From the NCBI GenBank assembly GCA_022823185.1, contig JAJDXQ010000005.1:1-64000 (forward strand): DNA of 64,000 nucleotides, in the 5' to 3' direction. This document shows, one piece after another, positions 1-64,000 of the stretch. A model generated the notes under the pieces. That model made no database searches. It worked only from the letters and a program-made list of their open reading frames with translations, and was not told where the DNA came from. Source of the DNA: Caldilineaceae bacterium. GTDB lineage: Bacteria; Chloroflexota; Anaerolineae; Caldilineales; Caldilineaceae. How positions within the stretch are numbered: the first letter of the stretch is position 1; each line of letters opens with the position of its first letter. The position numbers were made by a program, and so were the translations under genes.

Positions 1-146
1 CTGCCCGAGAGCCGGCCGGTTGGCTGGCGCGGGCGGGGCGGTTGGTTGGTGTCGGGGGAGATCACACAAACGCGAGGATTTGTATGAACAGCATGGAACA
101 AGTGTACTTGATCATGCGCGCCGTGTCAAGGGGTAAATTCAAGGGA

Positions 147-829
147 GGGTGCAGTCCAAAATGGGGGTAAAATATACTGATAGGCGGGAAAGAGAAGACG
201 AATGGAAGAGGAAGGTGAGAGCGAGATGGGGCGGAAGCGGAGCCGGAAGCGGAGTCAGGGGGGGTAGAAGAGTCAGCGGGGGAGATGCACGAACGGTTGT
301 GGTCGCGGCGGAGGGAGAGGCCGGAGGCCAGTTTCGACGAGATTATGGAACGGGTACGTCGAGAGCGGGAGGCGATGGTGCGAGTGCCCAAATGGTGGCA
401 CATGCTGCAGTACGTCTGGCAGATCGCCAATCAGGCAATGGAGCCAGCATCTGCCGAAGCCTCTGCCTGGGTCAAAGCCCAAAAAGCCGCGCTGGCTCGC
501 GGTCAACCGGGCCTCTTCTTCAGTCACATTTTGCGTCTTTACCCCAAGCTGGGCGATGCGCCTCCTGAAGTCAAACAGGCCGTCGCTTACCTGTGGAAAA
601 ACCGGCATCGCATGCATTACGCCGCCTATCGAAAGGCAGGCCTCCCTATCAGCAGCGGCGCCGTCGAATCCGCAGCCAAAACTCTTGTCCAACAGCGTAT
701 GAAACAAAGTGGCATGCGCTGGTCCCGTGACGGTGCTCAGGCCATGCTCGCTCTGCGCGCACGCCTACTCAGCGACCGCTGGCACGAATTACCCATCTGA
801 CCATCTCACCCCAAATTTGGACTGCACCC
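147..829 (+). mobile_element. Internally deleted ISKra4-like insertion sequence with both terminal inverted repeats
   Basis: The left end (147-168, gggtgcagtccaaaatg...) and the right end (807-829, read on the minus strand as gggtgcagtccaaattt...) match at 20 of 22 positions, so they look like the two terminal inverted repeats of one element. Between them lies only the C-terminal third of a transposase, so about 680 bp remains of an element that should be well over 1 kb. No target-site duplication is evident next to the repeats. Because both ends survive, it could still be moved by a full-length relative elsewhere in the genome, as MITE-like derivatives are; that mobility is inference. Confidence 0.72.
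285..800 (+). pseudogene. C-terminal fragment of an ISKra4-family transposase
   Basis: The 171-residue frame ends with the block ISSGAVESAAKTLVQQRMKQ followed by SGMRWS and a run ending in alkyl-rich ALRARLLSDRW. This is the conserved C-terminal end of ISKra4-type DDE transposases (GSG-VE...KT...RMK-SGMRWS). The catalytic aspartates and the N-terminal DNA-binding region are absent. The frame opens just downstream of a stop at 216-218, inside the left part of the element, where a low-complexity purine-rich stretch replaces the missing sequence. The ATG at 285 is only the first in-frame methionine and need not be a real start. I treat it as a decayed gene that cannot transpose by itself. Confidence 0.72.
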
Positions 830-845
830 CGCCCGAATCAGCCTC

Positions 846-875
846 TTGACCAATTTCAGTTCAGTCCACTATAAT
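846..875 (+). promoter_or_regulatory. Sigma70-type promoter of the liv operon
   Basis: TTGACC at 846-851 and a perfect TATAAT at 870-875, spaced by 18 bases, stand about 110 bases upstream of the livJ start. The -35 box begins exactly where the ORF track opens its longer reading of livJ with a TTG codon, which argues against that upstream start. The promoter lies just outside the right end of the IS remnant. Confidence 0.7.
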
Positions 876-986
876 TTTCCTATCAGAATCTTCGTCGTTT
901 GCCCCTTCTCTTTCCCGATCGACTGGGAAATGCTTGGGCAGGTTCATGTATTTCTTAAGGACAACATCCGACCAAAGGAGGTCCAA

Positions 987-2243
987 ATGCTAAAGGAACT
1001 AAGAATCCCGGCTTTGTTGGTGATCACCCTGCTTCTGCTGGCCGCTTGCGTTGCCGCGCCCCCCGCTGCCGAAGCCCCGGCAGAGGAAGCCTCGATGGAT
1101 GAGGCCCCGGCCGACATGAGCGGCAAAGTCGTCATCGCATCCGGTGGGAATATCCGTATCGGCGGCTCATTCGCGCTGACAGGCCCAATTCCAGATCCGG
1201 GCCTGAACATCCGCCATGGCGCGGAACTCGCGATCGACGACCTGAATGCTGCCGGCGGCCTCGAAGGCTTCATGTTCGAGCTTGTTGCCGAAGACGGCGC
1301 CTGCGACGGCACGCAAGGCACCAACGTCGGCAACAAATTCGCCGCCGATGAGACAATCGTCGCCGTCACCGGCGGCACATGCTCGGGCGAGACCTTCGGC
1401 CTGGTACCGATTCTGCAGGAAGCGCGTATCCCCTTCGTCAGCCCCAGCGCCACGAATCCCGACATTACCACCCCGGACTGCGATGTTTGTAACCGTGTCG
1501 CCTTGAGCGACGCGCTCCAGGGAGCCACCGACGCCGACTTCGTCATAAGCGACCTCGGCTTCACCAAAGTCGCAGTCGTCCACGACAACTCCGACTATGG
1601 CAAGGGGCTCGCTGAGATCTTCCAGAGCAACGTCACGGATATGGGCGGCGAAGTATCCAGCTTCGAGGGCGTCCAGGTCGGCGACACCGACTTTCGCGCC
1701 ATGCTGGCAAGAGTCGGCGCCGACGGGCCGCAGGCCGTCTTCTTCGGCGGCTACTCCACTGAAGCGGGGCTGATCGCCCAGCAGATGACCGAAACGCCCG
1801 GTCTCGAAGAGACGGCGTTCATGAGCGTGGACGGCGCTTACACGCAACAGTATCTCGAAGCAGCCGGAGACGCGGCTGAAGGCACATACATCTCCTTCGT
1901 CGCCGGCGCCGATTCCGAAGACATGAATGCCGAATTCGACGCCAAGTACGTTGAGAAGTACGGCGTGAGCCCTGACGATCTCGGCCCCTTCCACAGCCAG
2001 AGCTACGACTCTGTCAAGCTGATCGCTGCCGCCATCATGGCTGTTGCGACCGTTGACGATAGCGGAAACCTCGTTATTGACAGGGAAGAATTGATTTCCG
2101 CCATTCGCTCTGTTGACGCATTCGAAGGCCTGACAGGAACAATCAAGTGCGACAGCATTGGCGAGTGCGGAGCCGGCGGCGTGCAGATCTTCCAGGTGGC
2201 GGACGGCGCATTCGACCAGGTATCAGGTTTCGGCATGGAGTAA
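987..2243 (+). CDS. livJ: Branched-chain amino acid-type ABC transporter substrate-binding lipoprotein
   Basis: This is the extracytoplasmic binding protein of a HAAT-family importer; it captures leucine/isoleucine/valine-like or related amides and delivers them to LivHM. The start at 987 follows a textbook AAAGGAGG and gives a signal peptide with lipobox LLAAC (Cys21), so the protein is lipid-anchored. A Pro/Ala/Glu-rich linker follows, then a type-I periplasmic-binding fold opening with RIGGSFALTGP and LAIDDLNAAGG. The length of 418 residues fits the family. It is first of five liv genes and is separated from livH by a stem-loop at 2258-2287. The true ligand cannot be told from sequence, since Chloroflexota carry many paralogues with different substrates. 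The longer ORF-track start at 846 coincides with the promoter and is rejected. Confidence 0.9.
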   Translation: MLKELRIPALLVITLLLLAACVAAPPAAEAPAEEASMDEAPADMSGKVVIASGGNIRIGGSFALTGPIPDPGLNIRHGAELAIDDLNAAGGLEGFMFELVAEDGACDGTQGTNVGNKFAADETIVAVTGGTCSGETFGLVPILQEARIPFVSPSATNPDITTPDCDVCNRVALSDALQGATDADFVISDLGFTKVAVVHDNSDYGKGLAEIFQSNVTDMGGEVSSFEGVQVGDTDFRAMLARVGADGPQAVFFGGYSTEAGLIAQQMTETPGLEETAFMSVDGAYTQQYLEAAGDAAEGTYISFVAGADSEDMNAEFDAKYVEKYGVSPDDLGPFHSQSYDSVKLIAAAIMAVATVDDSGNLVIDREELISAIRSVDAFEGLTGTIKCDSIGECGAGGVQIFQVADGAFDQVSGFGME

Positions 2244-2257
2244 CCCTCCATTCCATC

Positions 2258-2287
2258 GGGAGAGGGAGTCAATTCGCTCTCTCTCCC
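2258..2287 (+). promoter_or_regulatory. Intercistronic stem-loop between livJ and livH
   Basis: GGGAGAGGGAG (2258-2268) pairs with CTCTCTCTCCC (2277-2287) over 11 bp with one G-U pair and an 8-base loop, just after the livJ stop and before the livH start. No T-run follows directly. I read it as an mRNA-stabilising or partially attenuating element that would favour livJ over the permease genes. The same arrangement recurs after the other two binding-protein genes. Confidence 0.55.
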
Positions 2288-2319
2288 TTCCCTCCCCTTT
2301 TGCTCCACGTAATCGAAAA

Positions 2320-3393
2320 ATGGCTCCCAGCAGGTTGACAGCGCAGGCGGCAGGCGTAAACGGAAAAACCGCCCTCAGATTTCTCCTGCGGGCATTCGGC
2401 GCTGCCATCCTCATCCTCGTCATCTGGCGGGTGACGACCGTCGGCCTGGCCGAGGGATACCCTGCCTCCTTCTGGATCTCCCAGGCCCTCAACGGGCTCG
2501 TCCTTGGCGGAGTCTATGCGCTGGTGGCGCTGGGCTACACGCTTGTCTACGGCATCCTCTTCATGATCAACTTTGCCCACGGTGAAGTCATGATGATCGG
2601 GGGCATCGCCGGTTTCTTCGCGCTTCAGTTTTCCCAGGCCCGCGGCTGGATGGAAGGACCATGGCCCGTCGTCGTTGCAGCCCTGCTGCTGATCATGCTC
2701 TTTGGCATGGCCGCCTCAGTCCTGATCGGGGTCGCCCTGGAACGACTCGCCTACCGCCCCCTGCGCCAGGCGCCCAGACTGGTGCCTTTGATAAGCGCTA
2801 TCGGCGCCTCCCTTTTTCTGCAATACTCCGTCCTCCTGATTTTCGGCGTCAGTCCGCACAGCTATCGCAAGCCGGCCCTCATTTCCGGCGGCATGAGAAT
2901 GGGCGACGTATTCATTCCCTACACGGGCGCGATCATCTTTTTCACATCCATCCTCCTGATGCTGGCCCTCTATTTCATCATCCAGCGAACGAAGCTCGGC
3001 CGCGCCATGCGCGCAGTAGCCGAAGATCGCGCCACAGCGTCGCTGATGGGCGTGGATGTCAATGCCGTCATCGTCATCACCTTCATGCTGGGGTCGGCCC
3101 TGGCCGGCGCAGCGGGCGTAATGCTCGGCTTCCACAATACCGTTGTCAAATTCAACAGCGGCTTCGTTCCCGGTCTGAAGGCCTTTACCGCCGCCGTGCT
3201 GGGCGGCATCGGCAACATTCCCGGCGCCATGTTCGGCGCGCTCATTCTCGGCCTGATCGAGGCCATTGGTCCCAGCGCTCTCGGAATCCCCACTGAATAC
3301 AAGGACGTCATCGCCTTCAGTCTCCTCGTCCTCATCCTCATCTTCCGACCTTCCGGCCTGTTCGGGGAGGTATTGAGCGAGAAGAAAGCCTGA
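2320..3393 (+). CDS. livH: Branched-chain amino acid-type ABC transporter permease LivH
   Basis: Integral-membrane half of the importer channel. The 357-residue product from the ATG at 2320 carries about eight hydrophobic segments and LivH-type sequence such as NGLVLGGVYALVALGYTLVY and INFAHGEVMMIGG. It also has the cytoplasmic ATPase-coupling loop RAVAEDRATASLMGV and ends in a PSGLFGE motif. The ORF track extends it to 2158, inside livJ; the 2320 start is preferred because it avoids an unlikely hydrophilic overlap, although its ribosome-binding site is poor. Its stop overlaps the livM start (TGATG at 3391-3395), implying translational coupling. Confidence 0.9.
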   Translation: MAPSRLTAQAAGVNGKTALRFLLRAFGAAILILVIWRVTTVGLAEGYPASFWISQALNGLVLGGVYALVALGYTLVYGILFMINFAHGEVMMIGGIAGFFALQFSQARGWMEGPWPVVVAALLLIMLFGMAASVLIGVALERLAYRPLRQAPRLVPLISAIGASLFLQYSVLLIFGVSPHSYRKPALISGGMRMGDVFIPYTGAIIFFTSILLMLALYFIIQRTKLGRAMRAVAEDRATASLMGVDVNAVIVITFMLGSALAGAAGVMLGFHNTVVKFNSGFVPGLKAFTAAVLGGIGNIPGAMFGALILGLIEAIGPSALGIPTEYKDVIAFSLLVLILIFRPSGLFGEVLSEKKA

Positions 3394-5327
3394 TGCTTCC
3401 CATCCTTGCAAACGGCGCATTCAGGAACGGGCTAATTGTCTTTGCCTTCCTGGGCTATCTGATCCTGATCGGCATTCCAGGCCGATTAGGCGGGTCCGCC
3501 TTACCCATTCTTGCGCTTGTCGCCGCGCTCTTCTTCTGGGTGAGGCTCCGCCGTGACCTGTCAGACATTGAAGGCAGCTTCCTCCGGACTGGCGGCGCAA
3601 CGGGAAAGCCCGGATGGCGGATTGGCGAGCCCGGTCACACTTCCCCGCAAGAAGCAGGCACGCCACTCCCGGGAAGGGAAGGAACGCTTGCAATCCGCAA
3701 GGGCCTGCTCGCGGGCATCACCACCGGCCTGTTGATCGCCGTCGTGAGCTTCGCCTTCGCCTCGGCCATCGGCAGCGGGACGTCGATTCAACCGGTACTG
3801 GACAAGGTCGTCCCTGTCAATGTCGCCGCTTTGATCGGCGTTTCCCCTGGCCAGATCTCAAACGACGAAGTACCGCCACTCCGCTACCTTCTGCAAGTCC
3901 TGTTCTTCACTGCGGCCGGACTTATCGCCGCCCTGGCAGCAGTTGCCGCCAGGGTTCACGGCCTGCAAACAACAGCCGTAGCCCGCCTCTCTACGTACCT
4001 GGATAGCCAGCTCTTCAGGAAAGCCGCCCGATTCGCCGGCATCTTGCTTCCATTCCTGCTGCTCGCCTTCATCGCCTGGCTCGGCATCCCAGGCGTAACC
4101 GCATTCGGATCCAATGAAGGCACCGTCCGCCTTCTGCTTACTTTGATCGCAACCGGAAGCGGACTCTTCGCCCTTCGCCTCGCCCATCCCGGTCGGGAAC
4201 AAAAAACAGTGGCTCTCTTGCTCGCCCTCGGCGTTCTGACCTTGCCCTTCATCCTGGATCAGTTTCAAAACTCCGTGATGGGCCTTGTCTTCATCTTCGT
4301 CATGATGGGCCTGGGGCTGAACATCGTCGTCGGCTACGCAGGGCTCCTCGACTTGGGTTACGTAGCATTCTTCGCCATCGGCGCTTACACCTATGCTTTC
4401 CTTTCGGCCCCCTTCTCTTCGCCTTACATAAGCGATCTGCTCACCTTCCTTGGCATCTCCCCCGCAAATCCACTGCTTGGCTACTGGACCGCCCTGCCTG
4501 TGGCAATGCTGACCGCCGCCATTGGCGGCATTCTGCTGGGCATTCCAGTGCTGCGCCTGCGCGGCGACTACCTGGCGATCGTCACCCTGGGCTTTGGCGA
4601 AATCATCCGGCTCTTCATGTTGAATCTGGGGGAGCTGACAAACGGACCCCGCGGCATTCTCGAAATCTCGCAGCCCGGCCTTTTCGGTCTGGCCCCCCAG
4701 AGCTTTTCCTCCGGGCTTCTCAGCTCACAGGGCTGGATCTTCCTGGTCGCTCTGGTCAGCTCAGCTGTAGTCGCCTTCGTCGCCATCCGCCTGAACGACT
4801 CCCGCCTCGGCCGCGCCTGGTTCGCCATGCAGGAAGACGAAGACGTTGCCGAAGCCACCGGCGTCCACCTCGTGCGGACAAAACTTCTCGCCTTCGCCAT
4901 CGGCGCAACCTTTGCCGGCATGGCCGGCCAGCTCTACGCCTCCAGGCAGATCAACATCTTTCCGGAGAACTTTTCCCTCTTCGTCTCCATCGACGCACTT
5001 GCTCTCATCATCGTTGGCGGCATCGGCAGCCCAGCCGGAATCGTTCTGGGCGCCCTTGCCCTCAAGGGCCTGCCGGAAGTGCTGCGCGGCGTGGACGAAT
5101 ACCGAATCGTCGCCTTCGCCGCCCTCCTCGTCATCATGATGATCGTGCGTCCCGCCGGAATCCTGCCCTCAGCCCGACGCCGCATCCAGGTCTCCTCCAC
5201 GGAAGATCAGATCTCTACCCCAGGGGAAGAAGACCTGGATGAGGAAGAACTGGATGAAGTCACGGGCCGGAGGGCGCAGGCTGCTTCGGCCAACCGCGAG
5301 GCTGCCCGCGGCCAGGAGGGTCCATGA
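3393..5327 (+). CDS. livM: Branched-chain amino acid-type ABC transporter permease LivM with long N-terminal membrane extension
   Basis: Second channel subunit. The canonical LivM domain begins only around residue 285 (LGLNIVVGYAGLLDLGYVAF, then the coupling loop AMQEDEDVAEATGV and a terminal RPAGILPSARRR). The first ~280 residues add several further hydrophobic segments, bringing the protein to 644 residues against roughly 300-430 for most LivM. A Glu/Asp-rich tail (EEDLDEEELDEV) follows the last membrane segment. The start overlaps livH, and the stop overlaps livG by ATGA. Extended LivM proteins occur in Chloroflexota as far as I know; the role of the extension is unknown. Confidence 0.88.
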   Translation: MLPILANGAFRNGLIVFAFLGYLILIGIPGRLGGSALPILALVAALFFWVRLRRDLSDIEGSFLRTGGATGKPGWRIGEPGHTSPQEAGTPLPGREGTLAIRKGLLAGITTGLLIAVVSFAFASAIGSGTSIQPVLDKVVPVNVAALIGVSPGQISNDEVPPLRYLLQVLFFTAAGLIAALAAVAARVHGLQTTAVARLSTYLDSQLFRKAARFAGILLPFLLLAFIAWLGIPGVTAFGSNEGTVRLLLTLIATGSGLFALRLAHPGREQKTVALLLALGVLTLPFILDQFQNSVMGLVFIFVMMGLGLNIVVGYAGLLDLGYVAFFAIGAYTYAFLSAPFSSPYISDLLTFLGISPANPLLGYWTALPVAMLTAAIGGILLGIPVLRLRGDYLAIVTLGFGEIIRLFMLNLGELTNGPRGILEISQPGLFGLAPQSFSSGLLSSQGWIFLVALVSSAVVAFVAIRLNDSRLGRAWFAMQEDEDVAEATGVHLVRTKLLAFAIGATFAGMAGQLYASRQINIFPENFSLFVSIDALALIIVGGIGSPAGIVLGALALKGLPEVLRGVDEYRIVAFAALLVIMMIVRPAGILPSARRRIQVSSTEDQISTPGEEDLDEEELDEVTGRRAQAASANREAARGQEGP

Positions 5328-6124
5328 CGGCTCTCCTTAGCATCCAGGCGGTAACCAAGGTTTTCGGCGGCTTGACAGCTGTCGACAACGTGGATCTGGA
5401 CATAGCGGAACGCTCAATCACGTCCCTGATTGGCCCCAACGGCGCGGGGAAGACGACCCTCTTCAACTGCTTGACTGGCTTGCACAGGCCGGAAACAGGG
5501 GAGATTCTCTTCGACGGGAGGTCGCTGATCGGGCTGAGGCCGGATGAAATCACCGCCCGCGGCGTTGCCCGTACCTACCAGAACATCCGCCTCTTCGGCA
5601 GAATGACCGCTCTCGAAAACGTTTTGGTCGGCCAGCACCTGCGGCTGCACGCCTCACATTGGAGCGCCATCCTGCGATCGGCCCGCCAGCAGGCCGAAGA
5701 ACGCGCGGCGCGCACGTTCGCCCTGGAGTTACTTGCGTTCGTCGGCCTGGAGAGCCACGCCGAGGTCGTCTCAACAAACCTGCCCTACGGCGAGCAGCGG
5801 CTTCTGGAAGTGGCCCGCGCTTTGGGAAGCCGCCCCAGCCTGCTGCTCCTCGACGAACCGGCCGCCGGCATGAACCCGAGCGAAACCGACCGCATGATGG
5901 AGCTCGTCCACAGACTGCGCGACGAAATGGGCATAACCATATTTCTGATCGAACACGACATGAAGGTTGTGATGAGCGTTTCGGAAACTGTGGCCGTTCT
6001 GGATTACGGCGAGAAGATCGCCGAAGGCACACCGGAAGAGGTGCGCGCAAACGCCAGGGTCGTCGAAGCCTACCTGGGCCCGGAAGTCGTCCTGCAGGAT
6101 ACTGCGGATACACCAAACCTCTGA
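5324..6124 (+). CDS. livG: Branched-chain amino acid-type ABC transporter ATP-binding protein LivG
   Basis: Cytoplasmic ATPase that powers import with LivF. The 266-residue protein shows Walker A GPNGAGKTT near residue 38, Q-loop region RTYQNIRLF, ABC signature LPYGEQRLLEVARAL, Walker B LLLLDEPAAGMNP and switch histidine in LIEHDMKVVM. It ends with the LivG-specific extension GTPEEVRANARVVEAYLG. The signature is PYGEQR rather than LSGGQ, which is usual for LivG. The start overlaps the livM stop (ATGA) and the livF start lies three bases after its stop. Confidence 0.92.
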   Translation: MTALLSIQAVTKVFGGLTAVDNVDLDIAERSITSLIGPNGAGKTTLFNCLTGLHRPETGEILFDGRSLIGLRPDEITARGVARTYQNIRLFGRMTALENVLVGQHLRLHASHWSAILRSARQQAEERAARTFALELLAFVGLESHAEVVSTNLPYGEQRLLEVARALGSRPSLLLLDEPAAGMNPSETDRMMELVHRLRDEMGITIFLIEHDMKVVMSVSETVAVLDYGEKIAEGTPEEVRANARVVEAYLGPEVVLQDTADTPNL

Positions 6125-6127
6125 ACC

Positions 6128-6883
6128 ATGCTTATCCTGGACTCAGTCCACACCTACTACGGTCACATTCACGCCCTGAAGGGGATCTCCCTGACCGTGA
6201 ACCAGGGCGAAATCGTCACCCTTATCGGCTCGAACGGCGCCGGCAAGACCACCACGCTCAACACCATCAGCGGTGTGCTGCCCGCTCGCGCCGGGGCAAT
6301 CTACCTCCAGGAAAACGCCCGCAGCCAAGGGCCCGCCCCTCCCGGCAGAGACTATGGCTCAGACATTCGTCTCGACCGGCTTCACGCACACCAGGTCGCA
6401 CGTCTAGGCGTCTCCCAATCTCCCGAGGGGCGCAAGATCTTCGCCCGCCTATCCGTGCAGGAAAACCTCGCCATGGGCGCCTTCGCCCGCGCCGACGCCG
6501 ACGGCATCCGCCAGGACCTTGAACGCGTCTTCCAGCTGTTTCCCCGCCTTCAGGAGAGACTCAGCCAGCCCGGCGGCACGCTCTCCGGCGGCGAACAACA
6601 GATGCTCGCCATCGGCCGCGCGCTCATGAGCAGGCCGCGCATCCTCCTCCTCGACGAACCTTCGATGGGCCTCGCGCCCATCCTCGTCCAGCAGATCTTC
6701 CAGATCATTCGCGAAATCAACGACCAGGGAATGACCATTCTGCTCGTGGAGCAAAACGCCCAGGCCGCCCTCCACATCGCCAATCGCGGCTATGTCCTCG
6801 AAACCGGGAACATCGTCCTCAGCGGCAATGCGCAGGAACTCCTCGCCAACCCACAGGTGGCCGAAGCCTACCTGGGAATCTGA
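6128..6883 (+). CDS. livF: Branched-chain amino acid-type ABC transporter ATP-binding protein LivF
   Basis: Second ATPase of the liv importer; 251 residues with Walker A GSNGAGKTT, signature LSGGEQQMLAIGRAL, Walker B ILLLDEPSMGLAP and H-loop region LVEQNAQAAL. Compared with ordinary LivF it has a small hydrophilic insertion (about residues 57-75) between the Walker A region and the Q-loop block VSQSPEGRKIF. It is the last gene of the operon; the next gene is on the opposite strand and ends about 50 bases downstream. No convincing terminator hairpin is visible after it. Confidence 0.92.
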   Translation: MLILDSVHTYYGHIHALKGISLTVNQGEIVTLIGSNGAGKTTTLNTISGVLPARAGAIYLQENARSQGPAPPGRDYGSDIRLDRLHAHQVARLGVSQSPEGRKIFARLSVQENLAMGAFARADADGIRQDLERVFQLFPRLQERLSQPGGTLSGGEQQMLAIGRALMSRPRILLLDEPSMGLAPILVQQIFQIIREINDQGMTILLVEQNAQAALHIANRGYVLETGNIVLSGNAQELLANPQVAEAYLGI

Positions 6884-6934
6884 TTGGGCCCCTCAGGCGC
6901 CTCTTTTGACTGCTGAACGCCCAGACGGTCAGGC

Positions 6935-7885
6935 CTAGAACAGCCTCCGCTTATCCACGATATTGCGCGGCTCCTCCCCCGCAAGATAGCGCCGCAAGTT
7001 ATCGACCAGCGTATCGATTCGGCGTTGCGGCACATGTGGATTGTCCGCCGCCACGTGGGGCGTTAGAATCACGTTCTCCATCCTCCACAGCGGGTGCCCC
7101 ACCGGCAGGGGCTCCGTCTCGTACACGTCAAGCGCGGCCCCCGCAATCCTGCCGGACTCCAGCGCCTCGACCAGCGCCTCCAGCTTGACCACAACTCCCC
7201 GGCTGATGTTGATCAGATAGGCCGACGACTTCATCTGCGCCAGTTCCTCCGCGCCAATCAACCCCACAGTCTCTGGCGTCTGCGGGACGCAGCTCACCGC
7301 ATAGTCCGCCTCTCGCAGCAGTTCGTTCAAGCGATCCTGGCTCCACAACGCGTCCAACTCCAGGCTGCTCCCCAGCTCCTCGTTCGGCCGCGCGTCCACC
7401 GCAATGACGCGCATGTCGTGCGCCTTCCCGCGCCGCGCCAGCTCCGAGCCGATGCCTCCCAGGCCAATCACGCCCAGCGTGCAATCTCCCAGGTGGCGTA
7501 CCGGCGTGCCTTTCTGCCACTCCCCTCGGATCTGCCGCCGCATGTACAGATGGATCCCCCTGGCGAACATCAGAATAAAACAGAATGCGTGATCGGCAAT
7601 CATGTCGCCGTAGATCTTCGCCATGTTGCTGACCACGACACGGCTCTCAGCCAGTTCCGGGTACATGTAATGCTCCAGCCCGGCGATCGGCGTCTGCAAC
7701 CACCGCAGACTCTCCGCACGCGCCAGCATCTCCTTGGAGAGATTGCCGTACATGCCAACCGCCTGCGGAACCGCGGCCAGCGCCTCCTCTTCGGTCAGGG
7801 CATTCACGATCTCCAGCTCCGGCGACACCGATCGCACCTGCTCAAGCTCGCTTGGCGACAGCGGCGGATAGATAAGAAAATTCAT
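6935..7885 (-). CDS. D-isomer-specific 2-hydroxyacid dehydrogenase
   Basis: NAD(P)-dependent oxidoreductase of the D-2-hydroxyacid dehydrogenase family, which interconverts 2-oxo acids and D-2-hydroxyacids (the glyoxylate/hydroxypyruvate reductase and phosphoglycerate dehydrogenase type). The 316-residue sequence has the cofactor motif GVIGLGGIGSELARR. It also has the catalytic Arg in NISRGVVV, the Glu in DVYETEPLP and the His in LTPHVAADNP. There is no ACT domain, so a regulated SerA is unlikely. It lies 15 bases downstream of the Gfo/Idh gene and is probably co-transcribed; both would handle small polyols or hydroxyacids. The exact substrate is unknown. Confidence 0.85.
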   Translation of the reverse strand: MNFLIYPPLSPSELEQVRSVSPELEIVNALTEEEALAAVPQAVGMYGNLSKEMLARAESLRWLQTPIAGLEHYMYPELAESRVVVSNMAKIYGDMIADHAFCFILMFARGIHLYMRRQIRGEWQKGTPVRHLGDCTLGVIGLGGIGSELARRGKAHDMRVIAVDARPNEELGSSLELDALWSQDRLNELLREADYAVSCVPQTPETVGLIGAEELAQMKSSAYLINISRGVVVKLEALVEALESGRIAGAALDVYETEPLPVGHPLWRMENVILTPHVAADNPHVPQRRIDTLVDNLRRYLAGEEPRNIVDKRRLF

Positions 7886-7900
7886 CGCTCTCTTCCCTTT

Positions 7901-9055
7901 CTATGTTGGCTTCTGCCTGAACGCAGCGTATCTCTCGGCGTGAATAAGCTGCTCCACGTCCACGCGCGCGCCCCCCAGTTCGTCCGACACATTCGCGCCG
8001 AGAACAGCGGCCAGGCTGTTCATGGCATCACCGAACGGAGACCGTATCAGCTCCGGCCTCCCTTCCGAAACGGCCTGAACAAATGCCTGGCTGATCGCCA
8101 AAGTATCGTCTCCTCCCCGGCCCTCGTAGAGCGACCTTTCGACCGCATCTGGCTCCGGACTCCTCTCTGGGGGGTAAGGGCCGTCGTAGTGATATGCCTT
8201 CACGCCGTCCCCTTCAATCTCAATCCTTCCTTCAGTCCACATGACCTGGTGGTCCATATGGCTGGCGTAAACCTTCCTGAGTCTCGAAAGCGTCATTGTG
8301 CCCACAGCGCCGCCGGAAAAACCGAAAAGCGCGCTATACGTATACGGATTGTCCGCTCCGTCCTGAATCTCCTCTGTGGCCCGGTGCTGGTAGTGGGCCT
8401 GCACCCACTCGACGTCCCCAAACCAGTATCGCCACAGGTCCAACAGGTGGATCCCTCCTTCGACCACCGTCATGCCGCTCCATGATCGGTTCGCGGTCCA
8501 CACCCTGTTCTTAGGGCCGCCCTCGAGCTCCGTCTGATGATGCTTGACGTTATGCCCCTCCAGCGGTCCATGAAATGTATAGCACGCCATCAGCGGCCTG
8601 CGGCCTTCGCGCAAGTGCCTGTAAACGGCCTCGTGCCGGCCGTCGAACCGCTGCTGGAAACCGGCTGTAGAGAGCACGCCGGCCCCCTCTATCGCGGCCT
8701 GCATCGCCAGAGCCTCGTCAAGGTAGAGGCTCATCGGCTTCTCCACGAACAGATGGATCCCCGCCCGCGCCGCTCTTACGACCTCACCGGAATGCACGTT
8801 CGGCGGGATGCAGATATAGAGCGCATCCGGCTCTTGGGCCAGCAACGCCTCGAAGTCGGTCGTGTGCAGGATTCCTTTTTGCCGGAAACCGGGCACATAG
8901 TTCTGCAACTTCCCCGCTTCCAGGTTCGACGGGAAGGCGTCGGCCAGAGCCGTCAGCCGCGCCGCGCCCTGCTCTTGCAGAGTCCACAATGCCTTCAGGT
9001 GTTGCAGCCCCCTCTGCCCCAAGCCCATCACTGCGACGCGTACCGGTCCCGTCAT
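7901..9055 (-). CDS. Gfo/Idh/MocA family oxidoreductase
   Basis: NAD(P)-dependent sugar or polyol dehydrogenase-like enzyme, 384 residues. The N-terminal Rossmann motif VAVMGLGQRGLQHL and the family hallmark VEKPMS (with the catalytic-region Lys) are present, followed by the alpha/beta C-terminal domain. I chose the ATG at 9055 because AAGGATG lies just before it and the Rossmann fold starts at once; the ORF-track start at 9184 would add 43 unconserved residues and run into the rpmG promoter region. It is first in a two-gene unit with the hydroxyacid dehydrogenase. Confidence 0.85.
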   Translation of the reverse strand: MTGPVRVAVMGLGQRGLQHLKALWTLQEQGAARLTALADAFPSNLEAGKLQNYVPGFRQKGILHTTDFEALLAQEPDALYICIPPNVHSGEVVRAARAGIHLFVEKPMSLYLDEALAMQAAIEGAGVLSTAGFQQRFDGRHEAVYRHLREGRRPLMACYTFHGPLEGHNVKHHQTELEGGPKNRVWTANRSWSGMTVVEGGIHLLDLWRYWFGDVEWVQAHYQHRATEEIQDGADNPYTYSALFGFSGGAVGTMTLSRLRKVYASHMDHQVMWTEGRIEIEGDGVKAYHYDGPYPPERSPEPDAVERSLYEGRGGDDTLAISQAFVQAVSEGRPELIRSPFGDAMNSLAAVLGANVSDELGGARVDVEQLIHAERYAAFRQKPT

Positions 9056-9167
9056 CGTAACATCCTTTTCTCGTTCCGTATTGAATGCGCGGACATTCCG
9101 CCCGTGCTGCCCCTGCAATCGATCCGAGCTTCCGCACTGCCCGTCCGCTTCACGCGGAAGGCCAGAT

Positions 9168-9196
9168 TTGCGCCGAGACCCCAAAAAGTCTATAAT
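9168..9196 (+). promoter_or_regulatory. Promoter upstream of rpmG
   Basis: TTGCGC at 9168-9173 and a perfect TATAAT at 9191-9196 are spaced by 17 bases. Transcription from here would give a leader of roughly 175 bases before the rpmG start. The leader is long for a 53-residue ribosomal protein, but I see no recognisable regulatory fold in it. Confidence 0.55.
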
Positions 9197-9378
9197 CTCC
9201 TGCGGCGTTCCTTGAGTCCGATACGTTGCTTGAATCTGAAAAAGAGAGCCAGCTTTCTTCGCGCTGGCGCCTCATCGGACACTGCGCAGCGCCGATGACC
9301 AAGTACCGCATGGACAGGCCCGGACTGCGACGCACTGTGCCGCCGGCAGCCACTTCAGTAATAGAATCGGAGGCGAGA

Positions 9379-9540
9379 ATGGCCAAGAGAGGTCCACGTC
9401 AGCTTGTGAAGATGCGCAGCACCGAGAGCCATCATCTCTATCTGACAACAAAGAACCGCCGCAACAACGACAAACGGCTCGAACTCAAGAAATACGATCC
9501 GGTCCTGCGAAAACACGTAGTTTACCGCGAAACGAGGTAG
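9379..9540 (+). CDS. rpmG: 50S ribosomal protein L33
   Basis: The 53-residue, very basic product starts [15 protein letters not shown] and ends [11 protein letters not shown], with the L33 core [20 protein letters not shown]. It binds 23S rRNA near the E-site. It lacks the two CxxC pairs, so this is the zinc-free (C-minus) paralogue. The ORF track starts it at 9226, but the GGAGGCGAGA just before 9379 and the family length fix the start at 9379. It stands alone, followed by a hairpin and then a tRNA gene on the other strand. Confidence 0.95.
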
Positions 9541-9620
9541 CCGCCCGTACGGCCGGCGCTTCAGCCTGGCCGCGCCGGAGGCATCGGCAGGTAACCGAGT
9601 CGGCCAACTAAATTGCACTT

Positions 9621-9658
9621 GAGACCCGCTGCCAGCAACTCGAACTGCAGCGGGTTTC
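9621..9658 (+). terminator. Probable terminator hairpin after rpmG
   Basis: GAGACCCGCTGC (9621-9632) pairs with GCAGCGGGTTTC (9647-9658) over 12 bp with one G-U pair and a 14-base loop. Only a weak T-rich tail follows. It sits between the convergent rpmG and tRNA-Lys genes. Confidence 0.5.
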
Positions 9659-9727
9659 TGGTAATTGTAATTCGTCGTGCCGCCGTCGCACCCAAATCAG
9701 TCCGATCACTTGCCCTAATTCAGCAAC

Positions 9728-9761
9728 AAAAAAGCAGGAGTCCCAATACAGTCCTCCCGCT
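9728..9761 (-). terminator. Rho-independent terminator of tRNA-Lys
   Basis: Read on the minus strand, AGCGGGAG pairs with CTCCTGCT (8 bp, one G-U) and is followed directly by six T residues. It lies seven bases beyond the 3' end of the tRNA gene. Confidence 0.7.
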
Positions 9762-9767
9762 TTCAGG

Positions 9768-9840
9768 TGACCCACCAGGGATTCGAACCCCGAACCCGCG
9801 GATTAAGAGTCCGCTGCTCTGCCAGTTGAGCTAGTGGGCC
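9768..9840 (-). tRNA. tRNA-Lys (anticodon CTT)
   Basis: The minus strand folds as a complete cloverleaf of 73 bases. Acceptor GGCCCAC/GTGGGTC has one G-U pair. The anticodon stem GCGGA/TCCGC encloses the loop CTCTTAA (anticodon CTT), and the T-loop is TTCGAAT. The discriminator is A and the CCA is not encoded. It has its own promoter at 9855-9883 and terminator at 9728-9761. Confidence 0.95.
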
Positions 9841-9854
9841 TTCAGCCGAGCCAT

Positions 9855-9883
9855 ATTGTAGGTTTTCGGTGAGATATTGTCAA
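9855..9883 (-). promoter_or_regulatory. Promoter of tRNA-Lys
   Basis: On the minus strand, a perfect TTGACA (plus-strand 9878-9883) and TACAAT (9855-9860) are spaced by 17 bases, about 15 bases before the tRNA. The tRNA-Leu promoter at 55792-55820 has the same two boxes and spacing. Confidence 0.75.
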
Positions 9884-9944
9884 GTCGAATGCCAATGTAT
9901 TGCTCCTTGGTCGATCCGTCAAACCATTCCCAGGACGACTCTCC

Positions 9945-11252
9945 ATGCTATATTCCGACACCGATCTTGAACAGTATGCCCACCTTCTGATCCGTCTCGG
10001 CGTCAACCTTCAGCCCGGTCAGTCACTTGCAGTTCGCACTGAGCCGGTCCATCGCGACTTCGCCCTCGTGCTGGCCGCGGCAGCCTACGATGCCGGCGCC
10101 AAATTCGTCGCCATCGAATACAGCGACATGCGTCTGCAGAGCATTCGGGTCAATAGGAACTCCGAAGAAGCCCTCGAACACCTTCCCTCTTACATGGAAG
10201 CGATCGCCCAGGAACGCAAAGACGACCGCTGGGCCGCCATCAGCCTGGTCGGTGAAGAAGACCCGTCTCTCCCCGCCCAACTCGATCCCAACAAGCTGCG
10301 CATCCTCCAAACCGCCGAGTACCGCGCCATGATGCCGTGGCGATCCTCAATGATGGAAATGAAACAGCAGTGGAACGTGGCCGCCCTGCCCACGCCGGCC
10401 TGGGCGCGGAAAGTCTTCCCCGACCTGCCTGCAGAGAAGGCCTTGCCCAGCCTCTGGCAGGAAATCCGCCGCATCATCCGTCTGGATAAGGGGGACCCGC
10501 TCGCCGCGTGGCAAGAGCATCTCGACAACCTGGCCTCAGCCCGGTCGACACTGCAGGCCAAGCAGGTTCAGGCCCTCCATTTCTATGACCCCGAACCCGG
10601 CCCCGACGGCGAACCGTCAACCGACCTGACGATCGGCCTGACCGACAGGCCCCATTGGGCCGGAGGCAACAGCGGCCTGGGCGCGAATTCCGACGAAGAT
10701 TCGGGAGAGGAAGATCAGAACCGAACGCCCATTTTCCTGCCCAACATTCCTACAGAGGAGCTGTTCACCACCCCCCATCGCCTGCGCGTAAACGGTTGGA
10801 CCCGAACGTCCCGTCCCAGCTTCCCCTTCCGCCGCGAAGTCGAGGAGGTCTCATTCCGCTTTGAGGACGGTCGCGTTACGGAATTCTCGGCCGGTGACGA
10901 TCAGGAGACCTACGAACAGTTCTTTGCCGTCGAAGGCACTCGCTTTCTTGGCGAAGTCGCCCTCGTAGACGTGTCATCACCGATCTTTCGCAGCGGCCTC
11001 ACCTACTACAGTACGCTGTTCGACGAAAACGCGGCCTGCCACGTCGCCTTCGGCCAGGCATACTCCATCGGCCTGGAAGGCGGAGCCGAACTGTCCCCCG
11101 AAGAACTCCTTGAAGCCGGCGTCAACAAATCCGATCTCCATCTCGATGTGATGATCGGCACCCCTTCGCTTGACGTCACAGGCCAACTGGCAGACGGCGG
11201 CAAGCTCCAAATCATGCGCGAGGGCCGCTATACCTCTGATGTCCTGGCATGA
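9945..11252 (+). CDS. M29-family metallo-aminopeptidase
   Basis: Cytosolic exopeptidase that removes N-terminal residues from peptides using two metal ions (AmpS/PepS/aminopeptidase T family). The 435-residue product shows the N-terminal [16 protein letters not shown] block and the metal-ligand regions [28 protein letters not shown] and DLHLDVMIG, in the order seen in the family. I start it at the ATG at 9945, since the upstream extension to 9900 lies in the tRNA promoter region. Its stop overlaps the next gene (ATGA at 11249), so the two are translationally coupled, which hints at peptide and sulphur amino acid recycling. Confidence 0.88.
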
Positions 11253-12229
11253 ACCTGGTCGACCCTCTTCAACCTTTCCTGGATTCGCAGGGCGTCGCAA
11301 TCCTCGACGGCGCCCTCGCAACGGAGCTGGAAAATCGGGGAGCGGACCTGGACGGCGCGCTCTGGTCTGCAAGGCTGCTGCTCGAAGACCCCGACGCCAT
11401 CCGCAACCTTCACCTTGACTATTTCACAGCCGGCGCCGACATTGCCATCAGCGCCACCTACCAGGCCAGCTTCCAGGGCTTCGCCCGTCGTGGGCTGAGC
11501 CGCGCCCAGAGCGCGGCCCTCATGCAGCTGAGCGTCCGCCTCGCCCAGGAGGCGCGCGACCAGTTCATGCAGACTCTCCCTCAGACGCGCCGACAGGCCG
11601 ACCGCATTCGTCCTCTCGTGGCCGCCTCCGTAGGCTGCTACGGCGCCTACCTCGCCGACGGCTCCGAGTATCGCGGCGACTACGGTGTCTCCAGCAAGGC
11701 ACTGCGCGACTGGCACCGCCCCAGGCTGGACGCGCTGCTCGAGGCCGAACCCGATCTCCTCGCCTGCGAAACCATCCCTTGCCTGCAGGAAGCCGAGGTC
11801 CTCGTCGAACTGCTGAACGAGTACCGCGATGCGCCCGCGTGGCTGAGTTTCAGCTGCCGCGACCAGAGTTCAGTCTGCTCAGGCGAGCGTTTCGCCGCCT
11901 GCGTCGAACTGGCCGCCGCCTCCTCCGCCGTCGTCGCTGTCGGCTTGAACTGCACCGCTCCCGGCTTCGCCGAGCCCCTTCTCCGCTCGGCCCGGCGAAA
12001 GACACCGAAGCCTCTGGTCTGCTATCCCAACAGCGGCGAGCGCTGGGACAGCGCATCCCGCCAGTGGATAGCCGGCGTGGGACGGGATCGCCTCACGCCG
12101 TACGCCGCCGCCTGGAAGGCGGCCGGCGCGCGCCTGATCGGCGGCTGCTGCCGCACGACGCCCTCCGACATCAGAGCCCTCAGGCAACGCCTCCTCCCTG
12201 GCCGCGGCAGAGAGGCTTCCCGCCTTTAG
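11249..12229 (+). CDS. mmuM: Homocysteine S-methyltransferase
   Basis: Zinc-dependent enzyme that transfers a methyl group to homocysteine, typically from S-methylmethionine, yielding methionine. The 326-residue sequence has the opening [14 protein letters not shown] and the zinc-binding cysteines in VGLNCTAPG and the paired Cys of [11 protein letters not shown]. The length is close to that of the single-domain MmuM; the folate and cobalamin domains of MetH are absent. It overlaps the upstream aminopeptidase by four bases and is followed by a bidirectional hairpin. Confidence 0.9.
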
Positions 12230-12243
12230 CCCCGCACGCGCAA

Positions 12244-12273
12244 GGAGCCGGATCCCATGAATGGGCCGGCTCC
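12244..12273. terminator. Bidirectional terminator between mmuM and the cytochrome gene
   Basis: GGAGCCGG (12244-12251) pairs with CCGGCTCC (12266-12273). The inner CCCAT/ATGGG extends the stem after a two-base bulge, leaving a tiny loop. It lies between convergent genes and would serve both. Confidence 0.6.
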
Positions 12274-12325
12274 GATTTCTGGCTTATGCAAATGTATCTG
12301 CCTGCCTCGCCGCAGGTCCCTCCCC

Positions 12326-12865
12326 CTATTCGGCCCGCAGCGTCAGCAGATAGGTCAGGATGTCCGCAATATCCTGCTCACTCAAATCCACCGAATACGT
12401 GTCGGGCATCACGTCAGACGTATACCCGCTTACAATGTAAACGTTCGGCTCCATGATGCTCCTGTACAGATACATCGCCGGCCCCGCAAGACCCAACTGC
12501 TGCGCCCGCCCAACAGCAGTATCAGCCACCTCTGACCACGTTGGCGCAACGTCTACCAGGCTGTTGTCCGTCACATGACAGCCAATGCAATTATGTGGCA
12601 CCGTCAGGCTCAAGCCTCTTTCCGCGTCGCCGGGAATCCGGGCCGCGACGCCCTCAGGCAATCCCGCCAGGATCTCCTCATCGCTGAGAGGAGCGATGCG
12701 GGGACGGGGCGTGGGCGTGGGCGGCACAAATGTCTCTCCTTCGGCCACCACCACCATATTCGGTGAAATCAACTGCAGCCGCGGGTTCGGCGCGCACGCG
12801 CTTACCACGACAAGCGCAAGAAGAAAACTGACGAGTCCGTACAGATATGACTTACGACGTACCAT
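12326..12865 (-). CDS. Single-heme c-type cytochrome lipoprotein
   Basis: The 179-residue protein begins with a signal peptide ending in VVSAC (lipobox), so it should be membrane-anchored outside the cytoplasm. A linker rich in Thr and Pro follows (FVPPTPTPRPR). The heme site is CIGCH, and the sixth ligand is plausibly the Met in SDVMPDTY. The C-terminal helix IADILTYLLTL is typical of small class I cytochromes. It probably carries electrons in the respiratory chain, but no partner is adjacent. Heme attachment would use the CcmF-type machinery encoded at 29231-31781. Confidence 0.85.
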   Translation of the reverse strand: MVRRKSYLYGLVSFLLALVVVSACAPNPRLQLISPNMVVVAEGETFVPPTPTPRPRIAPLSDEEILAGLPEGVAARIPGDAERGLSLTVPHNCIGCHVTDNSLVDVAPTWSEVADTAVGRAQQLGLAGPAMYLYRSIMEPNVYIVSGYTSDVMPDTYSVDLSEQDIADILTYLLTLRAE

Positions 12866-13382
12866 GCACTATCTCCATCAAGAGTTGAAGTGAAACGTTC
12901 GTCTCTTTGAATAGGAATGTAATGCAAACCAGGCGCTATTATATACCAACAAGCCGCGCATTACCGCATCGCGCACTCGCTCGAAACTGATTTCTCCTCG
13001 CCAACGCCCCCCTACCCTCTGACCACAAACCTGACCACTGCAGTTCGCCCCTTCCCCCATACCACCGCCGCTTCCCCACAGATCATTCACCATCCCCCAA
13101 ATCCCTATAATCCCCCCAAGTCCCTGTTCAGACAGCTCCGCATCCCGAAATCTCCGTCCCAAGTCCCCGTTCAGACAGATCCCCGTCCCTGCAGGAACAG
13201 AAAAGGTCCTGGATTGTTCACAGTTCACTGCAATGGCGTATGATACGCCCTACCTGCGCCGTCCATCTATGCCCGCGGTTCCAACCGTGCCAGATCCCCC
13301 GGAATCGCTGGGTAGCTGTCCATCGCGTCGCGCTGCCCGAAAGGCCCCGACCGCATTCATGCTATTCAACCAGGAGAACGCC
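12866..13382. other. Intergenic stretch with short tandem-like repeats, no supported gene
   Basis: About 500 bases rich in C and poor in codon structure separate the cytochrome gene from the pterin dehydratase-like gene. The ORFs listed here (12878-13228 minus; the first 50 residues of 13233-13727) have biased composition and no family resemblance. It holds the two 26-base repeat copies annotated below. Confidence 0.5.
13115..13183. repeat. Two imperfect 26-base direct repeats 43 bases apart
   Basis: cccaagtccctgttcagaca... at 13115-13140 and cccaagtccccgttcagaca... at 13158-13183 agree at 23 of 26 positions. A related piece, ttcagacagtctcc, occurs near 37312. With only two copies this is not a CRISPR array; it looks like a dispersed intergenic repeat unit. 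Confidence 0.5.
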
Positions 13383-13727
13383 GTGGAAAACAGAATACCC
13401 GCACCAGACGCACGCCGAATTATCGCGAGTTCCCTGCCGAGGTGGGAGCTGCGCGAGGAACAGCTCTACAGACGCTTCAACACTGCCAACTGGCGCACAA
13501 CCGTGATGGCGGCCGCCGCCGTCGGCTTCCTGGCTGAAGCCGCCTACCACCACCCGCGCCTGATCCTCAATTATCGCTCCATCGAAATCTTCCTGACGAC
13601 CAGCGACGCCGGCGGCCTCACCCCAAAGGACTTCGAGCTCGCGCGGAAGATCGAGCAGACGGTTCTCTGGCCGCAAGACAGCGAGGGCGCGCCTGAAAAT
13701 CGTCCCAAAGATTGGCTTCGCAGCTAG
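13383..13727 (+). CDS. Pterin-4a-carbinolamine dehydratase-like protein
   Basis: Family members dehydrate 4a-hydroxytetrahydrobiopterin during aromatic amino acid hydroxylation. From the GTG at 13383, preceded by AGGAG, the product has 114 residues, the usual size; the ORF-track start at 13233 would add a Pro-rich stretch with no resemblance to the family. The core is recognisable (FLAEAAYHHPRLILNYRSI, then GGLTPKDFELARKIE). The two adjacent His are kept, but the third active-site His, normally in a THD/THE triad, is Ser here (LTTSDAGG). Activity is therefore uncertain. No aromatic hydroxylase gene is nearby. Confidence 0.75.
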   Translation: MENRIPAPDARRIIASSLPRWELREEQLYRRFNTANWRTTVMAAAAVGFLAEAAYHHPRLILNYRSIEIFLTTSDAGGLTPKDFELARKIEQTVLWPQDSEGAPENRPKDWLRS

Positions 13728-13788
13728 ACTGAGAAAGAGGAAGTTCAAGAGGAGGCCGCCCCGCCGCGACGGATGGCCTTGGTTGATT

Positions 13789-14553
13789 CTATCCCGCTGC
13801 CTCGACAGGCATCCGCGCCTGAAATGCCTGAAACAGTACGATGCTGCCCGCAATCGCCGCATTCAGGCTTTCCACCGACCCTGCCATCGGGATCGATACA
13901 CAAAAATCGCACTTCTCCCGCGCCAGACGGCTGAGCCCTTTGCCTTCATTGCCCACCACCACCGCCAGCGGCCCGCTCAGATCCGCGTCCGATAACGGAA
14001 TGGTGTCAGGACCCAGGTCCAGCCCCACCGTCCAGATATTCGACTTCTTGAGTAGATCAATCGTGCGGTTGACGTTTCCCACCAGGGCAACCGGTATGTG
14101 CTCCACGGCGCCCGAAGAGGCGTTGCTGACCGCAGGCGTGATACCCGCAGCCCGCCGGTCAGGCAGAACCACGCCGTCCACGCCGAACGCCTCGCCGCTA
14201 CGAAACAGCGTCCCCAGATTCCTCGGATCCTCCAAATGATCCAGCACCAGCAGGAGTGGATCCCGCTTTCCCTTCGCCGCGGCAAGCAGTTCGCCGATTT
14301 CAGAATATGGGTAGGGGCCCGTCTCCAGGGCAACACCTTGGGGATTGAGTTGGGCACGCCGGATCCGGTCGAAAATACCGCCTTCGACGTGCCGCAGGGG
14401 AACGCGAACTTTCTGCGCCAAATTGACAACCTCTGTCAGGTTGCCCTTAGGCTCAGTTCGACCATCGCCTTCAAGCCAGAGCCGGTAAAAGTGGCGCCTT
14501 CCCGCACGCAGGGCCTCCAGGACGGCGTGGCGGCCCACGAGAAGCTCACTCAC
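13789..14553 (-). CDS. rlmB: TrmH/SpoU-family RNA 2'-O-ribose methyltransferase (RlmB-like)
   Basis: SAM-dependent knotted methyltransferase, 254 residues. The N-terminal substrate-binding domain starts [17 protein letters not shown]. The SPOUT motifs are [20 protein letters not shown] (motif 1), [12 protein letters not shown] (motif 2) and [13 protein letters not shown] (motif 3). The likely target is 23S rRNA (Gm2251-type), but other TrmH members are hard to exclude. Its start overlaps the cysS stop by four bases; cysS-rlmB coupling is a common bacterial arrangement and supports the call. Confidence 0.88.
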
Positions 14554-15962
14554 GCAGTCGCCTCAATCCGCCAGGTGGTCCCGTTTGGCGTGTCTTCCAA
14601 CTGAACTGAGTGGGCCGCCAGACCTTCACGCACCTGATCCGCCATTTCCCACTCTTTCTTCTGCCGCAACTCCGTCCGCACTGAAACCAGCAGGTCGATG
14701 AACGGCTTTGCCGCCAGAACATCGCCGTCTGAACCGGCTGCCTCGGTCAGCGAAAGCCCCAACACGCCCGCCAGCTCGCGCAGCGTATCCTGCGCCGCCT
14801 GGAAAAACGGGCCGGACACGCCCGCGGCGCGCGCCGTATTGATCGCTCTGACCAGCTCGAACAGGTGCGCAATGGCCAAACTCGTATTGAAATCATCATC
14901 CATCGCCTGGCGGAAGCCGCTGCGCGCAGACTCCGTAACTTCGCGCAGTCCGTTCGCTTCTTCGCCCACAGCGACCGTACCCGTGGCCGGACGCAGTCCC
15001 CCCCGCAAACGAGCCGTGCTGCGAACTGCCGCGCCGATCGATTCGTCAGAATACGATACCGGCTTTCGATAATGGCCGGAAAAAATAAGCATGCGCAAGG
15101 CGTCCGCCGAATACTGCTCCAGAAAACTGTCGATCGTGACCAGGTTCCCTATCGACTTGCTCATCTTCTCGCCGGACAGCTGGAGCATCCCGTTGTGAAT
15201 CCAGTACCGGGCAAAGGGCTTTCCGGTCAGACTCTCGCTCTGGGCGATTTCATTCTCATGATGCGGGAATATCAGGTCATTGCCGCCGCCGTGAATGTCG
15301 ATGCTCTCGCCAAGATGGTGCAGGCACATGACCGAACACTCGATGTGCCAGCCCGGCCGTCCCGGGCCCCACGGGCTCTCCCACGAAGGTTCGCCCTCTT
15401 TGGCACCCTTCCAGAGCGCGAAATCGGCGTCGTTCTCCTTGCCTTCTTCCCCTTCAACCCGCGTGCCGGTTACAGCATCCTCTTGCCGCCTGCGGCTGAG
15501 CTTGCCGTAGTCATCATCCCTGTTGACCCGAAAGTAGACGCTGCCGTCCACCGCGTAGGCAAAGTCGGTCTCGCCCAACTCCTCAATCGCTCGGATTATA
15601 TTCGAGATCTCGCTCGTAACGCGCGGGTATGTATCCGCAGGCTTGATGTTCAGATCGCTCAAATGCCTCAGATACTTGTCCGTGAAATACTGCGCCAGCT
15701 CAAAGGGATCCCGGCCCGTCTCCTGAGCGCGGATGATAATCTTGTCATCCACGTCGGTAAAATTGGTGACGTACGTCACCTCGTATCCCAGATACTCCAG
15801 GTAGCGCCGGATCATGTCGAACACGATCGCGCTCATCGCATGACCTATGTGCGCGTCCGCGTAAACCGTGGGGCCGCACACATACATCCGCGCCCGCCCC
15901 TCTTCCAAGGTCTCGAACAGTTCCCGCCGCCTTGTCAGCGTATTGTATAAGTGGAGCGTCAT
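14550..15962 (-). CDS. cysS: Cysteinyl-tRNA synthetase
   Basis: Class I synthetase that charges tRNA-Cys. From the ATG at 15962 the product is 470 residues. The zinc-site Cys is in MYVCGPTVY, followed by the HIGH motif ([10 protein letters not shown]). Further zinc ligands are in HIECSVM and HHENEIAQ, and the KMSKS loop is in [13 protein letters not shown]-terminal DALR-like helical domain follows. The ORF-track start at 16067 adds a stretch that overlaps the upstream gene and is not conserved. It is co-transcribed with rlmB. Confidence 0.95.
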
Positions 15963-16011
15963 CGGTCTCTTCGTCGCTTCCTCGATCTGTGCGTGTCGGG
16001 GACTATCCCTT

Positions 16012-17139
16012 CTACCGGACCGACTCGAATGACCTGCGCCGCTCATGCACGTCATCAGGGACTGCAAAGATCAGCCGGCCGGCATTCGTCTGCAGCACCT
16101 TGGTGACGCGTACCGCCAGCCGCTCACCCATGTGGCGCCTGCCCTGTTCCACAACCACCATCGTGCCGTCATCCAGATACCCGACGCCTTGATTCATCTC
16201 CTTGCCTTCCTGGATCACATGGATCGTCATGTCCTCTCCCGGAAGGACCACCGACTTAACCGCGTTGGCGAGTTCATTGATGTTCAATACGCGCACACCC
16301 TGCAGTTTGGCCACACGATTCAAGTTGTAATCGTTCGTCACGATTGCGGCCTTCATCTCCCGGCCCAGGAAGACCAGCTTCTCATCGACCTGCTGCGCGT
16401 CTGCCGGATCCTGGTCCAGAAAGACAATGCTCACGTCCTCTATCTTCTGCAGCCTGTCCAGAATCTCCAACCCTCTTCTGCCGCGGTTCCGCCTCAGCAC
16501 CTCCGCCGAATCAGCAATGTACTGGAGTTCGTTCAAAATGAATCTTGGCACTGCAAGAACCGCCCACAGAAAACCGGTCTCCGCCACGTCGGCAATGCGT
16601 CCATCTATGATGACGCTTGTGTCCAGCAGCATCATATCCGAGTACTGCGGATGCTGGCCCTTCGAAAAAAGAGGGAGCTTTGGCAGGTCCCTGCCCTCCT
16701 CGCCGCCATTCGGCAAGCGGAAGAAATTGAGAATCTCGCGGTGCCGCAAAACCATCATCGTCACACCGAGATAGCCCATCACAATGACGCCGACAAAGGG
16801 CAGAATTGTCCCGAATGGATTGGGGAGAAGCGATAACGGGTAGGCCAATAGCGCTGCGATTGCCAGCCCGATTGCCATGCCGACAGTCGCGGCCATCAAC
16901 TGCACCGTTGGAATTTGCCGCAAACTGGAGCGCAACGCGTTCGCTGGCTTAACCGTCAACCACGGCGCGCCGACAAGCCCCACCAGGCCGCTTACCAGAA
17001 CAATCGGAACGATCCATCGCGCTGAAGACAGCGTTAAGCTCTCAAGGGCTTCGACACCCGTTATTTGCCTGCCCAATTCCCAGCCCAGCAGTACAAAAAC
17101 GAAAGTAACCAGCCACCTCAGTAGCAACGCCCACCGCAT
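16012..17139 (-). CDS. YacL-like membrane-anchored PIN-TRAM protein
   Basis: The 375-residue protein has four hydrophobic segments in its first ~140 residues. A PIN nuclease-like domain follows ([16 protein letters not shown], then [15 protein letters not shown], which contribute conserved acidic residues), and a TRAM RNA-binding domain closes it ([17 protein letters not shown]). This is the architecture of Bacillus YacL. The biochemical role is not established; an RNase or RNA-binding role at the membrane is inference. It starts at 17139 behind AGGGGAG and precedes cysS on the same strand with about 50 bases between them. Confidence 0.88.
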
Positions 17140-17316
17140 ATTTGTACTCCCCTGGCCGAATCAATTGAAAATTGCGCAATGCATTCATGATACAGCATCT
17201 ACAGATTCAATGCAATGCCTATATTCCCTATCCGAAATTGCGCCCTCCTCTGAATCGCCGGAAACCGGCGAAGAGAGCGGCGCGGGCGCGCAAGCTCCGG
17301 ATCGAGTCTTCACATT

Positions 17317-18453
17317 TTAACCTTCCTGAACTGTCTGGTAGAGCGCCAGGACTTCGCGAGCGTTATGGTGCGCCGAGAAACGCTGGCTGTAGCGCCGCGC
17401 CGCGCATCCCATCTTCCCTCTCAACGCCGCGTCCTGCGCAATGCGCATTATGCGAAGTCCAAAGCTGAGGTCGTTGTCCGCCGTGAGATAGCCGGTCTCC
17501 TCGTCAACGATCATGTCCGCGACACCCGGCGAATCGATGCCAACCGCTGGCAGGCCCGCAGCCGCCGCCTCAATGAATGTCAACGGGTGTACCTCGCTCA
17601 CACTCGCCGATACAAAGAAATCCGCCAGGCCCAGCACGCCCCCGATCCGCTCGTATGAAATCGGCCCCGTAAACGTCACCCGCGTTGCCAGCCCCAATTC
17701 CCGCGCCAGCTGACGGCACTCGTGCAGGCTCGGGCCCCCGCCAACCAGCAGCAGATGGAGGTCAGGTGTCTCATCCCGCAGCGCGGCAAATACCCTCAGC
17801 AGCCGGTCGACCGCCTTTTCCTGGCTGAACCGGCCCACAAAGACGCCGACAACCGCCTGTTCCGGGATCCTGAGTTCGGAACGTTTCGCCTCCTGCGCCG
17901 GGCTCTGAAACTGACCCAATTCGATCCCGTTCGGTATGACCGCGATGCGCCCTTTTATCCCCCATGACTGCATCACCGCCGCGGCGCTCTGGCTCGGCGC
18001 GATGACCGCGCTGCAGCGTTGGCTGAACAGCTGGAAAAAGGCGTGCAGAGCCGTATCCGACAACGTCTCCGGCAGGAGGGGCAGATGCTGTTGCACATAC
18101 AGGTCGTAACGCGTATGGCTGGTGAAAACCAGGGGTATGTCATACCGTCGCGAGAATGTCAGACCGAAACTCCCGCTGATGAACGGATGGTGAACGTGGA
18201 TGACATCCATTCGCTTCAATATGTCCCGGCAGCGCGAATCAACCCGCACAGTCAGATGATAGCCTGTGTCGGCAATCGGGATGCTCGGCAGCCGGATCAC
18301 GTTACTCTCGTCCACCGTCTCCTTGTCCTGTTCCGGAACAAAGAGATAGACCTGCTCTCCCCAGCGGTCGAAATGCTCCTTCAGCAGCCCAACGTGGTTA
18401 ACCACGCCGTTAATGTGTGGCTTGTAAACGTCGCTAAACAGGGCTATTCTCAT
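17317..18453 (-). CDS. GT4-family glycosyltransferase
   Basis: Retaining glycosyltransferase of 378 residues with two Rossmann-like domains. The N-terminal part starts MRIALFSDVYKPHINGVVNH, as in the diacylglycerol glucosyltransferase and mannosyltransferase (PimB/MgtA-like) subfamily. The C-terminal nucleotide-sugar site shows VGRFSQEKAVDRLL and FVSASVSEVHPLTFIEAAAAG (EX7E-type motif). It probably adds a sugar to a membrane lipid or envelope glycan at the cytoplasmic face. The ATG at 18453 is chosen over 18546 because the fold starts there and GGAAGGAG lies upstream. It is a single gene; acceptor and donor are unknown. Confidence 0.85.
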   Translation of the reverse strand: MRIALFSDVYKPHINGVVNHVGLLKEHFDRWGEQVYLFVPEQDKETVDESNVIRLPSIPIADTGYHLTVRVDSRCRDILKRMDVIHVHHPFISGSFGLTFSRRYDIPLVFTSHTRYDLYVQQHLPLLPETLSDTALHAFFQLFSQRCSAVIAPSQSAAAVMQSWGIKGRIAVIPNGIELGQFQSPAQEAKRSELRIPEQAVVGVFVGRFSQEKAVDRLLRVFAALRDETPDLHLLLVGGGPSLHECRQLARELGLATRVTFTGPISYERIGGVLGLADFFVSASVSEVHPLTFIEAAAAGLPAVGIDSPGVADMIVDEETGYLTADNDLSFGLRIMRIAQDAALRGKMGCAARRYSQRFSAHHNAREVLALYQTVQEG

Positions 18454-19078
18454 AAATCTCTTACCGTTCTCCTTCCCAGTATCCCGGCCCCATTTGCGTG
18501 CGGCGGCAAGGGCTGCGCGCCCTTGCACCTGTTCCGCCCTCCTCAAATTCGGCCGCTACCGCTCAGATATTCCTTGCCTCCACCTTCATTCCTGATTACG
18601 TTGAGGGAAGAGAAATGTTGCCGTAGCCACTCCAAACATCGTCCCGCTTGCCCCCGCCTGCCAGCGAGCCAGTCGCTGCAATCTTGTTGGCGCAGGCGTC
18701 TTACAGGCCAACCAGTCTCGAGAGCCTCGAATGTCGGGCGGGCTGGCCCAATGACAAAGCCTCCGGCTCCAGGAGGCCAAAGCGAAACATCCTCTGGGGC
18801 CTCCCCCAACCCCCACCCTATGGAACGTTCGCCGTGGCGACGGACTCACGGCCCCTCCGCTCCGCGCACCGCCTTTCTCGCGGGCTGCCTGGTTTTCCAC
18901 GCCGTCTCACCACCCCAGCCGCCTTGGCTTTATCGCAACCGGGCGGGGCATGCATGGAGTGGGTAGCCCAGCGACAAACACCAACACCCTCCCCCGCGAT
19001 GCGCTTCGCTCCCAATCACTGACTCTTGCGCCGAGCCAGGCAATGCCTGCTGGAAGGCCTGACCGCCCCTGCCGGCCT
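18454..19078. other. Intergenic stretch of ~600 bases with no supported gene
   Basis: Every ORF here (for example 18543-18809, 18586-18900, 18648-19022, 18907-19353) overlaps others in different frames, has skewed composition and resembles no family. Composition resembles the other C-rich spacers of the window (22693-22995, 55784-56100). I see no RNA gene, repeat array or clear promoter in it. Confidence 0.45.
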
Positions 19079-19528
19079 CTACGCCCTTGCCGCAAGGCCA
19101 CGCCTGCCCGCGCTGGCTGTCGCGCGCCAGAAATAGAACAATCGCGGGCCAACCACAACCAGAGCGGTAAAGGCCACCGCAGTTGCGACGAACGGCAGGC
19201 TGACACCTTCTCCAAATACATAGGCCCGCACGGCAAACCCGATCGCGTCCCCCACAAGAAGCGCCACCAATGAACGCACTCCAAACCGAAGCAACCTGAC
19301 TTCTCTCGCTCTCGGGTACGCCCCGAAAACGAACGCCGCCGCAAACCATCCAATCAGGAAAGGCGCCGCGACGCGGGGGGCATGGCTCAACCAGTCTGCT
19401 GCCCCTCCGCCGCTGTGCATCATCCGCCCGCCAACGGCAAACACCAGGAAGGCAGCTACGTCCGTCGCCGCCAAAAGGGGCGTTGACAGTCTCACTCCGG
19501 ACGGGCCGCCCTCGGTTTCAACTCGCAT
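19079..19528 (-). CDS. DUF3054-family integral membrane protein
   Basis: The product has about 149 residues and four hydrophobic segments. Its sequence pattern fits DUF3054: an N-terminal membrane helix with VFAVGGRMMHSGG, then APFLIGWFAAAFVFGAYPRA, then a Leu/Val-rich helix. DUF3054 proteins occur in actinobacteria, haloarchaea and Chloroflexota; no function is known. The start is uncertain: the ATG at 19528 leads most directly into the first helix, while 19570 would add 14 residues. The gene stands alone between a non-coding stretch and the divergent thrC. Confidence 0.7.
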   Translation of the reverse strand: MRVETEGGPSGVRLSTPLLAATDVAAFLVFAVGGRMMHSGGGAADWLSHAPRVAAPFLIGWFAAAFVFGAYPRAREVRLLRFGVRSLVALLVGDAIGFAVRAYVFGEGVSLPFVATAVAFTALVVVGPRLFYFWRATASAGRRGLAARA

Positions 19529-19647
19529 TCTTCGAATCTCTCCGTACTGCCAACCAGCCGCTGGCGTCACCCACGATTCAAGCCATGCCCCGCGACGATC
19601 CTGCCGGCTTCACTCGTCATCATCACACTGCTATCGCGAAGTTGCGC

Positions 19648-19676
19648 TTGCCAAACATCGCTATCACTCCTACTAT
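19648..19676 (+). promoter_or_regulatory. Promoter upstream of thrC
   Basis: TTGCCA at 19648-19653 and TACTAT at 19671-19676 are spaced by 17 bases, 45 bases before the thrC start. Confidence 0.5.
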
Positions 19677-19721
19677 ACCATACTGAGCAACGGAAAATGC
19701 CAATGGATAGGAGAATGGGTC

Positions 19722-21095
19722 ATGGCCCTCCTGGGCTCGCAGTCGCTTCTCACCGGTTTGCGCTGCCTTCGCTGTCAGCGGTTCTACCCGCCAGAAGCAG
19801 TCGACTATGTTTGCGCCTGCCGCCCCAACCGAGGCAGCGATTTGGGCCACCTGGATGCCGTCTACGATTACGGGACGATTTCGACTATACGAACATTGGC
19901 TGAAAACACCGCCGATCGCGACGAGCCGGCCCAGGACGCCTTCTCTGCTGCAGGTATGGCCGCCGCTCAGCGCAAGGGTAACGGCTCTATCGAAAGGTGG
20001 TGGCCCCTGCTCCCCGTTCGGCCACAATCGCTGCCCCCCTTGCCCGTGGGAAACACGCCACTGCTACGCGCCGACCGACTCGCCGACTCAATGGGCCTCC
20101 AAAACCTGTACCTCAAGGACGACGGCCGCAACCCCTCCGGCTCCTTCAAGGATCGGGCCTCCGCCGTTGCAATTGCCCGCGCCCGGGAGACCCATCGCAA
20201 AACCGTCGCAACCGCCAGCACCGGCAACGCCGCCGCCGCTCTCGCCGCCCTGGGCGCCGCCGCCAGCCTCGCCACCGTCATCTTCGTGCCCCGTTCCGCG
20301 CCGCAGGCCAAAATCGCTCAACTCCTGGTCTACGGCAGCCGAGTCCTCGCCGTGGACGGCAGCTATGACGATGCCTTTGACCTATGCGTAAGCGCCTGCA
20401 AGGAATTCGGCTGGTACAACCGCAATACCGGCTACAATCCCTATATGACTGAGGGCAAGAAGACCGTAAGTTTCGAGATCGCAGCCCAGCTCGCCGAGTC
20501 ATCGGACTCCTCCACCCGTAGCGAATTCAACCTGTTCCCCCCTCCATTCGCCGCCCCCGACTCCGTCTTCGTCTCTGTCGGCGACGGCTCAATCATCGGC
20601 GGCGTATACAAGGGCTTCTGGGAACTGCGCACGCTCGGCTGGATCGAACGCGTGCCGCGGATCTTCGGCGTCCAGTCCTCGGCCAGCGCCGCCATTCACA
20701 ACGCCTGGCGCGACGGCCTTGAGATTCCGGAACCGGTCACCGCCTCGACCGCCGCCGACTCGATCAGCGTCAACGAACCCCGCGACGCCTCCAAAGCGCT
20801 CCGGGCCGTCCGCCAGAGCCGCGGCGCCTTCCTCCTCGTTGACGACGACGCCATCCTCCGGGCCATCCTGCCCCTGGCCCGCCTCGGCGCGGTCTTCGCC
20901 GAACCCGCCGGCGCAGCGGCCCTTGCCGGCCTCCAGACCGCCGTCAAACAGAACCTGTTGGAACCGAGTGAAACAGTCGTCGTCATCAGCACAGGCAGCG
21001 GCCTCAAGGACGTTCCCGCCGCCATGCGCATCGCCGGTGAACCAACCGTCATCCCCCCAACGCTGGATGCGGTCGCCAAGGGTCTTGGAATGTAA
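19722..21095 (+). CDS. thrC: Threonine synthase
   Basis: PLP enzyme that turns O-phosphohomoserine into threonine. The 457-residue protein opens with a small cysteine-rich element (LRCLRCQ...YVCAC), common in the long threonine synthases. The fold-type II core has the PLP lysine in NPSGSFKDRA, the phosphate loop ASTGNAAAALAALG and the C-terminal ISTGSGLKD. The start at 19722 follows AGGAG at good spacing. A Ser-rich insertion near residue 265 is visible. A second fold-II PLP enzyme follows 214 bases later. A diaminopropionate or serine/threonine ammonia-lyase-like role is less likely given the N-terminal element. Confidence 0.85.
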   Translation: MALLGSQSLLTGLRCLRCQRFYPPEAVDYVCACRPNRGSDLGHLDAVYDYGTISTIRTLAENTADRDEPAQDAFSAAGMAAAQRKGNGSIERWWPLLPVRPQSLPPLPVGNTPLLRADRLADSMGLQNLYLKDDGRNPSGSFKDRASAVAIARARETHRKTVATASTGNAAAALAALGAAASLATVIFVPRSAPQAKIAQLLVYGSRVLAVDGSYDDAFDLCVSACKEFGWYNRNTGYNPYMTEGKKTVSFEIAAQLAESSDSSTRSEFNLFPPPFAAPDSVFVSVGDGSIIGGVYKGFWELRTLGWIERVPRIFGVQSSASAAIHNAWRDGLEIPEPVTASTAADSISVNEPRDASKALRAVRQSRGAFLLVDDDAILRAILPLARLGAVFAEPAGAAALAGLQTAVKQNLLEPSETVVVISTGSGLKDVPAAMRIAGEPTVIPPTLDAVAKGLGM

Positions 21096-21309
21096 TCCCA
21101 TTGCGCAGTAAAGTGCCCTGCAATCCTCGCTGCCCACTGACCACCGGCTACTAACCACTGCATTTCCGCCCCGCCCCCAATCCGGACCCCGCGCCTCTGG
21201 CCCTCTCTCGTTTCGTCCCAAAACTGTCCTTCTGTTACTATGGCAAGAGCGCCCCAACATGGGAAAAGCGACCTGATGCAAACCGAACAGCCGCACGGGA
21301 GAATCCGCA

Positions 21310-22692
21310 GTGACCAGTCCAACCGTACAGGGCCCAACCTATGCCGAAATGCGCGATCCAACTCTGATCCCGACCAGCGTCCGCAACAGAGCCTCCGCAG
21401 CCCTGGCCGAGAATGAACTCGCCCCTGTCAACCTCTTCAACATAAACTGGAAAAACACCGGCGCCGAAGTCGAACGCATCATCCTGCCCAAAGAGCTGAC
21501 CGGCGTCCAGGCAAACATAATCGTTCTCAGCGGCCGCAACTTTCCCAGCGGCTCAATGAAGGTCGGTCCCGCCTACACCACCTTGGCCGAAGCCGAAGCC
21601 CTCGACGGCCTGCGTCCAGGCGACCGCAGCGTCATCGGGCCCAGCACAGGAAACTTCGGCATCGGTACCGCCTATGTCAGCGCCCTGAAAGGCTACCCGG
21701 CCATCGTCGTCATGCCCGACACCATGAGCCAGGAACGCTACGAACGCATTCGCAAATACGGCGGCGACCTCGACCTCACGCCCGGCACTGAATCCGACGT
21801 CATCCTCACCCTGGAGCGTACGCACAACGAATATGTCAGCAAGCCGGGGAAGTACGTCGTCCTCGCCCAGTTCGAACTGATGCCCAACTACCGCTTCCAC
21901 CGCTTCGTCACCGGCGACGCCGTCGAACAGGCCGCGGCAGACGCGGGCAACGGCCAGGTTGCCGCCTTCGTCAGCGCCCCCGGCAGCGCCGGCACGCTCG
22001 CAGCCGGCGACCACATCAAGTCGCGCTTCAAAGACGCACGCATCGTCGCCCTCGAACCCCGCCAGTGCTCGACGCTTTTCGACGGAGGGCAGGGCCAGCA
22101 CCGCATCGAAGGCATCGGCGACAAGATGGTTACCCTGATCCACAACGTCTACAACACAGACCTTTTGATGCTGATCAACGACGAGGAAACCGTCCAGGGC
22201 ATGGAAGTGGCCCAGTCCGGGAGCCGCGTCCTGGTTGATCGCCTCGGGTTGGATGGCCGGATGGCCGAATCGCTGCAGGGCAAATTCGGCCCCAGCTGCA
22301 TCTGCAACATTGTCGGAGCCATCAAGACCGCGAAATACCTGCAGCTGGGCCCCAACGACAATGTCGTGACCATCGCCACCGACAGCTATGATCGCTATCC
22401 CTCAGTCAGCGCCGAACTTTTCCAGCGCCATGGCGGCCGCCCGGATGATGTTACACTTGAAAACTGGGCCAAGTCCGTCTTCCTTGGCGCCTCGCTCGGC
22501 GAGATTATCGACCTCAACCATCCCGGCCAGCATGACCGCCTCCAGGAGATGAAACGCAGCCTCTGGACCCGATTCGGCTACACGGAAGAGATGATCGACA
22601 GCATGGCCAGCCAGCGCTACTGGGACGAGGAATACGCCAGGATCGAGGAAATCGACCCGGCCATCGCTGAGCTCCGCGGGCCCCTCATTTAG
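21310..22692 (+). CDS. Fold-type II PLP-dependent enzyme (cysteine synthase-like family)
   Basis: The 460-residue protein starts with GTG at 21310 behind GGGAG. The lysine that should bind PLP is in FPSGSMKVGPAY, and the cofactor-phosphate and substrate loop in GPSTGNFGIGTAY. Further family blocks include VVMPDTMSQERYERIRKYGG and SAPGSAGTLAAGDHIKSRF. It belongs to the cysteine synthase/cystathionine beta-synthase superfamily but is longer and has an unusual SGSMK in place of S-x-K-DR. The reaction (sulphur amino acid synthesis, lyase or deaminase) cannot be assigned. It may be expressed with thrC or from its own promoter. Confidence 0.75.
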   Translation: MTSPTVQGPTYAEMRDPTLIPTSVRNRASAALAENELAPVNLFNINWKNTGAEVERIILPKELTGVQANIIVLSGRNFPSGSMKVGPAYTTLAEAEALDGLRPGDRSVIGPSTGNFGIGTAYVSALKGYPAIVVMPDTMSQERYERIRKYGGDLDLTPGTESDVILTLERTHNEYVSKPGKYVVLAQFELMPNYRFHRFVTGDAVEQAAADAGNGQVAAFVSAPGSAGTLAAGDHIKSRFKDARIVALEPRQCSTLFDGGQGQHRIEGIGDKMVTLIHNVYNTDLLMLINDEETVQGMEVAQSGSRVLVDRLGLDGRMAESLQGKFGPSCICNIVGAIKTAKYLQLGPNDNVVTIATDSYDRYPSVSAELFQRHGGRPDDVTLENWAKSVFLGASLGEIIDLNHPGQHDRLQEMKRSLWTRFGYTEEMIDSMASQRYWDEEYARIEEIDPAIAELRGPLI

Positions 22693-22995
22693 CCTGCATT
22701 CCACGCCATCCGGTCTGGTGCCCTGTTGTGAGAGTCACTGCTCCTGCGCACGGCCTCCTTCGCTGTGGCAACGCCCCCGCGACCTTGCTCCAACCCCCGT
22801 CACCCCATTTGGGGGGCCTCTCGTGCGCGCTCCCGCCTATGGTCTTCATTCAGCTCAATCGCCAGGGCCGGCCATTCTGTTGACTCGTGTGCCCAGTACC
22901 CCTCCGCCAATCCAAAAAGGTGCGCCCCAAAAGGCACACCCGACTCCAAGTGAATTGCCGCTAAGCCCAAAACAGACCTCAATACGGGCCTTCGA
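22693..22995. other. Intergenic stretch between convergent genes, no feature seen
   Basis: About 300 C-rich bases lie between the PLP enzyme gene and xseA, which converge. Short ORFs here have no family resemblance. In particular, there is no xseB-like frame, although xseB often follows xseA. Confidence 0.4.
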
Positions 22996-24309
22996 TCAGC
23001 CCCTGTCTCTTACCACCGGATAGGCGCCCCCAGCCGATCTCACCGTCAGCCGCTCTCCCTCTTGCGCCTGCTCAGGCGCGCTCACGACCGCCCCATCACT
23101 CCGCTGCACAATGCTGTAGCCCCGCGCCAACACGCCCGCCGGATTGAGTCCTTCCTGCCGAGCATGGCAGGAAGTCAACTGCTCTGTCCTGCGGCGCAAC
23201 CCGTTCGCCATGACCCGCCGCAGCCGCTCATCCGTCTCATCCAACCGTTGCCGCGCCAGGTCAATCTGCCGCAACGGAGCGCTCCTCACCAGCCGCCGCT
23301 GAATCTCCAGCCACTGCCGCCGCCGGTCCGCCACGGCCTCCTCTCCGCCGCGCAGCAACCATGCCTGCATCTGTTTGAAGTTCTCCACGAGTTCCCGCCG
23401 GTCCGGTGTCGCCGCCACGGCCGCGGCTGTCGGCGTCGGAGCGCGCAGGTCTGCAACGAAATCAGCGATTGTAAAATCAGTCTCATGACCGATCCCGGTC
23501 ACGACTGGGCTCTTGCTGGCAGCGATCGCATAGGCAACCTGCTCGTCGTTAAAGGCCCACAGGTCCTCGATAGAGCCGCCTCCCCGCACCAGCAGGATCG
23601 TGTCTAGCTCGTTCCGTCCAGGGACGACGCCTGCCGGGATCGAATCGGGGAACCCACTCCCGTTCCCGCCCGCCAGAAGCGGCAAGTCCGACAGCTCTGC
23701 TTCGGTCGGTACACTGGTTCCTTCGCCTTTTCCTGCAAACCGATTGGCGGCCGCGAGCGCCGCAACAATCTGGCCCGGCGCCTCCGCGCCCTGGACTTGC
23801 GTCGGGAACACAATCGCCTCCGCGAGCGGCCAGCGCTGGGCCAGCACACGCAGCACATCCTGCAATGCCGCCGCGCCCAGGCTCGTAACAATGCCCAGCC
23901 GTCGCGGAGCAACCGGTATCGCCCGCTTGCGCTCCGCCTCGAACAGTCCCTCCCCCGCCAGTTTCTCCTTCAGCGCCTCAAACTGCGCATACAACTGCCC
24001 CCGCCCCGCCGGCCGGATCTCGTCTGCATAGAACTGATATACACCGCGCTGTGGATAGACACCCACATAGCCGTGCGCCAGTATCTGGTCGCCTACACCC
24101 GGCAGCCAGGCATGCCGGAAGGTATTCCCCCGCCACATCACGCCGGAAATCACCGCCCCGGTGTCCTTCATGCTGAAATAGACATGCCCGCTGGCTGCCT
24201 TATTCCAGCTGCTCACCTCAGCCAGCACCCAGACATCGCGCAGCAGGTCGTCCCGGTCCAGGAGCGCCGAAACATGGGACGTAAGTTGAGAAACTGAAAC
24301 AGGATTCAT
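22996..24309 (-). CDS. xseA: Exodeoxyribonuclease VII large subunit
   Basis: Catalytic subunit of the single-strand exonuclease that works in recombination and mismatch repair. The 437-residue sequence has the N-terminal OB-fold (VSQLTSHVSALLDRD, WVLAEVSSWNKAASGHVYFS). The catalytic domain contains IVTSLGAAALQDVLRVL, LLVRGGGSIEDLWAFNDE and GIGHETDFTIADFVADLRAP, and a coiled-coil region with many Arg and Gln closes it. All core blocks are intact. The small subunit gene is not adjacent. Confidence 0.95.
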   Translation of the reverse strand: MNPVSVSQLTSHVSALLDRDDLLRDVWVLAEVSSWNKAASGHVYFSMKDTGAVISGVMWRGNTFRHAWLPGVGDQILAHGYVGVYPQRGVYQFYADEIRPAGRGQLYAQFEALKEKLAGEGLFEAERKRAIPVAPRRLGIVTSLGAAALQDVLRVLAQRWPLAEAIVFPTQVQGAEAPGQIVAALAAANRFAGKGEGTSVPTEAELSDLPLLAGGNGSGFPDSIPAGVVPGRNELDTILLVRGGGSIEDLWAFNDEQVAYAIAASKSPVVTGIGHETDFTIADFVADLRAPTPTAAAVAATPDRRELVENFKQMQAWLLRGGEEAVADRRRQWLEIQRRLVRSAPLRQIDLARQRLDETDERLRRVMANGLRRRTEQLTSCHARQEGLNPAGVLARGYSIVQRSDGAVVSAPEQAQEGERLTVRSAGGAYPVVRDRG

Positions 24310-24393
24310 AGCTTAAATCTTATCACACCCATCAGCCAATGCCATCGCAGCCGCCGGCGCAAAAAATCTCCCAAGCCGCAAACCCCCGCACCA

Positions 24394-24484
24394 GCGCCCC
24401 TTGTAGGCGCCCTCCCAGCCAGCCGCGCCCTAGGTCGATTCCCACGCTCCAGCCCCTTCCCTCGCATACCCCTGTAGGGGCGCC
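24394..24484. repeat. GC-rich palindromic repeat, partial copies
   Basis: gcgccccttgtaggcgccct at 24394-24413 and cccctgtaggggcgcc at 24469-24484 match the two halves of the fuller copy at 55967-56000. The halves contain CCCCTGTAGGGG and GGCGCC palindromes. This looks like a dispersed REP-like intergenic element. Confidence 0.5.
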
Positions 24485-24501
24485 TCAATTCGCTATCACC
24501 C

Positions 24502-24534
24502 TATATTGACAGATTTCAATATAAGAACGACAAT
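24502..24534 (+). promoter_or_regulatory. arsR promoter with overlapping ArsR operator
   Basis: TATATTGA (24502-24509) and TCAATATA (24516-24523) form a perfect 8-bp inverted repeat with a 6-base spacer. The TTGACA at 24506-24511 lies inside it and is the -35 box of a promoter whose -10 would be GACAAT at 24529-24534 (17-base spacing). An ArsR/SmtB dimer bound here would block RNA polymerase. The AT-rich palindrome stands out in this GC-rich spacer. Confidence 0.7.
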
Positions 24535-24625
24535 ACCATCAGACGACAGATCACCAATCGGCAACCCAACTTTTTGACCAGGCCAAGAACCCAGTCCTCA
24601 TTCAGCCCGGAAACACCAAAACCAG

Positions 24626-25018
24626 ATGACAAAGTCTCCAGAAACAACCAGTGAAGCCATCACAGAAATAACCAGAGATCCCTATGCAAGCGAAGATTCA
24701 CTCCTTGCATTCACCGACCACCGCGGTGAAGACACAACTGCCGCAGCGTTCAAGGCCATCGGCCATCCCGTCCGCCTGCGCATCCTCAGTCTACTGGCCC
24801 GGCGCAGTGAACCGCTCTGCGTCTGTCACATCGAAGAACGTTTTTCCCTTGCCCAACCCACGATTTCGCACCACCTCCGTGTGCTTCGCAAAGCCGGTCT
24901 CGTCAGCGCCAAACGCAAAGGCACCTGGGTATACTACGCCGCCAGAGAATCGGGGCTCGCGCCGCTTCGCGCATTTCTGGAGCAGCTGGAAGCCGGCCCG
25001 TCCCGTGCATTGCACTGA
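24626..25018 (+). CDS. arsR: ArsR-family arsenic-responsive repressor
   Basis: Winged-helix repressor of 130 residues. The helix-turn-helix region reads AQPTISHHLRVLRKAGLV, followed by the wing (SAKRKGTWVYYAA). The metalloid site is the CVC of EPLCVCHIEERF in helix 3, as in the classical ArsR that senses As(III)/Sb(III). An N-terminal extension of about 40 residues precedes the fold. It heads an operon with arsM and an MFS exporter-like gene and very probably binds the palindrome at 24502-24523, with arsenite releasing it. Confidence 0.9.
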   Translation: MTKSPETTSEAITEITRDPYASEDSLLAFTDHRGEDTTAAAFKAIGHPVRLRILSLLARRSEPLCVCHIEERFSLAQPTISHHLRVLRKAGLVSAKRKGTWVYYAARESGLAPLRAFLEQLEAGPSRALH

Positions 25019-25181
25019 GTCCGGACAGACAACGAATCAGACCATGTGCCCCCCTGACCGCCCTTGCTTCCAATTCCCTGGCACCGAATGGAGGCCCCGG
25101 CCCTGACTGTTCAAGTCCACCAGAGTTGCCGTTCCACCAGGAACTTCCATCCATTTACATAATATGAAAGAGAATTCAATC

Positions 25182-26081
25182 ATGTCCGACCAGCAAATCA
25201 CCTTGAAACCGAATGACAAGACCCAGACCGAAAGCTGCTGCGCCGGCAGCGAAAGCGCACAAACTGCTTCCCGAGACAATCCCGCCGACATACGCGCCGA
25301 AGTCCAGAATCACTATGGCGAAGTGGCCGCATTGCAGTTGACAGGGAATGCGTCGTCAGACTGCTGCGGCAGCGACCTCTATGCAGGCGAAGACCTGAGC
25401 CAGCTGCCCGACGCAGCCGTAAACAGCAGCAGGGGCTGCGGCAACCCCCATGCGATCGCCTCGCTGCAACCCGGCGAAACCGTCCTCGATCTCGGCTCCG
25501 GCGGCGGATTGGACGTTCTTCTCGCGGCCCGTCAGGTCGGCCCCTCCGGCTACGTCTACGGCGTCGACATGAACGACAGAATGCTGGAGCTGGCCCGCCG
25601 CAATGCCGCAAAGGCCGGCGCGGCCAACGTCGAATTCCGCAAGGGCGACCTCGAAGACCTGCCCCTGCCCGACGGAACCGTCGACATGATCATCTCAAAC
25701 TGCGTCGTAAACCTGACGCCGGACAAGAGCAAAGCCCTGGCCGAGGCATATCGCGTGCTGTCTCCCGGCGGCCGGCTGGCTATTTCAGACATCGTCGTCG
25801 ACGGCGACCTCAGCGGCCTGCCAGTGAGCGAGGAACAGATTCGAGCAGGCCTGAGCTGGGCCGGCTGCATCGCCGGCGCATTGACCATATCCGAACTCAA
25901 CCGTCTGCTGCAGGAGGCCGGCTTCGAAGAGATCGAAGTCACCATCGAGCAAAGGTATACACCTGACGACTTCAACGGCGAGATTCCTACGACACTGGCG
26001 GGTCTTCGGCCCGAGGTGGTCCAGGATCTGCTTCAGCGCTTTACCAGCAGCGGCATTCAGGCGCGAAAGCCGCGCGGGTGA
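25182..26081 (+). CDS. arsM: Arsenite S-adenosylmethionine methyltransferase
   Basis: Methylates As(III) to mono-, di- and trimethyl arsenicals using SAM. The 299-residue product has SAM motif I VLDLGSGGGLDVLLAA and cysteines placed as in ArsM: an N-terminal pair (SSDCCGSDLY), the CGNP block, ISNCVVNL and WAGCIAGAL. A further CC near the N-terminus (ESCCAGSE) may help bind the metalloid. I start it at the ATG at 25182; 25164 is an in-frame alternative. It lies 163 bases after arsR, and its stop overlaps the next gene. Confidence 0.92.
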   Translation: MSDQQITLKPNDKTQTESCCAGSESAQTASRDNPADIRAEVQNHYGEVAALQLTGNASSDCCGSDLYAGEDLSQLPDAAVNSSRGCGNPHAIASLQPGETVLDLGSGGGLDVLLAARQVGPSGYVYGVDMNDRMLELARRNAAKAGAANVEFRKGDLEDLPLPDGTVDMIISNCVVNLTPDKSKALAEAYRVLSPGGRLAISDIVVDGDLSGLPVSEEQIRAGLSWAGCIAGALTISELNRLLQEAGFEEIEVTIEQRYTPDDFNGEIPTTLAGLRPEVVQDLLQRFTSSGIQARKPRG

Positions 26082-27331
26082 ACCGCTACTGGACAGTCTG
26101 GACCGCGGCCCTACTTTTCTTCGGCGCCTTCTACGCCCTCTTGGTTCCCATCCCCCTTTACCTGGAGGCGGAAGGCCTGCCCGACTGGCAAATCGGCCTC
26201 GTCTTAGGCGCTTTCGGCGTCGCGTCACTGATCGGGCGCCCGCTCGCAGGAGCCGCCAACGACACACTGGGCAGCCGCCCGGTCATCCTGTTCGGCACGG
26301 TTTCGCTTTCAGCCGGCGCGCTCTTGATGAGCTTCGCAGCGAACCCGGCCCTCCTCTTCCTCCTTCGCATCCTGCAGGCCGCAGGCTACGTCACCTTTAC
26401 CACATCAGCCACCGCGCTCGTCGCCGAGCTCGCGCCGGCGCAGCGTCGCGGCGCCGCGCTGGCCCTATTTGGCGCAGCCGCCAATGTCGCCATCACGCTG
26501 ACACCGGCAGCCGTCAGCGCCGGCCTCGATCTTCTCACCCAGCAGTTCGGTTGCCCAACCGCTCCCTGTCCAACCTGGTGTACTGCCGCGGCCGACCAAA
26601 CCGGCCCCGATCCGGGCCTGTGTCCGCTCTGGGGCAGGGGCATCGGCCACAGCACCTTCTTCCTGAGCGCCGTCCTGTCCCTGCTGGCCGGCCTTCTCGT
26701 CTGGCGGGCAGTTCCTCAGCCTTCCCGCAGCCACGCGGGGGCGTTCAGGGTATCCCGCTTGATTGAACTGCCCCCGGCACTCCGCGGCCCCATGCTAACC
26801 TCCCTACTCTTTGGCGTCAGCTTTGGAGCGCTCTTTGCCTTCCTCCCTCTCCTGACCGAGCGCCGGGAACTGGCCTCCGCAGGCCCCCCCTACGTCGTTT
26901 ACGGAATCTCGATCATCGCCACACGCATCCTCACCGGACGCCTGATCGACCGCCCCAATCGCGGCCAGGTCCTGCTTCCCGCTCTGCTCCTGAACGCCTC
27001 CGGTCTTGCCGCCTTCGCCCTCGCTCCTGCCATGCCACTGATACTCGCCGGCGCCGTCCTCATGGGTATCGGGTCGGGTGTCTCCCATCCCGCACTCATC
27101 GCGATATGCGTAGACAGAATGCCTGACGCACGCCGCGGCCGCGCGGCGGCCGCGTTCTACCTGGCCTTCGATCTCGGTATCGGGGTTGGGAGTTGGATTC
27201 TCGGCCTCGTATTGGGCCTGTTGGGGTTGACGGGGCTCTACCTGGCCGCCGCCTTCATCAGCTTCGCCGGGGCCCTCTCCGCCCCGCTCCTGACCGCCAA
27301 CCGGCCCGCAAACAAGCAACCGGCCCACTGA
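26078..27331 (+). CDS. MFS transporter of the arsenic operon
   Basis: Twelve-helix major facilitator, 417 residues, starting with a GTG that overlaps the arsM stop (GTGA), so translation is coupled. Typical MFS segments are visible: GLVLGAFGVASLIGRPLAGA after helix 2, ALVAELAPAQRRGAALALFG, and GSGVSHPALIAICVDRMPDA in the second half. A Cys-containing loop (FGCPTAPCPTWCTAA) lies between helices 5 and 6 and could contact thiophilic arsenicals. Context makes it a candidate exporter of arsenite or methylated arsenic, comparable in role to ArsK-type MFS pumps; the substrate is inference. Confidence 0.8.
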   Translation: MNRYWTVWTAALLFFGAFYALLVPIPLYLEAEGLPDWQIGLVLGAFGVASLIGRPLAGAANDTLGSRPVILFGTVSLSAGALLMSFAANPALLFLLRILQAAGYVTFTTSATALVAELAPAQRRGAALALFGAAANVAITLTPAAVSAGLDLLTQQFGCPTAPCPTWCTAAADQTGPDPGLCPLWGRGIGHSTFFLSAVLSLLAGLLVWRAVPQPSRSHAGAFRVSRLIELPPALRGPMLTSLLFGVSFGALFAFLPLLTERRELASAGPPYVVYGISIIATRILTGRLIDRPNRGQVLLPALLLNASGLAAFALAPAMPLILAGAVLMGIGSGVSHPALIAICVDRMPDARRGRAAAAFYLAFDLGIGVGSWILGLVLGLLGLTGLYLAAAFISFAGALSAPLLTANRPANKQPAH

Positions 27332-27460
27332 CCTGCCGTAACGCCATAACTCGCCGCGGACCAGAGGAACGTCACCGGACTCTCGCTGCATCTCCCTGGT
27401 TCAAACGAGCTTTTAGGCGTTACAGACGGCCAGCCATTGATCTAAAGAGCGCAATGCTCT

Positions 27461-28189
27461 TCACCCTGCAGTCGTCGCCTGCAACACCAGGACTTCCGGC
27501 TCCTCAGGCAGAGACGCCTTCGTCAACTCGACCACCGGCTCCGCGGCCCACCGGACGCGGCCAGCCGGATACCGCCGCGTGAACGTCCGCACATCGGCCA
27601 TCGCGGGAAACCTGCAACCCGGCAGCTCATAGTGCATCGGAACTGTCACTGCCGGCCTCAGTTTATCCAACGCATCGTGCAGGTCAGCCAGTTCGATTGT
27701 AGGCGGGCCGCCCGTTGGCACGATCGCGATATCCACCTCCCCTATCCGATCCAGCTGCCACGCCTCCAGCCTGTTGCCAACATCGCCGAAATGAACGATT
27801 CGAATCCCCTCAACTTCAAACCTGTACATCGCGTTGTCGCGCGGCTGCAGCTTCACCCGCATCGACTCCATCGCCGGAATCGCCGTGAACCGGATGCCCG
27901 CTCGCGTCGCCGCCGTATTCCCCTCGCCTCCCGCGCCGGCGCGGTCTTCGCCGGACCCGCCCTCACCCTCGAAACTCAGAATGCGCGTGGCCGTTACGAC
28001 CTCCGGCTCCCCCGGAATCATCGCCGCATTGGCATGCGCCGAGTCGTCGTCGGAGCTGCGCACGACAATATCGGCCGTCTCCGTAACAGCTCTGAATCCG
28101 GACTTTTCCGGCGTATACGGGTCAGTAATGATGGAGATCCCGTCTCCCTCTATGCGCAGACAGGCATGGGCATACCACTTCAGTTTCAT
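27461..28189 (-). CDS. MBL-fold (UPF0173-like) protein with altered metal motif
   Basis: The 242-residue protein starts at the ATG at 28189 behind AGAGGGA and resembles small metallo-beta-lactamase-fold hydrolases (MKLKWYAHACLRIEG, ITDPYTP). Where the family has the zinc-binding HxHxDH after the first strands, this protein reads VVRSSDDDSAHANA, keeping only a late His. The later ligands appear to be kept (IVHFGDVG, VPMHYELPG). An acidic/Gly-rich insertion follows near residue 80. It may be a one-metal, altered-metal or non-catalytic homologue. It follows the alcohol dehydrogenase gene; an overlapping GTG start at 28228 is possible. Confidence 0.7.
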   Translation of the reverse strand: MKLKWYAHACLRIEGDGISIITDPYTPEKSGFRAVTETADIVVRSSDDDSAHANAAMIPGEPEVVTATRILSFEGEGGSGEDRAGAGGEGNTAATRAGIRFTAIPAMESMRVKLQPRDNAMYRFEVEGIRIVHFGDVGNRLEAWQLDRIGEVDIAIVPTGGPPTIELADLHDALDKLRPAVTVPMHYELPGCRFPAMADVRTFTRRYPAGRVRWAAEPVVELTKASLPEEPEVLVLQATTAG

Positions 28190-28224
28190 CCAGGTCCCTC
28201 TTCCTCGTATCTTTCCACCCAAAC

Positions 28225-29262
28225 TCACCCGGGGAACAGTAGTACCGACTTTGTTCCTTCACCTTCCTGCACGCGCCGCACCGCCCCCAGTATGTCATCC
28301 AGCCCGCACCGCAGCGATATCACCGCGCCAATCTTCTCGGCGTGCTCCCTCACAAAATGGAACGCTCTTTGGAACTGGCTCACCGACGACGCGAAAGTCC
28401 CCGTCAACACAATCTCCCCGTAGTGGAGCCAGCGGGGATCGACCGTCATCATCTCTCCGCGCGGCGTGCCGCCGAAAACGTTGAATATGCCGCCGTTGCG
28501 TACCAGGGGCAGATAACTCTCGATCACCCTCGGAATGCCTACAGCCGCGATGACCACGTCTGCCCCGACGCCGGTCCGCTCACGCACCGCCTTCAAGGCA
28601 TCTTCCTTTTCCGGGTTGATCACACGCTTCGCCCCAAGGCTCTGCGCCTTAGCCAGCCTTTCTTCATTCACGTCTACGCATACGACCTCGGCGCCCAGCG
28701 CAGTCGACACGATCGTATGCAACAGGCCCAACGGACCCGCCCCCACCACCACGACAGCGTCCCCCGCAGTTGTCCTGCAATGGTCCGCCGCCGCAATGCA
28801 ACAGGAGGTCGGCTCAACCATCGCCGCCAGGTCAAAAGGCATGTCACCAATGTCAACCACGCCGCCCAGCCGAACCACCTCCGCCGGTATCCGCACATAT
28901 TCCGCAAATCCGCCGTCATCGCCGTGCCCCAGGCCATGTTCATGCAGACACAAACTGTTTCGACCTTGGCGACAGTACATGCACGAGCCGCACGCAGCGA
29001 TCGGATAGACCGTAACCCGCTGGCCCCGGTGCAGTTCCGCCGCCGCAGTCCCGGCCCCCAATTCAGCGATCGTGCCGGCAACCTCATGCCCCAGAATTGC
29101 AGGCAGCTCGGCCGGTGTCCCGGTCCCGCCCAGGATCTTGACGTCCGTCGCGCAGATCCCGGACGCCCTCACCTTCACCACAACCTCCCCGGCGCCGGCC
29201 TGCGGCCTCGGCACTTCGGCTATGCGAATCTCATTCTTCTCGTAGACCACCGCCGCCTTCAT
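28225..29262 (-). CDS. Zinc-dependent alcohol/polyol dehydrogenase
   Basis: Medium-chain dehydrogenase of 345 residues. The catalytic zinc ligands are Cys in SGICATDVK and His/Glu in ILGHEVAG. The four structural-zinc cysteines are in CGSCMYCRQGRNSLC. The NAD(P) motif is VVGAGPLGLL. This resembles sorbitol/threonine/2,3-butanediol dehydrogenase-type enzymes; the substrate is probably a secondary alcohol or polyol. It is followed by the MBL-fold gene, and its stop is embedded in the alternative GTG start of that gene. Confidence 0.87.
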   Translation of the reverse strand: MKAAVVYEKNEIRIAEVPRPQAGAGEVVVKVRASGICATDVKILGGTGTPAELPAILGHEVAGTIAELGAGTAAAELHRGQRVTVYPIAACGSCMYCRQGRNSLCLHEHGLGHGDDGGFAEYVRIPAEVVRLGGVVDIGDMPFDLAAMVEPTSCCIAAADHCRTTAGDAVVVVGAGPLGLLHTIVSTALGAEVVCVDVNEERLAKAQSLGAKRVINPEKEDALKAVRERTGVGADVVIAAVGIPRVIESYLPLVRNGGIFNVFGGTPRGEMMTVDPRWLHYGEIVLTGTFASSVSQFQRAFHFVREHAEKIGAVISLRCGLDDILGAVRRVQEGEGTKSVLLFPG

Positions 29263-29632
29263 CTGCGCCCGCTTCCTCTACCCGTCTCCGTCCGGAAATC
29301 TCCGCCTCCAGGGTCTCGTCCAGCTGACCGACCTGTAAATCCGTTCCTTCGCCATGCCCGTAATGGGCTTCGATATGCTCGATCAACCTGATCGCCCGGC
29401 TCCTCAGTATCCCGTTGAAGCGCTCAAAGTCACCGTCTTCAATCTTTCCGACCCGATGATCGAACTCCAGCTCCCTGATCGCTTCAAGGGCCACTTCCTT
29501 GCGCGTGAGCAGGTCCGCCAGCTCCTCCCTTTCACGCGTAACCGCAGATGGAGTCCGCCGAAACAGCGGCCAGACAACATACCCCGCCGCCGCGACGCCA
29601 ACCAGGCCGGTCAGAATGAGCGTTATCCACAT
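29231..29632 (-). CDS. CcmI/CcmH-like cytochrome c biogenesis membrane protein
   Basis: Small protein of 133 residues with one N-terminal membrane helix (MWITLILTGLVGVAAAGYVV). A helical, charged region follows (LLTRKEVALEAIRELEFDHR, then VGKIEDGDFERFNGIL). This matches the N-terminal part of CcmI-type proteins that accompany CcmF heme lyases in several phyla. No CxxC thioreductase motif is present, so it is not CcmH proper. It lies 58 bases after ccmF on the same strand. The start at 29632 puts the helix at the N-terminus; its 3' end overlaps the ADH start. Confidence 0.65.
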   Translation of the reverse strand: MWITLILTGLVGVAAAGYVVWPLFRRTPSAVTREREELADLLTRKEVALEAIRELEFDHRVGKIEDGDFERFNGILRSRAIRLIEHIEAHYGHGEGTDLQVGQLDETLEAEISGRRRVEEAGADEGGGGLREE

Positions 29633-29690
29633 GTTTCGAAACGGGGAAGTCCCACGGGATGCAATGTACGGAGCCTCCAGCCGCACCGCC

Positions 29691-31781
29691 TCACGCCGCC
29701 GCCTGTCCTGTCCGTGCCTCCACGGGGAACGCGGAAGCCGCTTCCCGGCCAGCTCGCGCCGGTTGAGGATGGGGCCACACGCTCACAAGTGTGCCCAATA
29801 CCACCAGCAGCCCGCCCACCCACATCCACATCGTCAACGGGTTTACGTAAACAGTGAACGTTGCGCTGCGGCCGTCTCCCTCCCATCCATTGAGAATCAC
29901 ATAAACATCCTCAGCCGGCGTCATGCGCAGTCCAACTTCACTCGTGGGTTGGTCCGGCGATTTGTCATAGATGTTGCGGCGGGGCGAAATCAGTCCCAGA
30001 AACCGCCCCGACGCCGTATCCGACACCGCCAGATTCGCCCTCACCTCAGTATGATTGCTCTTCTGCTCCGAACCGAGACCTGTGTACGTAAGCGTGTAAC
30101 CCGAAAGCTCGACCGATTCTCCGGCGGACAAGGTAACGTGCGTCGTTGACTGATAGAACTCGTTGCCAATGATCGCAACCCCAATCAGCACGATTCCAAA
30201 ATGAATGACGTAACCGCCATACCGGCGGCCGTTGCGTCGCATCAGGCCCCACATCGCAGCCGGCGCCGTCTCCCCCCTGCTTCGCATCCGGGCAACCGCA
30301 CCCCGCGCAAACTCCTGCACAATCGTCCCCGCCACAAATATACAGACGCTGAATCCCACGACGGGAAACACATTGCGGCTGGTGATGAGCAGGAACGGAA
30401 CCGAAGCCAGCGCAATGGCGACTGGCCAGGTGAACTGGCGCCGCAGGGCCTTCGCCCCGGTCCGCCGCCACCCCAACAGCGGCCCAACGCCCATCAGAAC
30501 GAATAACAGAAGGAATAAGGGCCCCGCCACCCGGTTGAACCACGGCCCCGCCACGGAAATCCGCTCCCCTGTCAGGATTTCGCTGAACATCGGGTAAAAT
30601 GTTCCCCACAACACCACGAACGCGATGCCCGCAAACAACCAGTTGTTGGCCAGGAAGGCCCCCTCCCGGCTGGAAATCGAGTCAATCTCATTCTCGCCCT
30701 GCAGATACGGCATCCGCTGATACAGCAGCAGCAGGAAGCCAATCGTTGTCACAGCAAGAAAGCCAAGAAAGTACGGGCCCACCGGGCTCTGGGCAAAACT
30801 GTGAACACTGCTCAGAATGCCGCTTCGCGTCGTAAAAGTGCCCAGAATGACCAGCGTGAAGGTCAACCAGATCAGCGTGACGTTCCAGACTTTCAGTATG
30901 CCTCGCTGCTCCTGAATGATGACGCTGTGCAAAAAAGCGGTGGCGGTCAGCCACGGCAGAAAGCTGGCGTTCTCCACGGGGTCCCAGGCCCAGTAGCCGC
31001 CCCACCCCAACTCCATGTACGCCCACTGGCTGCCCATGATGATGCCCGCCGAAAGAAACATCCACGGGATCAACGTCCACCGGCGCACAGTCCGCACCCA
31101 CCGCCGGTCCAGCCGTTTGCTCATCAGGGCTGCAACCGCGAAGGCAAACGGTACGCTCAGACCAACCCAGCCCAGATAGAGCATCACCGGGTGTATGACC
31201 ATCCAGTAGTTCTGTAGCAGTGGGTTCAGCCCGCGGCCGTCGCTCGGCACAACGCCGATCTGTTCAAAAGGGTTGGCGCTGAAAACCAGCAGAACGAGAA
31301 AAAACAGCAGCGTTGCAAGCAGTGTTCCGTTGACGTACGGCATCAGCGTTCGCTGGCTATCTCGAAACGTGAACGCCGCAGCCGTGCTGAAGAGGCCAAG
31401 CAAAAGGGTCCAGAAAAGAAGACTGCCTGCCTGTCCCCCCCAGATCGCGGTAAATTTGTAGAATGCCGGCAGACTTCGTTCGGAGCTGTTCCAGATATAG
31501 CTGATCTGAAACTGATCGGTCAGCAGCCCATACCATAGGATAACCGCCGCGATGCCCACCAGAACACTGACAGCGTAAACTGAGTGGAAACTGCTCTCCG
31601 TCAACCGATGACTCCACGACGCAGTCGACGGACCACCTGCAGGCCCTACCCGTCTTGAAACGGTCGCAGCCAGCGCAGTCCCTTTTGTCTCCAGCAGACC
31701 TCCCCAATACCCGGCTGCCATCCCAAAGGCGCACAGGACGAGGGCCAGCACCAGCGTCAAGTATCCGAAATCAAATATCAT
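29691..31781 (-). CDS. ccmF: Cytochrome c heme lyase CcmF
   Basis: Multi-span membrane protein of 696 residues that ligates heme to CxxCH motifs outside the cytoplasm. The heme-handling tryptophan-rich WWD segment is clear ([20 protein letters not shown]). Conserved His-bearing loops are in [14 protein letters not shown] and [18 protein letters not shown]. The C-terminal extramembrane domain ends with [13 protein letters not shown]. It probably works with the small CcmI-like protein downstream. ccmE, ccmC and ccmAB are not in the window. The cytochrome at 12326 is a plausible client. Confidence 0.92.
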
Positions 31782-31924
31782 CTCCGACCCGTTCTTCCCC
31801 CATCATGTATCATTCCTGGCTCCAATGCCCTGCTCTCATCTTTGAAGCAGCTTCTCCCGGCTAAGTCGACCAGTTAATGCGAACCTCTGAGCCGGCAGCG
31901 CGTCATTGAGCAACAAAAGGCCCG

Positions 31925-34534
31925 TTACGCCTTGCCCTGGCGCAGCCGCAGCGCGTTGATGACCACACTGACGCTCGAAAGCGCCATCGCTGCCGCGGCA
32001 AGGATCGGGTGAAGCTGCTGCAGAAACGCCGGCGCCCACCAGAAAGGAGCCAAGGCCCCCGCCGCGATTGGAAGTAACGCGACATTGTAACCAAATGCCC
32101 AACTCAGATTCTGCCGGATATTGCGCATCGTCGCCTGGGACAGCGCGATCGCCTGTGGAACACTGCGCAGGTCGCCCCGAATGAGCGTCACATCGGCTGC
32201 CTCCATCGCCACGTCCGTGCCTGCCCCAATCGCAATGCCCACATCGGCCTGGGCCAGCGCCGGCGCGTCATTGATCCCATCTCCCAGCATCGCCACCCGG
32301 AACCCTTCTGCCTGCAAAGCCTTTACCTGTTCAACCTTCTGGCCTGGCAGCAGCTCCGCAATGACCCGGTTGATGCCAACCTCTCTCGCGATTGCATCAG
32401 CGGTCGCCTGATTGTCTCCTGTCAGCATCGCCACGGTCATCCCCATCCTCCGCAGCGTGGCCACTGCCTCGCTCGAACCTTCCTTCACCGTGTCAGCTAC
32501 CGCGATCAGGCCGGCCGCCTCTCCGTCAATCGCGATCCAGATCGTTGATTTAGCCTCGGCCTGAAGTTCATCGTAGCGCGACACAAGCCCTTGCAGATCG
32601 ACCTCTTCCTGTTCCATCAACCTTAGATTGCCAAGCAGAATCCTCTTGCCGTCAACCCGCGCCGAGACGCCATGGCCCGCCACAGCCTCAAAATCCTCCG
32701 GCTCAGCCAGATCCAGACCGCTCGCCTGGGCTGCCCTTACAATTGCCTCGCCAAAGGGATGTTCCGACCCCCTTTCAGCCGAAGCCGCCAGCCGCAGCAA
32801 CTCTGTTCCCCCGGCCGGCTTAGCCGGGCCCTGCCCCCCGTTGCCACCTCCTGAAACGCTCACATCCTCGCTTACCACCAGGTCGGTAACAACCGGCTCT
32901 CCCTGCGTAATCGTTCCCGTCTTGTCCAACAATACCGCGGTCAGCTTCTGCGTCTGTTCCAGGGCGACGCTGTTCTTGAAAAGTATGCCCATCCCCGCGC
33001 CCTTGCCAATGCCGACCATGATCGACGTAGGCGTCGCCAGGCCCATCGCGCAAGGGCAGGCGATGACCAGCACCGCGACCACTCGTAGGAGCGCAGGCAC
33101 AAAGCCCGCCCCAGCCAGCATCCATACCGCAAACGTTACACAGGCCAATCCGACGACCGCCGGCACAAAGTAGGCCGCCACCTGGTCGACAACCCGCTGG
33201 ATGGGCGCCTTGCTGCCCTGCGCCTCCTCGACCAGCCTGATGATCTGTGCCAGCGCCGTCTCTCTGCCCACCTTGGTTGCCTCAACCCCGATCAGGCCCT
33301 GTTTGTTCAATGTCGCGCCGAAGACTTCACTGCCGACCGCCTTCCCCACCGGCATGCTCTCGCCGGTAAACATGCTCTCGTCAACGCTGGTCCCGCCCGA
33401 CATCACGATTCCGTCCACCGGTATCTTTTCACCCGGCCGCACAATCACCATGTCCCCGACAACAACTTCCTCCACGGGGATATCCAGCTCCTCACCCGCA
33501 CGCACGACCCGGGCCGTCCTGCTCTGCAGCCCCATAAGCTCTCGAATCGCCGCGCTTGTCTTCCCTTTTGCCCTGGCCTCGAGCAACTTACCCAAAACGA
33601 TCAATGTGATGATGACCGCGGACGTTTCGAAATAGACGTGCCCGCCCAGCGCATCGCTGCCAACAGAAAGCGCCGCCAGAACCGCCAGACTGAAACCATA
33701 CGCAACCGATGTTCCCATCGCCACCAGAACATCCATATTCGCGCTGCGATTGCGCAGGCTCTTGAATGCGCCTACATAGTAGTCCCAGCCCACGTAAAAC
33801 TGCACTGGCGTTGCCAGCGCAAGAAGCAGCCAGTTCACCCAGCCGCTGTGCGCCCATGCGCCGAGAAGCCCGAAGTCTCTCCCCATGCTGACAATCAACA
33901 AGGGCACTGAGAACGCAAGACCTACTGACAGGCGCACGACCTGGTGGCGAATCGCAGCCGCACGCGCCGCGGCCTCCGCGTCCTCGATCTCCTCCTCATC
34001 AACTTCCGCTACAGGGTTAAGGACCTTGCGATCGGCCCCGTTGGCGGCGGGCGGCAAGACCCCTCCAACGACCGGCGGCGCGCTGGGCTCTGGCGACGCC
34101 ACCGCAAGGGTATCGTAACCTGCCCTACGGATCGCGTCGACGATAGGGGAGCGCGCGCCTAACCCGCTGATATACTCCACGTGCGCCTGTTCGCCGGCGA
34201 AGTTGACATTCGCGTAGACAACCCCGTCAACTTCCCTGATTGCCTTCTCCACTGCATTGACACAGGCAGTGCATGACATGCCCAAAACCGGCAAAGAAAG
34301 CGTAAGCGTCGGAATCTTATAGCCGGCGCGCTTGACCAGCTGGCGCACCTCAACCAGCGACTCATTCGCGTCCCCATTCGTCGAATCAACTGTCAGTGTA
34401 AGACGCTCGGTCGCGAAATTGACCACAGCGTCCTTCACAGCTTCGGCCTGCCTGCTGCTGGCCTCCACCGAAGCCGCGCAGCCTTGACAGGTCATGCCAA
34501 TCACCGGAACGGTCAACTGTCTGGTCTCGTTCAT
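31925..34534 (-). CDS. copA: Copper-exporting P1B-type ATPase with two N-terminal HMA domains
   Basis: Pumps Cu(I) out of the cytosol at the expense of ATP. The ~869-residue protein has two heavy-metal-associated domains ([10 protein letters not shown] and [10 protein letters not shown]) and eight predicted membrane helices. It has the actuator motif [10 protein letters not shown] and the intramembrane CPC in [13 protein letters not shown]. The phosphorylated aspartate is in [11 protein letters not shown], with SEHPFGEAI and [15 protein letters not shown] beyond it. The CPC and HP motifs mark the Cu+ subgroup. I prefer the ATG at 34534, which begins directly before the first HMA; 34633 is the longer alternative. 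It is upstream of ccmF on the same strand. Confidence 0.93.
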
Positions 34535-35041
34535 GTCCTGGTACCGGTCCTTGTCCACCCCTATAGACCAATTCTCGGCCTCTCTCGAGCGATTTTGGAC
34601 GGCGAACCTCGCCTTGCCCCCCGATTTTCCCATACAGTATCACATTGGTACGGGTCGCGAAAAATTGGTTCCGAATGGCGCAGTTTTCCTGTCCACCGAC
34701 CTGCAACGCCTTTCCAACCCGCCAGCCGTCAATCATCCCCTGCCAACCGGCTCCCTGGCCCCTCCTTCACCGGTCTCCACTCCACTCCAGGCCCCGCCCT
34801 GCCCCTCCGTGGATCAACCGCCTTTCCCCTTCCTTGAACACTGTTGCCGTCTATGCTAAATTGCCCTCACGGCAACAGCCAGCCAGCATGACCCAGTGCT
34901 GGGAACGGACTTTTCAGCCCCCTGCTACGCAGATCCGACAACCGGACCCGATTCCGCCTACATCCCTCCTACGAGAATGCTTGTCCCCCCTCATGTTCGC
35001 ATGTCCGAGGGATCGCGTTGACTCAAAACAGGGAGACGCAG
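34535..35041. other. Divergent spacer between copA and the dimethylformamidase-like gene
   Basis: No gene is supported in these ~500 bases. The plus-strand half carries the promoter at 34834-34862. On the copA side I see no convincing CueR or CopY operator, and the first 100 bases could still be coding if copA starts at 34633. Confidence 0.4.
34834..34862 (+). promoter_or_regulatory. Promoter upstream of the dimethylformamidase-like gene
   Basis: TTGAAC at 34834-34839 and TAAATT at 34857-34862 are 17 bases apart, with TGC directly before the -10 box (an extended -10). The leader to the start at 35042 would be about 175 bases. Confidence 0.5.
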
Positions 35042-37306
35042 ATGTCAACCGAGTTGATTGGCTACACAGACAGGCTGAGCGTCGCGCCGGGTGAAAAGAT
35101 TCGTTTCATGGTCAGCACGGACCTGCCGGCCTACAGTTCAGCCTTGGTTCGTTTGGTCCACGGTGATGAAAACCCCTCCGGACCCGGCTTCAAGGAACAG
35201 AGAGTGGACTCCGCCATCGACGGCGCCAGGCCCGGCCGAAAACAGTTCGCCCGCGCCGGCTCTTTCGTCCTTGTTGCAGACCAGCCCCCGCTCAGCCAGT
35301 TGACCAGTTTCACCATTCAGGCCTGGATCTTCCCCACTACGCCCTTGCTGGGAGAAACACAGGGCCTGCTGAGCAAATGGTCCGAACAGAAGGGCGGCTT
35401 CTGCCTCGCTGTCGGCGCCGATGGGGCCCTGGAGCTATGGCTGGGCAATGCCTCCGAGAGCCGTCGATTCAGTACCGACACGCCGATGCGGGCCCGCGAA
35501 TGGTACTTTGTCGCCGCCTCCTTTGACAGCCAGAGCGGGCGTCTGCGCCTGGTACAGGACGCCCTCGCCAACTGGCCTTCCGATTCATCATCCATCGGAG
35601 TTGACAGTCTGTGCCAGGCCCCCCCCTCCAGCGACAACGACCGGCCGCTTCTCCTCGCCGCGACCGGCGTCCAGAATTCTCCTGCCTCCACGCACGCGGC
35701 CAAAGGACTCTTCAATGGCAAGATCGATAGCCCCAGGCTCTACAGTCGAGCGCTGGAAGAGACCGAAGTCGACCAGCTGAGTCAGCACATTCCGCCCGCC
35801 GATGTGGCCGGCGACGATCTGGTCGCCGCCTGGGATTTCTCATTGAATCCCTCCTCGTCAAGAGTGGCAGACATCGGGAAACACTGCCTGCACGGCATCG
35901 CCGTCAACATGCCCGCGCGCGCGGCAACCGGACGTAACTGGAACGCCCAGAAGGCAGACCACAAGCAGGCTCCGACTCAGTACGGCGCCATCCACTTTCA
36001 CCAGGACGACCTTGAAAATGCCGGATGGCAACCGGACTTCGAGCTGACCGTGCCTGCAGGCCTGCGCAGCGGCGTCTATGCCGCACGCCTGCATGGCGAA
36101 GGAGTCAAGGACCATGTCCCCTTCATCATTCGACCGCCCATCGGAACGGCCCGAGCCCCCATTCTCTTCCTCGTGCCCACCTTCACCTACCTGGCCTATG
36201 CCAACGACCGCATGGATGCGGCCCACGCCCTCTTCGCCGACATCCCCTTCAGCGAATCCCGCCGGCACCCCCTCGATAGCTACCTTGCCGAGCATCCTGA
36301 GTTCGCGATGTCCCTTTACGACTCCCACTCAGATGGCTCCGGCTGTTGCTACGCTTCCAGCTTGCGCCCTCTCGTCAACATGCGCCCCGACTACCGCCAT
36401 ATCCTGACGGACAGCCCGCGCAATCTGGGCGCCGATCTCTACCTGGTTGACTGGCTCGAACAGGAAAACTTCGCCTACGACGTCGCCGCTGACGAGGATC
36501 TCCATCACGATGGCCCCGGCCTCCTGTCAAACTACAGAGTCCTGGTTACAGGCACACACCCCGAATACTGGACAGCCCAGATGATGGACGCGCTGGAACA
36601 GTTCCTTGCCCAGGGCGGCCGCCTCGCCTATCTGGGCGGAAACGGCTTCTACTGGGTGACCAGTGTCGATCGCGAGCGGCCGCACGTCATCGAAGTTCGC
36701 CGCGGCATGGGCGGGACGCGCGCCTGGAACTCCGCGCCCGGTGAGTGTCACCACAGCGCGACCGGAGAGCTCGGCGGGCTGTGGCGTCACCGAGGGCGTT
36801 CACCTAACAGACTCACCGGCATCGGCTTCACCGCCCAGGGCTGGGGAGATCCCGCGCCCGGCTACTCGCGCCAGCCCGGCAGCTTTGACCCAAGGGCGGC
36901 CTTCATCTTCGAAGGAATCTCGGAACGCGAGACCATCGGCGACTTCGGCTTGGTCTTCGATGGCGCCGCCGGAGACGAACTTGACCGCATCGACTTCAGC
37001 CAGGGCACGCCCCACCACACGCTCCTCTTGGCCTCTTCCGGGGGACACGGGCCGTCAATCAATCCGGTCATCGAAGACTTCCTCCAGGTTGACAGCAGGC
37101 TGCTCTCCAAAGACCAGACCAATGTCCGCGCCGACATGGTCTACTTCGAAACGCCAAACAACGGGGCCGTCTTTTCCGTGGGCTCGATCTGCTGGTGTGC
37201 CAGCCTGTCACACAACAACTACGACAACAACGTGTCCCGCATCACCCGCAATGTCCTGACCGCCTTCGCTTCGTCCCCGCAACTCCCTCCAGCGCAGGGA
37301 TCCTGA
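35042..37306 (+). CDS. N,N-dimethylformamidase large-subunit-like amidohydrolase
   Basis: Iron-dependent amidase-type protein of 754 residues, starting at the ATG at 35042 behind GGGAG. A LamG-like jelly-roll domain (about residues 90-250; TSFTIQAWIFPTT, REWYFVAASFD) is followed by the DMFase catalytic region: VPTFTYLAYANDRM, LYDSHSDGSGCC, then LVTGTHPEYWT and YLGGNGFYW. The Paracoccus enzyme holds iron with two Tyr and one Glu next to a His. The counterparts here would be Tyr386, Tyr426, Glu508 and His506, at nearly the same numbering. The small subunit is not found nearby. Substrate is probably an N-substituted amide, not proven. Confidence 0.8.
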   Translation: MSTELIGYTDRLSVAPGEKIRFMVSTDLPAYSSALVRLVHGDENPSGPGFKEQRVDSAIDGARPGRKQFARAGSFVLVADQPPLSQLTSFTIQAWIFPTTPLLGETQGLLSKWSEQKGGFCLAVGADGALELWLGNASESRRFSTDTPMRAREWYFVAASFDSQSGRLRLVQDALANWPSDSSSIGVDSLCQAPPSSDNDRPLLLAATGVQNSPASTHAAKGLFNGKIDSPRLYSRALEETEVDQLSQHIPPADVAGDDLVAAWDFSLNPSSSRVADIGKHCLHGIAVNMPARAATGRNWNAQKADHKQAPTQYGAIHFHQDDLENAGWQPDFELTVPAGLRSGVYAARLHGEGVKDHVPFIIRPPIGTARAPILFLVPTFTYLAYANDRMDAAHALFADIPFSESRRHPLDSYLAEHPEFAMSLYDSHSDGSGCCYASSLRPLVNMRPDYRHILTDSPRNLGADLYLVDWLEQENFAYDVAADEDLHHDGPGLLSNYRVLVTGTHPEYWTAQMMDALEQFLAQGGRLAYLGGNGFYWVTSVDRERPHVIEVRRGMGGTRAWNSAPGECHHSATGELGGLWRHRGRSPNRLTGIGFTAQGWGDPAPGYSRQPGSFDPRAAFIFEGISERETIGDFGLVFDGAAGDELDRIDFSQGTPHHTLLLASSGGHGPSINPVIEDFLQVDSRLLSKDQTNVRADMVYFETPNNGAVFSVGSICWCASLSHNNYDNNVSRITRNVLTAFASSPQLPPAQGS

Positions 37307-37741
37307 CCATTCAGACAGTCTCCTCTCCTACCCAATGACCAGTGGAAGTCCGCCTCGCGGGAACACACCAGATCCTGGTCAGTTCCCCCCACAAGCTCTC
37401 AGGCGTAAACCAGACCTGAAATGACCGATCCGACCATCGTCCTGCCTATCTTGCCGTGTTTGCCGCCCCGAATCCACCGTAGTAAAATTCCGCCCAGAAT
37501 CTTCACCCCTCTTGTTCGAGAACATAACGCGAGAAGGGCCAGCGAAGGTGAGTTTCCGTCCGACCGATATGCTGGAAAGACCTGTGTGTGCGGCTGCAAA
37601 CCTGCCGCCCCAAAGTACAGCAAGTTCCTCGTGTCCGCCATCGCATTCGTCCAGATTGCTTCACACGTCAGTCCGGCGGCCCCTTCAATGATTTCCACCT
37701 ACTCCGCGCGGCGGATGCCCTAAAATAAGGAGAACACTTCA
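37307..37741. other. Intergenic stretch with no supported gene
   Basis: These 435 bases separate the dimethylformamidase-like gene from the first PhyH gene. The ORFs at 37399-37698 (minus) and 37421-37723 (plus) are mutual shadows without recognisable sequence. A clear AAGGAG lies just before 37742. No strong hairpin is visible. Confidence 0.4.
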
Positions 37742-38539
37742 ATGCAATCAGCCGATAATTCACGAGGCGAGAACGGCTACAAAACCTTGACCCAAACCCA
37801 GGTCGCCCGTTTCTGGGAAGACGGCTTCCTGGTCGTCGGAAAGGTGCTCGACGACGACCTGATCGAGGCAATGCGCGCCGAGTACGACGCCGAATTCTCC
37901 CCGGCCCGCCGCGCGGAACAGCCCATCCGAAACCTGGCCGTCTTCGAAGATGACCACGACCATGGTGAGGACGACGAACAGGAGATGCTTCAGTTCATGC
38001 AGATATCCGAGCACAACCTGCAGTTCAACAGGCTCACCTACCATAGCGGCATCCTCGACATAATCGAAGACCTGATCGGCCCCAACATCCAGCTGTTCCA
38101 CAACCAGGCCCTGTACAAACCCCCGCGCCACGGAGGCCCCATCTTCTGGCACCAGGACAATGCCTACTGGAGATGCCTGCCCGCCAACCTGGTCAGCTGC
38201 TGGCTCACCCTCGACGACGTCGACCTGAGCAACGGCGCCATGCAATTCATCCCAGGCTCACATCTGCGCCCAATGCTCCACGACCAGGCCCAGGGCAGCG
38301 ATGTCCTCCTTGACATGGGCAAGGCGGTCGACGACAGCCAGGCTGTCGTCGGCGACCTGCCAGCAGGAGGCATTACCCTGCATCACTGTCAGACCTTGCA
38401 CCGCACCGCGCCCAACACGACCGACCGCCAGCGACGCGCCCTCGCCATCCACTTCATGACGCCCGGCACCAAGTCCGCCCGCACAGGGGAGACAATCCCG
38501 GTGAACTTCAGCCATCCCATGCTCCGCATGCGTGTCTGA
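37742..38539 (+). CDS. Phytanoyl-CoA dioxygenase (PhyH) family oxygenase, copy 1
   Basis: Fe(II)/2-oxoglutarate-dependent oxygenase of 265 residues. The iron site is HxD in IFWHQDNAYW with the distal His in HCQTLHRTAPN. The 2-oxoglutarate-binding Arg follows about ten residues later (DRQRRALAIHF). N-terminal family block: VARFWEDGFLVVGKVLDDD. Start at 37742 after AAGGAG. It probably hydroxylates or demethylates a small metabolite. It lies upstream of a sugar kinase and is one of three PhyH genes within 11 kb. Confidence 0.88.
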   Translation: MQSADNSRGENGYKTLTQTQVARFWEDGFLVVGKVLDDDLIEAMRAEYDAEFSPARRAEQPIRNLAVFEDDHDHGEDDEQEMLQFMQISEHNLQFNRLTYHSGILDIIEDLIGPNIQLFHNQALYKPPRHGGPIFWHQDNAYWRCLPANLVSCWLTLDDVDLSNGAMQFIPGSHLRPMLHDQAQGSDVLLDMGKAVDDSQAVVGDLPAGGITLHHCQTLHRTAPNTTDRQRRALAIHFMTPGTKSARTGETIPVNFSHPMLRMRV

Positions 38540-38641
38540 ATGCAAGTCCTCTGGTAGGAGACGTCATACCGACCGAAGCGTAAACCAATGAAGGCATGCA
38601 ACTGAGATGAAACTGAAACGCCGCGGCGTAATTCGACTGCC

Positions 38642-39691
38642 GTGAGTCCCGCCAACCCATTTCTTGCCATTGGCAACTGCACGCTCGACGACGTAGTTAC
38701 TCCCGACGGCCAAATCTCTCCGCGGCAGCTTGGCGGCAACGCCGTCTACACTGCCGCCGGAATGCGCCTCTGGAACGTTGACGTCAGCCTCGTCAGTGTC
38801 GTCGGCGCCGACTATCCCGCCGTCTGGTTGGAGCAGTTGGCCGACGCCGGAATCGACATCTCCACCGTCGCCCGCATCGAAGAACCCCATCTCCTCCGCG
38901 CGCGATCCTTTTATTTCCCCGACGGCAGTCGCACCGATCGCCTCAAGGAGGCCCAAGCGCTCCTTCCCGCCAACGCCGGCGAAACGCTCGATCTCGAAAG
39001 CGAGTACGCCGACACCGGCAGCCCTCTCCATCGCCGTATCTGGCCCTCCTTCTGTCCCGACCTGTCCCAGTGGGCCGACCAGCTGGGTGCTGCAGCCTAC
39101 GCCCACATAGCGCCCGGGCCGCTTCCAAGAAATCGCGCAAACGCCTCTTTTCTCAAGCGCCGCCGCCGCGGCCAGGTCGAGATTACATTCGACTGGCCCT
39201 GGTGGGACTGGGACCAAGAGGCACATGCCGACGTCGACCTTCTCCGCAACATTGACTACCTGCTCCCCAGCATCGAGGAACTGACCATTCACGCCGATGC
39301 CGCGGAGGGCGCAAAAACCGTAACGGATAACCCCGACGGCCACGCCTTCGACGTTGCGCGCCGGCTGCTCGCGAAAGGTCCGAAAGGCGTCGGCGTAAAG
39401 ATGGGCGCGCGCGGAATGCGCCTTCTCCTTCAGAACCAGAAGCGCTGGTTCGACATCCCAACCTTCCCCACCACAGCCGTCGACCCCACCGGAGCCGGCG
39501 ACGCCTTTTGCGGCGGCTTCCTCGTCGGCCTCGCCCACACGGACGACCCTGTCGAGGCCGCCCTCTACGGCGCCGTCTCGGCCTCATTCATCATCGAAGA
39601 TTTCGGCGTCCTACACTCTCTCCAGGTCAACGCCCGTCAGGCTCGTTCGAGGTTGCGTCGTCTCCAAGCGCTCCTCGCCCTCCAGAAATAG
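38642..39691 (+). CDS. PfkB-family carbohydrate kinase
   Basis: Ribokinase-like sugar or nucleoside kinase, 349 residues, GTG start at 38642. It shows the N-terminal family pattern LAIGNCTLDDVV and LGGNAVYTAAGMRLWN, and the C-terminal signature AVDPTGAGDAFCGGF with the catalytic base Asp. The Asn/Gly-rich motif and substrate residues suggest a sugar; the type is not determinable. About 100 bases separate it from the PhyH gene upstream, and a new promoter overlaps its end at 39697-39725, so it closes its transcription unit. Confidence 0.85.
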   Translation: MSPANPFLAIGNCTLDDVVTPDGQISPRQLGGNAVYTAAGMRLWNVDVSLVSVVGADYPAVWLEQLADAGIDISTVARIEEPHLLRARSFYFPDGSRTDRLKEAQALLPANAGETLDLESEYADTGSPLHRRIWPSFCPDLSQWADQLGAAAYAHIAPGPLPRNRANASFLKRRRRGQVEITFDWPWWDWDQEAHADVDLLRNIDYLLPSIEELTIHADAAEGAKTVTDNPDGHAFDVARRLLAKGPKGVGVKMGARGMRLLLQNQKRWFDIPTFPTTAVDPTGAGDAFCGGFLVGLAHTDDPVEAALYGAVSASFIIEDFGVLHSLQVNARQARSRLRRLQALLALQK

Positions 39692-39696
39692 GCAGG

Positions 39697-39725
39697 TTGA
39701 CATTAAAATATGCTTTTGTTAGATT
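39697..39725 (+). promoter_or_regulatory. Promoter of the rightward SBP-permease-hydrolase operon
   Basis: A perfect TTGACA at 39697-39702 and TAGATT at 39720-39725 are spaced by 17 bases, just after the kinase stop codon. The leader to the start at 39842 is about 110 bases. Confidence 0.65.
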
Positions 39726-39841
39726 TGGGCAGATTCCCGCGGCAATCCTGCTCTCCCGCCATTCTCATCCCGTCCCCCTGCAGGCGGCGACATTCATTCC
39801 ACTCGTAGTTGAAAGAACACATTCAAGTTGAGGAGACCAAC

Positions 39842-41485
39842 ATGAAATCGACGCATCGTGTGACGAGACATTTGCTGATTCTGGTTCTCTTGAGTTCGCT
39901 CTTTATCGCCTGTGTCGCCGCGCCGGTGACGCCCGACGAATCCGCAACCACCTCTGAATCGATGGAGAGCGAAGGTCCAAAGATGGGCGGTGTCGTGACC
40001 GGGTTCGTCTCCTCCGACCCGCAGAACTTCGATCCGGCCGCCATCGCCGGTTGGGATCAAGGGGTCATCGCTCCCAATCTGCTGGAAGGTCTCTTCCGTC
40101 TTTCGCCCGACGGCCGCGAAATCGAACCGGCCATCGCCGAGAGCTTTGACGTTTCCGAGGACGGAAAAACCTGGATCTTCAATCTGCGTTCAGGAGCGAA
40201 ATTCCACAACGGGCGTGAAATCACCGCGGATGACTTCAAGTATAGCTTCGAACGCGTGCTGAATCCGGAAACCAGGAGCCCCAAGGCGTGGATGCTTTCG
40301 ATCGTGGTTGGCGCAGGTGACTTCCAGGACGGCGCAGCCGACGAAGTCACCGGTATCCGCGTCGTGGACGCTCAAACCCTGGAGATTGAGCTGGCCGAAC
40401 CTCTGGCGCCATTCAAGTCCATGCTCGCCAGCATCAATTTGGCAGTCGTACCCCAGGAGGAAGTTGAAAAGTGGGGCGAAGACTTCGGCCAGAACGTCGT
40501 CTCAGCCGGGCCATTCTCATTGGGTGAGTGGAATCTCAACCAGGACGTAACGCTCAACGCCTTCGAGGAGTACTGGAACGGGAGACCCTATCTGGATGCC
40601 GTGACCTTCCGCTTCATCGGCGATGAAAACACGCGTATCGTCGAACTGGATGCCGGCAGGTTGGATATGGCCTGGGTTCCTCCGGCCCACTGGGAAAGGT
40701 TCAGCACTGACCCGGTTTACAAGGAAAAACTCGGCTGGGCCGAGACGTTCCACACCGATTTCATCGCCGTAAACCTGGAAAGTGAGCCTTTCGGCGCCAA
40801 TCCCAAACTGCGGCAGGCCGTTCGCTACGCGCTCGACCTGGATGCCGTGATCGCCAGCCTGCAGGGCCGCGCCACGGTTGCCCAGGGTATCCTCCCTCCC
40901 GGCCTGCTTGGCTTCGATGAAAGCGCCATGCTGAACTATCCCGTCAATCTCGAGTCCGCCAAAGCGCTGATGGCCGAGGCCGGCTACGCCGACGGCCTTC
41001 CCGGAACGTTCGATGTCATTCTCCCGCCGTGGGGCAACCTGATCAAGCTCCTTGAAATCTATCAAGCGAACCTGAAGGAGATCGGCATCAATATTGAGAT
41101 CAGGCCGACCGAGTTCGGGCCCTATATGGAAGCGCTTGAAACCGGCAACTACGACCTGGCCTGGATGTACCGGGTAACAGACTATGCGGACCCGGATGGC
41201 TTCTACTTCCCGCTCATGCACTCCGATAACCTCGGCGCGGGCGGCAACTACGCACGCTATGCCAACGCCGATGTGGACGCCAACATCGCTACAGCCCGCG
41301 CCACCATCGACGATGCGGAACGAGCTCGCCTATACCAGGCCGTGGACGCTCAGTTCGCCGAGGACCTCCCATACATTCCCTTGACGCACAACATCTACGT
41401 CGACGTATCCCGGCCCCGCGTCCAGAACTATGTCCCGTCTCCGATGGACACGCACATGTTCCACAGAGTGTGGGTGGAAGAGTAG
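39842..41485 (+). CDS. Dpp/Opp-type ABC transporter substrate-binding lipoprotein
   Basis: Family 5 extracellular solute-binding protein of 547 residues, from the ATG at 39842 behind GAGGAG. The signal peptide ends in the lipobox LFIAC followed by VAAP, much as in the liv binding protein. Family blocks are GGVVTGFVSSDPQNFDPAA, NLLEGLFRLSPDG, WIFNLRSGAKFHNGREITADD and a C-terminal ENLPYIPL-like block (FAEDLPYIPLTHN). Family 5 ligands range from peptides to nickel, opines and glycosides; this one is unknown. It is first in an operon continuing with a PhyH gene and two permeases. Confidence 0.9.
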   Translation: MKSTHRVTRHLLILVLLSSLFIACVAAPVTPDESATTSESMESEGPKMGGVVTGFVSSDPQNFDPAAIAGWDQGVIAPNLLEGLFRLSPDGREIEPAIAESFDVSEDGKTWIFNLRSGAKFHNGREITADDFKYSFERVLNPETRSPKAWMLSIVVGAGDFQDGAADEVTGIRVVDAQTLEIELAEPLAPFKSMLASINLAVVPQEEVEKWGEDFGQNVVSAGPFSLGEWNLNQDVTLNAFEEYWNGRPYLDAVTFRFIGDENTRIVELDAGRLDMAWVPPAHWERFSTDPVYKEKLGWAETFHTDFIAVNLESEPFGANPKLRQAVRYALDLDAVIASLQGRATVAQGILPPGLLGFDESAMLNYPVNLESAKALMAEAGYADGLPGTFDVILPPWGNLIKLLEIYQANLKEIGINIEIRPTEFGPYMEALETGNYDLAWMYRVTDYADPDGFYFPLMHSDNLGAGGNYARYANADVDANIATARATIDDAERARLYQAVDAQFAEDLPYIPLTHNIYVDVSRPRVQNYVPSPMDTHMFHRVWVEE

Positions 41486-41544
41486 GAATCGGCGCGGGCC
41501 TTGGTGGACAGTATGTATCAGGAGTTCTGAAACCGACAGACTGT

Positions 41545-41582
41545 GCGCCGCACGCGCTGCCTTCCCCGAACGCGTGCGGCGC
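41545..41582 (+). promoter_or_regulatory. Intercistronic stem-loop after the binding-protein gene
   Basis: GCGCCGCACGCG (41545-41556) and CGCGTGCGGCGC (41571-41582) form a perfect 12-bp stem with a 14-base loop. The hairpin lies between the binding-protein stop and the next start at 41605. There is no T-run, so complete termination is unlikely; transcript stabilisation or partial attenuation is more plausible. Confidence 0.65.
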
Positions 41583-41604
41583 GCCCTGCCGCATGGAGGA
41601 CCAC

Positions 41605-42732
41605 ATGACGGTGAAAGAAAGTACGGCCGACAGTTACTTCAGCGCCGGCAAAGAACTGGCATACACCTTGGGCAACCGCGGCCCGATTCGCTTCAATGAA
41701 GATGGATCCCTCGACCAGGAAATCGTTGACGCCTACTGGCGCTGCGGATTCTATGTCCTGGAGGGCGTCTTGAGCCCGGCTGAGCTCCGCGACCTCCAGG
41801 ATGACATGGAACATGCTTTGGAACGCGCGCCCTTCACCAAGGACGCAACCGTTGACACCCGGGGCCGACCTGCCCTTGGCAACGACCTGGAGCGTCCTAC
41901 GTATCGCTTTGCCAGACCACTGAGCGATCCCTATGGCGGCACAGACCTGGTCAGCGGCCGCCATCCAGCCAAGATGAGCGAACCGGCGCCGCCAGAAGGC
42001 GCTCCTGAATTCGTCATTTCCAGTATCGGCAGTCCCCTCCAGATCATGGACGCCTGCCTCCGCCTCTATGGTCACCCTCAACTGCTGGCAATCGCCGAAA
42101 CGATTAACGGGCCCGACTTTACCCCCTTTACCGAATCGGTCATCGTCAAACCGGCCGGCCTCGGTCCCTCTGTCGCGTGGCACCACGACGGAACCACCCA
42201 CTGGGACAGTCCCGACCTCGACGAAGGAACCCACGGCTTCAATTTCATGGCGCAGCTCTATGGCAGCACTGCCGAGAACGGTGTCTGGCTGTTGCCGGGC
42301 TCCCACAAACTGGGCAAACTGGACATCAAAAGGATGGTTGACGAGAACGGCTCGGACCGGTTGCCCGGCGCCGTGCCCATGATCTGCGAGCCAGGCGACG
42401 TTGTGATGTCCAATCGACAGGCCCTCCACGCCTCCTTTGCCAATACCTCTCCTGACAGAAGAATCACCATAAACTTCGGATTCCACCGCCGTCGGTCCGT
42501 CCTGAATGCCAGGACCGTCCACGCAGGGCAGGAAACCGTCTACGATGCCGACCGCATCCGTGAACGCTCTCGCGTCATCGCGCTTGCGATCGACGCACGC
42601 CAACAGCGCTTCCCTCACGAACCGCGCTACGTCTACCATCCTCTCGCCGGCGATGAAGACGCCAACCGCTGGACAGAGGAGACCCGCGCCGCCATTCTCA
42701 GGAACTACAATCTCAAAGATCTTGCGATCTGA
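41605..42732 (+). CDS. Phytanoyl-CoA dioxygenase (PhyH) family oxygenase, copy 2
   Basis: Fe(II)/2-oxoglutarate oxygenase, longer than the others at 375 residues. The ATG at 41605 follows GGAGG; the ORF-track start at 41470 would run through the stem-loop and the end of the preceding gene. The iron site is HxD in SVAWHHDGTTHW with distal His in NRQALHASFANTS, and the Arg pair PDRRITINF binds 2-oxoglutarate. It has an N-terminal extension and a C-terminal helical part (VIALAIDARQQRF). Its place between a binding protein and the permeases implies that it acts on the imported compound. Confidence 0.87.
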   Translation: MTVKESTADSYFSAGKELAYTLGNRGPIRFNEDGSLDQEIVDAYWRCGFYVLEGVLSPAELRDLQDDMEHALERAPFTKDATVDTRGRPALGNDLERPTYRFARPLSDPYGGTDLVSGRHPAKMSEPAPPEGAPEFVISSIGSPLQIMDACLRLYGHPQLLAIAETINGPDFTPFTESVIVKPAGLGPSVAWHHDGTTHWDSPDLDEGTHGFNFMAQLYGSTAENGVWLLPGSHKLGKLDIKRMVDENGSDRLPGAVPMICEPGDVVMSNRQALHASFANTSPDRRITINFGFHRRRSVLNARTVHAGQETVYDADRIRERSRVIALAIDARQQRFPHEPRYVYHPLAGDEDANRWTEETRAAILRNYNLKDLAI

Positions 42733-42836
42733 GGTAGCCTCAGTCGCTTCAGCCGCACTCTTGCACACCACAATCCGCCCAGTCAGTTCCGCTGGCATGA
42801 GTGTCCATTCCCTGATGGGGCTGGCGCCGTCCTGAC

Positions 42837-43763
42837 ATGCTCGGTTACTCTGTCCGCCGCCTGATTCAAATCGTCCCCATTCTCATAGGGCTGGTAACCG
42901 TTCTCTTCGCATTGCTCAACATCCTTCCCGGTGATCCCGCCCGCATGATGGCGGGTCCCTTCGCCGATCCCGACGTGGTCAAGACGATTCGCGAGGAGAT
43001 GGGCTTCAACCGTCCCCTGTGGGTTCAGTATCTCGATAATCTCGGAAACCTGGCGCGCGGTGAGTTCGGCCGCTCCTATCAGTCCCGTCGCCCCATTTTG
43101 CGGGACCTCATTGAGGTTTTCCCCAAAACCATACAGCTGGCCGTCGCCGCCGAAGTCGCCAGCGCCCTGGTCGGAATCTGGTTAGGCGTCATCGCAGCCG
43201 CCCGCCGCAACGGTTGGGCCGACCGGCTGATCATGACAATAGCGGCCCTCAATCTCTCCTTTCCCTTGTTCTGGCTTGCTCTGATGCTGCAAATCGCGTT
43301 TGCCGTTTTTCTTCGGCTTCTCCCGCCGTCAGGTTATGGCATCGGCTTCGACCGCTTCATAATCCTGCCCGCCTTCACATTGGCCCTGCCCTCGCTGGGG
43401 CTCCTCGCCAGGATCACCCGCGCCGCGCTCCTGGAAGTCATGGCAGAGGACTACATACGCACCGCCCGCGCCAAAGGCCTTCGCAACGCGCTTGTGATGC
43501 GCCGGCACATGCTCCCCAACGCGCTCATCCCCATCGTATCCACGATAGGAACCGACTTCGTGCGTCTTCTCGGCGGAATCCCGATCATAGAGGTCATCTT
43601 CGCCTGGCCCGGCATCGGAAAATACGCCTATGATGCTCTTGTCTTTCGCGATCTCCCCGCCCTACAGGCTTCGGTAGTCGTCTTGGCTGTATCCGTATCC
43701 CTCGTCAACTTGGCCGTGGATCTCCTGTATGCGTACATCAATCCGCGAATTCGCTACGTCTGA
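42837..43763 (+). CDS. Dpp/Opp-type ABC transporter permease (DppB-like)
   Basis: Inner-membrane channel subunit, 308 residues, starting MLGYSVRRLIQIVPILIGL as DppB proteins do. About six membrane segments are visible. The coupling loop includes MAEDYIRTARAKGLRNALVM (EAA motif) followed by RHMLPNALIPIVSTIG. Its 3' end overlaps the next permease gene by 35 bases. No ATPase gene follows in this operon. Confidence 0.9.
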   Translation: MLGYSVRRLIQIVPILIGLVTVLFALLNILPGDPARMMAGPFADPDVVKTIREEMGFNRPLWVQYLDNLGNLARGEFGRSYQSRRPILRDLIEVFPKTIQLAVAAEVASALVGIWLGVIAAARRNGWADRLIMTIAALNLSFPLFWLALMLQIAFAVFLRLLPPSGYGIGFDRFIILPAFTLALPSLGLLARITRAALLEVMAEDYIRTARAKGLRNALVMRRHMLPNALIPIVSTIGTDFVRLLGGIPIIEVIFAWPGIGKYAYDALVFRDLPALQASVVVLAVSVSLVNLAVDLLYAYINPRIRYV

Positions 43764-44631
43764 CTGGCGCCGCTTTCGACGGTCTCGCCTGGCTGTGGTC
43801 GGCGTCGGCGTCATTCTTCTCTTTGCCTTGCTTGCAGCCTTTGCCCCCTACATCGTAACCGACCCAACCCAGATCGAAATGCGCCGCGAACAGGACGGCC
43901 AGACGCTTAGGCCTCCCTTCCCGCCCAACCGGCTCAATCTTTTTGGCACCGATCAACTGGGACGGGACATCTTCGCACGGGTCGTCTACGGGCTGCGCAC
44001 CTCTCTCATCGTCGGCATCCTGGTGCGCGGCATCTCAATGGTTGCCGGTGTCCTCCTTGGCCTCATCTCAGGCTTCTTCCCCCGTTACGTTGACGACCTG
44101 ATCATGCGCTTCACCGACATCATGCTTGCCTTTCCCGTCATCCTGTTGGCGATGACCGTTACCGCTGTCCTTGGGCCGGGCCTGGTCACCGTTTGCGTGG
44201 CTTTGGCCCTGGTAGCCTGGCCCGATGTGGCCCGGCTGGTCAGAGGCCAGGCCCTGTCGATCAGGGGGCAGACTTATGTGGAAGCGGCGCGGTGCATCGG
44301 CGCCGGCAGCTGGCGCATCCTGCTCCGTCACGTTCTGCCCAATTGCATGGGGCCGATTATCGTCGCCTTCTCCATGGGAATTCCGGGCGCAATCATGTAT
44401 GAGGCCGGCCTCAGCTTTTTCGGCTTTGGCATTCAGCCGCCCACGCCCAGTTTGGGCTCAATAATCAGCGACGGGCGCGGCTACATCACGGTCGCGCCTT
44501 GGTACCCCGGCTTTCCCGGTCTCGTTCTTACCATTCTCGTCCTGAGTGTCAATCTGGTCGGAGACGGACTGATCGACGTGATGAACCCGCGCGCGGCCTT
44601 GGGGATGCAAAACAGCCGGTCCGCGACCTGA
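43729..44631 (+). CDS. Dpp/Opp-type ABC transporter permease (DppC-like)
   Basis: Second channel subunit, 300 residues. It has the DppC N-terminal pattern (DWRRFRRSRLAVVGVGVILL) and the block RLNLFGTDQLGRDIFARVVY. The EAA-type coupling loop is SIRGQTYVEAARCIGAGSWR, followed by RHVLPNCMGPIIV. It starts inside the preceding permease gene. Downstream, 110 bases on, comes an amidohydrolase rather than the usual dppD/dppF ATPase genes. Confidence 0.9.
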   Translation: MRTSIREFATSDWRRFRRSRLAVVGVGVILLFALLAAFAPYIVTDPTQIEMRREQDGQTLRPPFPPNRLNLFGTDQLGRDIFARVVYGLRTSLIVGILVRGISMVAGVLLGLISGFFPRYVDDLIMRFTDIMLAFPVILLAMTVTAVLGPGLVTVCVALALVAWPDVARLVRGQALSIRGQTYVEAARCIGAGSWRILLRHVLPNCMGPIIVAFSMGIPGAIMYEAGLSFFGFGIQPPTPSLGSIISDGRGYITVAPWYPGFPGLVLTILVLSVNLVGDGLIDVMNPRAALGMQNSRSAT

Positions 44632-44741
44632 TTTGGTTGCGCGCGCGAGCGTCTGCTACACTCAAGTTCGTGTATCCGCAGCGGCAGCAGATCGCCAGGC
44701 GGAGAGCGCCCCGATGCCGATGGCCGACAGGAGATTCTCCG

Positions 44742-45917
44742 ATGGAATCTGACGGTCCGTTTGTCAAAGTTCGCAAAGTCGAAGCCTCCTCCAATCCCGT
44801 GCAGGACGAGGATCTTGACCAGCTCGGTGAAGAGCTTTCCGAACTTACAGTCGTTGACGTTGACGTCCACGTCGACGACACGCTCATGTTCATGTTGGAC
44901 TACATGGAGGGACACTTCCGCAAACGGCTGGAAACCGTGCTCCATGCGGACTTCAAGGGAGAGCCGGGCAACTCGCTACGCAATATGATCGCTCACATCG
45001 CCTGGCTCGGCTCGTCGTATGACAAGCCGCCGCGCGCCAAACTGGCCACCAAAGAGGACCTGCTGGCCCGAATGGAAAGAGGTATTATAGACTACAGCAT
45101 TCTGTTCCCCAGCGAACTGCTCCCCATCGGCTACCTCCCGGAAAAGGACTGGGCCGCCGCGCTTGCCAAGGCCTACAACCAGTACATGGTTGAAGCCTAT
45201 CAGAACACCAACGGTGTCAAAATCGCCATCGTTGTTGCCCCGCAGCACCCCGTTTCCGCCGCCGAAGAAATCGACCGCCACGCCAGCCATCCGGACGTTG
45301 TCAGCGTCTGCCTTCCCGACGTCGGCGTCAATCCACCCATTGGGGATGAGAAGTACGAGCCAATCTATGCCGCGGCCGCCAGGCACAATCTCCCCATCTG
45401 CTTCCATGGCATCGAGGCGCTCATCCATGATGACTATCCGCTGCGCGTTGCCCATTTCCATACCCTCATGCAGGTCAACAGCATGGGCTTTCCCTTTACG
45501 TCAATGCTGCAAATCATGTCCGTTGTATGCGCCGGCATCCCTGTCCGCTTTCCCAACCTGAAGTTCGCGGTGCTTGAGGCCGGGCTTACGTGGATGCCCT
45601 TCATCATGTACCGGCTTGACGCCGCCTATCTCCGCTATCGAACTGAACTGCCCGCGCTCGAAAAGAAGCCCAGCGATTACATCCGCGACTGGTACATCGG
45701 CACGCACGAGCTCGAGGCCCTTCCGCGACGCGGCGACCTGGTAAAGCTAATCGAACTTTACCAGGGACAAGACACGACCATGTGGGCCTCCGACTGGCCC
45801 CATCTTGAACGCGACCTCATCGCAGGTTTCATGCGCTACGAAATGGACGAAACGCTGCGCCGCAAAATCCTCGGCGGCAACGCGCTTGACTTCTTTGGGT
45901 TGGCGCCGCCAAAATGA
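44742..45917 (+). CDS. Amidohydrolase-2 family metal-dependent hydrolase
   Basis: TIM-barrel hydrolase or decarboxylase of 391 residues, starting at the ATG at 44742 after AGGAG. The N-terminal metal motif is D-x-H (VVDVDVHVDD). A mid-barrel His is in ICFHGIEAL, a second in RVAHFHTLM, and the catalytic Asp is in WASDWPHLE. Family members hydrolyse or decarboxylate lactones, amides or aromatic acids, so the substrate remains open. It is coupled to the Rieske gene by an ATGA overlap, which suggests the two work in one pathway. Confidence 0.85.
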   Translation: MESDGPFVKVRKVEASSNPVQDEDLDQLGEELSELTVVDVDVHVDDTLMFMLDYMEGHFRKRLETVLHADFKGEPGNSLRNMIAHIAWLGSSYDKPPRAKLATKEDLLARMERGIIDYSILFPSELLPIGYLPEKDWAAALAKAYNQYMVEAYQNTNGVKIAIVVAPQHPVSAAEEIDRHASHPDVVSVCLPDVGVNPPIGDEKYEPIYAAAARHNLPICFHGIEALIHDDYPLRVAHFHTLMQVNSMGFPFTSMLQIMSVVCAGIPVRFPNLKFAVLEAGLTWMPFIMYRLDAAYLRYRTELPALEKKPSDYIRDWYIGTHELEALPRRGDLVKLIELYQGQDTTMWASDWPHLERDLIAGFMRYEMDETLRRKILGGNALDFFGLAPPK

Positions 45918-46306
45918 CGCAAGAAAAGCAACCCGACACCAAGTCCCGTTCGCGACGCAAAGTGCCCATCATGCCCGCGGTAGACTTTCCACACGGCGCC
46001 CGCGTAGAGGTGCAGGTCGGGCGCGTGCGCATCGCAGTCTTCAATATCAATGGCGAATACTTTGCCCTTTACGGCCGTTGTCCCCACCAGTCCGCGCCGC
46101 TAAGCCGCGGCCGCCTGCAGGGAACAGTAATCTGCAACAAGGAAACCTGCTGGGAAACCAAATGGGTCCACGACGGCGAGGTGTTGGTCTGTCCCGGCCA
46201 CGGAATGGAATACCATGTTCGCAGCGGAAAGGCCTTTGGCTACGACCTCAAACTGCGCACATACGAGGTTGTCGTTGAGGAAGGGCAAGTGACACTGGTC
46301 CTGTAA
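45914..46306 (+). CDS. Rieske [2Fe-2S] ferredoxin-like protein
   Basis: Stand-alone Rieske protein of 130 residues. The cluster ligands are Cys/His in GRCPHQSAPLSRG and in VCPGHGMEYHV. The first 30 residues are basic and Ser/Lys-rich (EKQPDTKSRSRRK) and not a signal peptide, so it is cytosolic. Such proteins deliver electrons to oxygenases. The overlap with the amidohydrolase gene places it in the catabolic operon; the acceptor could be a Rieske oxygenase encoded elsewhere, since PhyH enzymes need no ferredoxin. Confidence 0.88.
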   Translation: MTQEKQPDTKSRSRRKVPIMPAVDFPHGARVEVQVGRVRIAVFNINGEYFALYGRCPHQSAPLSRGRLQGTVICNKETCWETKWVHDGEVLVCPGHGMEYHVRSGKAFGYDLKLRTYEVVVEEGQVTLVL

Positions 46307-46377
46307 AGGACTGATCTGACGGCGCCCGCCATCTGAAGGCGCGCCGCCAGCCGCGCATCTCCCAACTTGAGGCCAAT

Positions 46378-47622
46378 ATGACCACTGCAAGAATCACAGC
46401 GCGCCCAGTCCGACAGGCGGAATTCGGCGAACCAATCCCCGTTACAATCGACGACATGCTGAACGAAATCAGCAACCAGGGCCCTGCCATCCCTGCGGTC
46501 ATCGATTCGGTCCAACCCCAGCTCGAAGCCCTGGACCCCTCTCTGTTCGCCAGCGCGGCGCACATCTACCTGACCGGCTGCGGAGACTCCTACTTCGCCG
46601 GCCTCGCGGCCCGCTACAGCTTCGCTCGCCATGCCGGTGTCCCGACCGAACCGCTCGAAGCCCTTGAGTTCGGACGCTATGCCGCCGAATTTGTCCCTCC
46701 CGGCTCTCTCGTCTTTGCAATCTCCAACTCCGGAAAAGCCACGCGCTCAGTCGAAGCGCTGGTAAACGCCCGCCTGGCCGGCGCCCACGCGGTCGCAATC
46801 ACCGGCAACCCGGATGGGTGGTTGGCCCAGGAAGCCGACACAATCCTGAATCAAAGCGTCCAAATCTCAGGTGAAGTGATCGGAATGCCCAGCAACCTGG
46901 CCGCGGAAGAGGATGCCGAGAAACCCCGCCGCGGCTCATTCGGGCTGGTCAATTACCTGGCCAGTCTGACGACGCTCTATCTGATCGCTTTCCAGACCGG
47001 AGTCGTGCGCGGCCGCCTCTCAGAGCGGCAGGCCGACGCCTTGAGGGCCGAGTTGCGTTCTACTTCCGAACTCATCACCGAAACCGTTCGGATCTGTACA
47101 CCGCCCGCCCAGGCCTACGCCGAGCAGGTCAAGGAGATCGAATCGTACACGATTCTGGGTTCCGGCCCCAGTCTTGCCACCAGCCTTTTCTACGCGGCCA
47201 AAACCTATGAACTGCCGCGAGTTTACGGCGTCGCGCAGGAATTGGAGGAATGGGCGCATGAGCAGTTCTTCCTCACAGGTCCGGGTACACAGGTCCTCTT
47301 CATCGCCCCCAGTGGCCGGTCCGTCAGCCGGGTCCGGGAATTGCTTCACACGGCCCAGACCATGGGCGCCCGCTGTGCCGTTATCACCGACAGCGGCAAC
47401 CCGGAGCTGGCCAAGGCTGCAGATGTAACCCTCCCAGTCGCCGGCGCCGTGTCCGAACCGCTTTCCCCGCTCGTCTACTGCGTTCCCGGTCAACTCTTCG
47501 CCACATACCTGGCGAAGGCCCGCGGGCGTCTGGCCTTCGAATTCGACTCGCCCCTGCAGTATGAAATGAACATGCGCACGATTCAGGAAAGTCAGTTGTT
47601 GGAGGTGCATCCGGGGCCGTGA
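46378..47622 (+). CDS. Two-domain SIS sugar isomerase/deaminase-like protein
   Basis: The 414-residue protein has two SIS (sugar isomerase) domains. The first has YLTGCGDSYFAGLAA and ISNSGKATRSVEAL; the second has YTILGSGPSLATSLF and APSGRSVSRVRELL. It resembles the isomerase half of GlmS and the AgaS/FrlB-type deglycases but has no glutaminase domain. A role on an amino-sugar phosphate or a sugar-amine adduct is plausible. It is the last gene of the rightward operon, ahead of the terminator at 47778-47809. Confidence 0.83.
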   Translation: MTTARITARPVRQAEFGEPIPVTIDDMLNEISNQGPAIPAVIDSVQPQLEALDPSLFASAAHIYLTGCGDSYFAGLAARYSFARHAGVPTEPLEALEFGRYAAEFVPPGSLVFAISNSGKATRSVEALVNARLAGAHAVAITGNPDGWLAQEADTILNQSVQISGEVIGMPSNLAAEEDAEKPRRGSFGLVNYLASLTTLYLIAFQTGVVRGRLSERQADALRAELRSTSELITETVRICTPPAQAYAEQVKEIESYTILGSGPSLATSLFYAAKTYELPRVYGVAQELEEWAHEQFFLTGPGTQVLFIAPSGRSVSRVRELLHTAQTMGARCAVITDSGNPELAKAADVTLPVAGAVSEPLSPLVYCVPGQLFATYLAKARGRLAFEFDSPLQYEMNMRTIQESQLLEVHPGP

Positions 47623-47777
47623 AGAAGCCGGACGGATTAGACTCGGTGAGGAACTGTTATTCGCCCTTCCTTGCCTCCCTGTCCGGATCGGACAAAGTCG
47701 AAGCGACCGAATTTTCCGCCGTCCTTCTCCTGCCACCCGTGACAGCCGCCAGAAAGTCATCTCCGATTGCTCGCATG

Positions 47778-47809
47778 AAACAGCCCGCCCGGTCCGAGGC
47801 GGGCTGTTT
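47778..47809. terminator. Bidirectional terminator between the two convergent operons
   Basis: AAACAGCCCGCC (47778-47789) pairs perfectly with GGCGGGCTGTTT (47798-47809) around an 8-base loop. Each strand ends the stem with three T residues. It lies midway between the SIS gene and the leftward PhyH gene. Confidence 0.75.
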
Positions 47810-47897
47810 GGCGCGTAGCCATGAAGCCACAGTACCTATTCAATTAGTGAATGGAATTCGCGTGAAGTGAAAATTGATGGCGCCGGTTCGGCCGCCG

Positions 47898-48773
47898 CTA
47901 TTCGCCCACCACTTCCACCGGCTCCTTCTCTACGGGAGTGAGTTCGTACTGCTGCCAGTGGTACTGAAACGCAGTCGACTTCCAACCCTCGTAGACCTCC
48001 TCCCAGGTGAGACGGCCCTGATGTGGCGTCAGGACCTTGTCCATCACCGGATCAGAAGCCCTCTGATAGCGGTAGTCCACCGAGAGCCGAATCCGATTCC
48101 CGGACAAATTGGGCAGTCCCTGGTGCACTGTATGGCTGTGAAAGAAGAGAATATCTCCTGATTCGAACGGGCTCGAGACCCACTCGCCCCCGATCTTATC
48201 GAAATGCGCCCGCAGTCCCCCCGCGCCGAGTGAACGTGAAACAGGCAGGATCCCGTACTTGTGGGACCCCGGCAGCACGCTCAACCCGCCCATCCTGTGC
48301 GGACAGTCGCCCAACGGCAGCCACGCCGTCCATACGTCCGGCGTCCCCTGGATGTGCACGAAATCCTGATGCGCCGGCGTCGTCTGTTCCAGGTTCGTCG
48401 GAAAGATGAACCTCGCAATGTTGCTCGGCTGAAGCAGGACGTCGTCTCCCAGCAGATGCCCGACGACGCGCAGTATCGCCGCATCGTGGGCAAGCGTGTG
48501 GAATGATTCGAGCCGTTGGACTTTGTCATAGACAGGTGAAAACTCTGGCTCACCCGAAACGTGCGGAGGATGGCTCGTGATCGCCTCCAACGGGTCCGTG
48601 CCGGCATTGATCCAACCGACGTCCTGCAAAACTCCGGCGATGTCCCGCCGGGCCTCCAGGACGGCTCCCTTGTCCACAAAGTCCCGGATAAACAGGTATC
48701 CGTCCCGTTCCGCACGACTTCGCAAACTCTCCTCATCATTCTTGACATCGGTCGAATCGACAAAAGGGTTCAT
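47898..48773 (-). CDS. Phytanoyl-CoA dioxygenase (PhyH) family oxygenase, copy 3
   Basis: Fe(II)/2-oxoglutarate oxygenase of 291 residues. The iron site is HxD in TTPAHQDFVHIQG with distal His in HSHTVHQGLPNLSG, and NRIRLSVDYRYQ contributes the Arg. The start at 48773 follows GGAGGAG. It is the last gene of the leftward Opp-type operon, 75 bases after the DppC-like permease, mirroring the PhyH gene in the facing operon. Sequence divergence from copies 1 and 2 is large, so they are not recent duplicates. Confidence 0.88.
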   Translation of the reverse strand: MNPFVDSTDVKNDEESLRSRAERDGYLFIRDFVDKGAVLEARRDIAGVLQDVGWINAGTDPLEAITSHPPHVSGEPEFSPVYDKVQRLESFHTLAHDAAILRVVGHLLGDDVLLQPSNIARFIFPTNLEQTTPAHQDFVHIQGTPDVWTAWLPLGDCPHRMGGLSVLPGSHKYGILPVSRSLGAGGLRAHFDKIGGEWVSSPFESGDILFFHSHTVHQGLPNLSGNRIRLSVDYRYQRASDPVMDKVLTPHQGRLTWEEVYEGWKSTAFQYHWQQYELTPVEKEPVEVVGE

Positions 48774-48847
48774 CCGTCACCTCTCCTCCTGGTATCGAAA
48801 AGGGGGCTGACAAGGTCCTGCGCAAAGTGGGCGAGGGCGCACGAGGC

Positions 48848-49999
48848 CTAAACGTGGGTATAGGGGTCCGAGGCGTCGCGCAGCCCATCGCCCACAAAGT
48901 TAAATGCCAGAATGCTGACCACCACAAACAGGGTAGGAAGCAGTAACCAGGGCGACAGCGCCAGTACTCGAATCGCCTGCGCGTCCTTAAGCAGAACCCC
49001 CCAGCTGATCGCCGGCGCCTGCAAGCCCAGGCCAATGAAGCTGAGCGCCGTCTCGCCCAAAATCATCTGCGGAATCGCCAGCGTCAGACGAGCGATGATG
49101 TAACTCATGAACGAAGGCAGCAGATAGCGAAAGATTATGCGCAGATTCCCGGCTCCGTCAAGCTCCGCCGCCCCCACAAAGTCTTCCTCTCGCAACGCGA
49201 AAAAGCGCCCGCGCACCACCCGCGCGATACTGGTCCAGCCAACAGTCGACAGGATAATCACAATCGCGAAGTAAGTCCGCACCACCGGCCAGTCGGAGGG
49301 CAACGCAATGCTCAGCGCCATCCATAACGGCAGCGTCGGCAGTGCCCGCAGTGACTCGATCACGCGCTGGATCACCATGTCCACAGTGCCTCCGAGATAG
49401 CCCGAAAGCCCGCCAAACAGGATGCCGAGGAAAAAACTCATCGCCACGCCCACCAGCCCAATTGTCAGCGAGATGCGCGCGCCATAGATAATGCGCGTAA
49501 ACAGGTCCCGCCCAACCGTATCCTGGCCCAGCAATGAGAGCCTTGCCTCCGGATCCTGCAGGCCGAACAGGTGAATGTCACTCTCAATTAGACCCCAGAG
49601 CTTGTACTCGTCGCCCTTAACGAACAGCCCAAGCGGCTGCAGCACGGTCTCGTCTTCCACGAAAATCGCCGCATAAGTGACGCTGTCGAGTGTCTTCTCA
49701 AATGGATGGATAAAGGGCCGCAGATGGAATCGGCCTTCAGGATCGATGAAGCGAATCTTGTGTGGAGGCGCCAGCGTCAGGTCTTCCCGAAAAATGTACG
49801 GATCGTACGGCGCCACGAACTCTGCGAAAATCGCCACCAAGTAAAAGATAACCAGCACGGCCAGCGAAACAACCGCCAGCTTATGCTGCAGAAAGCGCCA
49901 GCGAATGAGTTGCCACTGTGAAGCGACAAGAACTCGCTGGTCCGCCTGCTCCTCTGCGGCCGCTGTCTCCAACCGCGCCGCTGATTCGGCTTCCGTCAT
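48848..49999 (-). CDS. Dpp/Opp-type ABC transporter permease (OppC-like)
   Basis: Channel subunit of 383 residues from the ATG at 49999, which overlaps the upstream ATPase stop (ATGA). It is longer than a typical DppC because of an extra ~90-residue extracytoplasmic segment between the first helix and the block LLGQDTVGRDLFTRIIYGAR. The EAA loop is REEDFVGAAELDGAGNLR with RYLLPSFMSYII after it. Such insertions are common in OppC proteins of this phylum. The ORF-track start at 50158 would intrude into the ATPase gene. Confidence 0.9.
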   Translation of the reverse strand: MTEAESAARLETAAAEEQADQRVLVASQWQLIRWRFLQHKLAVVSLAVLVIFYLVAIFAEFVAPYDPYIFREDLTLAPPHKIRFIDPEGRFHLRPFIHPFEKTLDSVTYAAIFVEDETVLQPLGLFVKGDEYKLWGLIESDIHLFGLQDPEARLSLLGQDTVGRDLFTRIIYGARISLTIGLVGVAMSFFLGILFGGLSGYLGGTVDMVIQRVIESLRALPTLPLWMALSIALPSDWPVVRTYFAIVIILSTVGWTSIARVVRGRFFALREEDFVGAAELDGAGNLRIIFRYLLPSFMSYIIARLTLAIPQMILGETALSFIGLGLQAPAISWGVLLKDAQAIRVLALSPWLLLPTLFVVVSILAFNFVGDGLRDASDPYTHV

Positions 50000-51084
50000 G
50001 CCCGTTCTCTCTCCGGTTCTTCTGCTCCGCCTGAGATCCCTGCCAGCTCTAGTTCGCTGGCGAAGTGGCACGCCGCGCGATGCGAAGGCCCTTCCTCCCC
50101 ACCAACCTCCACCAGTTGCGGGATCTCCCGCCGGCATCGGTCCTCCGCGTAGCGGCAACGTGGGTGAAACGCGCAGCCGGGCGGCAGGTTTCCGGGATCG
50201 GCTACTTCGCCCGCAAGCACAATCCGCGCCCGGTTCTTGGTATCCGGATCGGGATTGGGCGCGGCTGAGATCAGCGCCTCTGTATAGGGGTGCCGGGGAT
50301 TCGTGTACAGCTCCTCGGTTTCCCCGATCTCTACAATCTTGCCCGCGTACATCACGGCAACGCGGTCCGCTTCGTACTTTACGACAGCCAGATTATGCGC
50401 CACGAAGAGATACGTCAGCCCAAGCTGGTTCTGCAACTCCTTGAGCAGATTCAGAATCTGCGCCTGCACTGAGACATCCAGCGCTGACACCGCTTCGTCG
50501 GCAATGACGACTTTTGGTGAAAGCGATAGAGCCCGGGCAATCGCGATACGCTGACGCTGCCCGCCGCTGAAAGCATGGGGATACCGGTTCATCGTCGACG
50601 GATCGAGCCGCACCAGGCGCAGCAGCTCCGCCACCTTGTTCCGCAGCGCCTCCTGACTTTCGACCATCTTGTGAATGACCAGGGGCTCGCCGATAATCTG
50701 CAGCAACGTCATGCGCGGGTTGAGCGAGGAGTACGGGTCCTGGTAAATCATGCGGATATTGCGGCGCGCGGCCTTGAGCTCGGCCTTTTCCATCTGCGTA
50801 AGATCCATCGGCGCCGAGTCTCCGATGCGGAACAGGACGTGGCCGGCAGTCGGCCGCTGCGCCTGAATGATGCAGTGGCTGGTCGTCGTCTTCCCGCATC
50901 CGCTCTCCCCGACAAGGGCCAACGTCTCGCCCTCGTTCAGGTCAAAGTTTACATCGTCAACCGCCTTCACCACGCCCACCTGGCGGCGCAGAAAACCGGT
51001 CTCGATTGGAAAATACTTCACGAGATTGCGCACCGAGATGATCGCCCTGTCTTCCATTTGACCAACGCCGCCCGCCCCGCTCAT
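49996..51084 (-). CDS. Oligopeptide/dipeptide-type ABC transporter ATP-binding protein (OppF-like)
   Basis: ATPase of 362 residues. It has Walker A VGESGCGKTT, signature FSGGQRQRIAIARAL, and Walker B VVIADEAVSALDVSVQ, with Ala in place of the usual Pro after DE. The C-terminal oligo_HPY domain has its cysteine-rich PGCAFHPRCRYAEDRC. Because the facing operon lacks ATPases, this subunit may serve both transporters. It overlaps neighbours on both sides by four bases. Confidence 0.93.
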   Translation of the reverse strand: MSGAGGVGQMEDRAIISVRNLVKYFPIETGFLRRQVGVVKAVDDVNFDLNEGETLALVGESGCGKTTTSHCIIQAQRPTAGHVLFRIGDSAPMDLTQMEKAELKAARRNIRMIYQDPYSSLNPRMTLLQIIGEPLVIHKMVESQEALRNKVAELLRLVRLDPSTMNRYPHAFSGGQRQRIAIARALSLSPKVVIADEAVSALDVSVQAQILNLLKELQNQLGLTYLFVAHNLAVVKYEADRVAVMYAGKIVEIGETEELYTNPRHPYTEALISAAPNPDPDTKNRARIVLAGEVADPGNLPPGCAFHPRCRYAEDRCRREIPQLVEVGGEEGPSHRAACHFASELELAGISGGAEEPERERA

Positions 51085-52142
51085 TCGAGCTCCTCCCTGC
51101 CGCCGTACAGATAGCAGCTCACTTCATGGCCTGGCCCGACTGCAGTCAGCGGCGGGTCCCGTTTCTCGCATACGCCCGCGATATACTCCGGGCAACGCGT
51201 ATGAAACTTGCACCCTGTCGGCATCGCGTACGGGCTGGGCACAACCCCTTCGATCGGCTCAATCTCCACCCGTCCCGGTTCCATTTTGGGAATCGACGCC
51301 AGCAGTCCCCGCGTGTAGGGATGCTGGGGCCGGTGAAACACGTCCTCGACCGTTCCGTGCTCTACCTCCTTGCCCAAGTACATGATCATCACGCGGTCGG
51401 TCAGCTCAGCGATCACGCCTAAATCGTGCGTAATCATGATGATCGCCATGCCCAGGTCCGCCTGTATGTCCCGCAGCAGTTCAAGCATCTGGGCCTGGAT
51501 CGTCACGTCAACCGCAGTCGTCGGCTCATCCGCAATCAGGAGCTTTGGCCGGCACGAAAGCGATAGCGCCACCATCGCCCTCTGCCTCATCCCTCCGCTC
51601 AGATTGAACGTGTACTCCTCGATGTTGCGCACCGGATTTGGCATGCCGACCCGACGCAACATCTCGACTGCCTGGTCGCGCGCCTCCTCCTTGCTCACAT
51701 CCTGGTGAATTCGAATCGTCTCGATGATCTGGTCGCCGATCGTATGCACGGGGCTGAAAGAGGTCATCGGCTCTTGAAAGATCATCGCGATCTCTTTGCC
51801 CCGTATGTCCCGAAGCACACGGCCATCAGCCTCTTCAGTCGCCAGATCAACTGTGCGGTCACCGTTGTTGAACAGTATCTCACCGCCCACGATCTTTCCG
51901 TTCCTGGGCAGAATGCGCAGGATCGACTGGCTGGTTACGCTCTTGCCGCAGCCGCTTTCCCCTGCGATGCCAAGTATTTCCCCCGGCTTGATGTCAAAGC
52001 TCACGCCGTCGACAGCCTTGACAACGCCTTCGCGCGAAAAGAAATGTGTCTGCAGATTGCGTACGGAAAGGAGCGGGTCGGCCGCCGCGTCCCCGCCCGG
52101 AGCGCTCGTTGCATCCCTTTCGCCAGCCTGCTGGGCAGTCAT
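51081..52142 (-). CDS. Oligopeptide/dipeptide-type ABC transporter ATP-binding protein (OppD-like)
   Basis: ATPase of 353 residues with Walker A AGESGCGKSVTS, signature LSGGMRQRAMVAL, Walker B LLIADEPTTAVDVTIQ and the oligo_HPY region with TGCKFHTRCPEYIAGVC. It pairs with the OppF-like protein. Start and stop overlap the adjacent genes by four bases (ATGA), which makes the four-gene core tightly coupled. Confidence 0.93.
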   Translation of the reverse strand: MTAQQAGERDATSAPGGDAAADPLLSVRNLQTHFFSREGVVKAVDGVSFDIKPGEILGIAGESGCGKSVTSQSILRILPRNGKIVGGEILFNNGDRTVDLATEEADGRVLRDIRGKEIAMIFQEPMTSFSPVHTIGDQIIETIRIHQDVSKEEARDQAVEMLRRVGMPNPVRNIEEYTFNLSGGMRQRAMVALSLSCRPKLLIADEPTTAVDVTIQAQMLELLRDIQADLGMAIIMITHDLGVIAELTDRVMIMYLGKEVEHGTVEDVFHRPQHPYTRGLLASIPKMEPGRVEIEPIEGVVPSPYAMPTGCKFHTRCPEYIAGVCEKRDPPLTAVGPGHEVSCYLYGGREELE

Positions 52143-53125
52143 ACTGCCCCCCGAATGCGCGGGTCGACGATCGCCAGCAAAATATCCGACAGAAGCGTGC
52201 CCACCAAAGTCAATATGCCCAGAATCATGATGATACTCGTCGCAAGGAACATGTCCTGCTGCATTAGCGAATCCAGCAGCACTGGCGCAATCGTCGGCAG
52301 GCCCAGAACAAGGGAAACCAGGACCTCCCCCTCCACCAGGACAGGCAACAGCCAGCCAACCGTGCTGATCACCGGGTTGATCGCGATGCGCAGGGGATAC
52401 TTGTAGAGCAGCTTCGTCGGTTTCACGCCGCGCGCCCGCGCGACCGTTACGTACTGCTTGGGCAGCTCGTCCAACAGGTTAGCGCGCATCGTTCGAATCA
52501 GCTCAGCCGTGCCCGCTGTGCCCACGATCAGGGCCGGAAGCCAGATATGGCTGAGCAGGTCCAGAAACTTCGCCAGCCCAAACGGGGCATTCTGCATCTC
52601 CGGCGAATACAGCCCGATCGAGACGGTGCCCGTCCATGAAAACAGCAGCCACAGACCCACAAGCGCCAGCAGAAAATTGGGCGTGGCCACGCCCAGAAAG
52701 CCGATCACGGTGAACGTATAGTCGGCCAGCGAATACTGTTTCGTGGCCGAAAGGATGCCGATGGGAATGCCGATCACAAAGACAAGGATCAGCGAGAGGA
52801 GCGAGATGGTAAAGCTGGAAGGCAGGCGCTGCGCGATGATATCCACGACCGGTTCCCGGTAAATCATCGAATAGCCAAGGTCGCCCTCCACAAAGTTGCT
52901 GACCCATCTCCAATACTGCACGTATACCGGTTCCCCCAGCCCGTAGCGGGCCCGCAAGGAGTCGATCAACTCCGGTTCAATAATGTCTCCCTGCGCCTCC
53001 AACCCTGCAATGTAGGAACTGACAAAATCGCCCGGCGGCGCCTGGATGATGATAAATCCAATCACACTGATCAAAATCGTCACGGGAATCATGACGATGA
53101 CTCTTCGCAAAATATAGATGAGCAT
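52139..53125 (-). CDS. Dpp/Opp-type ABC transporter permease (OppB-like)
   Basis: Channel subunit of 328 residues starting MLIYILRRVIVMIPVTILIS. The long first extracytoplasmic loop contains RARYGLGEPVYVQYWRWVSN, typical of OppB/DppB. The coupling loop is ELPKQYVTVARARGVKPTKL, followed by KYPLRIAINPVISTVGW. It is separated from the binding-protein gene by a perfect hairpin (53143-53170). Confidence 0.92.
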   Translation of the reverse strand: MLIYILRRVIVMIPVTILISVIGFIIIQAPPGDFVSSYIAGLEAQGDIIEPELIDSLRARYGLGEPVYVQYWRWVSNFVEGDLGYSMIYREPVVDIIAQRLPSSFTISLLSLILVFVIGIPIGILSATKQYSLADYTFTVIGFLGVATPNFLLALVGLWLLFSWTGTVSIGLYSPEMQNAPFGLAKFLDLLSHIWLPALIVGTAGTAELIRTMRANLLDELPKQYVTVARARGVKPTKLLYKYPLRIAINPVISTVGWLLPVLVEGEVLVSLVLGLPTIAPVLLDSLMQQDMFLATSIIMILGILTLVGTLLSDILLAIVDPRIRGAV

Positions 53126-53142
53126 CGATCGCGTCTCAGTTG

Positions 53143-53170
53143 TGGGAGGCCGCTGACGCGGCCTCCCACC
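53143..53170 (-). promoter_or_regulatory. Intercistronic stem-loop between binding-protein and permease genes
   Basis: GTGGGAGGCCGC (53143-53154) and GCGGCCTCCCAC (53159-53170) make a perfect 12-bp stem with a 4-base loop in the 70-base gap. No T-run follows on the minus strand, so it probably protects or attenuates rather than fully terminates. Confidence 0.65.
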
Positions 53171-53195
53171 GGTTCACATGATGGTCAATCAGCCA

Positions 53196-55256
53196 TTACT
53201 CGGCCCGGTAGGCCCAGGTTTCGGGAGCGGCGTAGTACCACTCAGGCGCCACCGGATTCGGGATATTGTACATGCGGTTCGAGAAGACCGCATACCAGAC
53301 CGCCTCCAGGTCGCCCGGCTGCTTGATCGAGCCGATCACCCACAGGTTGTCCTGGTGAATCTTGTACATCTCAGACTCAAGATCGAAACGCTTCTGCGCG
53401 TCCGGTTCGGCGATGAACTCTTCGAAAATCTCGTAGAGCCGCTTGACGTCGTCCGGGGGTTCCTCTCCCTGTTCGCCGCCGGACATGACATACTGCGCCC
53501 ACGGCGGGTTGACCAGCCAGCTGTTGCTGATCGGCATCGGCTCGCCCCGCATCGCGCCAATGATAGGCGCCTGTCCGGCCCAGTTGACAGGCCGCACCTG
53601 GAGCTCATAGTCACCGGCCAGACGCCGTTCCGTGTGCAGCTGACCATCCAGCGGCACAATCGTCGTCTTCAGGCCAATGTCTTCCCAGCCCTGCGCAATC
53701 AGCTCGGCAATGGGAACCTGCTGCACCCAGCCTGTGTGTACCTGCGCAGACAGCTCGAACGGCCGGCCGTCCGGCAGCATCCGCTGAGACTGGTCGTCGT
53801 TCCACGTCAGGCCCAAGCCGTCCAGAATCTCATTCGCCCTGTCCGGGTCATGTTCTGTATGCAGCTTGAAGCCCGGGTCCGCGCCGTTATAGACCGATGC
53901 GTCCGGCGGGGCAACCTGCGATGGCTTGTACAGACCATTGAACACAACCTCGTTTATCCGGTCGCGGTCATATCCGATCGACAACGCAACGCGGAAATCC
54001 TTGTTGCGGAACAGCTCCCTCAGCACATCGTCATCAATCGACATGTTGAAGGTGACCACGCCTAACACGTCCGACCAACCGAACTGGGGCAGGACCCGAT
54101 AGCCCCCGCTCTCTTCATTCTGCTTCAGGACGGGATAGTTGGTCAGGTAGCCCAACGTGTACGGATTCATGTAGTCGTTCTGGCCCGCAATAACGTCCAG
54201 CAGAATCGCCTCCCGGTCACCCAGGTTCGGCCGCGCGATGCGGTCTACATAGGGCAGCTGGTTGCCGGCAGTGTCGATCTTCCAGTAATAGGGATTTCTC
54301 TCAAGTTCCTGCACCGGTACGCTGGCGCCCCGCGTGACGGCCTTCCACGCAAAAATCGTCGGCTCGTCCGGGTTGCCGTACCAGTCGTGCTCCGCTTCAA
54401 ACAGCTCTACCCAGTTCGAGAAGCCTCTCTCCTCCGCGAGCGCGTCCACAGCGGCGGGATCGGTGTAATCAGGGTGGAACTGCGCCAGGTAGTGCGCCGG
54501 CGCATAGGGCATCGGCCGCCAGCGGTTCAACCGCTCAAGCAGGACACCATACGGCGCCTTGAACTCCATGATGATCGTGTTCTCGTCAACCTTCGTAACC
54601 GTCCCCATCTCCCCGCCAACTTTCATGTTGTTGACGCCAGTGGGGTTCAGCTCCGTGTTCGACGCAATCGCTTCGTACCAGAATACAAAGTCGTCAGCGC
54701 CGAACGGGTGACCGTCAGACCACTTGATACCGGGCCGGATGGTGAACGTAGTTGACAGGCCGTCCTCGCTCGTCTCGGCGTTCATGAACACGTTGGGCAG
54801 GACGCCCTGCATGTTCGAGCCATAGACGTGCGGAAACTCTCGCAGCAGATCTTCCAGGAAGTCGAAGTTTCCTTCGTGGACGTTCCGCATCGTGCCGCCG
54901 TACTCGCCAATCTGGTCGGCCGGCTGCATCACCAGCGGCTCATCAGGAAGCCTTGCTTCAACCGGCGGCAGCGTACCGTCGGCCACCGCGGCATCCAGCA
55001 TCGGAGACTGCTGGAACGAACTAATCTCGTTTCCTGTCGCCGCTTCGTAATCGGCGATCGTGTTATACTGCACCACCTGCCCGGTGAAGTCGCCCATCAT
55101 GCCTTCATCGGCCATGGCATCATCTTCGGACGCAGCCTCTTCTTCCATGGCCGGTTCTTCCGCCATTTCAGCCTCTTGCGGTTGGGCGCCCCCACAGCCC
55201 GCCAGCACGAGACCTAGAACGATCAGAAGACTCGCAAACAGCCTGAATCGCTTCAT
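53196..55256 (-). CDS. Dpp/Opp-type ABC transporter substrate-binding lipoprotein, large form
   Basis: Family 5 solute-binding protein of 686 residues. The signal peptide ends in LVLAGC (lipobox), followed by a Glu/Ala/Met-rich linker (EEPAMEEEAASEDDAMADEG). The body contains TTFTIRPGIKWSDGHPFGAD and the block RVALSIGYDRDRINEVVFNG. It is longer than dipeptide binders, as in the subgroup that takes up larger or glycosidic ligands; the ligand is unknown. Start at 55256 after a strong AAGGAGG. First gene of the leftward operon. Confidence 0.92.
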   Translation of the reverse strand: MKRFRLFASLLIVLGLVLAGCGGAQPQEAEMAEEPAMEEEAASEDDAMADEGMMGDFTGQVVQYNTIADYEAATGNEISSFQQSPMLDAAVADGTLPPVEARLPDEPLVMQPADQIGEYGGTMRNVHEGNFDFLEDLLREFPHVYGSNMQGVLPNVFMNAETSEDGLSTTFTIRPGIKWSDGHPFGADDFVFWYEAIASNTELNPTGVNNMKVGGEMGTVTKVDENTIIMEFKAPYGVLLERLNRWRPMPYAPAHYLAQFHPDYTDPAAVDALAEERGFSNWVELFEAEHDWYGNPDEPTIFAWKAVTRGASVPVQELERNPYYWKIDTAGNQLPYVDRIARPNLGDREAILLDVIAGQNDYMNPYTLGYLTNYPVLKQNEESGGYRVLPQFGWSDVLGVVTFNMSIDDDVLRELFRNKDFRVALSIGYDRDRINEVVFNGLYKPSQVAPPDASVYNGADPGFKLHTEHDPDRANEILDGLGLTWNDDQSQRMLPDGRPFELSAQVHTGWVQQVPIAELIAQGWEDIGLKTTIVPLDGQLHTERRLAGDYELQVRPVNWAGQAPIIGAMRGEPMPISNSWLVNPPWAQYVMSGGEQGEEPPDDVKRLYEIFEEFIAEPDAQKRFDLESEMYKIHQDNLWVIGSIKQPGDLEAVWYAVFSNRMYNIPNPVAPEWYYAAPETWAYRAE

Positions 55257-55700
55257 CGACTTTCCCTCCTTGAATGTGGAAAAGAGTTGTTGGGACGAGG
55301 TAGCGGCAAGTGGTCGGGAACAGGCCCTTCGCAGCCGTCTACCCTAGCCGTGGGCAAAAGCCTGCCTGAAAGAGCTAGCCAGTCAGGCGAGGCGGGGGTA
55401 TTTTGCTTCAAGGGGACCAACTTTGTCAATCCGCGAAAATCGCCTCCTCAAGGGCGTCCCCAGTCTCCGTCCAGGCCAGTGATCGCTCTGTCCCCGTTGT
55501 TTGGCGCCGCCCCTCCCATTTGCGCCCGCGCCAGATACGCAGTCCCTAACCCTCTGCATCACCCTGTACCGCAGAAGCGAGGCCAAATGATTCTTCGCGA
55601 CCCGCCATGTTCTGCCGAAGGGCGCGCAGCGACCGCGGAAATCTCTGTATAACCGCCAGAACAAACCGCCGCAATAACATAGAACGGAAAGTGGGACAAG
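55257..55700. other. Spacer upstream of the leftward operon
   Basis: About 440 bases lie between the tRNA-Leu 3' end and the binding-protein start. The promoter of the leftward operon must be here, but I cannot single out convincing boxes. The overlapping ORFs (55287-55652, 55383-55769) show no family resemblance; one runs through the tRNA. Confidence 0.4.
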
Positions 55701-55783
<83 letters not shown>

Positions 55784-55791
55784 GGCAGCCA

Positions 55792-55820
55792 ATTGTAGAA
55801 AATCCCTAACACTGTGTCAA
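55792..55820 (-). promoter_or_regulatory. Promoter of tRNA-Leu
   Basis: On the minus strand, TTGACA (plus 55815-55820) and TACAAT (55792-55797) are 17 bases apart, ending nine bases before the tRNA. Boxes and spacing are identical to those of the tRNA-Lys promoter. Confidence 0.75.
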
Positions 55821-55966
55821 TTCGGCAGCCCCCTTGGGCCAGTCCAGACAAGGCGTTTTGGAATAAGCGAGTCACAAGAAACATTGGCCAATGCTGTCCA
55901 CTCCAACGCGGTCCGCCAATGACCTTAGCTTAGGGTGGCCCCGCGGCCTTTACATTCGCCGTCACC

Positions 55967-56000
55967 CCCCTGTAGGGGCGCCCCTTGTGGGCGCCCTCCC
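55967..56000. repeat. GC-rich palindromic intergenic repeat, fuller copy
   Basis: The unit runs cccctgtaggggcgcc directly into ccttgtgggcgccctccc. It combines CCCCTGTAGGGG, GGGGCGCCCC and GGGCGCCC palindromes and can fold into alternative hairpins. Its two halves recur separately at 24394-24416 and 24469-24484. Confidence 0.55.
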
Positions 56001-56100
56001 CTTCGCTTGCCCTTCTTCCCGCCCCGCGGCGCACTTCCGCCCCGCCTCCAATTGACTACAGCGGCTTCCTACTGCAGTTAGCCGCTAAGCCAGTTCTTGC

Positions 56101-57312
56101 TCACCGGCCCAGATACCGGCGCACATTCTCCAGATGCTCGGCATAGGTCTCCGCGAATACATGGCCCCCGCTGCCATCGCCAGCCGCCACGTAGTAGTAG
56201 TAACCGTGACGTTCCGGATACAGCACCGCCCGGAATGAGTCCTCGCCCGGGCTGGCAATCGGGCCCGGCGGCAGACCAGCATGCTTATACGTGTTGTAAG
56301 GGCTGTGGACGCCCTGATACTCCTCCAGAAAGACAGGTGTTTTCCACCACTGACCGCTCGCCGGCTGATAGCCCATCGCATACTGCACTGTCGCGTCAAC
56401 CTCCAACAGCATTCCGGCTGCCAGCCGGTTGAAGAGAACGCCCGCGATGACGGGACGGTCCTCCGCCGCCACAGCCTCTCTTTCCACAATGCTCGCCATG
56501 ATCAACGCCTTATACAGGCTCGGTGGATTTGCCCCCGCGGCTTCCGCCTGTTGATGCGCTGTCACGATCCGGTCGGCAAACGCATCCAGCTGGCGCGCGA
56601 TCAGCTGATCCGCTGACGGCGCCGCCAGCGGCAACTGGTATGTCGCGGGAAAGAGAAAACCCTCCAGCGTCACGCCGTCAGGACGCGAAGCAAGAAACGG
56701 CCAGCGTGCGTCTGTTCCAGCGCAACAGGACGCTGAATCCCCCTGCTGGTCCGCAGTCGCCGCTGACAGTTCTACAGCCAACGCGTTAACATTCGTCAGC
56801 TCCGCGATGCGCCGATACACCGACCCCGATACGACCCCTTCCGCCTCCAGTGCATCGGCCACCTGCTCCAGACGCCAACCCTCCCGTATCGTGATCTGCA
56901 CGCCAGGCGCCTGATCGCTAAGCAGAACCTCCGCGATCTCCACCGGCGTCATGTTCGCCCGCAGCAGGAACGACCCCGCCTTCAGCTCCTGTGCCCGCCC
57001 GATCGACCGCACATATGCCTCAAAAAGCTCCGGATCAAGGATCAGACCCGCGGCCGCAAGGTTTTCAGAGATAGCCCGCGCCGGCGTTCCAACGTCAATC
57101 TCAAATGAAACTGCCCCGTCGTCATCAGACGCCGCGACATACAAAGCTGTCCGGTTCTCATCCAGATGATCGTAGAGTATCTCCTCCCGCGTACAGCCAA
57201 CCAGCGCAAGTATGGAAACCGCGATCAGCCAGCACCGAGCAACTCCTGGCGCCCTTCCGTTTCCACACGCTTTTTGCCCCACATCCATCAGATGACCACC
57301 AAAACTCCTCAT
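56101..57312 (-). CDS. mltG: Endolytic murein transglycosylase MltG
   Basis: Cleaves nascent glycan strands and so sets peptidoglycan chain length. From the ATG at 57312 (after GAGGGGAG) the protein has 403 residues. An N-terminal hydrophobic segment ends in LVGC. A LysM-like region follows ([19 protein letters not shown]), then the YceG catalytic domain with the essential Glu in MASIVEREA, and [11 protein letters not shown] and [13 protein letters not shown]. Instead of a plain membrane anchor, the LVGC could be a lipobox. A Cys-containing insertion ([12 protein letters not shown]) lies near residue 195. Its presence shows a peptidoglycan-type wall. Confidence 0.9.
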
Positions 57313-57617
57313 CAATCTCCCCTCTCGACTTCCACACTGGATAAACGCGCCTGAACTCCAGTATATCACGCCTCGTCTCCCCACCGACCGCAATCTGCCC
57401 TCGCAACCGCTCAGCCATTTCCCATACAGTTCACAGCGGAACGCCGCCCCTGATTGGCGGCCAAATGCCGTCACTGTCCCTGCGCCGCATTCACCGCTTC
57501 ACCCAGCCAGTCTCAGCCCACTGGCGCCGCCATCCTGCCCAAGCATCCGGCATCCCACACGTTCGCGCCGCACGATGACAGTCTGCTATAATTGCGCTTT
57601 CAGGAAAGGATACTCTT
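57313..57617. other. Divergent spacer between mltG and rmd with an extended -10 promoter
   Basis: The plus strand carries TGC followed by TATAAT at 57587-57592, an extended -10 promoter about 25 bases before the rmd start; no good -35 box stands at the usual distance. The ORF-track extension of mltG to 57474 falls in this stretch and is not supported. Confidence 0.45.
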
Positions 57618-58613
57618 GTGCGCGTTCTGATTACTGGAATCTCCGGCTTTGTCGGCTCCACGCTCGCCAGCTATCTCCTCGGCGAACAGCCAGGACAGCC
57701 GCTGGAGATCCATGGCGCCATTCATCGGGCGGACCAGCGCATCCACCATTTGCGTGATCGGCTACGACTGCACAAAGGAGACCTCCGCAATCCGGCCTGG
57801 GTCGATCGTGTCGTCGAGCTCGTTCGGCCCGCCCTCGTCTTTCACCTGGCCGCCTGGAGCGACGTGCGAGCCAGCTGGGACCAGCCCTGGGCCGTGTACG
57901 AACTGAACATCAGTTGTCAATTGAACCTGCTGGAAGCCCTGCGCCGCCACTCACCTGACGCGAAAGTCCTCGCCGTCGCCTCTTCAGAAGTCTACGGCCT
58001 TATCGACCCGTCCGACATCCCGATTGACGAACAGACGCCTCTCCGCCCCAACTCCCCCTATGGCATCAGCAAGGTCGTCCAGGACCTGATGGCGCAACAG
58101 TACTGGCTAAATTTCGGCCTGCATACTGTCCGCGTTCGCAGCTTCAACCACATCGGCCCAGGCCAGTCCGACAGCTTCGTCGCCAGCGCTTTCGCACGGC
58201 AGATCGCCGGAATCGAGCACGGGCTGCAGGAACCCGTGCTGAAGGTCGGAAACCTTGAGGCCGAACGCGACTACACGGACGTACGGGATATGGTTCGCGC
58301 CTACTGGCTTGCCCTCAAATGCGGGGAGCCCGGCGAACTGTTCAATATCGGCAGCGGAACATACTTCCCCGTCCGTCATCTTCTCGACATCCTGCTCGAC
58401 CTGAGTGCGTCGGAAATAACCGTGGAACAGGATCCGGAGCGGCTCCGTCCAAGCGAAGTCCCGCGAATCGTTTGCAATCCGCAGCATTTCGCCAGGAGGA
58501 CAGGTTGGGCGCCCGGAATCTCTCTACGCCATAGTCTCACTGATGTTCTTCATTATTGGAGAGGCAAGACGAGGATCGAACGTGAGAATGGAACAAAGGC
58601 CGCGCCGCCATAG
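57618..58613 (+). CDS. rmd: GDP-6-deoxy-D-mannose reductase (RMD-like SDR epimerase)
   Basis: Extended short-chain dehydrogenase, 331 residues, GTG start at 57618. NAD(P) motif ITGISGFVGSTLASYL, then DLRNPAWVDRVV, the catalytic triad Ser in VASSEVYG and YxxxK in SPYGISK. The blocks SFNHIGPGQSDSFV and ERDYTDVRDMVRAYWLAL are typical of RMD. It reduces GDP-4-keto-6-deoxy-D-mannose to GDP-D-rhamnose. Pairing with gmd directly downstream supports this over a generic epimerase. The product would feed surface glycans. Confidence 0.87.
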   Translation: MRVLITGISGFVGSTLASYLLGEQPGQPLEIHGAIHRADQRIHHLRDRLRLHKGDLRNPAWVDRVVELVRPALVFHLAAWSDVRASWDQPWAVYELNISCQLNLLEALRRHSPDAKVLAVASSEVYGLIDPSDIPIDEQTPLRPNSPYGISKVVQDLMAQQYWLNFGLHTVRVRSFNHIGPGQSDSFVASAFARQIAGIEHGLQEPVLKVGNLEAERDYTDVRDMVRAYWLALKCGEPGELFNIGSGTYFPVRHLLDILLDLSASEITVEQDPERLRPSEVPRIVCNPQHFARRTGWAPGISLRHSLTDVLHYWRGKTRIERENGTKAAPP

Positions 58614-58744
58614 GGCCGGTCGAGTCGAATTCCCGCCGAAAGCGCGACAAGCGCCTTCCAGCCCCGCAGGAACCTGGACCATGATATCCAGCCCGCCGCG
58701 TGTCAAGCTAGCGGCGGAGCCATCCGCCGCAGGAGCCAAATTAC

Positions 58745-59761
58745 ATGCCTACAGCGCTAATCACTGGCGTAACAGGACAGGACGGCAGCTACCTGGCCGA
58801 GCTGCTCTTGAAGCAAGACTATAAGGTTATCGGGATGGTGCGCCGCACGAGCACCATCAACTTCGATCGCATCAGGCACATCCAGGACAGGATCGAAATC
58901 GCCCAGGGCGACCTCCTCGATCAGATGAGCCTGATCAGCATTCTTCAGGAGTATCGCCCCCAGGAAGTCTACAATCTGGCCGCCCAGAGCTTTGTCCCAA
59001 CCAGCTTCTCACAGCCCGTCCTGACCGGTGAATTTACCGCCCTTGGCGTCACGCGCCTGTTGGACGCCATCCGCATCGTCGACCCCTCCATCCGTTTCTA
59101 CCAAGCCAGCAGCAGCGAAATGTTTGGCAAAGTTCGAGAAGTCCCCCAGACCGAACGTACGCCGTTCTACCCGCGCAGCCCCTATGGCGTCGCCAAAGTC
59201 TACGGTCACTGGATTACCGTCAACTACCGCGAGAGTTACGACATCTATACCTGTTCAGGCATCCTCTTCAACCACGAAAGCCCCCGCCGCGGCCTCGAAT
59301 TCGTAACCCACAAGATCACCAACGAAGTCGCCAAAATCAAGCTCGGACTGAGCAATGAGCTGCGGCTGGGCAACCTCGATTCTCGCCGCGACTGGGGCTT
59401 TGCGCCCGACTATGTGCGCGCAATGTGGCTCATGCTTCAGCAGGACAGTCCCGATGACTTCGTCATCGCCACAGGCGAAACGCACAGCGTACGCGAGTTC
59501 CTCGAAGAGTCCTTCAGCCATGTCGATCTCGACTGGCGAGAATTTGTCGTCCAGGACGACAGCTTCTATCGCCCAGCCGAAGTGGATCTACTTGTCGGCG
59601 ACGCAACAAAAGCGGGGATAGAACTCGGCTGGGAACCGACCGTCTCATTCGGTGACCTGGCCCGCCTGATGGTCGATGCCGACCTGGAGTATTGGCGACT
59701 TCAGTCAGGAGGTGACGCCGCAGCTTCCCCCGCTTCACATTCAGACAGGAATAAGCCATAG
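58745..59761 (+). CDS. gmd: GDP-mannose 4,6-dehydratase
   Basis: Converts GDP-D-mannose to GDP-4-keto-6-deoxy-D-mannose with bound NADP. The 338-residue sequence shows [19 protein letters not shown], the GMD-specific [11 protein letters not shown] and [16 protein letters not shown]. The catalytic SSSEMFGKV and [15 protein letters not shown] follow, then [17 protein letters not shown]. All catalytic residues are present. It lies 131 bases after rmd; together they make the GDP-D-rhamnose pathway. Confidence 0.94.
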
Positions 59762-59924
59762 ACCCTGTGACCGGCCCGGAAGCGCCTTTATTCGCGGTCG
59801 AACGATGCAAATCTTGACATATTCCCGCCAGATAGGGAAAATATGCGGAATTGCTGGAGTTGAAATCCGCAGAGTCCGGCGCCTGCAGACTTCCGGTCCT
59901 CCTCTAACTTTCACTTGGCCTACG

Positions 59925-60533
59925 ATGGCAGAAAAACTTCGCATCTTCGTCAGCGCAACCAAAGACCTCGAGCAGGAACGAGCGCTTGTCGGCCGGCTTC
60001 TGGCCGAATTGCCTGTACAGGTGGGGGCCGAAATAAGACGCACACCCGCCGACGGTGTCGACTACGACACGCTGTTCGAGTTGATCAGCAACGTTGACAG
60101 AATCTACTTCCTCCTCGGCAGGGACATCACCGCCCCCTTCGGAGCCGAATGGCAGCTCGCCATCCGCCTCGAACGGACGATAGTACCCTTCAAGTTGCTC
60201 GGAATGCGTACACAGGCCGGACGCGAGTTTCTTCGCATCGCCCATGCCCCCTGGAAATCTTTTCACGACAGCCGTCAACTGGGCCAACAAATTGGCCTGG
60301 ACCTCATCGACACGCTGCTCCATCCCGAAAACCGCTACGGCTTGCAATTGACAGAAGTGGAAAGGCTCCAGCAGTCGCGCCAGAGACTTCGACGCGGACT
60401 CGAACGCCTGGCCTCCGCCCCGCAATTGGACGAAAGCGGCGTCGGCGTCCCTGGCGGCGCTGAAGGGGGCGGCATTATCATCGATCCTGCAGAGGCGCAG
60501 ACCCTTATCGCCGACGAACTCGACGAACGTTGA
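59925..60533 (+). CDS. Stand-alone DUF4062-like protein
   Basis: The product has 202 residues from the ATG at 59925, the first start after which the sequence looks folded; the ORF-track start at 59676 lies within gmd. The N-terminal block LRIFVSATKDLEQERALVGR resembles DUF4062, a flavodoxin/TIR-like fold usually found at the front of large multidomain signalling or defence proteins. Further visible blocks are FELISNVDRIYFLLGRDI and FGAEWQLAIRLERTIVPF. Here no NTPase or repeat domain follows, only a helical Arg/Gln-rich segment and a Gly-rich tail. Its function is unknown; a Nudix gene follows. Confidence 0.6.
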   Translation: MAEKLRIFVSATKDLEQERALVGRLLAELPVQVGAEIRRTPADGVDYDTLFELISNVDRIYFLLGRDITAPFGAEWQLAIRLERTIVPFKLLGMRTQAGREFLRIAHAPWKSFHDSRQLGQQIGLDLIDTLLHPENRYGLQLTEVERLQQSRQRLRRGLERLASAPQLDESGVGVPGGAEGGGIIIDPAEAQTLIADELDER

Positions 60534-60629
60534 ATAAGCCGCGTTCAGTCAAATCCTCTTCCCAGTATTTGTCCACTCGCAGTTCATACTTGTCGGGATC
60601 CTCTCCTCTTCCACTTCTTTGGCCCAGAG

Positions 60630-61223
60630 ATGCCTTCACAGACGCCCGCTGTTGACCAAATCGACCGAACCGAAATTCAGGCCCTGTCAGAAAAATACGG
60701 CCAGCCAATTTGCCGCCGTTACGAAATCGAAACTGACCCGTACATGCGTACCTACCGGGGACGGCAGGATCAGAACTGGCGGGGCGAGGTTGTCTTTGCC
60801 ATCCGCCAGATGAACGGCGAAATCCTCCTTCATACCAAACACCGCTACGAAACGCCGATCTTTCGCTTGCCCTCAGGCCGCATCGAACAAGGTGAAACTG
60901 TCGAACGAGCGCTCTTGAGAGAAATTGCCGAAGAAACAGGCCAGATAGTCCAGGTGAAACGTTTCCTGGGTGTTTTGGACTGCCACTTTGTGAATGAGGA
61001 CTCAGTCGTTCCCTTTGTCAGTTATATCTTCTACGTGGAAAGCATGACGCCGAAACTCTGCCCGACTGACACAGAGGAAGTCTCCGGATTCAAGACCGTG
61101 CCTGCCCAAGATTTGGACGCTGTCGCCCAAACTCTTCGCAATCTCCGCGAAAAACGCCGCTGCTGGGGCTACTGGCGCTCCTTGGCCCACGATCTCGTGC
61201 ATAGTTCTCTGCAGGGCGCTTGA
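60630..61223 (+). CDS. Nudix hydrolase
   Basis: Pyrophosphohydrolase of 197 residues with an intact Nudix box, GRIEQGETVERALLREIAEE followed by TGQ, which fits Gx5Ex7REUxEExGU. The N-terminal region has a short conserved-looking stretch (EKYGQPICRRYEIETDPYM), and the C-terminal part contains TDTEEVSGFKTVPAQDL. Substrates of the family include NDP-sugars, ADP-ribose and nucleotides; a nucleotide-sugar role would suit the neighbouring GDP-sugar genes, but this is inference. About 95 bases separate it from the DUF4062-like gene. Confidence 0.88.
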   Translation: MPSQTPAVDQIDRTEIQALSEKYGQPICRRYEIETDPYMRTYRGRQDQNWRGEVVFAIRQMNGEILLHTKHRYETPIFRLPSGRIEQGETVERALLREIAEETGQIVQVKRFLGVLDCHFVNEDSVVPFVSYIFYVESMTPKLCPTDTEEVSGFKTVPAQDLDAVAQTLRNLREKRRCWGYWRSLAHDLVHSSLQGA

Positions 61224-61257
61224 AAACCAGCAGAATCTGCCCGCCAGTCCGGTCTTA

Positions 61258-61266
61258 TGCTAGAAT
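61258..61266 (+). promoter_or_regulatory. Extended -10 promoter of pheT
   Basis: TGC followed by TAGAAT at 61261-61266 stands about 65 bases before the pheT start. The -35 region is weak. It lies in the ~110-base gap after the Nudix gene. Confidence 0.4.
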
Positions 61267-61332
61267 CAGCCGCGGGCCAGTTTTCAACCAAGGCTTCCTT
61301 CATAAGACGGCAGCCCCCACACGAGTAGAGTG

Positions 61333-64000
61333 ATGACAATGCTTGTTCCTATCTCTTGGCTTCGTGAATATGTGGATATTGTTCTGCCTACGGCCAAACT
61401 GGCGGAGCGCCTCACGCTCGCCGGTTTGGAAGAAGCCAGCCTCATCAATACAGGCGAGGCATGGGAGGAGGACAAGATCGTAGTTGGTCAGGTTGCGGCA
61501 GTTCTTCCGCACCCTGATGCTAACCGTCTGGTTCTGGTTGATGTCGTCCACGAGGCGCCGCAGAAGTCGTCCCCCCAGCGAGTTGTCACGGGTGCGCCGA
61601 ATCTCTTCCAGTTCAAGGGCCAGTCCCTTGCTGCCGGCGATCTTCCCACCCTCAAAGTCGCTTTCGCCCGTGAAGGCGCGCTTCTGATCGACGCCTATAG
61701 CGACCAGAGGCCCCGCCCGCGTAAGAGACTCAAAAAGGCGAAGATCCGGGGCATCGAATCTCGCGGAATGGTCTGCTCCGAATTGGAATTGGGCCTCAGC
61801 GAGGAGCACGAAGGTATCCTCCTGCTGGACGAAGACGCGCCTGTCGCGAAGTCTCTTAGCCATTTCCTCGGCGAAGAGATCCTCGAAATTGATCTGACAC
61901 CGGACATGGCCCGCTGCCTGTCAATGTGGGGCATTGCCCGGGAGGTTCATGCCCTGACCGGCGGGGCCATCCATCTGCCGGAATCCGTTGACTCCTCTTC
62001 CGGCGAAGATCACGCCGCCGACTTCGTCGCCGCCCGCATCGACGACGCCGGTCTCTGCCATCGCTTTACCGGGACCGTCATCCGCAATATCGAAGTTGGC
62101 GCCTCGCCGAAGTGGTTGCAGGACCGCCTGACCGCCGCCGGCATGCGCCCGATAAACAATATCGTTGATATCACGAACTACGTTATGCTCGAAACAGGCC
62201 AGCCCCTGCACGCCTTCGACTACGACCTGCTCCTCGAAAGAGCCGTCCGCATTGGAGAATCGAAACCTGAGATCGTCGTGCGTACAGCCGCAGCAGGGGA
62301 AACGCTCCAGACTCTCGACGGCCAGGAACGAAAACTGGATCCTTCAATTCTGGTCATCGCCGACAAGGCAGGCCCCATCGCCATCGCCGGGGTAATGGGC
62401 GGCGCCGAGACCGAGGTGCATGAAAACTCGCGCAACATCCTCCTCGAAGCAGCCACTTTTGACGGAATCAACAACCGCCGCACTGCCCAACTGCTGCGCT
62501 TGCACAGCGAGGCCAGCCACCGCTTCACCCGCGGCGTCCCCGCCACCCTGAACGACGTGGCCGCCCGCCGCGCCGCCGACCTGATGCGCCAGTGCGCCGG
62601 CGGCCGAACCGTTCCCGGCATCGTTGACACCTACCCCGTCCCCCAGCCCGAAGTCACTGTCTACACCTCCCGCAGCGACGTCAAGCGACTCCTGGGCATG
62701 AATCTTTCCCTGGCGGAAATCGGCGACGCCCTCCGGAGGCTGGGGTTCGGCGTTAAGGAGCTGCCCGACCTTCCGCCCGGTACACCCCAGCAGGCAAGTC
62801 TGGGACTGGCGCGAACCGAAGGAGAACGCGTCATCGCCGCGACCGTGCCCTGGCACAGGCTCGACGTATCCTATCCCGCAGACTTGACCGAGGAAGTAGC
62901 CCGCGTGGTCGGCTACGATCAGATTTCAGAAACGCTGCTCGACACCGTCCTGCCGCCGCAACGCCGCAATGCGCTTCTCGAAACCGAAGAGAACATTCGC
63001 GATATTCTGATTGGCTGCGGGCTCCAGGATACAGTCAATCACACACTTACAACGCCCGAAAACCATCGCAAACTGCGGACCCCCGGCCGCCGCGAATCCG
63101 CCGGCGCACAACAGGGTAACGAGAGCGAGGACAAAGCGCCCGACAGCTTCGTCGCCTTGACCAACCCCCTCTCCCCGGAACGCCGCGTACTGCGCCGCAA
63201 CCTCATCGTGAGCGCGCTCGAAAACCTTGCCTTCAATGCCCGCTTTGCCGACCGACTGGCCGTTTTCGAAATCGGTCGCGCCTACAGGCCCCGCTTGACG
63301 CCGGCCGGGCCCTCGAACGGCCATAGCCAGGATGCTCTTCTTCCGGACGAGGAGCGGAAGCTCTGCATCGCTCTGAGAGGTCCCCGCAGCCAAAGCCTAG
63401 CCAATCCGTCATCAGGTGAATCCGTCGCCGAAACGGATCTATTCGACTTTTTCGACCTGAAAGGTGTCCTCGAAACGCTCTTGGATAGACTGGGATTTCC
63501 CCCCGAAAGCTATCTGTTCAGCGCGCACCCCGAGAGCGGGGCCGGTGACGACACAAGCGAAGCCAGTTTCGGGCCCCGCTGCGCTCTTGTATCGCTGCAG
63601 GGCGGGCATTGGGGAATCGTCGGCGAACTTCATCCGCAAGTGCGAAACGCCTTTGGACTGGGCAACGATCGCGTGGTCCTTGCGGAGCTCAACATTGCGC
63701 CTCTCGTGCGCCCGAGTTGGCGAATCTCTCCAATGGCGCCCATCAGCGTCTATCCGCCCGTCGTCGAGGATCTGGCCTTTGTCGTCAGCGAGGAGGTGAC
63801 ACAACGCCGCCTGCGCGATGCGATCATGGCGGGCGGCGGCAGCGGCCAGGATTCTCTGTTATCGTCTGTCGAGCTGTTCGACATCTACCGCGGCGAGTCC
63901 TTGCCTGTTGGCTACAAGTCTCTTGCCTACCGTGTCACCTACCAAAGCCTTGACCACAATCTGAAGGATAAGGAAGTCAACCGCTTTCGGCAACGGATCA
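61333..64000 (+). CDS. pheT: Phenylalanyl-tRNA synthetase beta subunit (3' end beyond the window)
   Basis: The frame is open from 61333 to the window end, at least 889 codons, and is missing from the ORF track because no stop is reached. The start [16 protein letters not shown] is typical of PheT. The EMAP-like tRNA-binding domain ([20 protein letters not shown]) follows, then the B3/4 and B5 domains ([43 protein letters not shown]). The FDX-ACB domain near the end ([12 protein letters not shown] ... [14 protein letters not shown]) shows only a few residues are missing. ATG 61333 and 61339 are both possible. pheS is not upstream. Confidence 0.95.

Follow-up and report, generated by a model that had tools for sequence, protein, structure and literature searches.

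The window, that is, the whole 64,000-nucleotide stretch of DNA from a Caldilineaceae bacterium analysed here, carries nine consecutive forward-strand genes at 37742–47622. Pfam confirmed the gene set that the earlier note had read from the sequence: three PhyH oxygenases, a PfkB kinase, importer genes, an amidohydrolase-family protein, a Rieske protein and a two-SIS protein. The features are as follows.

35018–37306, + strand: neighbouring gene, iron amidohydrolase similar to the large subunit of N,N-dimethylformamidase (DMFase) (PF20254, E 8e-103)
37742–38539, + strand: PhyH1, Fe(II)/2-oxoglutarate oxygenase, first core gene (PF05721, E 8e-32)
38642–39691, + strand: PfkB-family kinase, core (PF00294, E 2e-23; TGAGDAF motif)
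39842–41485, + strand: family-5 (Opp/Dpp-type) solute-binding lipoprotein (SBP), SBP_bac_5, core (PF00496, E 2.5e-91)
41605–42732, + strand: PhyH2, Fe(II)/2-oxoglutarate oxygenase, core (PF05721, E 2e-17)
42837–43763, + strand: Opp/Dpp-type permease B, BPD_transp_1, core (PF00528, E 8e-39)
43729–44631, + strand: Opp/Dpp-type permease C, BPD_transp_1, core (PF00528, E 3e-30)
44742–45917, + strand: predicted terminal monooxygenase of the amidohydrolase-related dinuclear oxygenases (ARO), core (Amidohydro_2, PF04909, E 5e-29)
45914–46306, + strand: small Rieske ferredoxin, core, predicted to donate electrons to the ARO (PF00355, E 5e-15)
46378–47622, + strand: two-SIS protein, putative isomerase, deaminase or deglycase with the fold of the GlmS isomerase domains, last core gene
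47778–47809, no strand: terminator-like hairpin between the core and the convergent PhyH3 (-24.6 kcal/mol, z -4.2)
47898–48773, - strand: PhyH3, Fe(II)/2-oxoglutarate oxygenase, associate (PF05721, E 3e-20)
48848–55256, - strand: second complete Opp/Dpp-type importer (C, F, D, B, SBP), associate

The ATGA coupling of the "amidohydrolase" and Rieske genes described in the earlier note is present in the sequence (CAAAATGACGC). A promoter-like TTGACA-17-TAGATT, a match to the consensus only, lies at 39697–39725 upstream of the SBP gene. The hairpin was picked out by eye and is absent from the list of the consensus terminator scan, and no Rfam elements were found at the locus. The nine core genes include neither ATPases for the core permeases nor a reductase or a regulator. 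The genes are clearly under purifying selection, with dN/dS of 0.04–0.21 against genome G013. All enzyme families are known, and the composition of the operon appears undescribed: we found nothing described that matches it, in agreement with the earlier statement that no known pathway has such a set.

The three PhyH oxygenases are as divergent as had been noted, with pairwise identity of only ∼25%. Each has the HxD...H facial triad and, after it, the arginine for 2-oxoglutarate binding, invariant within its own ortholog set (residues assigned by eye); in particular, these are H137/D139/H220/R231 in seven orthologs of PhyH1 and H193/D195/H275/R286 in the orthologs of PhyH2. The nearest solved structures are EvdO1 for PhyH2 (E 1e-16) and 1-deoxypentalenic acid 11-beta hydroxylase for PhyH3 (E 3e-15). 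Since the genome has 109 PhyH matches and 7 PhyH triplets within 10.5 kb, compared with 2.25 expected at random, a group of three within 11 kb says little by itself. With so many PhyH genes the window by itself does not exclude chance clustering, and therefore we relied on a rearranged genome, G004.

G004 is a closed chromosome of the same genus, in which both flanks are rearranged and only the equivalents of the nine genes at 37742–47622 remain together, namely PhyH1, PfkB, SBP, PhyH2, the two permeases, ARO, Rieske and SIS. The left flank, including the DMFase gene, is relocated to 4.82 Mb, G004 has no ortholog of PhyH3, and the second importer is not found close to the core in either G004 or genome G010. 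Therefore, PhyH3, the DMFase-like protein and the second importer are optional associates at most. In the window, PhyH3 is also convergent to the remaining genes and lies beyond the strong hairpin, so the single unit of three PhyH genes that had been proposed is not supported.

The ARO with the same neighbourhood was found in all 16 fetched relatives from the genus (Caldilineaceae), as far as their contigs extend; the group carrying the nine-gene block consists mostly of sponge-associated bacteria. In the sister species, ECF and PfkB2-IF2B insertions lie inside the block and have not dispersed it. Outside the genus, only permease C, PfkB, ARO and Rieske were found together, in one Anaerolineales MAG (L117); no PhyH or SIS genes were seen on the short contigs L117 and L118, and among ARO loci elsewhere few have a PhyH gene nearby (2 of 62). 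Unrelated flanking genes are also syntenic within the genus, which makes genus-level synteny partly background, and we rejected it as the sole proof of a unit. Still, the gene order is conserved within the genus and also through the rearrangement in G004, which supports the idea of a co-inherited set for uptake, oxidation and sugar-phosphate steps, in the form of the nine-gene core. We conclude that these nine genes are probably a conserved catabolic operon for importing and oxidizing a small compound.

The main alternative is that there is no single pathway, and that unrelated small catabolic units are adjacent in a genome rich in PhyH genes and ABC importers, their common order reflecting close kinship. 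The 109 PhyH genes with 7 triplets, the synteny of unrelated flanking genes and the splitting off of PhyH3, the second importer and the DMFase gene are in line with this. It is nevertheless rather doubtful given the core that stays intact between two rearranged flanks in G004, the PfkB gene that is still beside the ARO in L117, and a block that tolerates insertions and is not dispersed by them.

PfkB has the GG..N and TGAGD motifs, and its 51% identical ortholog in L117 lies directly upstream of the ARO. For both PfkB and SIS, all NCBIfam equivalogs, including fructoselysine 6-kinase and NagB-II, scored below the curated cut-offs, and hence no equivalog name was assigned to either. In the SIS protein, the GlmS residues S347, S349, K485, E488 and H504 are conserved (the K603 region is not alignable). 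Its AlphaFold model has pLDDT of 90, and the best Foldseek matches are GFAT/GlmS isomerase domains, in a fold search by which an isomerase, a deaminase and a deglycase are not told apart. The sequence match to 3eua, used for the FrlB/FraB deglycase comparison, is at only E 8e-5. GlmS itself was rejected, as the protein has 414 aa with SIS domains only and lacks the N-terminal glutaminase domain.

In other Chloroflexota, a nucleoside hydrolase, PsuG-like or adenine-deaminase gene is present at 11 of 20 loci of the SIS family, compared with none of the 62 ARO loci; these SIS relatives are only 31–40% identical, and so their context may not transfer to the window. In such nucleoside-salvage loci (L085, L092, L096, L099), for which we found no literature, SIS, PfkB and BtpA genes accompany IUNH, PsuG or adenine deaminase. 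Their SIS and PfkB proteins belong to the same subfamilies as those of the window (32–37% and 30–34% identity, respectively), but the loci lack ARO, Rieske and PhyH genes and have glycosidases that are absent from the window core. Moreover, PfkB2 and a gene similar to eIF2B/MtnA/R15P isomerase (aldose-1-phosphate-isomerase-like) are added in the sister species and in L117; no IF2B homolog was found elsewhere in the genome of the window at E 1e-5. The nucleoside-salvage company of the SIS relatives and the added isomerase-like gene make a pentose or nucleoside-like conjugate the best specific guess for the substrate and the most likely class, which we propose tentatively.

A different substrate would be an Amadori compound or an amino-sugar conjugate, with PfkB phosphorylating it, SIS acting as a FrlB/FraB-type deglycase or a NagB-II-type deaminase, and the oxygenases trimming the aglycone. 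A sugar kinase and a two-SIS enzyme combined with an importer follow the logic of the frl and fra operons (fructoselysine and fructose-asparagine), the SIS protein has catalytic residues of the GlmS E488/H504 type, and fructoselysine 6-kinase and NagB-II are among the below-cut-off matches. However, those matches are far under the cut-offs, so that neither enzyme reaches the equivalog level, and frl and fra have no oxygenases. The closest sequence and fold are those of the GlmS isomerase domains, and the SIS relatives elsewhere accompany nucleoside genes. We consider this substrate unlikely.

AROs are a recently recognized class of monooxygenases (AibH2, SfbO, PtmU3) able to use Mn/Fe, and for nearly all of them we know of no established substrate. 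Every one of the six metal-binding residues of AibH2 (D25, H27, H211, E265, D337, H340; PMC7782822) is present in the protein at 44742–45917, as D41, H43, H222, E279, D351 and H354, that is, three histidines and three carboxylates. Its closest solved structures are AROs (E 1e-32 to 2e-45), the best being 8sm7 (E 2e-45), one of the characterized candidate AROs (PMC10811679), whereas 5-carboxyvanillate decarboxylase and ACMSD match at 4e-11 or weaker. The Rieske protein has the cluster motif C56-x-H...C-x-x-H96, and a Rieske gene adjoins the ARO homologs at ∼57 of the 62 loci from beyond the genus; this association is how AROs were discovered (PMC10811679, PMC10401708). The "amidohydrolase" is therefore, as judged from sequence, most likely an ARO, a predicted O2-dependent monooxygenase, and the complete ligand set and the ARO relatives make the Rieske protein its probable ferredoxin. 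This would correct a probable misannotation that recurs across phyla.

A reading that keeps the hydrolysis step of the earlier scheme, with the PF04909 protein cleaving an amide or glycoside and the Rieske protein working for a different oxygenase or being there by chance, agrees with the Pfam name Amidohydro_2 and with the mostly non-redox activities of characterized PF04909 enzymes (PMC10401708), but it is very unlikely given the full dinuclear-oxygenase ligand set, the much closer match to AROs, the nearly constant Rieske partner and the lack of a Rieske oxygenase alpha subunit in the core.

One of the closest known systems is the 2-aminoisobutyrate monooxygenase AibH1H2-AibG-AibF of Rhodococcus wratislaviensis, which shares with the window a PF04909 oxygenase with six identical ligands, an adjoining small Rieske ferredoxin gene and a transporter in the cluster. 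Unlike it, the window has one oxygenase subunit, with no AibH1, and no AibF-like reductase in the core; the partners are PfkB, SIS and PhyH instead of D-MeSer enzymes, and the sequences are distant. SfbO and other AROs (from Litorilinea aerophila and others; PDB 8SM6-8SM9) share the sequence family, metal ligands and Rieske neighbour, but their operon differs. The anion-pocket residues R232, R235 and W341 of SfbO are replaced by S247, F250 and L355 in the window ARO, which therefore should have another substrate, and we ruled out carrying over sulfonates from SfbO.

A biosynthetic or tailoring cluster is also highly improbable. In its favour, PhyH and PtmU3-type enzymes do work in natural-product pathways, PtmU3 itself being biosynthetic, and EvdO1, EvdO2, SnoK and deoxypentalenic acid hydroxylase are among the solved structures closest to the PhyH proteins. 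Against it, the examined window genes include no PKS, NRPS or terpene synthase, importer components, a kinase and an isomerase are present, and catabolic functions are described for the best relatives of the ARO (PMC10401708).

In the proposed catabolic operon, an Opp/Dpp-type importer with ATPases borrowed from elsewhere would take up a small organic compound. PhyH1, PhyH2 and the dinuclear (Fe2 or Mn/Fe) ARO would hydroxylate C-H bonds, probably beside N or O, leading to removal of groups; the ARO would receive electrons from the Rieske ferredoxin that belongs to it and from an NAD(P)H reductase whose gene lies outside the core. PfkB would then phosphorylate the sugar moiety, and the resulting sugar phosphate would be isomerized, deaminated or deglycated by the two-SIS protein for central metabolism. 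The uptake, oxidation and sugar-phosphate part of the earlier scheme is thus retained; hydrolysis and the three-PhyH unit are not.

More specifically, the core may encode undescribed oxidative breakdown of a modified nucleoside or other N-pentoside in sponge-associated Chloroflexota, which we see as possible though somewhat unlikely. Uptake would be of the Opp type (ECF-type in the sister species), substituents would be stripped by the Mn/Fe or Fe2 monooxygenase and the two Fe/2-oxoglutarate oxygenases, and the kinase and SIS (and eIF2B-type) proteins would carry out the final sugar-phosphate conversions. If true, this would be a new physiological role for AROs. By joining an ARO to a kinase, a sugar-phosphate isomerase and two such oxygenases, the conserved operon limits the chemistry that is possible and makes the physiological substrate testable. 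The bacterium may use some of its 109 PhyH proteins on sponge-holobiont compounds, and the operon would show how; we found no published work on an expansion of PhyH genes in Caldilineaceae from sponges.

The DMFase-like gene at 35018–37306 had been overlooked in the earlier note. It would fit an N-methyl amide as a substrate, but its linkage is unstable, and we rejected it as a core pathway member since it remains with the left flank in G004. Like the large subunit of the Paracoccus enzyme, from which it differs in not being stably linked to the core genes discussed here, its product has two-Tyr-one-Glu iron ligands: it matches DMFase 6lvb at E 3e-159 and keeps Y399, Y440 and E521 (PMC7686228) as Y394, Y434 and E516.

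All genes previously listed for this locus are present in the window, and the ATGA overlap between the 'amidohydrolase' and Rieske genes is confirmed. The window is located on a contig of 114.8 kb; the genome (G000) measures 5.17 Mb, and its close relatives are named Caldilineaceae MAGs, most of them of sponge origin judging from isolate names. The three PhyH proteins share ~25% pairwise identity, and all retain the HxD...H triad and the following Arg. The whole genome contains 109 PhyH matches, with seven PhyH triplets within 10.5 kb versus 2.25 expected at random, and random placement gives at least one such triplet in 88% of cases. Therefore, the crowding of PhyH genes carries no weight as evidence by itself.

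We compared the locus across 16 other genomes of the genus, in which several contigs stop within the block. The genes usually follow the order DMFase, PhyH1, PfkB, SBP, PhyH2, permeases B and C, ARO (an amidohydrolase-related dinuclear oxygenase, the former 'amidohydrolase'), Rieske and SIS, followed by the convergent PhyH3 and a second importer. In six species (G002, G003, G006, G011, G014, G016), ECF transporter genes (S, A, A, T) lie between SBP and PhyH2, and in several genomes SIS is followed by PfkB2, an IF-2B-like gene or both, complete or partial. The features are:

35018-37306 (+), DMFase-like gene
37742-47622, core, PhyH1 to SIS
44742-45917, ARO
46378-47622, two-SIS-domain protein
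47898-48773 (-), PhyH3
48848-55256 (-), importer 2
L039:5074-8906, ECF transporter insertion
L039:15207-17167 and L117:3575-5565, PfkB2 and eIF2B/MtnA/R15P-isomerase-like gene adjoining the ARO block

Synteny in the genus alone proves little, as unrelated flanking genes also keep their order. The closed chromosome of G004 serves as a natural control for linkage. Here the left flank, including the DMFase gene, is at 4.82 Mb, the right flank begins ~14 kb past SIS, importer 2 is not near the core, and PhyH3 has no ortholog (best match 46%). Still, the nine genes from PhyH1 to SIS are contiguous and in unchanged order. Hence the coherent catabolic unit proposed in the earlier note holds for these nine genes, taken here as the core. 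PhyH3 is found within the block without importer 2 in G010 and together with it in G012. Directly past SIS there is a terminator-like hairpin (-24.6 kcal/mol, z -4.2), unlisted by a consensus terminator scan.

The best PDB matches of the ARO are 8sm7, 8sm9, 8sm6, 8sm8 and 6m1w_B (E 2e-45 to 3e-32), that is, amidohydrolase-related dinuclear oxygenases (PMC10811679) and AibH2 (PMC7782822, PMC10401708); decarboxylases are far behind (E 4e-11 and weaker). The AibH2 ligands D25, H27, H211, E265, D337 and H340 correspond to D41, H43, H222, E279, D351 and H354, all invariant across an alignment that extends to 36-39% identity. Scanning 85,000 GTDB genomes yielded 80 ARO loci, of which 62 remain once the genus and its nearest two relatives (L117 and L118) are set aside. 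In ~57 of these 62 loci, ranging over Chloroflexota, Actinomycetota, Bacilli, Bradyrhizobium and archaea, a Rieske gene adjoins the ARO homolog, the criterion through which AROs were found (PMC10811679, PMC10401708). The Rieske protein of the window has the motif C56-x-H...C-x-x-H96. Taken together, the matches, ligands and adjacency make the ARO a predicted monooxygenase, well supported by homology, and the hydrolysis step suggested earlier is better read as monooxygenation. At the positions of the anion-pocket residues R232, R235 and W341 of SfbO, the ARO carries S, F and L, so its substrate is a different one from that of SfbO.

Further ARO-Rieske pairs of G000 are found on contigs C8 (about 43.5-44.7 kb), C30 (about 4.6-6.9 kb) and C20. 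The last one (L226, G000:C20:163000-181000, about 6864-10416) has PhyH directly upstream, forming a row of PhyH, two ARO-like proteins and Rieske.

Outside the genus, the sole close loci are L117 (ARO 72%, Rieske 65%, PfkB 51%, permease C 62% identity to the window) and L118 (ARO 69%, Rieske 67%); among 396 sampled genomes of the class, no further ortholog turned up at E 1e-90, and PhyH beside ARO is rare elsewhere (2/62 loci). Thus, on present evidence, the full core is confined to one genus. Its enzyme families are already known; a limited literature search found no description of their combination.

In the proposed mechanism, the Opp/Dpp-type importer would bring in the substrate, drawing on ATPases encoded elsewhere, perhaps those of importer 2, and the two Fe/2OG enzymes and the ARO would oxidize it, with the ARO receiving electrons from an unlinked reductase via the Rieske protein. 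The kinase and SIS would then feed the sugar moiety into central metabolism.

The GG..N and TGAGD motifs of PfkB are intact; every NCBIfam equivalog scores below cut-off. The SIS protein has the fold of the GlmS isomerase domain (predicted structure, pLDDT 90; Foldseek) and retains GlmS residues S347, S349, K485, E488 and H504, with no glutaminase domain. Its relatives in other Chloroflexota (31-40% identity) neighbor nucleoside hydrolase, PsuG-like, adenine-deaminase, BtpA and PfkB genes. At least one nucleoside enzyme is present in 11 of 20 SIS loci versus 0 of 62 ARO loci (Fisher p ~1e-8, kinship ignored), and in 7 of 12 with one SIS locus per genus. In L085, L092, L096 and L099, SIS, BtpA and PfkB cluster with nucleoside hydrolase, PsuG-like or adenine deaminase genes. 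The block of sister species, like that of L117 (Anaerolineales UBA3001), is extended by PfkB2 and the eIF2B-like gene; NCBIfam places the latter gene nearest to the S-methylthioribose-1-phosphate and ribose-1,5-bisphosphate isomerase families, with scores below cut-off. In G000 no IF2B homolog was found at E 1e-5, and G001, G005 and G014 have a PfkB2 match at the block without IF2B. In the ECF transporter of the sister species, the S component shows weak similarity to riboflavin and ThiW components. The SIS-locus context, the eIF2B-like gene and the S component are circumstantial hints toward a pentose or nucleoside-like substrate.

The DMFase-like gene, a neighbor rather than a core member, encodes a DMFase-large-subunit-like protein not named in the earlier note. 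The iron ligands Y399, Y440 and E521 are kept as Y394, Y434 and E516, and the protein is probably an active amide hydrolase.
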